Shown: piece by piece, positions 1 through 33,399 of the stretch
How the letters are laid out: every line of letters begins with the position of its first letter
Numbering within the stretch: the stretch's first letter is position 1
Assembly: GCA_030156435.1 (NCBI GenBank)
Contig: JASGMM010000028.1
Span: 1-33,399, forward strand
DNA: 33,399 bases
Direction of reading: 5' to 3'
From: Clostridiales bacterium
GTDB lineage: Bacteria > Bacillota > Clostridia > Mahellales > Mahellaceae
Translations under genes and position numbers: made by a program
The notes under the pieces: model-generated
What the model was told of the DNA's origin: nothing
The model's input: the letters and a program-made list of their open reading frames with translations, nothing else
Databases searched by the model: none

Positions 1-73
1 GACGCCCGACCAGCCGGCACTGAGCATGGACGCGAATTGCCGGCGTTAGCTTGCTCAAGCGAAACGAATTGTA

Positions 74-148
74 AGTACGCCAGCAATATTTCATGAGCGA
101 GCGTAGGCTTTATATCATTGCATGCGCTGAATTTGCCATATTACGAAT
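74..148 (-). repeat. Left copy of a dispersed element, inverted relative to the right window end
   Basis: Read on the minus strand, four blocks occur in the same order as on the plus strand at 33303-33391: ATTCGTAATAT (148-138), a GCAATGATATAAAGCC block (121-106), TGAAATATTGC (93-83) and GGCGTACT (81-74). Spacers between blocks differ by up to 11 bp, so the copies are diverged. The heptamer CGAATTG also occurs at 33-39, 65-71 and 144-150. No reading frame is evident. It could be a dispersed intergenic repeat, a remnant of a mobile element end, or a shared regulatory leader. Confidence 0.6.
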
Positions 149-192
149 TGCAGTACAACAAAAAAGTCATGGATTTTATTCCGCTTATGTTG

Positions 193-198
193 TATAAT
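193..198 (+). promoter_or_regulatory. Possible -10 box for the glycoside hydrolase gene
   Basis: A perfect TATAAT lies about 45 bases upstream of the start codon at 244. The hexamer 17 bases further upstream (TGGATT) is a poor -35 match, so the promoter may need an activator or may be elsewhere. A GGGGG ribosome site follows at about 228-232. Confidence 0.35.
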
Positions 199-243
199 GT
201 TTGCATTGATTGCTTTTCAAGCACATAGGGGGTATAAAATATT

Positions 244-3200
244 ATGGAAGAATTAAGGCAACAGTTTGGTAATCCCGGAAAGGACTACAGGAGCGCGCCG
301 TTCTGGTCATGGAACGACAGGTTAAAACCCGAGGAGGTAGCCTGGCAGATCAGGAACATGAAACAGGCCGGCATGGGTGGTTTTTTCATGCACTCGCGCG
401 AGGGGCTGGAAACGCCTTTTATGGGCGAGGAGTGGATGGAATGCGTGAAGGCGGCCGTAGATACGGCCAAAGAGGTGGGTATGAACGCTTGGCTGTACGA
501 CGAGGACCGTTGGCCTTCGGGTTTTGGCGGTGGCATGGTGGCAGCCAAGATAGGCGATGAAGGAAGGGCTAAGTTGCTCACGATGGTGGAATTGGAGCCT
601 GGCCAAAAAGTTGAAAGTGTTTTATCAGCTTTCTACATACAGATGGACGACAAAAAGATAGTATCGCTGGAACAATTGAATTCAGGCGATACTGTAGAGC
701 CCGGCAAGCGCGCCGTGGGCTTTAGGCGCGAGATATGCGCCAAGAGCGACTGGTTCAACGGCGATGCGTATGCTGATAATCTGAATCCTAAAAGCGTGCG
801 AGCCTTTATAGAGTCGGTTTATGAGCCGTATTATGAACGATTCGGTCAGGACTTCGGCAAAACGATACCCGGCATATTTACCGATGAACCTAACATCTTT
901 TCCGGCCACAATCCCGGCATGAAAGGTATACCGTGGACCGATATATTCCCGCAATATTTTAAGCAAAAACGCGGCTACGATATATTACAATTCTTACCGT
1001 ACATATTCTTTGATGGCGATAGATCCATAGAGGTCAGACACGATTATTGGCGCACAATATCGGAATTGTTCGTAGAGGCATACTCCAGACAACTTGGACA
1101 ATGGTGTGATGAGCATGGTTTGGGATTCACCGGCCATTATCTTTATGAAAACGACTTTGCGCGAAGTATAAGGAGCGGCGGCAGCGTGATGCCGCATTAT
1201 CAATATGAACACCAGCCCGGCATAGATATATTGACCGAATCCATAAGCGAAACGCTGACAGTGAAACAATGCAGCAGCATGGCCAATCAATTCGGCCGCA
1301 GCCGCGTGGTGTCGGAGCTTTACGGCTGCACTGGCTGGGACTTCACTTTTGAAGGCCAGAAATGGGTGGGCGACTGGCAGTATGCGCTGGGCGTTAATAT
1401 GCGCTGTCAGCATCTGGCGCTTTATTCACTGCGCGGTTGTCGTAAACGCGACTATCCTGGCTCGTACAATTACAATAATACATGGTGGAAATATAACAAG
1501 GTGGTCGAGGACTACTTCGCGCGCTTGTCGCTTATGCTCTCATCGGGTAAGGTTAAGCGCGACATATTGGTAGTGCACCCTATAGAGAGCGCATGGTGTT
1601 GCTTTAATGGGGCAAACGATAGCGAAGTAGATGAGATGGGGCATTCTTTCCAAAAACTATGCGACGGTATTTTGGCCATGCATCGCGATTTTGATCTTGG
1701 GGATGAATCCATTATAGAGGATTATGGGCGCGTAGACGGCACCGCCTTTATAGTAAATAAAGCGGCATACAAAGCCGTGGTTCTGCCGCCTATGATTACC
1801 ATAAGGCGCAGTACGGCGGATTTATTGAAGGCCTTTATGGATAATGGCGGCAAGGTTATAGCTGTAAAACCATGTCCCACCATGGTAGATGCCCGTCCGG
1901 ACCAGGGGCTGGCCCAACTGTTTGAGCATGGAAATATGAGAGTAGTGGATAATGAGCTTTGCCATATAGAAAAAGCTCTGGACGATATACTGCAGCGCAC
2001 TATAAGTATAGACGATAAAGCCGGGCAACAAGATGAGGCCTTCATATATATGGAGCGCTGTGAGGATAAAGATCACATATTCTTTGTAGTAAATACCGAC
2101 CGCAATAACACCCATAAAGTACGCATCTGGCTAAAAGGTGCAGGGCATATGGAACAATGGGATGCATTGACCGGTGATATCAGGCCGGTAGCCGCCGATG
2201 TCAAAGACGGTTATATGGTGTTTGATGCCGAATTCGGTCCGGCTGCATCCATGCTGTATGTGATAGATGAGAGCCGTCAACCGGCTGATGTAGCATATGA
2301 GCCGGTTAAAGAGGTGGATGCAAGGTATATAGGGCCTGTATGCGACTTTGTCCGTACCGATCCGAATGTGCTTACGTTGGATTATTGCCAGTACCGCTTT
2401 GATGGCGAGGATTGGTCGCCGTTTATGCAGGTGTGGCAGGCGCAGGAGGCCATACGCAAGCGTTTGGGTATGCGCTCTGTAGCCGTCAACGGTTTGGAAC
2501 AGCGCTGGCGTTGGATTTATACGCCGCATCCGAATGATGGGGCTCACGTGCGGCTGCGCTTTGCATTTGATGTAAATGAGCGGCCGGTAGGGCATGTGTA
2601 TTTCCTGGTGGAAAATGCCGAGGACTTCGACATCACATTTGACGATATGCCCATATCCAATGAACCGCATGGCTGGTATCTGGATAAAAGTTTCGATAAA
2701 ATCGAGCTTCCGTTGTTGCTGCCCGGCCGCCATGAAATAGAATTAAGCTGCCGGTACGAGAATCGCATGGAGCTTGAGGATTGTTATATCATAGGCAATT
2801 TTGGCGTAGATCTATTGACCAAAGCCATTATAGCCGAACCCGATAGGCTGCATTTCGGCGACTGGTGTTTGCAAGGTTATCCTAATTACCCGGGCGGCAT
2901 GATATATAAAGAAAAGGTAGAGTTGCATATAAAAGACGGGCAGAGGGTATATATCGATTTGGGCGAATACAGGGCTACTACGGTAGCTATATGGGTCAAC
3001 GGGCGCATAGCAGCGCATATACCGTGGCGCGCCGCCGATAACGCTGATATAACTGAATTCCTTCACGATGGCGTAAATGAGATAGGCATAGAGATGATGG
3101 GCAGCCCAAGGAATATGATGGGTCCGCTGCATCAAAAGAGCGGCAAACGCCCATGGACTGATTCACGATCATTCCGTACTACCGGCTATGAATTTACGCC

Positions 3201-3261
3201 CGACGAGGTGTTGGTGCCGGAAGGGTGCCTTGATCAGATTAAACTTTCGATAGTCCAGTGA
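244..3261 (+). CDS. GH106-like glycoside hydrolase (alpha-L-rhamnosidase-related)
   Basis: This 1005-residue protein is probably a cytoplasmic glycosidase that removes terminal sugars from imported plant oligosaccharides. It has no signal peptide. The N-terminal part has the typical run of the GH106-like group: FWSWNDRL (20-27), GGFFMHSREGL (45-55) and YDEDRWPSG (85-93). Carboxylates in FTDEPN (D214, E215) and SELYG (E358) are candidate catalytic residues; this assignment is by family resemblance only. The C-terminal third resembles beta-galactosidase-type jelly-roll domains (GDWCLQGYPNYPGG, then WVNG). The ATG at 244 follows GGGGG by about 11 bases. The gene stands alone, so context does not name the substrate. 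Rhamnosidase is the best guess; galacturonan- or other hexose-directed members of the same broad group are possible. Confidence 0.75.
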   Translation: MEELRQQFGNPGKDYRSAPFWSWNDRLKPEEVAWQIRNMKQAGMGGFFMHSREGLETPFMGEEWMECVKAAVDTAKEVGMNAWLYDEDRWPSGFGGGMVAAKIGDEGRAKLLTMVELEPGQKVESVLSAFYIQMDDKKIVSLEQLNSGDTVEPGKRAVGFRREICAKSDWFNGDAYADNLNPKSVRAFIESVYEPYYERFGQDFGKTIPGIFTDEPNIFSGHNPGMKGIPWTDIFPQYFKQKRGYDILQFLPYIFFDGDRSIEVRHDYWRTISELFVEAYSRQLGQWCDEHGLGFTGHYLYENDFARSIRSGGSVMPHYQYEHQPGIDILTESISETLTVKQCSSMANQFGRSRVVSELYGCTGWDFTFEGQKWVGDWQYALGVNMRCQHLALYSLRGCRKRDYPGSYNYNNTWWKYNKVVEDYFARLSLMLSSGKVKRDILVVHPIESAWCCFNGANDSEVDEMGHSFQKLCDGILAMHRDFDLGDESIIEDYGRVDGTAFIVNKAAYKAVVLPPMITIRRSTADLLKAFMDNGGKVIAVKPCPTMVDARPDQGLAQLFEHGNMRVVDNELCHIEKALDDILQRTISIDDKAGQQDEAFIYMERCEDKDHIFFVVNTDRNNTHKVRIWLKGAGHMEQWDALTGDIRPVAADVKDGYMVFDAEFGPAASMLYVIDESRQPADVAYEPVKEVDARYIGPVCDFVRTDPNVLTLDYCQYRFDGEDWSPFMQVWQAQEAIRKRLGMRSVAVNGLEQRWRWIYTPHPNDGAHVRLRFAFDVNERPVGHVYFLVENAEDFDITFDDMPISNEPHGWYLDKSFDKIELPLLLPGRHEIELSCRYENRMELEDCYIIGNFGVDLLTKAIIAEPDRLHFGDWCLQGYPNYPGGMIYKEKVELHIKDGQRVYIDLGEYRATTVAIWVNGRIAAHIPWRAADNADITEFLHDGVNEIGIEMMGSPRNMMGPLHQKSGKRPWTDSRSFRTTGYEFTPDEVLVPEGCLDQIKLSIVQ

Positions 3262-3268
3262 ACTGCAT

Positions 3269-3284
3269 CGCCAATAAATTGGCG
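3269..3284 (+). other. Small palindrome just after the hydrolase stop codon
   Basis: CGCCAAT and ATTGGCG form a 7-bp inverted repeat around AA, eight bases after the stop codon. No T-run follows, so a rho-independent terminator is not clearly supported. A second inverted repeat, ACAGCAA/TTGCTGT, lies at 3409-3430. Otherwise 3285-3470 shows no gene. Confidence 0.3.
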
Positions 3285-3472
3285 AGCTTCGGATTCCCGA
3301 TAAAATGGCATTCATTCAATCGGTATATCCCAGGCGTGTCCAACACCACTACTGCTGGGTAAACCCTGCACAGATACTTTTGGCAATACGACACCTTGAA
3401 TATTTTACACAGCAAAGGATTACTTGCTGTAACTGCAATAACGGCTAAAGAAGGTGGGCAGTGGGGATAAAG

Positions 3473-3497
3473 AAAGGCCGCCTTGCGGCGGCGCTTT
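3473..3497 (-). terminator. Rho-independent terminator of the toxin-antitoxin operon
   Basis: On the minus strand GCCGCC and GGCGGC pair around a GCAA tetraloop (GNRA type), extended by AAAG/CTTT with a bulged base. It begins at the toxin stop codon and is followed by CTTTCTTT, an imperfect U-tract. Confidence 0.65.
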
Positions 3498-3907
3498 CAA
3501 TCGAACTGCGTGAGAAAGGCGGCGGGCTCTTTTGCAGGAACAGGCGAGTTCACAAAGTCGGCGGTGTTGCGCGTTACGATGCAGTCCGCCTTGATCCGAC
3601 CGGCGCACTGCGCGGCGAGTGCGTCCTCGTAGTCCGCCATGTCAAGCTCCATCGCGCCGAGGACGTCAGACTTACCGACAGCGGCGATATCCAGAACGGA
3701 GCACAGCGTCTGGATGGCTTCCAGCGTTTTTTCCCTCCCGGCCGCTTTCCTTACCACATAGTAGATATCGGTGACGGCGCTGGCGGTGAGAAAGCCATTA
3801 ACCTCGCCGCTTCTGCAGAGCTCTAGCACCCGTTCAGCATGATCCGCGAAAGGCGTCCGGTCGACAAGGTAGTCGATGATGACGTTGGTGTCAATTAGGA
3901 TCCTCAT
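3497..3907 (-). CDS. PIN-domain ribonuclease toxin (VapC-like)
   Basis: This 136-residue PIN-domain protein is the predicted toxin of a type II toxin-antitoxin pair; PIN toxins are Mg-dependent endoribonucleases that cleave tRNA, rRNA or mRNA. The start chosen gives the classic N-terminus MRILIDTNVIIDYL with acidic D6. Other likely metal ligands are D47 (VTDIYY), the D92/E94/D95 cluster (ADYEDA) and D117 (NTADF). An upstream in-frame ATG would add 15 residues, but these match the out-of-frame end of the antitoxin and are less likely to be translated. The gene overlaps the antitoxin gene by 17 bases, which suggests translational coupling. Which RNA it cuts cannot be read from sequence. Confidence 0.85.
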   Translation of the reverse strand: MRILIDTNVIIDYLVDRTPFADHAERVLELCRSGEVNGFLTASAVTDIYYVVRKAAGREKTLEAIQTLCSVLDIAAVGKSDVLGAMELDMADYEDALAAQCAGRIKADCIVTRNTADFVNSPVPAKEPAAFLTQFD

Positions 3908-4124
3908 TGTACTTTGCCAGCCTTTCCTCGCGTATCTCATCTCTGGTGACATCGGCTCCCTTTAAAATGCCGCGCAGGGATTTGAGCGCGTCTTTCTTTT
4001 TGCCTTCAATGTTTGTAAGGAGCGCGACGTCTTTGCCGTTGCGGGTAATGATGATATCCTCGACCGCGGCGCGCTCGATATACTTGCCCATGTTCATTTT
4101 TAGTTCGGTGGCTGACACGCGCAT
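3891..4124 (-). CDS. Phd/YefM-family antitoxin
   Basis: This 77-residue protein begins MRVSATELKMNMGKYIERA, followed by DIIITRNGKDVALLTN: the usual Phd/YefM DNA-binding fold, with a charged C-terminal tail (residues 45-77) that would neutralise the toxin. The ATG at 4124 is preferred over an ATG 33 bases upstream because AAAGGAG sits eight bases before it and homology begins there. Members of this family bind their own promoter, often cooperatively with the toxin. Three regularly spaced 12-bp sites lie over the promoter just upstream, which fits autoregulation. Confidence 0.88.
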   Translation of the reverse strand: MRVSATELKMNMGKYIERAAVEDIIITRNGKDVALLTNIEGKKKDALKSLRGILKGADVTRDEIREERLAKYNEDPN

Positions 4125-4146
4125 GTCGTTCACTCCTTTCGCTTGA

Positions 4147-4206
4147 ATTGTGTTCAATCACATTATATGCATTTTGTTCGATGTAGTCAATATTATTTTG
4201 TTCGAT
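4147..4206 (-). promoter_or_regulatory. Three phased 12-bp operator repeats over the toxin-antitoxin promoter
   Basis: On the plus strand ATTGTGTTCAAT (4147-4158), ATTTTGTTCGAT (4171-4182) and ATTTTGTTCGAT (4195-4206) start exactly 24 bp apart. The last two are identical; the first differs at two positions. The middle copy lies in the -35/-10 spacer, one lies upstream of -35 and one near the transcription start, as expected for an autorepressor operator array. A weaker 8-of-12 match in phase at 4123 overlaps the start codon. Confidence 0.7.
4162..4190 (-). promoter_or_regulatory. Sigma-A promoter of the toxin-antitoxin operon
   Basis: Read on the minus strand: TTGACT (4190-4185), a 17-bp spacer, then TATAAT (4167-4162). 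This is a near-consensus housekeeping promoter, about 40 bases upstream of the antitoxin start. Confidence 0.8.
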
Positions 4207-4313
4207 TGAATATGACGAGTACAAACCGCAGGGGGTCACTATGGACTCTTGCTCAACTCTCAAATCTTCTCTCGAGCACCTGCCGGTAGTTTGCTGGCAA
4301 ATATATGCGTTAG

Positions 4314-4490
4314 TCACGGCTTTAACATGTTGAAGTCTTCAGGCGACATGGAGCTCAATATCTTTAACGCTTGCTCTAGTCGCTCATGATCCAGCAAAAA
4401 CGCCGTCCCTATAATATTGGACAACCCTGCTGAATCCTCTTTTTTAAATCGGTTGACATCTATCAGTATATATATGGCTCCAAATAAGTT
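4314..4490 (-). pseudogene. Decayed coding fragment of unknown family
   Basis: A 58-codon open frame with no start codon ends at a TGA (4316-4314). Its translation has a natural amphipathic composition and ends LLDHERLEQALKILSSMSPE followed by eight residues. An in-frame TAA (4493-4491) closes it upstream. Just upstream another frame reads FFDSHTIAHECFIK, so a single frameshift may separate two parts of one old gene. The family is not recognised. The rest of 4207-4579 shows nothing convincing. Confidence 0.35.
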
Positions 4491-4579
4491 TTATGAAGCA
4501 TTCATGAGCAATGGTGTGAGAATCAAAGAATTCAGTGCATAATCTCCGGAATTAGGGGGCCAAGCCGTTTATCTACCTC

Positions 4580-5986
4580 CTACCCGATTACCTCGCCTGC
4601 CAAGCCCTCCAGGCAGCCTATGTCATCAGCTAGCCGCAGTATGGTATAACGCGTGCGTATATACATGGCATTGAGCAGCGTTTGGTGCAATAAGCCGGCA
4701 TCCACATTTATATACTCAGCGCTGTATGCCGCACCGGCACTGGCCAAGAGGTGTTTTATTTCTTCCGGATCCAGTACAGATGATCGCAAGGCATCCCTTA
4801 TAGCAGGCCACCTCGCGGCTATATGCTGTGCACGCTGCTTTTGTGCATCTTCTGACAGCCATACGCTTGAGCTCTCGGCTATGACCTCATCGGTCAACGG
4901 GCCGAATGCATCGGCTATGCGCTGGCGCCGCACGCTTGGGCTTATCGGCGTGTACGCGTCGGCCATGGCTTTTATCTGTGCCTCGTCCATGTCCATCAGT
5001 TTTTTGTAAACCGAGGCTATTACAGGGGTGGCTATGCCTACCTTTGCGCCGTGGTATGGCTGCTCAAGACCTTTTTGAGAAAACTTCATCTCCCAGTAGT
5101 GTGCCATATGATGTTCGCTGCCCGAAGCCGGCCGCGAATTGCCCACCAGCATCATGGCTACACCAGACAATATAAGGCCTTCCATCAACGCCTTTATGGC
5201 GTCGGGTTTGCGTTGGCGTATGCCAGAAGGGTCAGACAGGCATTTTTGCACGGCGGAGTTCATCATATCAAAGGATGTCTGGCATAGATATTCGCCGTCG
5301 AGTATATGGCTCAGTTTCCAATCCAGAAGCGCGGTCAGTTTGCCGACCATATCGCCGAAACCCGCCGCTATCATAGAAGAAGGCGCATTGCACAGTACAT
5401 CTGTATCGGCTATTATGGCTGCCGGATATGTGCCGGGCACTGTGCGCTTGAAACCGTCCATGAGCAACGGTACCACAGTGGAGGCATAGCCGTCTACCGA
5501 AGGCGCGGTCGGTATGCTTACATACGGTATGCCGGTGCGCGAGCTCACAAAGCGCACCAAATCGTTTATAGTGCCAGAACCTACAGCCAACAAGAAAGAG
5601 ATGTCGGGCTTCAATGCCACCATGATGCGCACTATGGAGCGCTCGTCTGTGGCTATGGCATCGGCCGGCTCCCACGGCGAGGCTATGCCGGGCTGTGATG
5701 CCGGCATTTCATCAGCCCCGTACTCGACGCTTGGCCGCTTTAACATGCATATATCTGCATCGAAACCATGATTTGTCAACGTTTTATATACCTTTGCACC
5801 TGCGGCTTTGTATGTATTATCGTCGGCTATCAAAAGCGCATTGCCGCCTGTAAACAGCTTGCGGCATACATCGGGTAAGTTATCTATAGCGCCGCTTTCC
5901 ACTTCTATATGTTTTATAAGGACTTCGTGCCCATGCCCGCAGTCGCATTCTATGCTCCTGCCAGCCAGATCTGATATATCGTACAT
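4580..5986 (-). CDS. araM: sn-glycerol-1-phosphate dehydrogenase, AraM/EgsA type
   Basis: This 468-residue protein belongs to the iron-containing alcohol dehydrogenase-like fold and matches AraM, which reduces dihydroxyacetone phosphate to glycerol-1-phosphate. Visible features are the nucleotide loop AVGSGTIND (134-142), the substrate segment SIPTAPSVDGYAS (157-169), and metal ligands expected at D212 (GFGDMVGK), one of H292/H293/H296 (SGSEHHMAH) and H312 (YHGAKVG). It is longer than the usual 390-400 residues; the extra length includes residues 86-115, where the surrounding domain is normally shorter. It lies 15 bases after the phosphorylase gene with AAAGG before its ATG, so the two are co-transcribed. 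Related bacteria place araM in arabinose operons, and an araB lies nearby but divergent. Substrate use in vivo is unproven. Confidence 0.82.
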   Translation of the reverse strand: MYDISDLAGRSIECDCGHGHEVLIKHIEVESGAIDNLPDVCRKLFTGGNALLIADDNTYKAAGAKVYKTLTNHGFDADICMLKRPSVEYGADEMPASQPGIASPWEPADAIATDERSIVRIMVALKPDISFLLAVGSGTINDLVRFVSSRTGIPYVSIPTAPSVDGYASTVVPLLMDGFKRTVPGTYPAAIIADTDVLCNAPSSMIAAGFGDMVGKLTALLDWKLSHILDGEYLCQTSFDMMNSAVQKCLSDPSGIRQRKPDAIKALMEGLILSGVAMMLVGNSRPASGSEHHMAHYWEMKFSQKGLEQPYHGAKVGIATPVIASVYKKLMDMDEAQIKAMADAYTPISPSVRRQRIADAFGPLTDEVIAESSSVWLSEDAQKQRAQHIAARWPAIRDALRSSVLDPEEIKHLLASAGAAYSAEYINVDAGLLHQTLLNAMYIRTRYTILRLADDIGCLEGLAGEVIG

Positions 5987-6001
5987 TTCATGTCAACCTT
6001 T

Positions 6002-7327
6002 CTAAAATGATTCTACGCCGTCCTTGCTGACCAGCGCATGTATGAGCTTCGGCCTTACCACCGGCTTTTCTGCCATTTGTATGGAGCTTAATATATCGGG
6101 CAGGACCTGACTTAGTTTTTGCCGGTCGTTGGCGTGGACGACGGCTATCGTTTCGCCCTTGCGTGCGAAGTCTCCCATCTTCTTGTTCAGCATGATACCT
6201 GCCGACAGATCTATGCTATCGTCTTTTGTCATGCGGCCGGCGCCCAGCTTCATGGCGCACAGGCCGAGGTTTTCAGCGTTGAGGGACGATATGTACGCGT
6301 TATTTTCAGCTTTTATTTCGTACTGGATCTCTGCTTGAGGTAATAGCGAATAATCGTCCAGCGCATCGACATTTCCGCCCTGGGCTTTGACCATCTGCTT
6401 GAGTTTTGCAAAACCGCTGCCTGATTCAAGCGCGTGTTCAAGCTCAGCTACAGCCTCTTCTCTCGTACTTGCTATGCCGGCCAGCATAAGCATATAACTG
6501 CTCAGGAACATGCATACGTCCAATAAATCCCTGTGCCCGCGACCTTTCAATGTTTCACAGGCCTCTATTACCTCGAGGGAATTGCCGATGGCCAGGCCCA
6601 GCGGCTGATCCATGTCAGTGATGGCGGCGACCGTCTTCTTACCGGCGCTTTGGCCTATGTTTACCATGATATCAGCGAGCTCCAAGGCGCTTTTATAATC
6701 CTTCATAAATGCGCCCTGGCCGACCTTTACGTCCAGAACTATGGCATCAGCGCCTGCCGCCAGCTTTTTGCTCATGATGGAGCTGGCGATGAGCGGCATG
6801 ATATCGACGGTGGCGGTGACATCCCTCAGAGCATACAGCTTTTTATCAGCGGGAGCCAAGTCATCGGTTTGGCTTATTATAGCCAAGCCTATGCTGTTGA
6901 CGTTTCTTATGAACTCGTCCATCGACAGCGATGTCCTCATGCCCGGTATGGCCTCCAGCTTGTCTATGGTACCGCCAGTGTGGCCCAGGCCTCTGCCGGC
7001 CATCTTGGCCACAGGAGCGCCGCATGCCGCTACCAGCGGCGCCAGTACCAGAGTAGTGGTATCGGCCACGCCGCCGGTACTGTGCTTGTCCACCTTGACG
7101 CCGTTTATAGCCGAAAGATCAGCTATTTTGCCCGAGCGCGCCATCGCCATGGTGAAGTCGGCGGTTTCCCGCTTGCTCATGCCTGTGAAATAGACGGCCA
7201 TCATAAGCGCCGCCATCTGATAATCCGGTATGCTGCCCGCGGTGTAGCCGCTTATGATACACTCGATTTCCGCCTTGGCAAGTTCGTGCCCGCTCCTCTT
7301 CTTCTTTATAAGGTCAACCATGTTCAT
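6002..7327 (-). CDS. pdp: Pyrimidine-nucleoside phosphorylase
   Basis: This 441-residue enzyme cleaves uridine, thymidine or deoxyuridine with phosphate to give the base and (deoxy)ribose-1-phosphate. The family signatures are clear: KHSTGGVADTT (81-91, phosphate and base site) and KMAGRGLGHTGGTIDKLE (108-125), with the N-terminal all-alpha domain starting at MVDLIKKKRSG. Length is normal for the family. The first ATG is chosen because GAGGG lies at suitable distance; a second in-frame ATG two codons on would leave a longer gap. It is the first gene of a two-gene minus-strand operon with the araM-like gene, linking nucleoside-derived pentose to sugar-phosphate metabolism. Confidence 0.93.
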   Translation of the reverse strand: MNMVDLIKKKRSGHELAKAEIECIISGYTAGSIPDYQMAALMMAVYFTGMSKRETADFTMAMARSGKIADLSAINGVKVDKHSTGGVADTTTLVLAPLVAACGAPVAKMAGRGLGHTGGTIDKLEAIPGMRTSLSMDEFIRNVNSIGLAIISQTDDLAPADKKLYALRDVTATVDIMPLIASSIMSKKLAAGADAIVLDVKVGQGAFMKDYKSALELADIMVNIGQSAGKKTVAAITDMDQPLGLAIGNSLEVIEACETLKGRGHRDLLDVCMFLSSYMLMLAGIASTREEAVAELEHALESGSGFAKLKQMVKAQGGNVDALDDYSLLPQAEIQYEIKAENNAYISSLNAENLGLCAMKLGAGRMTKDDSIDLSAGIMLNKKMGDFARKGETIAVVHANDRQKLSQVLPDILSSIQMAEKPVVRPKLIHALVSKDGVESF

Positions 7328-7365
7328 AACTATCCCTCGCTTATCTCTGCTGTGGATATTATATC

Positions 7366-7394
7366 ATAATATTTGCGTCTTTTTATACTTTCAA
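7366..7394 (-). promoter_or_regulatory. Probable sigma-A promoter of the pdp-araM operon
   Basis: On the minus strand TTGAAA (7394-7389), a 17-bp spacer and TATTAT (7371-7366) lie about 40 bases before the pdp start. A TATAAT eight bases further downstream is an alternative -10 without a good -35. Confidence 0.55.
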
Positions 7395-7429
7395 AAAGAT
7401 AAAAGTATGGTATAATACGATTATGGAGA

Positions 7430-7522
7430 TCACTTTCCGTAACCCCATTTGCTCAGATGTTCCTTCATAACTCGCGCGATCACGATGTCATCCTCTATGA
7501 TCATAATTTTATACATTATCAT
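7430..7522 (-). pseudogene. Truncated response-regulator N-terminus
   Basis: A GGAGAG site precedes ATG, and the frame encodes 30 residues, MIMYKIMIIEDDIVIARVMK, then EHLSKWGYGK and TGA. The block KIMIIEDD with a paired Glu-Asp-Asp, the helix and the KWGY element are the first strand, first helix and second-strand entry of an OmpR-type receiver domain. The phospho-acceptor Asp, the rest of the receiver and the DNA-binding domain are absent; the pdp promoter region follows instead. It is probably the 5' stump of a deleted two-component system. Translation of the stump itself is possible but has no evident function. Confidence 0.6.
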
Positions 7523-7643
7523 AATCTCTCCTTATACCTTTGGACAGGATTTTGTCGTTTTCCATTTTATCACTCATATTAATATATTATCATACCGTCT
7601 GCTGTTTATCCAAACGTTGTTTCAAAAACTTTTTGCTGAAGTA

Positions 7644-7672
7644 TTGACAAAATAATATGTGCATTATATAAT
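7644..7672 (+). promoter_or_regulatory. Consensus sigma-A promoter of the araB-SDR operon
   Basis: TTGACA (7644-7649), exactly 17 bp, TATAAT (7667-7672): both hexamers match consensus perfectly. Such a strong promoter usually needs a repressor, and paired operator-like sites follow at once downstream. Confidence 0.85.
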
Positions 7673-7686
7673 ATTATTGTTCCCGG

Positions 7687-7709
7687 TAACGTTAATGAAA
7701 ACGTTAATG
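7687..7709 (+). promoter_or_regulatory. Tandem AACGTT-centred sites downstream of the araB promoter
   Basis: The 9-mer ACGTTAATG occurs at 7689-7697 and 7701-7709, 12 bp apart. The first lies in the palindrome TAACGTTA (7687-7694). CG-centred AT-rich palindromes are typical of LacI/GalR-family operators. The position just after -10 would block transcription. A full catabolite-response element match is not present, since the right half fails. Confidence 0.45.
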
Positions 7710-7765
7710 TAACAATTTTTGTATTAAGTTATTTGGTATTTCAAAGCATACAAGGGGGAAACGAT

Positions 7766-9332
7766 GTGGCAAAATACACTATAGGTATCGATTACGGTAC
7801 CGAATCGGCGAGAGCACTGCTGTTAAACCTCGATACAGCAGAAGAAGTGGCGACCGCAGCCATGAACTATCCGCACGGCGTTATGGACGAAAGGCTGCCC
7901 AACGGCATGGCCCTTCCACCGGACTGGGCGCTGCAGCATCCCGACGATTACATAGAAGTCCTGAAACATATAATACCCGAAGTCATAAAAGGTATCGACA
8001 AAGAAGAAGTGATAGGCATAGGCATAGACTTCACTTCATGCACGATATTACCCACCAAAAAAGACGGTACACCGCTTTGCGATATAGATGCATACAAAAA
8101 TAACCCACATGCATACGTGAAACTATGGAAACATCATGCCGCACAAGACGAAGCCAACCGCCTGAACGAGATAGCCAGACAACGAGACGAAAGCTTTCTT
8201 GAACGTTACGGCGGCAAGATATCCAGCGAATGGGTGATCCCCAAAATATGGCAGATACTGAACGAGGCCCCCGAGATATACGAAGCTGCTGACAGGATCA
8301 TGGAAGCAACCGACTGGGTAATCATGATGCTGACCGGTAACGAAAAACGGAACAGTTGCACAGCCGGATACAAAGCCATATGGAGCAAAAAAGAAGGATA
8401 CCCGTCGAACGAATTCTTCGCAGCCCTTGATCCCAGACTAGAACACATTGTAGACGAAAAACTGAGCCGCGAGCTTTACCCTGTAGGCACAAAAGCAGGA
8501 GGCTTGACACAAGCGATGGCACAGATGACCGGGCTAAAACCCGGCATAGCAGTCGCAGTAGGCAACGTAGACGCTCACGTATCAGTACCAGCGATGGGCG
8601 TCACATCACCAGGCAAGATGGTCATGATAATGGGCACATCCATATGCCACATGGTATTATCAGAACAAGAAATACACGTACCCGGCATATGCGGAGTAGT
8701 AGAAGACGGAATAATACCCGGACTATTCGGATACGAAGCTGGACAATCAGCCGTAAGCATCAAAACTCAAACCAGGACAAAGCGGCCTAATAGCCATCGA
8801 CTGGTGGAACGGCAACAGGAGCATACTAGTAGATGCCGATCTTACCGGAGTGATACTGGGCATGACGCTGCTGACCAAACCCGAAGAAATATACAGAGCG
8901 CTGATAGAAGCCACGGCATACGGAACCAGGACCATAATAGACGACTTCAACCAACACGGCGTATCAGTAGAAGAACTATACGCATGCGGAGGCCTGCCCG
9001 AAAAGAACAAAATGCTCATGCAAATATACTCAGACGTAAGCGGACTACCTATAAAGATAGCCAAATCCAGCCAGACGCCAGCCTTAGGGGCGGCAATGTT
9101 TGGAGCAGTAGCAGCAGGCAAAGAACAGGGGGGCTTCGAGAGCATATTCGAAGCAGCGCGTAAAATACCGAAACTAAAAGACGAAGAATACAAGCCGATA
9201 GCCGCCAATGCGGAAATATACGAAAAGCTATATCAAGAATACAAAACGCTGCACGATTACTTTGGCAGAGGAGCCAATGACGTGATGAAACGCTTGAAGG
9301 CCATAAAGAAATCGTACAGCGATGAGAAATAA
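7766..9332 (+). pseudogene. araB: L-ribulokinase (AraB, FGGY family), internally deleted and frameshifted
   Basis: The gene starts at GTG 7766 (AAGGGGG seven bases upstream) and encodes the FGGY phosphate motif [10 protein letters not shown] (7-16). The first frame follows AraB to GYEAGQSAV (codon ending 8755), then becomes nonsense and runs to a stop at 9163. From 8757 another frame resumes as [10 protein letters not shown] and follows AraB to the end, [15 protein letters not shown]. In Bacillus AraB about 35 residues, beginning GDIFAW, separate these blocks, so roughly 105 bp are missing and the lost length is 2 modulo 3. The encoded kinase would lose part of its C-terminal domain and is very likely inactive unless this is an assembly error. 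Its intact role would be ATP-dependent phosphorylation of L-ribulose. Codons favour A endings (GTA, GCA, ACA, ATA) more than in neighbouring genes. Confidence 0.88.
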
Positions 9333-9342
9333 GGAGGAAGAG

Positions 9343-10116
9343 ATGGACGTGCTAACTTCTTTCAAACTCAACGGCCGGGTGGCTATAGTTACCGGCGCTG
9401 CACAAGGCTTGGGCAAGGCTATGGCAGAAGCATTGGCTCAAGCCGGCGCTGATGTGGTGATAGCTGATATAAATATGGAAAATGCTGATTCTGCAGCTCA
9501 GGAGCTGCAGCGATTTGGTACCGACGTTGTGCCTATGAAAGTCGATGTGACCGATCGAGCACAGGTACAACAGATGATCGATAACGTAGGCAAGCGTTGG
9601 GGTAGATTGGATATACTTGTTAACAATGCCGGTATTGTCCGAAATGTACCAGCAGAAGAGATGAGCGAAGAGGATTGGCACGATGTTATAAACTTAAACC
9701 TTAATGCGGTATTTACATGTTCACAAATAGCCGGGCGCATGATGATACGTCAAAATGGCGGCAATATAATAAATATTGCATCCATGTCGGGCATTATAGT
9801 AAACAATCCGCAGCCGCAAATCTCGTATAATGTATCCAAGGCCGGGGTCATTATGTTGACTAAATCATTGGCGGCGGAATGGGCCAAGTATAATATACGT
9901 GTCAATGCTATAGCGCCAGGTTATATGAAGACGTCCATGACCGAAGAAAATCTAAAAACAGATATGGCAAAACAGTACTGGCTGGGATTAACGCCTATGC
10001 AAAGGGCAGGCCTTCCTGAAGAATTAGGTGGAGCTGTAGTATATTTGGCTTCGGATACTTCCAGCTTTATGACAGGCCATACTATGGTTATCGATGGTGG
10101 TTACACAGTGTGGTAG
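9343..10116 (+). CDS. Short-chain dehydrogenase/reductase, probable polyol or sugar dehydrogenase
   Basis: This 257-residue classical SDR carries TGAAQGLG (17-24, dinucleotide binding), an acidic D42 after the second strand that favours NAD over NADP, NNAG (94-97), catalytic S147, Y162 and K166 (SYNVSKAG), and NAIAPGY after the active site. The ATG at 9343 is chosen because AAGGAGG stands five bases upstream; an ATG 21 bases earlier has no site. It lies ten bases after the araB remnant, within the same operon. The segment after the catalytic Tyr resembles arabinitol, sorbitol and gluconate dehydrogenases. A coherent inference is pentitol oxidation to ribulose or xylulose for the neighbouring kinase. 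Exact substrate is unknown. Confidence 0.82.
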   Translation: MDVLTSFKLNGRVAIVTGAAQGLGKAMAEALAQAGADVVIADINMENADSAAQELQRFGTDVVPMKVDVTDRAQVQQMIDNVGKRWGRLDILVNNAGIVRNVPAEEMSEEDWHDVINLNLNAVFTCSQIAGRMMIRQNGGNIINIASMSGIIVNNPQPQISYNVSKAGVIMLTKSLAAEWAKYNIRVNAIAPGYMKTSMTEENLKTDMAKQYWLGLTPMQRAGLPEELGGAVVYLASDTSSFMTGHTMVIDGGYTVW

Positions 10117-10158
10117 TAATCTTTTAACACTGCTCATATTTGTAGGAGGCAATTGAGT

Positions 10159-10644
10159 ATGAAGAAAGTTTATTTAATTCCTATGATATTAGTTCCGGCC
10201 TTAATTGGGTATGTTTATAACATGCTCTTATTAATTCCTATCTTGGGCACGCTGTTACTCTATATCTTACCATTAGCGATGTTAGTTTATTGGTTTTGGG
10301 TAGGAAGTAAATTTGCTGAATTCAATTGGAGCTTGCCAATCTCGATTCTGGTAGGAAATAGCTTTGGAATACTATCCTTAATCATTTATTTTTGGCAATT
10401 TTTATTCATAACAGATTCAGAAAGAAATTTATTTCTGGCAGCATTATCGCAAATGTTTACCTCATGTACTAATATATTTGTTGCAAGGGTAGCGATTTTA
10501 TTTGAGCCAGATAAAAACGTTGTCGGGCAAGTTTCATTTACAGCTGTGCAAATTTTGGGATTAATATTTATGATGATAATATTTGCAATTGGTTACATAT
10601 GGTCAAAAAAGAAAGCTCGAGCAAATGCAGTTGCATGTCAATAG
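10159..10644 (+). CDS. Small integral membrane protein, function unknown
   Basis: This 161-residue protein begins MKKVYLIPMILVPALIGYVY and has about five hydrophobic spans (roughly 4-24, 26-48, 59-84, 90-112 weak, 128-150), with a basic KKKAR tail that would face the cytoplasm. AGGAGG lies nine bases before ATG 10159; an in-frame TTG two codons earlier is less likely. Base composition is richer in A+T than the adjoining SDR and ilvB genes. No family is recognised and no catalytic motif is visible. It follows the SDR by 42 bases and could be read through from the araB promoter. Confidence 0.6.
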   Translation: MKKVYLIPMILVPALIGYVYNMLLLIPILGTLLLYILPLAMLVYWFWVGSKFAEFNWSLPISILVGNSFGILSLIIYFWQFLFITDSERNLFLAALSQMFTSCTNIFVARVAILFEPDKNVVGQVSFTAVQILGLIFMMIIFAIGYIWSKKKARANAVACQ

Positions 10645-10659
10645 TGAAAAAATTTTTTC

Positions 10660-10688
10660 TTGCCATAACCCTGAAGTTGTGGTATAGT
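10660..10688 (+). promoter_or_regulatory. Sigma-A promoter of the T-box/ilvB unit
   Basis: TTGCCA (10660-10665), 17-bp spacer and TATAGT (10683-10688) lie about 40 bases upstream of Stem I of the T-box leader. Confidence 0.7.
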
Positions 10689-10730
10689 TGTATCATGAAA
10701 ATTGTATACATAATTCGTTAAAGGCTATGA

Positions 10731-10983
10731 AGGGGAGAGTAGCTATCATATAGGAGCTTACAGAGAGCCGGGCCGAAGCTGAGAACCGGTAGCGCGGTGA
10801 TAGCAAAAGTAGCCCTGGAGTTGCTGAACTGAAATATAAATATAGAGTAGGTTCAGACGGAAGCGCCCGTTATAAGCGCAGGGTATATTTATATGTACCT
10901 GCGGAGGTTGTTGCCGCGAGGCAGCAATAAAATTGGGTGGTAACACGAAATATAACCTTTCGTCCCTATAAGGACGGAGGGTT
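10731..10983 (+). promoter_or_regulatory. T-box riboswitch leader, probably valine-specific
   Basis: This leader senses uncharged tRNA and controls ilvB by antitermination. Stem I is visible: GCTATCA (10742-10748) pairs with TGATAGC (10798-10804), below it GGG pairs with CCC (10813-10815), and the apical part has the conserved AGAGAG at about 10772. The specifier loop has the loop-E element AGTA on the 5' side; on the 3' side AAAAGTAG gives GUA (Val, 10809-10811) as best specifier. The T-box sequence GGGTGGTAACACG (10935-10947) carries the UGG bulge with U10941 next to it, which pairs with discriminator A73. That excludes Ser (G73), the other possible register (AGU). A valine signal fits acetolactate synthase. 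Confidence 0.9.
10954..10983 (+). terminator. T-box attenuator terminator
   Basis: AACCTTTCGTCC (10954-10965) pairs over all 12 bases, with two G-U pairs, with GGACGGAGGGTT (10972-10983) around a six-base loop, followed by TTATTTATATT. Its 5' arm would otherwise pair with the T-box sequence to form the antiterminator. Confidence 0.85.
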
Positions 10984-11004
10984 TTATTTATATTAAAATT
11001 TAGG

Positions 11005-11042
11005 AAAGGAGGAAGGTCATTCGAATAGAATGACCGGCTTTA
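11005..11042 (+). promoter_or_regulatory. ilvB: Ribosome site separated from the ilvB start by a perfect hairpin
   Basis: AAAGGAGG (11005-11012) ends 30 bases before the ATG, too far for normal initiation. Between them GGTCATTC (11015-11022) and GAATGACC (11028-11035) form a perfect 8-bp hairpin with loop GAATA. If folded, the effective distance is nine bases (AA plus GGCTTTA), which is optimal. No better ribosome site is adjacent to the start. Confidence 0.65.
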
Positions 11043-12734
11043 ATGAAAATAACCGGAGCAGAAGCTATCATAAAGTGTTTGGAAGAACAGGGAGTCGATC
11101 TGATATTTGGCTACCCGGGTGGCGCTGTTTTGCCCTTGTATGATGCGCTTTACGGTTCCAATATAACGCATATATTGCCATGCCATGAACAGGCGGCCAC
11201 GCATGCGGCTGACGGCTACGCCAGAGCCAGCGGCAAGGTGGGGGTGGTATTTGCTACTTCCGGGCCAGGTGCCACCAATACCGTTACCGGTATTGCCAAT
11301 GCATATATGGATTCAGTGCCAATGGTAGTCTTTACAGGTCAGGTGGCATTATCGCTGCTGGGCAAGGATTCTTTCCAAGAGGTAGATATAACAGGCATTA
11401 CCATGCCGATTACGAAACATAATTATATAGTGAAAGATGCCCAGCGTTTGCCGAACATAATAAGGGAGGCTTTTAATATAGCCCGTTCAGGACGACCCGG
11501 TCCGGTGCTTATAGATGTGCCTAAAGATATGCAGACTACTTTACTGGACTATGAGCCTATGTCAGTATCTGTCGAATATGAGAGTTGTAATATATACAGC
11601 AAGACATGTATGGATGAAGACGAGTTAAAAGCAAACATAAACCAAGCTGCACGTCTCCTGTCAGAGGCCAACAGCCCGGTTATATATGCTGGCGGCGGCG
11701 TTATAATATCGCGTGCTCATGAGGAACTGAGGGCGTTTGCTGAGAAACTGAAGATTCCGGTGGTTTCTTCCCTTATGGGTCTTGGCGGATTTCCTGCCAA
11801 CCATCCGCTTTTTCTGGGATTGGTAGGCATGCATGGCAGCCGTTATGCGAACTATACGGTGTCCAACAGCGATGTGTTAATAGCTATAGGGGCGAGGTTT
11901 AGCGACAGGGTTATAAGCAACGTGCGACGCTTCGCACCAAATGCTAAGATAATCCATATAGATATAGATCCGGCCGAGCTCGGGAAAAATATTAGAGTAG
12001 ATGTGCCGATAAACGGCGATGTCAAGACGATATTGAAGGAATTATTGGATATGGTGCCCGAAAAAGCTTTCAACGGGTGGAATAAACAGGTGCAGCAATG
12101 GAGAGAACAGTATAAGCTAAAAACAGATTTTGGCTCGGGACAGCTAAAACCTCAATATATCGTTCAGAAGATATATGAATTGACACAGGGCTTTGGCATA
12201 GTGACCACTGAGGTAGGTCAAAATCAGATATGGGCCGCTCAGTATTTTAATTATGCAGAGCCTCGAAGCTTTATCTCATCAGGTGGCTTGGGTACAATGG
12301 GGTACGGTTTGCCCGCCGCTATAGGAGCGCAGCTTGCCAGACCCGATAGACGCGTTATAAACGTGGCTGGCGATGGAAGTTTTAAGATGAATTCGAATGA
12401 ATTATCGACGGCTGTTAAGTATAAGTTACCCATTGTAGAAGTGATTTTAAATAACCATGCTTTGGGTATGGTAAGGCAATGGCAACGGCTGTTCTATCAA
12501 GGCCGTTTCTCGCATACGACATTGGGCGTTGACACCGACTTCGTTAAATTGGCGCAGGCGCATGGAGCGGAGGCTTTGAGAATAACCAAGAATGAAGAAG
12601 TGGAGGATGCGTTAAGGCATGCTTTGTCTATCACCGACCGGCCCACGCTTATAGAGTGCGATATAGACAACGATGAAAAGGCGTATCCTATGGTGGCACC
12701 GGGTGCGGGTATAGATGAAATAATAGATGAATAA
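11043..12734 (+). CDS. ilvB: Acetolactate synthase, large (catalytic) subunit
   Basis: This 563-residue ThDP enzyme joins two pyruvates to acetolactate (valine, leucine) or pyruvate with 2-ketobutyrate (isoleucine). Seen are the three family domains: the N-terminal Pyr domain with catalytic E49 in CHEQAATHAADGYARASG, a central FAD/Rossmann-like domain, and the C-terminal ThDP motif from GDGSF (G443-D444) to NN about 28 residues later. Residues GYPGGAVLPLYDAL (23-36) and the FQEVD region support biosynthetic IlvB rather than pyruvate oxidase. Length is typical. The start fixes the N-terminus MKITGAEAI. No ilvN regulatory-subunit gene follows, unlike most biosynthetic loci; it may be elsewhere. 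The T-box leader upstream provides amino-acid control. Confidence 0.93.
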   Translation: MKITGAEAIIKCLEEQGVDLIFGYPGGAVLPLYDALYGSNITHILPCHEQAATHAADGYARASGKVGVVFATSGPGATNTVTGIANAYMDSVPMVVFTGQVALSLLGKDSFQEVDITGITMPITKHNYIVKDAQRLPNIIREAFNIARSGRPGPVLIDVPKDMQTTLLDYEPMSVSVEYESCNIYSKTCMDEDELKANINQAARLLSEANSPVIYAGGGVIISRAHEELRAFAEKLKIPVVSSLMGLGGFPANHPLFLGLVGMHGSRYANYTVSNSDVLIAIGARFSDRVISNVRRFAPNAKIIHIDIDPAELGKNIRVDVPINGDVKTILKELLDMVPEKAFNGWNKQVQQWREQYKLKTDFGSGQLKPQYIVQKIYELTQGFGIVTTEVGQNQIWAAQYFNYAEPRSFISSGGLGTMGYGLPAAIGAQLARPDRRVINVAGDGSFKMNSNELSTAVKYKLPIVEVILNNHALGMVRQWQRLFYQGRFSHTTLGVDTDFVKLAQAHGAEALRITKNEEVEDALRHALSITDRPTLIECDIDNDEKAYPMVAPGAGIDEIIDE

Positions 12735-12742
12735 AAAAATTT

Positions 12743-12807
12743 CTCCAATCTAACATATTCTAGGACAGGATGTTATATCTATATTAATAGGAAAATGTGG
12801 ATTGGAG
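12743..12807 (+). promoter_or_regulatory. Inverted repeat that could sequester the sipL ribosome site
   Basis: CTCCAATC (12743-12750) is complementary to GATTGGAG (12800-12807), which overlaps the GGAGGAG ribosome site of the next gene. In a transcript reading through from ilvB, pairing would hide the site. A transcript starting between the arms would lack the 5' arm and be translated freely. Confidence 0.35.
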
Positions 12808-12817
12808 GAGAAATAAT

Positions 12818-14377
12818 ATGCCGCTGGAATTTTTGCGCAGTACTATAAAAACGGGTCAGTTAATAGCTAAAGCATCGACCGAATCGGTGGTAGAAGGGGA
12901 TATAATAGTATCCGACATGAGACCGGACATAGCCAGGGTGCTATGGATAGACGGAACGGTAAACATAAGCAGTAGCGAAGTTATCCAGGATAAGGTGATG
13001 ATCGAAGGGGCTATAGATTTCAATATAATATATGTGCCCGAGGGAGAAGACGGATTACCGCAAAATATGGAGGGGAGTATATCGTTCAACCAATATATGG
13101 ATGTACCCGGTGCCAAGCCAAAGGCAAGCTGTGATTTGGACGTTAAGCTACAATATATCGATCATGCTTTGTTAAACAGTCGTAAATTGGATGTGAAAGC
13201 CATAGTGGCCATTGACGCCAATATTATAGACGAAATCCAATTGGATATTGCTTCGGATGTAAATGGCCTTAGCGATATAGAAGTCCAAAGGCAGGGTATA
13301 TCCTTGACAAAAGTGGTAGGCAGCGGTTCGTCGCAGGTTTTGCTTCGCCAGGGCGTGGAGCTTCCGGATGATAAACCTTCTATAAAGGAACTGATATATT
13401 ATAAGATAAAGCCCTTGATAAGTGACTTTACTGTGCTGGATAACAGGGTAAACATTAATGGCATTTTGCATATATTCGCTCTGTATGTTACAGAAGAACA
13501 GTATGATCTGATAGAAAATATAGAGGATGACATTGAATTCGAGCATACAATAGATGTGCCTGGAGCAAATGTAGGTCTAGACTGTCTGCCCAAAGCGGAA
13601 GTAAGCGATATATCGGTGGATATAAAAGAGAATCCGCTGGGGGAAATGCGTATTATAAATCTGGAAACCATGTTGGACTTAAAAGTATCGCTCTTTGAAA
13701 AAGATGAGCTGGAATTTATAAGTGACATGTATGCTGTAGCCGCCGCTCTTAAAGCCGAGACGAAAGAGATGAAGCCGATGGAATATCTGGGCTCTGTACG
13801 ATCCGAAGCCTCGTTTAAAGGGATTGCGGAAATATCTGCCGGCCCCGAGATAGATAAGATTTATGCCGTCAAGGGTGATGCGTTGATCTCTGAATGCAGC
13901 GTAGAGGACGACAATATAAATTTAGAAGGGTTCGTTAGAATTGAAGGCCTGTATTCGGCGGCTTATTCCCAACAACTTGTGCATAGCTTTATTCAGGAGA
14001 TACCGCTTAAGGCGTCTATGACTATGGATGGCGTAAAATCTGACAGTGTGATAAAGCTAGATACATTGGTGAAAGACATAGCTTACAGCCTCGTATCTGC
14101 CGATTCGGTGGAGATAAATGGCCACATTGTTCTGGATGCGGCTATATGGGGCTCGGCGCCGGTAAAAGTTATAGTGGATGCACAAGTTTCAGAGGAACCG
14201 CCGGAGAAGCCTACCGGAATAATAATTTACTTCGTACAGCCAGGCGATACGCTGTGGTCTGTGGCCAAACGCTACAGAACCACTATTGAGAGATTGAGGG
14301 CGCTTAATGAATTGGATGATGAAGCCGATGTGGCCACAGGCAGCAAGCTCATTATATATAATAATATAGCAGTTTAG
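12818..14377 (+). CDS. sipL: SipL-like spore-coat morphogenesis protein (DUF3794 repeats plus LysM)
   Basis: This 519-residue protein matches SipL of clostridia, which binds SpoIVA by its LysM domain and is needed for coat encasement of the forespore. It has tandem DUF3794-type beta-rich units (about 30-160, 180-290 and 330-430; each with FxxxxxVPGA-like segments such as MDVPGAKP and IDVPGANV) and a C-terminal LysM domain, IYFVQPGDTLWSVAKRYRT onward to residue 515. No signal peptide is present, as expected for a mother-cell protein. ATG 12818 follows GGAGGAG by seven bases and is preferred to an upstream GTG. No good sigma-A promoter is evident before it; sigma-E control is known for the C. 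difficile gene and is plausible here. Confidence 0.88.
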   Translation: MPLEFLRSTIKTGQLIAKASTESVVEGDIIVSDMRPDIARVLWIDGTVNISSSEVIQDKVMIEGAIDFNIIYVPEGEDGLPQNMEGSISFNQYMDVPGAKPKASCDLDVKLQYIDHALLNSRKLDVKAIVAIDANIIDEIQLDIASDVNGLSDIEVQRQGISLTKVVGSGSSQVLLRQGVELPDDKPSIKELIYYKIKPLISDFTVLDNRVNINGILHIFALYVTEEQYDLIENIEDDIEFEHTIDVPGANVGLDCLPKAEVSDISVDIKENPLGEMRIINLETMLDLKVSLFEKDELEFISDMYAVAAALKAETKEMKPMEYLGSVRSEASFKGIAEISAGPEIDKIYAVKGDALISECSVEDDNINLEGFVRIEGLYSAAYSQQLVHSFIQEIPLKASMTMDGVKSDSVIKLDTLVKDIAYSLVSADSVEINGHIVLDAAIWGSAPVKVIVDAQVSEEPPEKPTGIIIYFVQPGDTLWSVAKRYRTTIERLRALNELDDEADVATGSKLIIYNNIAV

Positions 14378-14382
14378 ATTAC

Positions 14383-14412
14383 AGGCTCTGTATGCTCAAC
14401 CATACAGAGCCT
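14383..14412 (+). terminator. Strong hairpin after sipL
   Basis: AGGCTCTGTATG (14383-14394) and CATACAGAGCCT (14401-14412) form a perfect 12-bp stem with a six-base loop, five bases past the stop codon. No T-run follows, so termination may be inefficient or the stem may protect the mRNA 3' end. Confidence 0.6.
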
Positions 14413-14459
14413 ACGTATGCATCAGGGGGGCATAAACAGTCGAAAACCTGGACAAGCTG

Positions 14460-14488
14460 TTGGACTTATTGCAATTATGCGGTATAAT
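14460..14488 (+). promoter_or_regulatory. Sigma-A promoter of the capA-like gene
   Basis: TTGGAC (14460-14465), 17-bp spacer, TATAAT (14483-14488), about 30 bases before the start codon. Confidence 0.75.
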
Positions 14489-14517
14489 AATAGCAAAACG
14501 ATTGCAAGGAGAAGAAT

Positions 14518-15681
14518 ATGCTGCCTAAATATATACTTTGCATAGTATTGACTGTCAGCATGATTATAACAACAGCTGGCTGTTCGTGGCTGTCTCCGAC
14601 GCCACAGCGCCCAGAAGCTCAATCCGAGCCGCAGCCGCAACCTGAACAGCAGCTTGTTCAACCTGAGCCGGAACCTTTGCCGCCCCCTCCAGATAAGGAC
14701 CTGAAACTTGTCGCGGCAGGAGATATAATGCTGTCAGCCAACAGGGCCGCCGGTATACAGATGGCAGAGCACGGCTATAAATACCCGTTTGAAGATGTTA
14801 AGGATAAACTCGCAGCCGGCGATATAGCATTTGCTAATATGGAAAGCCCTATATCTACGACGGGCAAAAAACTACCTGGCAAAGGTATAACATTTCGCAC
14901 CGATCCGATTGTGCTGGATGGCTTAAAATATGCCGGCATAGATATAGTGTCGCTGGCGAATAACCATATATTGGATTACGATGATCCGGCATTGCTGGAT
15001 ACATTGCGCTTGTTGGATGAAGCGGACATATACAGGGTAGGGGCCGGCAAAAATATAGGAGAAGCCAGAAGCCCTGCCATTATAGAGAAGAACAGCTTAA
15101 GAGTGGCATTTTTAGCTTATAGCGACATGGCCGATATATACTTCAGCAATGCATATAAAAAGGTATTTGCTGCTGCTGATGATAAGCCTGGAGTTGCGCC
15201 TACAGACAGCGATATGATATTAGATGATGTAAGAGCGGTAAGACCACAGGCCGATATAGTAATCGTATCTTTGCATTGGGGCGTGGAGGACAGCAATGAC
15301 ACTACGTCTCAACAAAAGGAGATGGCCCACAGCATTATAGATGCCGGGGCAGATGCTATATTGGGGCATCATCCGCATGTATTGCAGGGGGTGGAAATAT
15401 ATAACGGTAAGCCTATAGTTTATAGTTTGGGCAATTTCATATTCGATCAACTGAAGGAGAATAATAAGCAGTCTATGATACTGGAGCTGGACTTTACCAA
15501 TGATAAATGGACAGCAGCTAAGGCATATCCTGTCTATATGCAAGACAAAGGTCATCCTGTTATAGCCTCCGGTTCAAAAAAGGATGAGATATTGAATAAG
15601 ATTGCTGAATTATCACAGGATATGGGAACTAAGACTGAGATAACCGAAGATAGCGTTATATTCGATATTGATAAACAATAG
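14518..15681 (+). CDS. CapA-family metallophosphatase-like lipoprotein
   Basis: This 387-residue protein is exported and lipid-anchored: a hydrophobic segment (4-19) ends in lipobox TTAGC with C22, followed by a Pro/Gln/Glu-rich linker (27-60). The PGA_cap domain runs from LKLVAAGDIMLS (about 61) to the end, with metal-site motifs GDIML, ANMESP, SLANNHILDY, SLHWG and GHHPHVLQG, then KPIVYSLGNFIFD. Relatives take part in poly-gamma-glutamate synthesis, but many single-copy clostridial members lie outside any cap operon, as here, and their reaction is unknown. Start ATG 14518 follows AAGGAGAAG. The AEC transporter gene begins 14 bases after its stop. Confidence 0.85.
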   Translation: MLPKYILCIVLTVSMIITTAGCSWLSPTPQRPEAQSEPQPQPEQQLVQPEPEPLPPPPDKDLKLVAAGDIMLSANRAAGIQMAEHGYKYPFEDVKDKLAAGDIAFANMESPISTTGKKLPGKGITFRTDPIVLDGLKYAGIDIVSLANNHILDYDDPALLDTLRLLDEADIYRVGAGKNIGEARSPAIIEKNSLRVAFLAYSDMADIYFSNAYKKVFAAADDKPGVAPTDSDMILDDVRAVRPQADIVIVSLHWGVEDSNDTTSQQKEMAHSIIDAGADAILGHHPHVLQGVEIYNGKPIVYSLGNFIFDQLKENNKQSMILELDFTNDKWTAAKAYPVYMQDKGHPVIASGSKKDEILNKIAELSQDMGTKTEITEDSVIFDIDKQ

Positions 15682-15695
15682 AAGAGGATGTCGAC

Positions 15696-16634
15696 TTGAT
15701 AATACTAGATTCTATACAAAGCATACTGCCTATCATTATAATGATAGCTGTCGGTTATGTACTAACGCGCAAAGGCTGGTTTAATACAGATACTTCGAAT
15801 CTATTCTCTAAGCTGGTTACCTCGGTGGCTTTACCGCCTTATATGATCTACAATATCATGAGCACTTATACAAAGGATAAGCTTATAGAGGCAGGACCGG
15901 GATTGATAGTGCCATTTGCTTCTATAGCCGCTGCCTATCTGCTTGCGATGGGCATTTCTGTTGTTTTCGGGATAAAGAGGCAAAGGCGAGGAGCATTTCG
16001 GTCCATGTTCGCCTTGTCAAATACGATTTTTGTCGGCTTGCCTATATGTTTAGCGCTTTTTGGAGAACAAAGCACACCGTATGTATTGTTATATTATATA
16101 GCTAATACGACTATATTTTGGACCATAGGCGTATATGGGATCGGATGCGATGGGCAACAAACCAAGACGTCTATTTTCAATATAGATACAATAAAACGAA
16201 TATTTTCTCCACCGCTGATCGCATTTATTCTGGCTGTGATTTTGGTTTTATTGGACGTACAATTACCACACTTCATTATGGATACCTGCAGATATATAGG
16301 CAATCTTACAACGCCTATGGCCATGCTTTTCATAGGGATTGTTATAGCTACTACGGGTATAAAGGGCGTAAAAATAGATGCGGATATCATAATGCTTATG
16401 GCGGGAAGATTTATTATTACACCTATTATTACGCTTTTGTTGTCGTATTTTTTGCCCATGCCGGATTTGATGAGGAGGGTATTTGTTATAATGGCGGCCA
16501 TGCCGGCTATGGGGCAGACGCCTATATTATGCAAATCATATGATGCTGATTATCAGTATGCCGCCGCTGCCGTTACGTTGACTACTATAATAAGCATGAT
16601 AGTTATACCGCTTTATATGGTTTTTATGGCGTAA
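15696..16634 (+). CDS. AEC-family (auxin efflux carrier-like) transporter
   Basis: This 312-residue membrane protein has about ten hydrophobic helices in the two-by-five AEC arrangement, beginning SIQSILPIIIMIAVGYVLTR and ending in a hydrophobic TTIISMIVIPLYMV. The segments VTSVALPPYMIYN (helix 2) and FALSNTIFVGLPI (helix 4) are characteristic. Bacterial members export or take up small organic acids such as malate or malonate; the substrate here is not known. The start is TTG at 15696, since no in-frame ATG exists near GAAGAGG and the homology begins there. It follows the CapA-like gene closely and shares its promoter. Confidence 0.82.
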   Translation: MIILDSIQSILPIIIMIAVGYVLTRKGWFNTDTSNLFSKLVTSVALPPYMIYNIMSTYTKDKLIEAGPGLIVPFASIAAAYLLAMGISVVFGIKRQRRGAFRSMFALSNTIFVGLPICLALFGEQSTPYVLLYYIANTTIFWTIGVYGIGCDGQQTKTSIFNIDTIKRIFSPPLIAFILAVILVLLDVQLPHFIMDTCRYIGNLTTPMAMLFIGIVIATTGIKGVKIDADIIMLMAGRFIITPIITLLLSYFLPMPDLMRRVFVIMAAMPAMGQTPILCKSYDADYQYAAAAVTLTTIISMIVIPLYMVFMA

Positions 16635-16691
16635 ATTCATATACGTTTGTATACAAGTGTTATTACATTAATTTTGAAGGAGAAGAGAAAT

Positions 16692-17012
16692 ATGTATAAG
16701 ATTACAATAGACCCGGGTATTTGCAGCTTTCCGATTATAGTAAAGGCTGAATCGGACGATATGCAGCACGTTAAACTGCACATCTCAACAGGTTGCTCAA
16801 GCATACAGCAAGCTGCGAAAGAGCTCGAGGAAGTGGATGCTTACAAAGAGATATTCGTAAAACCGGATCAATCGACGACATATCAGGTTTTATCCAAATA
16901 TGTGCCGCATCCCAGTTGTCCGGTTTATACGGGTATTTTGAAAGCCGTTGAGGTAGCCGCGGGATTGGCCCTGCCAAAAGACGCTACTATAAAAGTCGAA
17001 AAAATGGATTAA
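16692..17012 (+). CDS. Small conserved-looking protein with three cysteines (DUF6951-like)
   Basis: This 106-residue cytoplasmic protein begins MYKITIDPGICSFPIIVKAE after GGAGAAGAG, a clear ribosome site; an earlier in-frame TTG is rejected. Cysteines C11, C35 and C76 lie in short motifs (GICSF, TGCSS, HPSCPVY), a pattern that could bind a metal or an iron-sulfur cluster. It has an alpha/beta character and no membrane segment. I recall similar clostridial proteins annotated only as a domain of unknown function, without a demonstrated role. A perfect 10-bp palindrome, TTGTATACAA (16647-16656), lies upstream. Confidence 0.65.
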   Translation: MYKITIDPGICSFPIIVKAESDDMQHVKLHISTGCSSIQQAAKELEEVDAYKEIFVKPDQSTTYQVLSKYVPHPSCPVYTGILKAVEVAAGLALPKDATIKVEKMD

Positions 17013-17032
17013 GTGGTTTATCTCATGTTTTA

Positions 17033-17062
17033 GGCTGGCGGTTATTCATTTCACCGCCGGCC
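17033..17062 (+). terminator. GC-rich hairpin after the small cysteine protein gene
   Basis: GGCTGGCGGT (17033-17042) pairs with ACCGCCGGCC (17053-17062), with one G-T pair and a ten-base loop, 20 bases after the stop. No U-tract follows, so the terminator call is moderate. Confidence 0.5.
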
Positions 17063-17105
17063 TGTTACTGTGCGTTGCGTATGGCGGAAGATGACAATCC
17101 TGTAT

Positions 17106-17148
17106 ATTTGTACGGGAGACTATCGCATAAAATAAAAAATGTACAAAT
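17106..17148 (+). promoter_or_regulatory. Inverted repeat ATTTGTAC/GTACAAAT, candidate operator
   Basis: ATTTGTAC (17106-17113) and GTACAAAT (17141-17148) are perfect inverted 8-mers 27 bp apart, about 100 bases upstream of the sugar-isomerase operon. Each equals half of the Bacillus AraR operator, ATTTGTACGTACAAAT. Here the halves are apart, so a different protein, a looped dimer or chance must be considered. The ROK repressor encoded at the end of this operon is the obvious candidate ligand. The A+T-rich stretch 17149-17244 shows no clear promoter. Confidence 0.45.
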
Positions 17149-17244
17149 AGAAGGATTTTTTATTTTTATGTCGAATATATTAATTAGAATAAAAAATAAA
17201 TTCGATAAAACCGTGTAACTAACAAAGCAAAGGAATGGTGCTGT

Positions 17245-18174
17245 ATGAAGAATATATTCGTGAATCTTAAGCGTTTTGATGTGCCCAAAGCGTATGGAGG
17301 CATATGTCAGATGGATGATCCGAAAGCGTGGATCCGCTGGGTTATAGAGGAATGCGTCGAGAAAGGGCTGGGCAAGATGGAGAATGTCAAAGTGACATTC
17401 TTGCTGCCAGAGTCACTGATCATAACCGCGAGAGAGCGCTTAGCCGATTATCCAGTTGGGGAAACCGGAGGGATTAATGTGGGCTGTCAGGGCGTGTTTA
17501 GAGAAGACGTGGCACTCGGAGGTAATTTTGGGGCTTTTACTACTAACCGTCCGGCTTCAGCCGCTAAGGCCATAGGTTGCACATGGGTTATCATAGGCCA
17601 TTCTGAAGAGAGAAAGGATAAATTAGATGTAATTGAACGATTCGAACCGGCCTGCCGGCAAGATGAAAGGCTGTGGTTAAAAGCTATGAAGGCGGTCAAT
17701 GGCATTATAGCCGATGAGGTGCGTTGTTCGCTAAAGGTTGGACTCAATGTCCTCCTATGTGTCGGAGAGACAGAAGAAGAAAGAGGGCATGGAGAATTTG
17801 AGCAGCAGAAACCGCGTATTCGAGAGGTGCTAAAGACCCAATTGGAGCAGAGCCTTCGGTTCATTTCAGCAAACGAGGCACAAGGGCATATGGTGATAGG
17901 GTATGAACCGGTTTGGGCTATAGGCCCTGGCAAGGTACCACCCGATGCCGAATATATAAGTTTTGTTTCGGCTTATATAAAATCCGTCGTAGAGGTGATG
18001 CTAGGTTTTGAACCTCCGGTTGTATACGGTGGTGGGCTTAAAGAGGAGAATGCGGCTATGATAGCGGGCATAGATACCATCGACGGGGGTTTGGTGGCAT
18101 TGACTAGATTCACCGGCGATATCGCTTTTGAACCCAAAGGGCTCAAGGCAATTATCGATAAATATATACAGTAA
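17245..18174 (+). CDS. Triose-phosphate isomerase-family sugar-phosphate isomerase
   Basis: This 309-residue protein keeps the TIM catalytic set: N7 and K9 (NLK), H119 (GHSEER), E221 (GYEPVWAIG, with loop 6) and the phosphate-binding YGGGLKEEN (261-269). It is about 55 residues longer than glycolytic TpiA, with insertions around 11-45 and 120-165. Members of this divergent clade serve other sugar phosphates; the known examples are L-erythrulose-1-phosphate isomerases of erythritol pathways (EryH, LerI). AAAGGA precedes ATG 17245. It is the first gene of an operon with a LarA-like protein and a sugar isomerase, so a catabolic role in that pathway is inferred rather than a glycolytic one. Confidence 0.8.
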   Translation: MKNIFVNLKRFDVPKAYGGICQMDDPKAWIRWVIEECVEKGLGKMENVKVTFLLPESLIITARERLADYPVGETGGINVGCQGVFREDVALGGNFGAFTTNRPASAAKAIGCTWVIIGHSEERKDKLDVIERFEPACRQDERLWLKAMKAVNGIIADEVRCSLKVGLNVLLCVGETEEERGHGEFEQQKPRIREVLKTQLEQSLRFISANEAQGHMVIGYEPVWAIGPGKVPPDAEYISFVSAYIKSVVEVMLGFEPPVVYGGGLKEENAAMIAGIDTIDGGLVALTRFTGDIAFEPKGLKAIIDKYIQ

Positions 18175-18191
18175 TTAGGAGGTAATATTTA

Positions 18192-19619
18192 ATGAAAACT
18201 GCTAAAATCGAATACGGAGATAGTTTTATGAATATAGAGGTGCCCGATAATGCTGTTATCGTAAGGCCTGAAACACATTACGTTGATCCGCCGGCGGTGG
18301 ACCCTTATGAAGCTACGCGCCGTGCGTTGCAAAAGCCTTTGGGAATTGAGCCGCTGAGGGAACTGGCCAAGCCCGGCAAAAAGGTCGTAATAGCATTTCC
18401 CGACCGGGTAAAAGGCGGTGTTCAGCCAAATGCTCACCGAAAGGTATGCATACCCATTATAGTCGATGAGCTTTTAAAGGGTGGCGTGCGCTTTAAAGAT
18501 ATAACGCTGTTATGTGCTATGGGACTGCATAAGAAAAATACCAAAGAAGAATGGGACCAATATCTGGGCCACGACATAGTCGATATGTTTTGGCCGGATA
18601 GGTTAATAAATCATGACGCTGAGGACCCCGACGGCATGGTGGAGCTGGGATACGACGATATGGGGAATTACGTAAATATGAACAAACAGGTGTTTGAAGC
18701 CGATATAGCCGTTATGATAGGTCATGTACAAGGCAATCCGTATGGAGGTTACAGCGGCGGCTACAAAATGTGCGTGACCGGCATAACCGGTTGGAAGAGC
18801 ATCCGCAGCCACCATAATCCAAGGGTTATGCATCGCGAGGATTTTACTCCTACAAATACCGATCATATGTTCATGCGCAAGCAGTTCGATTCGATAGGAA
18901 AGCATATGGAGAAGATGATGGGCAAACGATTCTTCTGCGTTGATGCGGTTTTAGGCACTAATTCACAAGTGCTGGGCGTATATGCCGGCGTTCCCGATCT
19001 GGTACAGCAGGAGAGCTGGCCGCTGGCTCGGAAAAGAACCGAGGTTTTCCTGGATATAAAGGATAAATTCGATATAATGATATTCGGCGAGCCGAGGTCG
19101 TTCCACTATGGGCCGGGCATGGGGACAAATCCCATACTTATGCTGCAAGCTATAGGCAGCCAGGTGGCTAGGCATAAAGATGTGTTCAACGATAACGGCG
19201 TGGTCATATGCGCCTCGCTGTGCGACGGATGGTTTAACGATGAATGGTTCCCCTCATATAGAAAGCTTTTTAATAAGATTCAGGGAATAAATGATTTTTC
19301 AGAAGCTGTGCGGTTTGAGGACGAGCTATCCCATGATCCGGAGGACATATATAAATACCGATACGCCTATGCTTATCATCCGTTTCACGCTCTGTCAATG
19401 CTATCCATGGGAGGCGTGGCATTAAATAATACAAGCGCCATATTTATTCCAGGGGCCAGGGCCGGCGGTTATGCACGGTCCATGGGCACTATACCGACCA
19501 ATGCCTTTGAAGATGCCTTGAAACAGGCTGAAAAATATGTGGGTAAAAATCCGAGGATATTGGTGCAGGAAAAGGCTTTTACCGCTGTATCGGTACACTT
19601 GAAAATGAATACGAGATAA
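18192..19619 (+). CDS. LarA-family nickel-pincer racemase/epimerase homologue
   Basis: This 475-residue protein has the LarA (DUF2088) fold signatures: FPDRVKGG (69-76), GLHKKNT with H113, GHVQGNPYGGYSGGYK with H188 and K202, and SHH with H217/H218. In Lactobacillus LarA the NPN cofactor bonds K184, nickel is held by H200, and H108 and H174 are the acid-base pair; the spacing here fits H113, H188, K202 and H218. Family members racemise or epimerise 2-hydroxyacids (lactate, malate, gluconate). It is longer than lactate racemase (about 425 residues). AGGAGG precedes the ATG, 17 bases after the TIM-like gene. The cofactor genes larB, larC and larE are not in this window. The sugar-isomerase context suggests an aldonate or a sugar acid as substrate. 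Confidence 0.82.
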   Translation: MKTAKIEYGDSFMNIEVPDNAVIVRPETHYVDPPAVDPYEATRRALQKPLGIEPLRELAKPGKKVVIAFPDRVKGGVQPNAHRKVCIPIIVDELLKGGVRFKDITLLCAMGLHKKNTKEEWDQYLGHDIVDMFWPDRLINHDAEDPDGMVELGYDDMGNYVNMNKQVFEADIAVMIGHVQGNPYGGYSGGYKMCVTGITGWKSIRSHHNPRVMHREDFTPTNTDHMFMRKQFDSIGKHMEKMMGKRFFCVDAVLGTNSQVLGVYAGVPDLVQQESWPLARKRTEVFLDIKDKFDIMIFGEPRSFHYGPGMGTNPILMLQAIGSQVARHKDVFNDNGVVICASLCDGWFNDEWFPSYRKLFNKIQGINDFSEAVRFEDELSHDPEDIYKYRYAYAYHPFHALSMLSMGGVALNNTSAIFIPGARAGGYARSMGTIPTNAFEDALKQAEKYVGKNPRILVQEKAFTAVSVHLKMNTR

Positions 19620-19634
19620 TGGAGGTAGATTACA

Positions 19635-21071
19635 TTGGAGAAGTTAAAAGTAGCTATGGTAAACATGATGCATCGCAATTTTCCCGGCGATCAGCAGGGG
19701 ACGTACAGGCGGTCGGCTGAGGCTATGCAAGCCTTGAGCAGGGAATGGGGTTTTGATTTTTACAGCGTGGATAAAGGCATTGTGACCGAAAGCGATGCAG
19801 AGGTGGTCGTTAGAGAAATAGAGGATAAAGGCGTCGACCTTTTATTGATGCATAATACGGCGTTTCCTAACGGCAAAGCGGTGCAGGCGCTATGCCGCCT
19901 CAACGCTTATATAGGGCTATGGGCGGTGCCAGAGCCGACTAAAGAGGGCCCTTTGCCACTCAATTCCTTCTGCGGCATAAATATGAGCGGCAGCATAATA
20001 ACGGAGTATCTTAAAGAATACGATATCCCTTATAAATGGTTTTATGGGAATGCAAACGATGATTTCTTCAGGGAACGGTTTAAGGTTACCGTAAAAGCGT
20101 TGACCGCTGTAAAAAATCTTAAGCGTTCACGCATAGCTTTAATAGGTGGCATAGCCGATGGCTTTGATGACCTGTATTTTGACGAGAGAAAACTCCAAAA
20201 GAAACTAGGTATCCGATTATACCGGAACCACGAGTTTTCTGAGATAAAGGATAAAGCCCTTTCCTACGATATAAACGACGTAAAAGATATAATGTCGCAA
20301 ATCCAAGCCGACGCCTCTTCCGTTCATCCTATGGCTACGTCATCTTTGGAAAAGAATGCAAGGCTCTATAAGGCGTTGGCGGACTTCAAAGACCAATACG
20401 GTTATGATGGATTGGCGATAAGCTGTTGGCCAAAATTCCGAACCGAGATGGGCATGGTGGCATGCGCTGCCATAGGCCGCTTGAACGATCAAGGTATAGT
20501 GGCGGCATGCGAGGGCGATGTATACGGCCTTATAGGTATGATGTTATTGCGTTTACTATCGGATAGCCCCTCTCTGGTGCTGGATCTTTCGGATATAGAC
20601 GAGTCTGATGAGACAATATTGCTGTGGCATTGCGGAATTGGCGGCAAGAGGATGGCAAAGGACGGGCGCATATGGTTGTCGCCGCACAGCAATCCGAGCA
20701 ACTTTCCCGATAGAGGCAAGGTCATGATGTCGCCTGTGGCCGAGATGGAGTTTAAGCCAGGCGATGCCACTGTCGTCCGCATAGTGGACGACGGGCAGAG
20801 GATGGCCGTATTGAGCGGCAGGTTCATAGAGAATGATAAAAAGAGCTTTGACGGCAGCCGCGGCTGGTTGGGTGATCTTAAGTGGAACGGAGAGCCTATA
20901 TCGGTAAAGGATCTCGTCAATACTATCATGGTTCAAGGCATGCCGCATCACTATCCTTTGACCATGGGGTGTTTTGCCGATGAGATGCTGGAAATAGCAG
21001 GATGGTTAGATATGAAACCGATAGACAAAATCCCTTATAAAAACTATTTTCAGAGGGGTTATAGAAACTAG
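19635..21071 (+). CDS. L-fucose/L-arabinose isomerase-like sugar isomerase
   Basis: This 478-residue protein belongs to the FucI/AraA-like fold (COG2407 type). Its N-terminal half is a Rossmann-like domain (KVAMVNMMHRNFPGD onward). The C-terminal half holds the expected metal ligands: E293 (ACEGD), D317 (LVLDLSDID; 24 residues later, the same spacing as E337-D361 in E. coli FucI) and a histidine from MPHHYP (H438/H439). LWHCG (H332) lines the site. Such enzymes interconvert aldoses and ketoses with manganese. The start is TTG 19635, ten bases after GGAGG; no ATG is near. It lies 15 bases after the LarA-like gene. It differs from true FucI (about 590 residues) in length, so the substrate is open. 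Confidence 0.8.
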   Translation: MEKLKVAMVNMMHRNFPGDQQGTYRRSAEAMQALSREWGFDFYSVDKGIVTESDAEVVVREIEDKGVDLLLMHNTAFPNGKAVQALCRLNAYIGLWAVPEPTKEGPLPLNSFCGINMSGSIITEYLKEYDIPYKWFYGNANDDFFRERFKVTVKALTAVKNLKRSRIALIGGIADGFDDLYFDERKLQKKLGIRLYRNHEFSEIKDKALSYDINDVKDIMSQIQADASSVHPMATSSLEKNARLYKALADFKDQYGYDGLAISCWPKFRTEMGMVACAAIGRLNDQGIVAACEGDVYGLIGMMLLRLLSDSPSLVLDLSDIDESDETILLWHCGIGGKRMAKDGRIWLSPHSNPSNFPDRGKVMMSPVAEMEFKPGDATVVRIVDDGQRMAVLSGRFIENDKKSFDGSRGWLGDLKWNGEPISVKDLVNTIMVQGMPHHYPLTMGCFADEMLEIAGWLDMKPIDKIPYKNYFQRGYRN

Positions 21072-21122
21072 TTGCTGAGGTTTAGAATATTTAAGCAAAA
21101 GGATGTATGAGGGAGGCAAACG

Positions 21123-22295
21123 ATGGTCCTAAATGGGCAGAATATGACCGAGGTTAAGCTCAAAAACAGGTCGGTGGTGCTGCGTTTGCTATTTAAATAC
21201 GGGCCCATATCGAGAGCACAATTGAGTCAGGTTACAGGTTTAACGCCTCCTACCATAACGTCGCTGGTAGGAGAGATGATAAACGAGGGCATAGTAATCG
21301 AGACAGGCAATACCGACGACCCGGCAAAAGGTGGTGTCGGACGGAAACGCGTGTTGATAGATTTAAAGAACGATGCGAAGTACGAGATAGGTATAGAATT
21401 TGGCGTTGAAACTACGCATATGGGTATAAATGATTTAAAAGGCAACCTCGTGTGCGATCGAATTCTGCCCATCATTACGCCTGACCCGACAGAGCGCATA
21501 CGACAAACAGCCCGAGAGGTTGTTGATATGCTTTCTGAACGAGAAATTCCGATGGAAAGAGTGTTAGGTATCGGTGTAGGCGTGCCGGGATTGGTGGATA
21601 GAGAGAGGGGCATTAACCGTAAATCGCCGAATTTGGGATGGAAAAACGTAAATGTCAGAAATATATTCAGCGAGGTATTATCGATGCCGGTTTTGCTCGA
21701 AAACAATGTGAGATGCATGGCGCTGGGCGAGCAATTCTTCGGCTTTGGGCGCGAAATGGACGATATTATACTATTTCATGTGGGGATGGGTATAGGCTGT
21801 GGCATCATCATAGACGGACGATTGTTTCATGGCAGCAGCGAGGGAGCAGGAGAGATAGGCCATACTACGATAGATATAAACGGTCCTCAGTGCGGTTGCG
21901 GCAAAAAGGGCTGCCTGGAAGCACTGGCTTCAGGCAGGGCCATAGCCGATAAAGGCCGTGAATTTCTGGGACGTGATGTGAGTGCATATGATGTGTTTCT
22001 TGCAGCTAAAGCAGGTGACCCGATTGCAGCAGGGATATTAAAGGAGGCCGGCTATTATCTGGGTATAGGTGTAGCCAACCTGATAAACCTATTTAATCCT
22101 CAGATGGTGGTATTGCACGGAGGCGTTTTAAACAGCGGCGATATAGTACTGAAACCGCTGTTGGAAACGGCGTCATCCCATGTTTTTTCAGACAGATCAG
22201 AAGATGCAGATATAAAGTTAAGCGCTTACGGCGACGAACTTGGGATAATGGGCGCCTCTGCTTTGGTGCTGAAAGAATTGTTCTTTAAGTTGTGA
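21123..22295 (+). CDS. ROK-family transcriptional repressor (NagC/XylR type)
   Basis: This 390-residue protein has an N-terminal winged helix-turn-helix (about 15-80; ISRAQLSQVTGLTPPTITSL is the recognition unit) and a C-terminal ROK sugar-kinase-like domain. The zinc site is intact: H247 (GEIGHTT) with C257, C259 and C264 (CGCGKKGC). The kinase catalytic Asp of the ENDxN motif is replaced by Asn (ENNVR, N195), so it should sense sugar without phosphorylating it. GGGAGG lies six bases before ATG 21123. As last gene of the TIM/LarA/isomerase operon it probably represses it until a pathway sugar binds; the inverted repeat at 17106-17148 is a candidate site. Confidence 0.88.
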   Translation: MVLNGQNMTEVKLKNRSVVLRLLFKYGPISRAQLSQVTGLTPPTITSLVGEMINEGIVIETGNTDDPAKGGVGRKRVLIDLKNDAKYEIGIEFGVETTHMGINDLKGNLVCDRILPIITPDPTERIRQTAREVVDMLSEREIPMERVLGIGVGVPGLVDRERGINRKSPNLGWKNVNVRNIFSEVLSMPVLLENNVRCMALGEQFFGFGREMDDIILFHVGMGIGCGIIIDGRLFHGSSEGAGEIGHTTIDINGPQCGCGKKGCLEALASGRAIADKGREFLGRDVSAYDVFLAAKAGDPIAAGILKEAGYYLGIGVANLINLFNPQMVVLHGGVLNSGDIVLKPLLETASSHVFSDRSEDADIKLSAYGDELGIMGASALVLKELFFKL

Positions 22296-22763
22296 ACAAT
22301 AGTGAACGAAACTTAAACGATGTTAGATGGATTAATCGAATGATTTATGAAACTACGGTACAAACACATAGGGACAGCGGGGTTTTATGCGAGGTCATAA
22401 ATATACCTGAATCGGACGCACATTATACGGGATAGCTATTCTATTTCTTTGAAATGTCATGTTATGTTTCAGTGATGATATTAGGCATTGGATCCGATTG
22501 ACCAACCGGGGGTTGAAGTATATAAAAATTGTATATTTAAAGCTGTTGGCAGATAAATGTGATTATATAGCTAGATATATCATAAATTTAATGTTTCAGT
22601 TGTCATATATATGTTTTCAATATAAATCTTTTAGAAAAAGTATGATAAAAGATCAAACTTTTAATTATAAATGAACGCTATATAATATACTTATAAGGTA
22701 ACTTGGCAGAATTTTCAGAATAAATTTGGTTATATGTGTTTGTTAAAGAGGAGGATGATTCTC
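22296..22763 (+). other. A+T-rich intergenic region before the ABC operon
   Basis: These 468 bases hold no convincing gene. A 71-codon frame at 22459-22674 lacks a ribosome site and has low-complexity composition. A possible promoter is TTGTCA (22600-22605), 17 bp, TAAATC (22623-22628); a second TATAAT at 22681-22686 lacks a good -35. A small CAACC/GGTTG hairpin lies at 22503-22515. I looked for TPP, SAM and FMN riboswitch cores and recognised none. The composition is more A+T-rich than the flanking genes. Confidence 0.5.
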
Positions 22764-23537
22764 ATGGAGGGAAAATCAAAAAAAATTAGCAGCAGCGTGA
22801 TATTGCTGGCATCATTGGCTATTGGATTTGTTATATGGACGATTATATCGCTTGTCCCGTCTATCGGTTCAATAATAGTCGGGCCGGCCAAAGTATTTGA
22901 AGCGTTGATAAGCGAATATGAAAATGGCAATCTGGCTAAGAACATCAGCATTAGTTTGTGGAGGGTTTTCAGCGGGTTTTCCATTGGCCTTATAACGGCC
23001 ATACCGGTAGCCTTTCTGATGGGTTGGTATACGCTTGTAAGGCAGTTTGTAGAGCCATGGATACAATTTTTCCGTACAATCCCGCCTATAGCTTTGATAC
23101 CACTGGTAATAGTAGCACTTGGTGTCGGTGAGAGCGCAAAGACCACGGTTATATTTGTAGCTTCATTTCTGGTTATGGTAGTGACCATTTATCAAGGCGT
23201 AAAAGGAGTTGATCCGGTGTTAATAAATGCGGCAAGAGTTCTTGGGGCAAGCGATAGAGACATCTTTTTTGATGTTGTGGTTCCGGCGTCGGTGCCTTAT
23301 ATACTCGTTGGCGTAAGGCTTGGCTTAGGAAGCGCCCTTACCACATTGGTAGCAGCAGAGCTTACCGGAGCATCGAGTGGTTTGGGCAATATGATCATGG
23401 AGGCTAGCCTGTACTTTAGGATGGATGTTGTAATGCTTGGAATAATATTGATCGGCGTTATAGGATTCATATTGGACAAAGCAGTCTTATATCTGGAAAA
23501 AAGGATAACTAGTTGGCAGGAAATGAGGGAGCAATAA
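22764..23537 (+). CDS. ABC transporter permease, sulfonate/taurine/nitrate type (SsuC/TauC-like)
   Basis: This 257-residue membrane protein has about six helices, beginning ISSSVILLASLAIGFVIWTI, and the coupling EAA-type loop NAARVLGASDRDIFFDVVVP that contacts the ATPase. It belongs to the family importing sulfonates, taurine, nitrate, or pyrimidine precursors such as HMP. ATG 22764 is chosen because AGGAGG is nine bases upstream; earlier ATGs overlap or precede the site. The ATPase gene starts one base after its stop. Homodimer assembly is expected, since no second permease is present. The ligand is unknown. Confidence 0.88.
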   Translation: MEGKSKKISSSVILLASLAIGFVIWTIISLVPSIGSIIVGPAKVFEALISEYENGNLAKNISISLWRVFSGFSIGLITAIPVAFLMGWYTLVRQFVEPWIQFFRTIPPIALIPLVIVALGVGESAKTTVIFVASFLVMVVTIYQGVKGVDPVLINAARVLGASDRDIFFDVVVPASVPYILVGVRLGLGSALTTLVAAELTGASSGLGNMIMEASLYFRMDVVMLGIILIGVIGFILDKAVLYLEKRITSWQEMREQ

Positions 23538-23538
23538 G

Positions 23539-24330
23539 ATGAGTGCGAATGAACAGCAGATAAAGATAAGGGTAAGGGGCCTAAACAAATCATTTAACGG
23601 CAGGAATGGCGAATTAGTAGCGTTAAAAGATGTTGATCTTGACGTATATACCAACGAATTCATATGTATAGTAGGTCCAAGCGGATGCGGAAAGACAACA
23701 CTTTTAAATATTTTAGCTGGCCTTGAGAAACCCACATCTGGAGTGGCTGAGATGGATGGTTCTGAGATAAAGGGACCCAGTGCGGAAAGGGGGGTAGTCT
23801 TCCAACAATATGCACTGTTTCCTTGGAAAACGGTGATTCAGAACGTTGAATTTGGCCTTAAACTCAAAGGTATGGATAAGGAAAGGCGAAGGCAGGAGGC
23901 GATGAAATATGTTGAAATGGTAGGATTAAAGGATTTTGCCGATGCTTATCCCAAGGAGCTTTCGGGTGGCATGAAGCAAAGAGTGGCTATAGCGAGAGCA
24001 TATGCGGTGAATCCCGAAGTGCTTTTAATGGATGAACCTTTCGGTGCATTGGATGCTCAAACAAGGGCACAGCTCCAGGAGGATTTATTAAAAACATGGG
24101 ATAAAGAAAAAAAGACATGTTTCTTTATCACACACGATGTGGATGAAGCGGTGCTTCTCGCGCAAAGGGTGGTTATAATGGGGGCAAGGCCGGGGCGCAT
24201 AAGGGAGATAATAAATATAGATGTGCCCTATCCGAGAAATCAAGAGACTAAATTGCAGGAAGATTATATAGCTTATAGGAATCTTATATGGAGCAAAGTA
24301 TATAAAGAATACTTGGAAGTAGCAAAATAA
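23539..24330 (+). CDS. ABC transporter ATPase, SsuB/TauB-like
   Basis: This 263-residue ATPase powers the adjacent permease. All motifs are intact: Walker A GPSGCGKTT (46-54), Q-loop FQQYALFPW (88-96), signature LSGGMKQR (141-148), Walker B VLLMDEPFGALD (161-172) and the switch histidine in FITHDVDEA. The FPW after the Q-loop and DEPFGALDAQTR are typical of the nitrate/sulfonate group. The stop of the permease and this ATG are separated by one base, so translation is coupled. The binding-protein gene follows 31 bases later. Confidence 0.93.
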   Translation: MSANEQQIKIRVRGLNKSFNGRNGELVALKDVDLDVYTNEFICIVGPSGCGKTTLLNILAGLEKPTSGVAEMDGSEIKGPSAERGVVFQQYALFPWKTVIQNVEFGLKLKGMDKERRRQEAMKYVEMVGLKDFADAYPKELSGGMKQRVAIARAYAVNPEVLLMDEPFGALDAQTRAQLQEDLLKTWDKEKKTCFFITHDVDEAVLLAQRVVIMGARPGRIREIINIDVPYPRNQETKLQEDYIAYRNLIWSKVYKEYLEVAK

Positions 24331-24361
24331 CGGAGTATAATTATTGAGGAGAGATTTACGC

Positions 24362-25435
24362 ATGAAAAATTTGATGTCGTTAAATAAAAGGTTATTGGTA
24401 TTGGTTATTTCTATTGCTTTTATTGCTATGGCATTGCTGAGCGCTTGTAGTTCTGGTAACAATACAGGCACTACGGATGCGGATACCACAGGAAATGAGG
24501 CTGCAAGTCAACCACAAAAAGAGCTAAAGCCTATAAACATCGGGTATATGCCAGACATGCACGGGGCTACGCCTCTTGTCATAGCAGATGAAAAAGGCTA
24601 TTTTGAAGAAGAAGGATTGAAACCGAATTTTATAAAATTTCTGAATGGGCCTCAGGAGCTTCAGGCTATGGCAGCCGGTGATTTGGATGTGGGGTATATA
24701 GGACCCGGTGCAACTTTTCTAGCGGCACAAGGCCAGGCAAAAATATTAATGCCGGATAGCCTAAATACTGGCGATATGGTATTAACCAATGTTAATTCTG
24801 GAATAAAAACCGGTGCTGACTTAAAAGCCAAAACGGTTGGTGTACCAAAGGGCACCTCGGGAGAAATGGTGTTAAATCTTTTGCTGAAAAAATATAACCT
24901 GACTCCATCAGATGTTAACATAATGAACATAGATGTTGCAGGTGCGGTAGCTGCTTTTACCGCGAATAAGGTCGATGCGGTCGCTATATGGTCTCCTTAT
25001 ACAGCTGAAATAGAAAAACAGCTCGGAAAGGATAATATCGTGGTATTAGCGACTAACAATGATTTTATGCCCGAGTACGTTTTCCCACAAAGTTGGGTGG
25101 CTAATCCTACAGTATTGAAAAAGGATGAGGATTTGATCCTTAGATTTATAAGGGCATGGAATAAGGCAAATGATTATAGGATAGATAATTTGGATGAAGC
25201 TGTTAAACTTACAGTTGATTTTACGCAGGTTCCAGAGGATTCTTTAACAGTGCAGCTCGATACAACCCAATGGCTAAAGTCGAGTGAGATAAAATCTAAA
25301 TATGAAGATGAAACTATATACTCATGGTATGAAAACCTGGAGAAATTGTTTGTTGAAACAGAGAAGATGAAAGAAGTAGTACCTGCAAAAGATTTCGTGG
25401 CAGGTGACATTTATTTAAAATCTTTTGACAAATAG
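24362..25435 (+). CDS. ABC transporter substrate-binding lipoprotein, SsuA/NMT1-like
   Basis: This 357-residue protein has a signal sequence (1-28) with lipobox LLSAC, lipid-bearing C29, and a Ser/Thr/Asn-rich linker. The mature part starts INIGYMPDMHGATPLVIADE and follows the SsuA/TauA/NMT1 periplasmic fold: ADEKGYFEEEGL, QAMAAGDLDVGYIGPG, then GVPKGTSGEMVLN. The family binds sulfonates, taurine, nitrate or thiamine precursors; the pocket cannot be read by eye. ATG 24362 follows GAGGAGAG; the upstream TTG is rejected. It completes the importer, and a sulfatase gene lies 2.5 kb downstream, which hints at an organosulfur ligand without proving it. Confidence 0.88.
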   Translation: MKNLMSLNKRLLVLVISIAFIAMALLSACSSGNNTGTTDADTTGNEAASQPQKELKPINIGYMPDMHGATPLVIADEKGYFEEEGLKPNFIKFLNGPQELQAMAAGDLDVGYIGPGATFLAAQGQAKILMPDSLNTGDMVLTNVNSGIKTGADLKAKTVGVPKGTSGEMVLNLLLKKYNLTPSDVNIMNIDVAGAVAAFTANKVDAVAIWSPYTAEIEKQLGKDNIVVLATNNDFMPEYVFPQSWVANPTVLKKDEDLILRFIRAWNKANDYRIDNLDEAVKLTVDFTQVPEDSLTVQLDTTQWLKSSEIKSKYEDETIYSWYENLEKLFVETEKMKEVVPAKDFVAGDIYLKSFDK

Positions 25436-25440
25436 TAAAT

Positions 25441-25459
25441 AGGGGGCTTTATGCCCCTT
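25441..25459 (+). other. Short hairpin between the ABC operon and the sensor kinase
   Basis: AGGGGGC and GCCCCTT pair (one G-T) around TTTAT directly after the binding-protein gene. No U-run follows. It may protect the importer mRNA or lower expression of the downstream kinase genes. Confidence 0.4.
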
Positions 25460-25493
25460 ATCAATAAACAAGAAAGCAGGATGGGCAATACCG

Positions 25494-26993
25494 ATGGTAA
25501 TCCTCTTTATGTTGTTTATAACATCAGCAATTGCTCTTTTAATACTGAGACCCAAAAGCAGGTCGGTTCATTGGATGGAGCTTACAATTATCGGCTGGCT
25601 TTTGGGAACGGGGGGGTATTTGCTTTTTTTAGCCAAATACGGTGGGTTTTATAGTAATGTCAATGCTATATTGTTTCTGACCGATGATATACGCCAAATA
25701 CTGCTGTATTTGCCGGTAAATATCGATACTATAAGCAGGATAATAGTATATGGTAGGTCTCTTTTTATATTTAGCTTGTGCAGTTTAGCATACTATATAA
25801 GCGGTAAACCGTCATCCAAAAGTATTTTGTGGTTGTATATTATAAACAGCGTTTTATCATTGGTGAATGCCATTGTCTATGATCCAAACATATATAGGCA
25901 TATTTTATCTACCTTTGACAGGACGGCGCTCGAGTGGATAGCGATAACTACGCGAGGATGGCTGCTCATCGCTTTTATAAGCGTGGTTTATATTATCATC
26001 GCTATTTACTTGAAATCTACGGTACCGTGGATAAAAAGAAGGCTGATGAACATAATGATAGGCATAATTTCGATGATAATATTTTATTTTTACTTAGGAT
26101 TTATGGGCCCGCTACAGGTCACCGACCCGAGAACGTATTATTTCCTTTATTCGGATTTTTCCAACTTTAATCCGCCGATCAGCGATGCTGAATGGTATAT
26201 AGGTATTGTATTTACCGGGATAAGCTGTATCGCGGCTATATATTCATTTTCTCAATATATAACTGTAGAAAGGGATTTGGATAAAGATACGCTGTATCTA
26301 GATCTTAAATTCAATACCGGTAAGATGGGGGCCAAGGTTTTTACGCATGGTATTAAAAATCAATTGATAATGTTGCAGATGTTAGCTAAGAAAATCTTGG
26401 AGCAAAAAGAAGAAATGCCTGCTGGAGAAGTGCGCGATAATATTTGTAACAGTGCTTCTTCTATTGCGGATATAACGAACGGTATGCTGGAAAGAATAAA
26501 CGAACTTTCTAATACGTTTAATACGTTTCGGCTGGAATTGAAGCCGGTAGATATTAATGATATTATTAAAGAATCATTAAAAAAAGTAAAATTACTGCCC
26601 GATAATGTAAGTATAAATAATAAAAACCCGTCTGACCATATTATTGTGTTGGCAGATAAGAGATATCTTGCAGAGGCGGTTTATAACATTATCGACAATG
26701 CTATCGAAGCGATTGTTATGGCCGATGTCAAAGAGGGTATAATTAATATAAAAGTAAAAAGCGAACATAAGTACTGCATTATAGAAGTGACTGATAATGG
26801 TGTCGGTATGGCTGATGATCAAATAAAACGCATTTATGACCCGTTTTATACCAACAAGAATACCGTTACAAACTGGGGCGTTGGGTTATCATATTCTCAA
26901 AGCGTTATACGCGCGCATTTCGGCCATATACAGGTCAAGAGCAAATTGTGGGAAGGTAGTACATTTTACATATTTCTACCGATTTATGCATAG
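25494..26993 (+). CDS. Membrane sensor histidine kinase with seven-helix input domain
   Basis: This 499-residue protein has about seven hydrophobic spans in residues 1-255, with little extracellular loop, so it may sense a membrane or transporter-linked signal. The phospho-acceptor is probably H285 (FTHGIKNQ), where H is followed by K-N instead of the usual E-x-[NT]. The HATPase domain (about 375-499) has an N-box with NIIDNAIEAI, DNGVGM, DPFYT and GVGLS. The start is uncertain: ATG 25494 has only a weak ribosome site and no better in-frame start was seen. The response-regulator gene follows 58 bases later. Position after an importer suggests that it controls that importer. Confidence 0.85.
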   Translation: MVILFMLFITSAIALLILRPKSRSVHWMELTIIGWLLGTGGYLLFLAKYGGFYSNVNAILFLTDDIRQILLYLPVNIDTISRIIVYGRSLFIFSLCSLAYYISGKPSSKSILWLYIINSVLSLVNAIVYDPNIYRHILSTFDRTALEWIAITTRGWLLIAFISVVYIIIAIYLKSTVPWIKRRLMNIMIGIISMIIFYFYLGFMGPLQVTDPRTYYFLYSDFSNFNPPISDAEWYIGIVFTGISCIAAIYSFSQYITVERDLDKDTLYLDLKFNTGKMGAKVFTHGIKNQLIMLQMLAKKILEQKEEMPAGEVRDNICNSASSIADITNGMLERINELSNTFNTFRLELKPVDINDIIKESLKKVKLLPDNVSINNKNPSDHIIVLADKRYLAEAVYNIIDNAIEAIVMADVKEGIINIKVKSEHKYCIIEVTDNGVGMADDQIKRIYDPFYTNKNTVTNWGVGLSYSQSVIRAHFGHIQVKSKLWEGSTFYIFLPIYA

Positions 26994-27051
26994 AGCATAA
27001 TAACATTTGTTAAACAATCTTAAGCTATTATAAGCGAAGGATGTGAGTAAA

Positions 27052-27750
27052 ATGCCACCAATAAAGGTTCTTGTTGCTGAGGATTTAGAAATATTGAGGA
27101 GTTATTTTTGCGAAGCTATAAATAATGAGCCCGATCTACAGGTTGTCGCTGAGGCATCGACTGGTAAAGAGGCTGTAAATAAAGCAAAAAATTATGGGCC
27201 TGATGTGATATTGATGGATATTGAAATGGCTTCGAGAAGCGATGGTATAGAAGCGGCCAAAAATATATTGGCTGAAATGCCGTTAATAAAAGTGGTGTTT
27301 CTTACCGTACACGACGATGATGAGACCGTGTTTAGGGCTTTCGAAAGTGGCAGCGTAGACTACGTGCTTAAGGATTCCGATACCGATGAGATAGTTCAGA
27401 GTATCCGGCTTGCTTATGATGGCAATTCTCCAATAAGGCCCAAGGTGGCAGTTAAAATAAGAAATGAATTCATGAGAATAAAGAAAAATGAATCCAAGCT
27501 TATGAGTACGGTAAACATATTGTCTCAACTTACGCCTGCGGAGTGGGAAATAATACGACTCTTGGTAAAAGGCAAACGCGTCAAAGAGGTTGCCTCGTTA
27601 AGGCATGTGGAGCTCACCACTATAAAAACGCAAATAAATATAATATTGAAGAAATTTGATAAGAAAAGAACAAAAGATGTATTAAAGTTTATAGAAAATA
27701 TGGGTTTGACATTACTTTTTACAGATAATAACGATAAAGATATGTTATAA
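27052..27750 (+). CDS. Response regulator, NarL/FixJ-like with LuxR-type HTH
   Basis: This 232-residue protein has a receiver domain (1-125) with acidic E10/D11, phospho-acceptor D56 (ILMDIEM), the switch Thr in FLTVHDDD and the conserved Lys in YVLKDSD. The C-terminal part (160-232) is a helix-turn-helix starting LTPAEWEIIRLLVKGKRVKE with TTIKTQINIILKKFD as recognition region, related to LuxR/NarL domains but weak in consensus. ATG 27052 is chosen with AAGG ten bases upstream; a GTG nine bases earlier is too close to that site. It should be phosphorylated by the adjacent kinase. Confidence 0.87.
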   Translation: MPPIKVLVAEDLEILRSYFCEAINNEPDLQVVAEASTGKEAVNKAKNYGPDVILMDIEMASRSDGIEAAKNILAEMPLIKVVFLTVHDDDETVFRAFESGSVDYVLKDSDTDEIVQSIRLAYDGNSPIRPKVAVKIRNEFMRIKKNESKLMSTVNILSQLTPAEWEIIRLLVKGKRVKEVASLRHVELTTIKTQINIILKKFDKKRTKDVLKFIENMGLTLLFTDNNDKDML

Positions 27751-27758
27751 TACCGACT

Positions 27759-27775
27759 GCCAATATAATATTGGC
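27759..27775 (+). other. 17-bp palindrome after the response regulator
   Basis: GCCAATATAATATTGGC is a perfect palindrome (8 bp each side of one base) just eight bases after the stop. It is not followed by a T-run. It may be a weak terminator or a regulator site. Confidence 0.4.
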
Positions 27776-27811
27776 TTCAGAATCCTATGTGATTACTCAG
27801 CTACAATTACG

Positions 27812-27860
27812 CATGGGCGAGAGTAACGATTAGCCAAGCTAACCAATTACCAAGCCCGTG
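27812..27860 (+). other. 49-base segmented hairpin upstream of the sulfatase
   Basis: Three nested helices are visible: CATGGGC with GCCCGTG (7 bp, one T-G), GTAA with TTAC (4 bp), and TTAGC with GCTAA (5 bp) closing a CAA loop. Between them are short asymmetric internal loops, GAGA/CAA and CGA/CCAA. It lies upstream of the probable sulfatase promoter, so it is either an operator or, in read-through RNA, a structured element. No known riboswitch was recognised. Confidence 0.5.
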
Positions 27861-27889
27861 AGACACATAAATAGATGGAAAATGCACAT

Positions 27890-27918
27890 TTGCTATATAG
27901 CGGATTTCATAGTATACT
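27890..27918 (+). promoter_or_regulatory. Probable sigma-A promoter of the sulfatase-phosphofructokinase pair
   Basis: TTGCTA (27890-27895), 17-bp spacer and TATACT (27913-27918) precede the start by about 50 bases. The 10-bp palindrome GCTATATAGC overlaps the -35 edge and spacer (27892-27901). Confidence 0.6.
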
Positions 27919-27970
27919 GATATAAAAAAGCGCGCAAAGGTATTTTTACGTAATTTTAGGAGGATATATT

Positions 27971-29431
27971 ATGCGTATTCTTTATTTGGATCTCGATACG
28001 CTTCGCCCCGATCATCTCGGTTGCTATGGTTATCACAGGAATACCTCGCCTAATATAGACCGAATAGCGGAGCGAGCTGTGAGATTCGATAATTATTATT
28101 GTTCGGATGCCCCGTGCTTACCGTCGCGTACGGCTCTTATGAGCGGCAGATTCGGTATTCATACCGGTGTAGTAAATCATGGCGGTACTGCGGCCGATAT
28201 GAGGCTGGAAGGTGAGAAACGCGATTTTCGAGATAAGTTGTGGAATAGCAGCTTACCGGGTTTTTTGCGCTCGGCTGGGCTTAAAACAGTTTCCATAAGT
28301 CCTTTTGCTGAAAGGCATTCTTCTTGGACATTTTATTCCGGTTTCAACGAGATGTATAATACCGGCAAAGGCGGTGCAGAATTAGCTGGAGATATAACAC
28401 CAACGGCCTTAAAATGGATTGAAGCCAATGCTAAAGAGGACAATTGGTTTTTGCACATAAATTATTGGGATCCTCATACCCCGTATCGTACCCCGGATGA
28501 ATTTGGGAATCCATTTGAAAATGATCCTATACCGGATTGGCTGACCCAAGAGGTGCTGGATGAGCATATAAAAATGGCAGGGCCGCATACCGCATTGGAT
28601 CTGAATATGTACAACGGCGATCCTAATCCAGAATTTCCTCAGTTCCCAGGGGAAATACGAACTATGGATGACCTGAAGAAGGTGATAGATGGCTATGATC
28701 GCGGAATACGGTATATGGATCAGCACATAGGAATGGTATTGGATGCATTAAATAAACAGGGTGTACTGGATGATCTTGTTATTATAATAAGCGCCGATCA
28801 TGGCGAGAATATGGGCGAGCTTGGCATATACAGCGAGCATGCCACGGCTGATAAATGTACTTGCAGAATACCGATGATAATCAAATGGCCTGATTATGCG
28901 TCGGGATATGTTGACAAAGGCCTTCACTATAATCTGGATTTGGGGCCTACATTGGCAGAGATGTTGAATAAAGAACCCGTATCATGGTGGGATGGCCAAA
29001 GCTATGCTTCAGTTATAAAAGGAGGTAAGGATTGTGGCAGGCCTTATCTGATTATCAGCCAGTGCGCTCATGTATGTCAACGCAGTGTTAGATTTGGTCC
29101 TTGGTTGTATATACGCACCTATCATGATGGGTATCATCTGTTTCCAGAAGAGATGCTGTTTGACATAGAACACGACCCGCATGAGCGTTATAATATAGCC
29201 GTACAAAATCCGCGAATTTGTATGGAAGGTGTATACTACCTGAATCAGTGGCACGATAATATGATGAGAACCATGGAGCATGATGTGGATCCTTTATGGA
29301 CGGTGATGAAAGAAGGCGGGCCTTATCATGCTAAAGGGCATCTTAAAAGATACTGCCAAAGGCTGGAGCAAACCGGCAGGGGATATGCTATACCCGAGCT
29401 CAAGAAAAGGCATCCTCAGGAATTCGAATAA
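27971..29431 (+). CDS. Type I (formylglycine) sulfatase, Cys-type
   Basis: This 486-residue alkaline-phosphatase-superfamily enzyme hydrolyses a sulfate ester. The active-site motif is CLPSR (C49-R53), in which C49 must be oxidised to formylglycine by a maturase (anaerobic radical-SAM type expected in this group; not in the window). Metal ligands lie in LYLDLDTLRPDH (D7/D9) and SADHGENMGE. There is no signal peptide, so the enzyme is cytoplasmic and acts on an imported substrate. AGGAGG precedes ATG 27971. The phosphofructokinase gene follows 24 bases after its stop. A carbohydrate or small-molecule sulfate is possible; the substrate is not deducible. Confidence 0.88.
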   Translation: MRILYLDLDTLRPDHLGCYGYHRNTSPNIDRIAERAVRFDNYYCSDAPCLPSRTALMSGRFGIHTGVVNHGGTAADMRLEGEKRDFRDKLWNSSLPGFLRSAGLKTVSISPFAERHSSWTFYSGFNEMYNTGKGGAELAGDITPTALKWIEANAKEDNWFLHINYWDPHTPYRTPDEFGNPFENDPIPDWLTQEVLDEHIKMAGPHTALDLNMYNGDPNPEFPQFPGEIRTMDDLKKVIDGYDRGIRYMDQHIGMVLDALNKQGVLDDLVIIISADHGENMGELGIYSEHATADKCTCRIPMIIKWPDYASGYVDKGLHYNLDLGPTLAEMLNKEPVSWWDGQSYASVIKGGKDCGRPYLIISQCAHVCQRSVRFGPWLYIRTYHDGYHLFPEEMLFDIEHDPHERYNIAVQNPRICMEGVYYLNQWHDNMMRTMEHDVDPLWTVMKEGGPYHAKGHLKRYCQRLEQTGRGYAIPELKKRHPQEFE

Positions 29432-29455
29432 TTAAGTTGTAAAGGGGCGATGAAT

Positions 29456-30628
29456 ATGTCTGCTAATCTTATAGTGGTTCACGGCGGTGGACCTACAGCT
29501 GTTATAAACGCTTCGCTCAAAGGTATTATAGATGAAGCAAAAAAATATAATGAGATAGATGGTATATATGGATCCGTCGGTGGGGTAGATGGTATATTCG
29601 CTGAAAGATTTGCCGACCTGCGCGCTATTTCTGGACAAGCGTTATCCAGACTTTCTTATACACCGGGTTCGTTTATAGGATCATCGCGCAAACATCTTGA
29701 GCCGGAGGACTATGAGACCATCGTGGCCATACTGCGCCGCAATAACATAAAATATTTATTGTTCACAGGCGGAAACGGGTCTATGGATACTTGCAATAAA
29801 ATACATCATGTGGCGGCTCAAGCCGGTGATATCAACGTTATAGGTATACCGAAGACCGTAGATAACGATCTGGCCAATACTGATCATGCGCCCGGATACG
29901 GCAGCGCCGCCCGTTACGCCGCCGTATCCGCATGCGAGCTTGGTATCGACGTGGCCTCGCTGCCTGTACATATATCAGTTATCGAATTTATGGGACGCAA
30001 TGCGGGGTGGATAACGGCGGCGTCCGCGCTGGCCAGATGTAAGCAAGGCGATGCGCCTCACCTCATATATCTGCCCGAGAGACCATTTGTAGAAGAAGAG
30101 TTTTTACATGAGATAGAACGGCTCCATAAAGAAATAGGAGGGGCTGTAGTGGCTGTATCCGAAGGCTTGGTTGGGCCCGACGGAAATCCATTGGTGCAGC
30201 CCAACAATATGTCCAGACGCGATGCGTTTTCCAATGATGTCAGCGTATATCTTGCGCGCCTTATATCGGATAAACTGCATATAAGAGCCCGTAGCGAAAA
30301 ACCGGGTCTTTTGGGGCGTGCTTCCATAGCACATCAGTCATCGGTAGACCGACGAGAGGCTGAAATGGTAGGAGCTGCAGCTGTTAAAGCGGCGGTGGAA
30401 GGCTTATCCGGTTATATGGCGGCACTCAAACGCCTTTCGACAGAGCCGTATAGCTGTACTACCGAATTGGTATCTATAGATCTCATGAGCATGACCGAAC
30501 GACATGTGCCAGATGAATTTATAGATCCTTCAGGGCATGACGTGACGCCGGCCTTCATCGAGTATTGTAAACCGCTAATAGGCGATGCCATGCCCGTATA
30601 TGCAACGAACCGCGATTTGCTCTATTGA
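29456..30628 (+). CDS. 6-phosphofructokinase family, phosphoryl donor uncertain (ATP or PPi)
   Basis: This 390-residue protein has the PFK fold: N-terminal LIVVHGGGPTAVINAS, GGNGS (105-109), PKTVDND (132-138) with catalytic D136, and MGRNAGW (179-185). Donor choice follows the residue after GG[DN]: G108 points to ATP, while D would mean PPi. However K133 in place of the Gly of PGTIDND is typical of PPi enzymes, so the signals conflict. N107 replaces the usual Asp. The start is taken at the second ATG because AAAGGGG is eight bases upstream; ATG 29450 is too close to that site. It pairs with the sulfatase gene and ends convergently, overlapping the next gene by seven bases. Confidence 0.85.
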   Translation: MSANLIVVHGGGPTAVINASLKGIIDEAKKYNEIDGIYGSVGGVDGIFAERFADLRAISGQALSRLSYTPGSFIGSSRKHLEPEDYETIVAILRRNNIKYLLFTGGNGSMDTCNKIHHVAAQAGDINVIGIPKTVDNDLANTDHAPGYGSAARYAAVSACELGIDVASLPVHISVIEFMGRNAGWITAASALARCKQGDAPHLIYLPERPFVEEEFLHEIERLHKEIGGAVVAVSEGLVGPDGNPLVQPNNMSRRDAFSNDVSVYLARLISDKLHIRARSEKPGLLGRASIAHQSSVDRREAEMVGAAAVKAAVEGLSGYMAALKRLSTEPYSCTTELVSIDLMSMTERHVPDEFIDPSGHDVTPAFIEYCKPLIGDAMPVYATNRDLLY

Positions 30629-31629
30629 TTTTGAAAGGCCTCTATGAGAGCCACTATGTTTTCGGCCGGCACATCGCTGGGTATGGCGTGGGTGGGGGCT
30701 GCTATATAACCGCCGTTGTATGACATGGTCTCCATCATGTACCGAGCTACGCGTTTAATCTCGTCGGGAGAAACGAATGGCAAAACCTGTTGTGTGCTTA
30801 TTCCACCCCAAAACGTCAATCTATCGCCGTATAATCTCTTTATCTCGTTTACATCGTATATTTCTGGCTGGAACGTATTGTATATATCCAGCCCTATTTC
30901 TATAAGGTCGGGAAAAAGCTCATGTATGTCGCCGCAAGAGTGAAGGGCCACATACTTGCCGGCATCATGGGCCTTTTTAAACATGCGCGCCATGCGTGGC
31001 TTGATAAAGCGTTTCCATAATTTCGGTCCCATGATGAGTCCGTGTTGCTGCCCCCAATCATCGCCGAAATAAAAGCAGTCTATATCATAATCCAGTATGA
31101 TATCCATCAAATGCATGTTGAAATCGGCTATGGCATCCAATAGCTTATCCACAAAGTCGGGATTGAGCAGCATATCGGTCAGAAGATTCTCCATACCGCG
31201 CATGGTCCATGCGCGCTCGAACATGGAGAAGCCTATGCCGGCTACCTTGAATGCATCTCGGCCATTATTTACCAGGCCATCACACATTTCCCGCAAACGC
31301 ACTTCATCTATAGTTGGAAAGGTATAGCCGTCCAAGGTCGGCTCTGCCAGTACAAAATGTTCTACCACACCTATGTCTTTGTCGGCCACGTTCCTGTTCT
31401 ATACCACGCAGAAATCGTCTTTGAAATACCCGCTGCCGGGTTCTGTTTCTGTAGGCCAGCCTGAATAATCGACCATGTCGATATGATTGCCTATTTTATT
31501 TACGAAATCGGGATCATTGAGATATCTGGCAGTTTTTTTATAAGCCTGCTGCGTCATACCTATATAATATGGTACAATGTCAGTCTTTTGATGGTTTATA
31601 GCCGCTATAACGTGCTCTTTTCTTGTCAT
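30622..31629 (-). pseudogene. URO-D/MtaA-family methyltransferase-like gene interrupted by one in-frame TAG
   Basis: Starting at ATG 31629 (GGAGAGG upstream), the frame encodes a uroporphyrinogen-decarboxylase-like protein: MTRKEHVIAAINHQKTD, then GYFKDDFCVV. It hits TAG at 31401-31399 and continues in the same frame as NRNVADKDIGVVEHFVL to the natural stop. Relatives read VVWNR here, so TGG became TAG. Total length would be 335 residues, normal for the family. The C-terminal part has HSCG, a His-x-Cys zinc site typical of corrinoid-dependent methyltransferases (MtaA type) rather than haem enzymes. The adjacent Cys in DFCVV also departs from the usual Gly. It lies 50 bases after pdxT. It may be inactive, or a GTG at 31389 may give a C-terminal fragment of 255 residues. 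Confidence 0.82.
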
Positions 31630-31679
31630 CAAAACCTCTCCTCTCTGTCAGATGGCAAAAGGAATCCAGAATTTTTTAT

Positions 31680-32264
31680 TTATATTGTAGATTTTGCCAC
31701 CATGTCAGCAAAATACCGGTGAAAGCTGAGATCGTCGGTCAGTTCAGGATGAAACGACGTAGCCAAAAGATTGCCTTGTCGTACAGCTATGATCTTGTCG
31801 TCGAGCTCCGCTAATATCTCGGTGCCACCATCAGCTTTCTCAACATAAGGGGCTCTTATAAATACCAACGGTATGGGATATTCGGCTACTGCGGGAATAA
31901 GCAGGGTAGTTTTGAAGCTGTCCAATTGACTGCCGTAAGCATTGCGCCTGACGTATATATCCATGAGGCCCAGATGGACCTTGTCATCATTGATTATATG
32001 TTTGGCCAGGAGGATCATGCCGGCACATGTACCCCATATAGGCATGCCGGCACGAGCCCTCTCTATGATTTTATCTTTGAGGTTATAATCGGTTATAAGC
32101 CGCCCTATAGTCGTACTTTCGCCACCCGGCAGAATCAAGCCGTCTATAACATCCAGGTCGTCTCGTGTTTTAACCTGTATCGGTTCTACATCTTCGAGAC
32201 GTTCGAGCATTATGGTATGTTCTATGACCGAACCCTGCAGGCCCAGTATACCTATACGCAGCAT
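31680..32264 (-). CDS. pdxT: Pyridoxal 5'-phosphate synthase, glutaminase subunit
   Basis: This 194-residue class I glutamine amidotransferase releases ammonia from glutamine and passes it to PdxS. The catalytic triad is C80 (WGTCAGM), H172 and E174 (SFHPEL); PGGES (46-50) binds glutamine. The N-terminal MLRIGILGLQGSVIEH is typical. It begins four bases after the pdxS stop codon, in the usual pdxS-pdxT order, so the two are co-translated from one mRNA. Twelve PdxT subunits surround a PdxS dodecamer in the known complex. Confidence 0.95.
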   Translation of the reverse strand: MLRIGILGLQGSVIEHTIMLERLEDVEPIQVKTRDDLDVIDGLILPGGESTTIGRLITDYNLKDKIIERARAGMPIWGTCAGMILLAKHIINDDKVHLGLMDIYVRRNAYGSQLDSFKTTLLIPAVAEYPIPLVFIRAPYVEKADGGTEILAELDDKIIAVRQGNLLATSFHPELTDDLSFHRYFADMVAKSTI

Positions 32265-32268
32265 GCGG

Positions 32269-33150
32269 TTACCAGCCTCTTTCGGCCATGCGCTGTGCAG
32301 TCTCTATCTGGCTTATCTCTAAGCCGGGCATGGCCTCGCCCAGATCCTCTGAAACCTCGGCAAGAACCTTCGGATCATTATAATAGGTTACCGCTTTGAC
32401 AATGGCCTCGGCACGTTTAGCTGGATTAGCCGATTTGAAGATACCGGATCCTACAAATACGCCATCGGCTCCGAGCTGCATCATAAGTGCCGCATCAGCG
32501 GGTGTGGCTACACCGCCAGCTGCGAAATTGACCACCGGCAATCTGCCATGCTCAGCTACATATACTACCAGATCATATGGGGCTTGCATCTCTTTGGCGG
32601 CCGACATCAACTCTTCTTTGGGCATGCCTTGGAGTTTTCTTATCTCGTCCATGACCGTGCGCATATGGCGTACGGCTTCTACCACATTGCCTGTACCGGC
32701 TTCACCCTTGGTCCTTATCATGGAGGCCCCTTCGCCAATACGCCTCAAGGCTTCGCCGAGGTTACGCGCGCCGCATACGAAAGGTATCTTGAAATCCCAT
32801 TTGTTGATATGATACATCTCATCGGCGGGAGTCAGCACCTCGCTTTCGTCGATATAATCGATACCCAGTGCCTCCAATATCTGGGCCTCTACAAAATGCC
32901 CTATTCTAGCCTTAGCCATAACAGGAATGCTTACCGCGCTCTTTATCTCTTTTATTATCTTGGGGTCGGACATACGCGCTACACCACCCTGTTTACGTAT
33001 ATCGGCCGGTACCCTCTCCAAAGCCATGACGGCTACCGCACCGGCTTTCTCGGCTATTTGTGCCTGCTCGGCGTTGGTGACATCCATTATTACGCCGCCT
33101 TTTAACATTTGGGCGAGGTTCTTGTTTAATTCATATCGTTCTTTATCCAT
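32269..33150 (-). CDS. pdxS: Pyridoxal 5'-phosphate synthase, synthase subunit
   Basis: This 293-residue (beta/alpha)8 enzyme makes PLP from ribose-5-phosphate, glyceraldehyde-3-phosphate and ammonia. Catalytic lysine K80 lies in [13 protein letters not shown], with D23 ([13 protein letters not shown]) as partner (D24 and K81 in B. subtilis). The phosphate-binding region from [16 protein letters not shown] and the second lysine region follow. AAAGGA lies about 13 bases before ATG 33150, somewhat far. The promoter region upstream is rich in palindromes, suggesting regulation, perhaps by a PLP-sensing regulator encoded divergently outside the window. Confidence 0.96.
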
Positions 33151-33176
33151 AGATCTTATATCATCCTTTCTTTGAC

Positions 33177-33205
33177 TTTACAAAATTATAATAATGCAGT
33201 ATAAT
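33177..33205 (+). promoter_or_regulatory. Divergent sigma-A promoter reading out of the window
   Basis: On the plus strand TTTACA (33177-33182), 17 bp, TATAAT (33200-33205). It would transcribe away from pdxS toward the right end. No gene start is visible in the remaining 190 bases, so its target, if any, lies outside. Confidence 0.5.
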
Positions 33206-33224
33206 GTATCGATACAATTGTATC
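33205..33224. promoter_or_regulatory. Overlapping palindromes in the pdxS upstream region
   Basis: TGTATCGATACA (33205-33216) and GATACAATTGTATC (33211-33224) are perfect palindromes sharing a half-site, so GTATC/GATAC occurs three times. They lie in the pdxS leader and at the -10 of the divergent promoter, a good place for a shared repressor. Confidence 0.5.
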
Positions 33225-33248
33225 ATATTATGTATGATTTTTAGTGTT

Positions 33249-33277
33249 ATTATGACACAAAGTCACGCATGTGTCAA
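33249..33277 (-). promoter_or_regulatory. Sigma-A promoter of pdxS-pdxT with an embedded inverted repeat
   Basis: On the minus strand TTGACA (33277-33272), 17 bp, CATAAT (33254-33249), about 100 bases before the pdxS start. TGACACA (33253-33259) and TGTGTCA (33270-33276) form a perfect 7-bp inverted repeat that overlaps both hexamers and could be an operator. Confidence 0.65.
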
Positions 33278-33302
33278 TATTGGATTTTAACATGTTTCTT
33301 CG

Positions 33303-33391
33303 ATTCGTAATATATAACTGAAACGGGCGATATAAAGCGATGCAAATGATATAAAGCCGGAGAACGCCTTGAAATATTGCGTAGGCGTACT
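33303..33391 (+). repeat. Right copy of the dispersed element (inverted relative to 74-148)
   Basis: Blocks ATTCGTAATAT (33303-33313), GCAAATGATATAAAGCC (33342-33358), TGAAATATTGC (33370-33380) and GGCGTACT (33384-33391) match the left-end copy in order and orientation after reverse complementing. This copy has an extra GATATAAAGC at 33329-33338, so the element has a small internal duplication. It continues to or past the window end. Confidence 0.6.
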
Positions 33392-33399
33392 CAATGAGT

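Follow-up and report, generated by a model that had tools for sequence, protein, structure and literature searches.

The related sequences at the two edges of the 33,399-bp stretch analyzed here (the window) are, with little doubt, parts of two separate insertions of a miniature inverted-repeat transposable element (MITE) of Mahella, a non-coding, palindromic element with CTKYRATTCGTAATAT ends and target site duplications of about 8 to 9 bp. This reading is built on direct observations: the ends and duplications, the number of copies, sites that are empty in relatives, and contigs that break off within the repeat. It also explains why the contig ends at its present limits, which are assembly breaks and not island borders: the window is exactly contig C80, one of 104 contigs in a Mahella draft genome of 2,194,021 bp (G000). 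The elements are ordinary MITEs, and the Mahella family to which they belong is probably undescribed; a literature search returned no paper joining Mahella with miniature inverted-repeat transposable elements, publications on Mahella and transposons contain nothing on Mahella repeats in their titles and abstract openings, and further queries brought up nothing on the family. Our analysis thus contributes a MITE family at the level of the genus, together with a plausible parent transposon, and of this family only the modular interiors might look fresh to a specialist.

RESULTS

The two contig edges carry opposite halves of one element

Local alignment of the reverse complement of window 74-153 with 33298-33392 scored 36.5, against a maximum of 17.5 in 2,000 mononucleotide shuffles. 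The shared edge blocks that a first-pass annotation had judged to be beyond chance are thus real, with limits (148 and 33303) that move about 5 bases further out, to the element edges proper at 153 and 33298. A 16-bp end common to both edges opens the alignment (CTGCAATTCGTAATAT and CTTCGATTCGTAATAT). The same annotation had proposed searching the genome with both segments, and further copies were found: 44 places for the left-edge query, the right edge among them (79%, E value 9e-4), and 27 for the right-edge query.

Both edges match the complete 285-bp copy L020:996-1280 on the plus strand at about 95% identity, each over a different portion (Table 1). They are opposite halves of one element type, belong to two separate copies, and lie in direct orientation. 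The apparent inversion stems from the element itself, an imperfect palindrome whose halves are diverged copies of one another in opposite orientation; thus, of the earlier description of inverted copies of one element, the likeness stands and the inverted placement does not.

Table 1. Coordinates of the MITE-derived and neighboring features in the window
Feature	Position	Strand	Evidence
Contig start within a MITE copy: right-hand portion, 133-285 of the 285-bp form	1..153	+	95% over 153 bases to L020:996-1280; multi-copy
Terminal inverted repeat CTGCAATTCGTAATAT, edge facing GH106-type gene	138..153	-	Exact pattern match; M. australiensis similarity from 160
Glycoside hydrolase gene, PF17132 (alpha-L-rhamnosidase) match, adjoins left-edge copy	244..3261	+	
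pdxT (SNO)	31680-32264		
pdxS (SOR/SNZ family), adjoins right-edge copy	32269..33150	-	
Target site duplication AACATGTTT, right-edge copy	33289..33297	.	Once in empty M. australiensis site, twice here
Contig end within another MITE copy: left-hand portion, 1-102 of the 285-bp form	33298..33399	+	95% over 97 bases to L020:996-1280; multi-copy
Terminal inverted repeat CTTCGATTCGTAATAT, right-edge copy	33298..33313	+	Exact pattern match

The repeats have the ends, target duplications, and copy number of a MITE family

Each copy is flanked at both ends by terminal inverted repeats (CTKYRATTCGTAATAT). Copies measure 55 to 614 bp, too short for a 467-aa transposase, and lie at about 48 places, counting the retrieved loci of the own genome and the window. 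Retrieved loci were counted as complete copies if the two ends, each matched with at most 2 substitutions, lay no more than 700 bp apart and neither flank was missing; single-ended copies were left out. Exact flanking repeats of at least 7 nt, mostly target site duplications of 8 to 9 nt, border 22 of the 36 copies defined in this way, compared with 6 of 1,260 controls in which left and right flanks were mispaired; five copies have flanking repeats of 4 to 6 nt only, and nine have none of at least 4 nt. Of the 36 insertion points, 3 interrupt an open frame 150 aa or more in length. Terminal-repeat half-sites number 64 in M. australiensis versus 1 for the reversed pattern, and 74 versus 19 in the own genome at up to 2 mismatches, where the looser matches are partly due to chance. 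The element is predicted to fold as a single long hairpin of -127.2 kcal/mol, and none of 200 shuffles was as stable (z -8.5). A DNA-level search of 60 genomes, including the own genome, matched the MITE in three only, all of the same genus.

Some insertions are absent from orthologous sites in relatives

Two relatives were compared, what appears to be a Mahella metagenome-assembled genome (MAG; G001) and M. australiensis (G002; a single contig of 3,135,972 bp). When the flanks of the insertions L020 and L030 were joined, the element was absent and one copy of the target duplication was present in both genomes (4/4 comparisons), so that these insertions are polymorphic between relatives. The single target copy at these empty sites is ATTTGCCAT in G002 (locally changed in G001) and approximately AAAACATATGTT in both. 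Four of six joined sites are less clean: L014 and L029 show local differences in G002, L029 has DNA between the flanks in G001, and the junctions of L033 and L042 are not clear-cut.

At the right edge of the window, the sequence upstream of pdxS in M. australiensis reads TTTTAACATGTTTTATAGG, has no element, and runs directly into the orthologue of the end of contig C22 (L023; 95% over 1,012 bp). The own genome has AACATGTTT twice: immediately before the terminal repeat at 33298, and again on C22, where two bases separate it from the other end of the element. C80 and C22 are therefore very probably linked through the right-edge element. On one side of this copy is pdxS (start at 33150); on the other is a divergent gene for a MocR-type regulator, with the insertion about 20 bp before its start codon. 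In M. australiensis, the orthologue of this regulator combines a GntR with an aminotransferase domain, the MocR/PdxR layout. The corresponding pdxS/MocR-type interval of G001 (L172 1802-2168) holds repeat-like DNA near the MITE site of the own genome.

Next to the left-edge copy, M. australiensis matches from window position 160 onward, consistent with an empty site. The counterparts of the window flanks 154-453 and 32998-33297 in M. australiensis (C1:177964 and C1:2394924) are separated by about 2.2 Mb, which points to a rearrangement breakpoint, probably inside the window or its counterpart.

Contigs break inside the element

Among the retrieved loci, 20 further contig ends of the own genome fall in the same element or no more than 5 bp from it. 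The near identity of the element core across many copies would be what halted assembly on either side of C80. In M. australiensis, one copy spans the gap between C53 and C56 and another that between C14 and C8, suggesting, together with the right-edge junction, three scaffold joins (C80-C22, C53-C56, and C14-C8). In addition, the contig ends of C13, C57, and C93 stop 94 to 104 bp into other sequence with the same terminal repeat. These three stretches (C13:16356-16459, C57:1-99, and C93:1-99; L116, L119, and L117) carry identical sequence behind that repeat (CTKCRATTCGTAATATGAATAGTGGCGG...), with an interior unlike that of the MITE, and possibly represent a resident autonomous copy or a second MITE. 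A 51-bp unit in a Mahella MAG (L133 3382-3432) joins an end of the C13/C57/C93 type to a MITE-type end, linking both.

An IS4-type insertion sequence is the probable parent

M. australiensis contains two decayed PF01609 transposase genes with an end, CTGCGATTCGTRATTT, just past the coding region, and a protein query from one of these relics matched 4 of 391 genomes of the class at 1e-15. In G317, from another clostridial family, the match falls on a 467-aa open frame within a 1,525-bp unit with the ends CTTCAATTCGTAATTT and CTGTAATTCGTAATAT. These match the MITE ends and vary at the same positions 3 to 5, and they played no part in finding the unit. An apparently intact autonomous transposon that shares the ends of the MITE is present in G317, whereas M. 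australiensis yielded only relics. The G317 protein matches PF01609 (DDE_Tnp_1) at 56.2 bits (cut-off, 23), and its best NCBIfam model is IS4 (NF033592, IS4_1) at 80.2 bits, below the cut-off of 115; we therefore call this outlying IS4 member “IS4-type” and do not assign it to IS4.

Judged from these sequences, the MITE probably has as its parent this IS4-type insertion sequence with a DDE transposase, which is decayed in M. australiensis and seems to be intact in G317; that transposase would move the MITEs in trans by recognizing the common terminal repeat. No clean target duplication was found for the G317 unit, and no transposase of the G317 kind was found in the own genome or G001. The search for a parent from single terminal repeats in M. 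australiensis gave no outcome for most sites. Other candidates fell away because matching ends on either side of the gene were missing, as at the PF00872 (IS256) loci and at most PF01609 loci. The insertion sequence end pattern had no match in viral contigs and one in genome contigs, in a Mahella MAG.

Interiors of the element are modular

In seven orthologous pairs picked for matching flanks, the set to which the comparison of interiors was confined, interiors differ in 7/7, mostly by loss of hairpin segments; those of L122 and L086 are almost wholly different while the flanks are orthologous. Interiors do not always differ, since L046 and L092 are 99.7% identical throughout. A 106-bp hairpin module (GGCTTGACATATAT...ATATATGTCAAGCC) has 27, 19, and 35 matches in G000, G001, and G002, and it also occurs outside MITE ends (L187-L206): of 20 inspected places with no end match nearby, several are bordered by a second repeated sequence (CACTTCGCTAAGTTTCACC...) and others hold the module alone.

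The palindromic interior would be reshaped after insertion, mainly by loss of hairpin modules. More tentatively, and with the odds against it, Mahella may harbor a modular palindrome system in which modules sit in the MITE, beside the second repeat, or alone, and are deleted or exchanged between resident elements separately from transposition; exchange would then proceed by conversion or template switching at hairpins. If so, interiors would change at a fixed site, as between L122 and L086, independently of transposition. With filled and empty sites and differing interiors, the Mahella relatives form a usable natural series for studying how palindromic elements shrink or exchange parts.

DISCUSSION

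For the related edges, the first-pass annotation had offered a large mobile island, a repeat family such as BIME or MITE, a regulatory leader of outward genes, and contigs broken off in a repeat. The repeat family of the MITE-like kind is borne out by terminal repeats, target duplications, and dozens of copies, and the contig-end option holds as well, with C80 ending inside the element at both sides as 20 other contig ends do. A single large mobile island, spanning the window and enclosed by a pair of inverted ends, would account for related sequences at both edges, but there are dozens of copies, the edges come from two distinct elements in direct orientation and represent opposite halves, and the contig ends lie inside repeats; moreover, the right-edge junction is empty in M. 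australiensis, and its far side leads on to C22. A single pair of ends around cargo with one common duplication was not found, and we give the island practically no chance.

It is also very unlikely that the repeats are a regulatory RNA leader upstream of outward genes. The great stability of the predicted hairpin and the copy close to the regulator start codon would fit a leader, but as an account of the family it fails on copies with defined ends formed by terminal repeats, on their target duplications, and on the existence of empty sites. Among 12 aligned full-length copies, both sides changed with pairing kept in 2/95 pairs, and with such minimal covariation nothing here indicates that the hairpin is kept by selection; the Rfam match in the window is only a T-box elsewhere (10718-10970). 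Single insertions may have a local effect on neighboring genes. About equally improbable is a family of REP/BIME-type palindromes mobilized by a RAYT (Y1) transposase, which shares with our repeats a high copy number, a palindromic and mostly intergenic nature, and, in one hairpin module, occurrence outside MITE ends. Against it stand the unit length of 55 to 614 bp, the defined ends of 16 bp, and the 8- to 9-bp duplications, as well as the finding that the insertion sequence with matching ends is of the DDE (PF01609) type. MITE insertions thus remain the preferred reading of both edges.

Bacterial MITEs derived from insertion sequences, such as QMITE2 of Coxiella, are the subject of a review (PMC10969869). 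As portrayed in that review, QMITE2-like MITEs and the Mahella MITE are alike in being short and non-coding, with terminal inverted repeats, direct repeats of 7 to 9 bp, a stable hairpin, many copies, and related transposon ends (PMC10969869). In contrast to QMITE2, to which it is unrelated in sequence and host as far as tested, the Mahella MITE has interiors that are mosaics of several hairpin modules. The IS4-type insertion sequence of G317 shares the terminal repeat of the MITE, including variation at the same positions, and differs in carrying a transposase gene, which the MITE lacks. BOX elements are modular, hairpin-forming interspersed repeats of varying length, and the Mahella MITE resembles them in its modular hairpin repeats, a likeness drawn from this general description and not from module sequences. 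The BOX elements of Streptococcus pneumoniae (PMC3049150) serve here as the comparison repeats.

Elsewhere in the window, the T-box leader (plus strand; Rfam RF00230, 121.9 bits) lies upstream of a thiamine-pyrophosphate enzyme gene at 11043-12734.

Follow-up and report, generated by a model that had tools for sequence, protein, structure and literature searches.

Our analysis points to a sulfoglycolysis-like gene cluster built around a nickel-pincer enzyme in a Clostridiales bacterium. We propose with moderate confidence that a unit of ~13.4 kb (positions 17245-30628 of the window, i.e. of the whole stretch of 33,399 nucleotides that was analysed) encodes an upper glycolysis acting on a hexose that is sulfonated or sulfated at C6, with a LarA homologue (LarAH) processing the C3 sulfo-fragment. 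New here is that a single-His LarA and a remodelled triose-phosphate isomerase (TIM) are tied to clusters of sulfoglycolysis-like type in which the phosphate sites are consistently changed. A preliminary description of this DNA had treated a TIM, a LarA-type, a FucI-like and a ROK gene as one unit without a kinase. The four plus strand reading frames, separated by 17, 15 and 51 bases, and their families were confirmed; their extent was not, as they form only the first operon of a cluster ~2.7 times longer whose further genes encode an importer of SsuABC type, a sulfatase, a two-component system and a second PFK, and hence a kinase (Table 1).

Table 1. Features of the LarAH cluster and its flanks, in window positions.
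Feature	Position	Strand	Remarks
Candidate operator, 12-bp inverted repeat AAAATAAAAAAT-14-ATTTTTTATTTT	17129..17166		upstream of first gene
TIM paralogue, 309 aa	17245..18174	+	catalytic Lys/His/Glu kept; loops 7 (YGGG) and 8 (VALTR) altered
Single-His LarA homologue, predicted NPN-type enzyme, 475 aa	18192..19619	+	match to LarA_Sp and LarA_Bw
Predicted AraA/FucI-fold sugar isomerase, 478 aa, TTG start	19635..21071	+	far from sulfoquinovose isomerase SftI
ROK-family transcriptional regulator	21123..22295	+	N-terminal HTH; ROK with HTH, 226 bits
SsuC-type ABC permease	22734..23537	+	kept alongside LarAH clusters
SsuB-type ABC ATPase	23539..24330	+	62% identical to its counterpart in L045, a LarAH cluster
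SsuA-type substrate-binding protein	24344..25435	+	TIGR01728, 184 bits, above cut-off
Membrane sensor histidine kinase (HK)	25494..26993	+	relatives in 9/87 LarAH loci
Response regulator (RR)	27043..27750	+	59% identity to the L045 copy; relatives in 11/87 LarAH loci
Sulfatase-family enzyme, CLPSR motif	27971..29431	+	without obvious signal peptide; relatives in few other LarAH loci only
PFK-family kinase, LarAH-cluster clade	29450..30628	+	PPi-PFK subfamily model NF010675, 411 bits
URO-D/HemE-like protein	30622..31389	-	doubtful member of the cluster; also occurs beside SftI clusters and LarAH clusters of Moorella type

The cluster would be regulated by the ROK protein together with the two-component system. 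The candidate operator lies in an AT-rich region and is weak evidence, ROK binding being only putative, and a search of three intergenic regions of the cluster for a shared operator gave none that was convincing. The sulfatase was dropped as a core part of the cluster on account of its rarity in other LarAH loci, and for an anaerobic sulfatase-maturating enzyme the organism's own genome gave only matches below cut-off, one of them a short fragment.

The LarA homologue encodes a Lar_N domain (PF09861, 142 bits) and matches 9q2u (LarA_Sp, 493 bits) and 9q3j (LarA_Bw, 463 bits) over its full length. Its key residues are D71, K74, H113, N182, K192, H208, H305, Y306 and H399. The NPN-binding lysine (K192), the nickel-ligand histidine (H208) and the first catalytic histidine (H113) are conserved in an alignment with LarA_Sp and relatives, while the catalytic His174 of LarA is replaced by Asn182 and Arg75 by Lys74, so that the second catalytic histidine required for two-base racemisation is missing. 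Intact catalytic residues, previously ascribed to all three enzymes, are therefore found in the TIM paralogue and not in LarAH. By sequence the enzyme belongs to the single-His LarA subfamily, since it shares the Asn at 174, the Lys at 75, and the His-Tyr and HPFH motifs with LarA_Bw from Blautia wexlerae and LarA_Sp from Streptococcus plurextorum. The genes larB, larC and larE, whose presence had been suggested as a check, were all found in the genome above curated cut-offs. Compared with LarA, GntE and Mar (PMC7583248, PMC11770544), the enzyme has the Lar_N domain, NPN lysine, nickel-binding histidine and first catalytic histidine in common but lacks the second, and scores 216 bits against the LarAH_14_15_16 model (cut-off 740). 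Structures of the single-His subfamily were published by Gatreddi et al. in 2025 without an assigned function (PMC12611868); the authors already reported TIM, PFK, PGI and aldolase neighbours, modelled the bound ligand as a linear phosphorylated aldose, and suggested a role in carbohydrate metabolism. The genomic context described here points instead to sulfoglycolysis-like metabolism with non-phosphate substrates.

The TIM paralogue (PF00121, 109 bits) shares its fold family and the catalytic Lys, His and Glu (NLKRF, GHSEER, YEPVWAIGPGK) with triose-phosphate isomerase, but YGGG and VALTR stand in place of the canonical phosphate loops YGGS and VGGAS, and the protein remains far below equivalog cut-offs (TIGR00419, 70 bits versus 131). 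Both TIM and PFK of the cluster are second copies, the housekeeping ones being located on other contigs of the genome. The third gene product reached just 20 bits to Fucose_iso_C, below the cut-off, and its sequence had no match among solved structures even at E = 1. Its AlphaFold model (pLDDT 85) aligned in Foldseek to L-arabinose isomerase with TM scores of 0.76-0.78 and to L-fucose isomerase with 0.73, and on this model the protein is predicted to be an AraA/FucI-fold sugar isomerase, with candidate metal-ligand residues (CExD, WHCG, His439) that are invariant in 13 relatives. In line with the earlier expectation, the three are not an ordinary TpiA, LarA and FucI.

We compared 87 related LarAH loci from many phyla, drawn from at least 500 LarAH relatives and including Clostridia, Spirochaetes, Deltaproteobacteria, Rhodobacterales, Chloroflexi, gut Lachnospiraceae and others. 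Neighbouring enzymes were TIM (45 loci), PFK (25), class II aldolase (23), NagA (17), NagB (14) and PGI (9), and neighbouring transport proteins were SsuA (26), SsuC (21), TauE (20) and ChrA (7). At a background of ~0.4 TauE genes per Mb only ~0.5 would be expected in the 1.38 Mb covered. Conservation of the trio, another suggested check, is thus borne out for TIM and LarAH, whereas only a minority of loci have the exact set including a FucI-like isomerase, and PGI, MPI or NagA/NagB occur elsewhere at that step. A dehydrogenase of HIBDH type (SLA-reductase type) was found in 22 loci and never together with TIM (Fisher 2e-9), as if the two were alternative ways of handling the same C3 aldehyde. 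That LarAH works at the C3 level is indicated by minimal operons, namely TRAP-HIBDH-LarAH-TauE in L098 and, accompanied by a TRAP importer, LarAH-HIBDH-larC in L081 and L126. Moorella-like LarAH clusters encode an SftI relative (305-330 bits) as well as M24, HemE and ABC genes common to SftI clusters, with identities of mostly 56-69% for the ABC genes and about 50% for M24.

Judging from their sequences, the TIM, PGI, NagA, NagB and PFK paralogues all have changed phosphate-binding motifs at C6 (or C3), at positions taken to be phosphate ligands by reference to the canonical enzymes. YGGS is changed to YGGG in 46 of 46 TIM paralogues, and loop 8 from VGGAS to an ALT type in nearly all; SKSGTT is changed to AK[ND]F[ENA]T in all nine PGI paralogues, the REPG arginine of NagA to histidine in most of 17, and the TGGTP loop of NagB is shortened in most of 15. 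The PFK paralogues, like the PFKs of SftI clusters, have lost the equivalents of R162 and H249. Basic residues are kept and gained in NagB (FRxWH[RK]xVVR), loop 8 of TIM has mostly acquired Arg, Lys or Gln, and nearly all cluster dehydrogenases show LGRP, with an added Arg, where beta-HADs have SGG. Some former phosphate positions of PGI carry Asp or Glu, which is odd for an anionic substrate. In phylogenetic trees the PFKs of SftI clusters form the sister group of those from LarAH clusters or group together with them. The window PFK falls inside the LarAH-cluster clade (support 100/99), which is sister to the SftI-cluster PFKs (90/100) and outside their clade, SqiK identity of the latter being assumed from context.

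A close known counterpart is sulfo-EMP2 (SqvD/SftI, SqiK, SqiA, YihU; PMC12890257, Pfam list PMC11968277), with which the window shares a FucI-family isomerase, a PFK-family kinase sister to those of SftI clusters, and ABC import, and related LarAH clusters also the class II aldolase, HIBDH-type dehydrogenase and TauE. The TIM paralogue and LarAH are additional here, and other LarAH clusters contain NagA/NagB/PGI variants. The window isomerase is not SftI (166 bits to the SftI/SqvD model NF048012, curated cut-off 700; separate clade from SftI-like sequences), and aldolase, SLA reductase, TauE and ChrA are absent from the window. No GH31 sulfoquinovosidase was seen in TIM-type clusters, and sulfoquinovose itself is therefore not established as the substrate. 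The earlier view that no described pathway unites these enzymes has to be revised in light of sulfo-EMP2, with its FucI-family isomerase, PFK and class II aldolase, and of the neighbours reported by Gatreddi et al.; a conserved sugar-catabolic unit with an NPN-type enzyme does stand. In the literature searched, no relevant paper connected LarA to both TIM and sulfonates, DUF2088 to TIM, or DHPS to lactate racemase.

In the proposed pathway, C6 of the hexose would bear a non-phosphate anion X, with a sulfonate, the group found in sulfoquinovose, or an O-sulfate as the likeliest candidates, and no hexokinase would be needed because this anion stands in for the 6-phosphate. After import, presumably by the SsuABC-type transporter, the isomerase would yield a ketose, the PFK paralogue would phosphorylate O1, and a class II aldolase would release DHAP and OHC-CHOH-CH2-X, e.g. 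3-sulfolactaldehyde. Class II aldolases are encoded in many related clusters, and seven lie elsewhere in the organism's own genome, none of them clearly orthologous to the long cluster type. The TIM paralogue may interconvert OHC-CHOH-CH2-X and its 2-keto isomer, and the nickel-pincer enzyme may take a hydride from a carbinol of the C3-X compound, leading either to one-way inversion or isomerisation, or to expulsion of X (as sulfite for export), since its second acid/base His is an Asn. NagA/NagB/SIS versions would require an amino sugar; a literature search found no natural 6-sulfonated one, and O-sulfate may therefore fit better there. Compounds of other kinds are also transported by TauE and by SsuABC-type systems.

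We give little credence to a more specific reading, in which the single-His LarA subfamily catalyses redox-neutral desulfonation (or desulfation): the cofactor would take a hydride from a carbinol of a three-carbon sulfo-compound supplied by a dedicated sulfoglycolysis, the product would lose sulfite, and the hydride would be returned. Asn would then replace the second acid/base because a second proton transfer to oxygen is unneeded; the chief clue to this is the two-enzyme operon in L098. Such a reaction would add a further anaerobic C-S bond cleavage to sulfo-lyases and glycyl-radical enzymes. On the broader sulfoglycolysis-like reading, nickel-pincer chemistry would reach beyond hydroxyacid racemisation, candidate LarAH substrates narrow to SLA, DHPS, 3-hydroxy-2-oxopropanesulfonate and sulfate-ester analogues (the holo protein already exists), and the pathway might play a part in the turnover of organosulfur compounds in the gut and the environment, given how widespread the clusters are.

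It is unlikely that duplicated glycolytic enzymes serve an ordinary pathway for common or rare hexose phosphates, with LarAH isomerising a phosphorylated sugar, as Gatreddi et al. speculated. The neighbours do belong to glycolytic families, the ligand in the published structure was modelled as a phosphorylated aldose and NagA exceeds the NagA cut-off (308 versus 226 bits), but phosphate motifs are changed in five enzyme families, housekeeping TIM and PFK already exist in the genome, no hexokinase is conserved in LarAH clusters, and the association with SsuABC and TauE/ChrA would be left unexplained. Quite improbable, too, is a neutral C6 (hydroxyl or hydrogen), i.e. unphosphorylated or 6-deoxy sugars with TIM acting on glyceraldehyde or lactaldehyde. 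This would account for the lost phosphate ligands, the PGI loop with its polar or acidic residues and the FGGY-type kinases adjoining FucI-like isomerases in L100 and L190; it is opposed by the basic residues of NagB, TIM loop 8 and the dehydrogenases, by the sulfur-type transporters and by the kinship to SftI-cluster genes. An L-sugar pathway with L-glyceraldehyde-phosphate racemisation found no support. For the HIBDH operons, a glycerate pathway of GarR type was rejected because the LGRP loop differs from SGG; HMM scores alone cannot separate GarR from HIBDH, as the HIBDH encoded in an SftI cluster likewise has GarR as its best match.

The rare sugar or aldonate pathway with nickel-dependent C2 epimerisation that was originally envisaged now appears very unlikely. 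The LarA family takes in gluconate and arabinarate epimerases (PMC7583248, PMC11770544) and larBCE are present, but the catalytic His174 is an Asn, no lactate activity was found for LarA_Sp in published work (PMC12611868), and neither sugar dehydrogenase, dehydratase nor aldonate kinase is conserved in the surveyed clusters. We find it hardly credible that only the four-gene operon forms one function, with transporter, regulators, sulfatase and PFK as unrelated neighbours. Gaps of 438 bases between ROK and SsuC and of 220 bases between response regulator and sulfatase would permit this, but the window PFK groups with its LarAH-cluster counterparts, and the set of PFK, TIM, LarAH, SsuCBA, RR and HK is found again, differently ordered, in L045 and in loci of Lachnospiraceae and Desulfosporosinus.

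The four plus-strand open reading frames that the preliminary description had read as one operon for a new sugar pathway were confirmed in position and spacing (17, 15 and 51 bases) and contain the Pfam families TIM, Lar_N and ROK, with the isomerase falling below the threshold for Fucose_iso_C. Downstream lie further genes of what is a well supported single cluster, and gaps of 438 and 220 bases hint at separate transcripts; yet in L045, a locus in a genome of another family, one cluster encodes PFK (58% identical), an aldolase, TIM (57%), the LarA homologue (51%), TauE, SsuCBA, a response regulator (59%) and a kinase. Since the own genome also has housekeeping TIM and PFK (345 and 371 bits; window copies 108 and 173 bits), the window copies are additional ones.

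Coordinates of features in the window and in compared loci
Feature	Position	Strand	Remark
AraM-like dehydrogenase	4580-5986	-	near split FGGY kinase
Split FGGY-family sugar kinase	7733-9332	+	frameshift, overlapping ORFs 7733-9163 and 8850-9332; probable broken gene or sequencing error
DUF6951 protein	16647-17012	+	immediately 5' of operon; not a conserved neighbour
TIM paralogue	17245-18174	+	
LarA homologue	18192-19619	+	
Isomerase	19635-21071	+	
ROK regulator	21123-22295	+	
SsuABC-type transporter, histidine kinase, response regulator, CLPSR sulfatase-family enzyme, PFK	22734-30628		downstream genes
URO-D/HemE-like (MtaA-type) gene	30622-31389	-	also in L181, L182, L183, L192
Second LarA homologue, own genome	G000:C41:87-695		L001, L143; Lar_N 221 bits; cut by contig edge
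LarA-homologue locus L100	3185-9032		
Same-genus locus L049	9984-19800		

The LarA homologue had been thought to retain its catalytic residues, which proved wrong: Asn182 occupies the position of the second catalytic histidine and Lys74 that of Arg75, while H113, K192, H208, H305, Y306 and H399 agree with the published active site. It matches 9q2u (LarA_Sp, 493 bits) and 9q3j (LarA_Bw, 463 bits) over its full length, and its membership of their single-histidine subfamily (hereafter LarAH), in which asparagine replaces that histidine, is well supported. The published study of this subfamily detected no lactate activity, did not assign a function, and listed PGI, PFK, TIM and aldolase among its neighbours (PMC12611868); the association with TIM was thus already known, albeit without explanation. 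The own genome encodes larC, larE and larB, each above cut-off, and at least two LarA-type enzymes, given the second, truncated homologue.

Scanning species genomes with eight LarAH sequences yielded at least 545 relatives, of which 80 loci were retained and joined by seven from a phylum survey. Open reading frames were delineated automatically and grouped with BLAST, so that some genes on short or GC-rich contigs escaped detection; for NagA, NagB, PGI, TauE, ChrA and aldolase, the family names were verified with HMMs using representative sequences. Among the 87 loci we found TIM (45), PFK (25), class II aldolase (23), HIBDH-type dehydrogenase (22), SsuB/MalK (37), SsuC (21), TauE (20), ChrA (7), NagA (17), NagB (14) and PGI (9). 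TauE occurs at about 40 times its background frequency as estimated from 61 genomes. No locus contains both TIM and HIBDH (0/87; Fisher 2e-9, indicative as the loci are related), and in L040 HIBDH takes the position held by TIM in related loci. Variants by sequence reading are a transaldolase/FSA-like aldolase (L085), a PfkB kinase (L113) and two SIS proteins (L120); in L075 larE, larB (both likewise read) and larC lie 3' of LarAH. A type I phosphodiesterase/nucleotide-pyrophosphatase-like protein of about 650 residues occurs near LarAH, often of the HIBDH type (L060, L061, L066, L070, L097, L121).

Five enzyme families of these clusters carry changes at positions that we take to be ligands of the 6-phosphate or triose phosphate in canonical enzymes. 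TIM has YGGG in 46/46 copies and an ALT-type loop 8 in nearly all, where YGGS and VGGAS are typical; PGI has AK[ND]F[ENA]T in 9/9 copies versus SKSGTT in solved relatives, with most other conserved motifs retained. In NagA the REPG arginine is mostly histidine, in NagB the TGGTP loop is mostly two residues shorter and FRxWH[RK]xVVR stands near the former phosphate lysine, and PFKs of LarAH and SftI (sulfoquinovose isomerase) clusters alike lack the R162 and H249 equivalents. The changed phosphate sites are well supported, as is the TIM paralogue not being an ordinary TIM, and the coordinated change is best explained by a different group at C6.

That this group is a sulfonate or sulfate is moderately supported. 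Sulfo-EMP2 employs a FucI-family isomerase, PFK, class II aldolase and HIBDH-family reductase (PMC11968277, PMC12890257), and sulfosugar degraders have ABC importers and TauE exporters (PMC8873060, PMC12421959); PFK, class II aldolase, HIBDH-type dehydrogenase and ABC genes are LarAH neighbours too. The top NCBIfam model for the window isomerase is SftI (166 bits versus a cut-off of 700), CExD, WHCG and His439 are invariant across 13 relatives, and its AlphaFold model (mean pLDDT 85) is closer to L-arabinose isomerase (TM 0.76-0.78) than to L-fucose isomerase (0.73). Two congeneric genomes hold no close orthologue. Together with its counterpart in L191, which likewise adjoins a ROK regulator and a sulfatase, the window isomerase makes up a separate clade, a hint that it acts on a sulfated sugar. 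A survey of 399 genomes of the phylum yielded loci whose SftI-like isomerases score 440-536 bits, all short of the 700-bit cut-off; these loci contain PFK, aldolase and ABC genes and, at two, a protein read from its sequence as GH31-like and resembling a sulfoquinovosidase. Four Moorella-like LarAH clusters encode an SftI relative (305-330 bits) and a Gfo/Idh-family protein beside a transporter and HemE-like gene, and most also an M24 protein that shares about 50% identity with those of SftI clusters; for the transporter genes, two SftI clusters show mostly 56-69% identity to these Moorella-like ones. The window PFK falls inside a 20-member LarAH clade (100/99) that is sister to a set of four PFKs from SftI clusters (90/100); those of Moorella join a further SftI-cluster PFK, with weak support. 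HemE-like genes stand beside SftI and Moorella-type LarAH clusters alike, and an M24-peptidase-like (creatinase fold) gene is kept beside the SftI-type isomerases of sulfosugar clusters (L175-L177, L180-L183, L192).

The shortest operons bear on the step of LarAH. L098 encodes a GntR-type regulator, TRAP transporter, HIBDH, LarAH and TauE, followed by unrelated genes; L081 and L126 encode LarAH, HIBDH and larC, with TRAP and LacI divergent. Because PFK and aldolase are missing from these three operons, the enzymes there probably share a three-carbon substrate, for example DHPS or sulfolactaldehyde. The cluster dehydrogenases gain one arginine, LGRP replacing SGG of relatives, and the sulfolactaldehyde reductase YihU likewise uses an arginine in this loop. 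As glycolytic paralogues would cover each step up to OHC-CHOH-CH2-X, where X is the C6 anion, LarAH would be the sole remaining enzyme for the X-bearing fragment. It may invert, isomerise or, possibly, desulfonate. The clusters would represent a variant of sulfoglycolysis-like metabolism centred on this orphan subfamily.

Two other loci recall the window. In L100, LarAH adjoins a sulfatase-like protein, FucI-like isomerase, class I aldolase-like protein and FGGY kinase, a window-like combination. L049 encodes a FucI-like isomerase (27%), altronate-dehydratase-like protein, aldehyde dehydrogenase and LarA homologue of canonical length, adjoined by a sugar ABC transporter; it looks like the aldonate-epimerase pathway imagined for the window, but in a related species.
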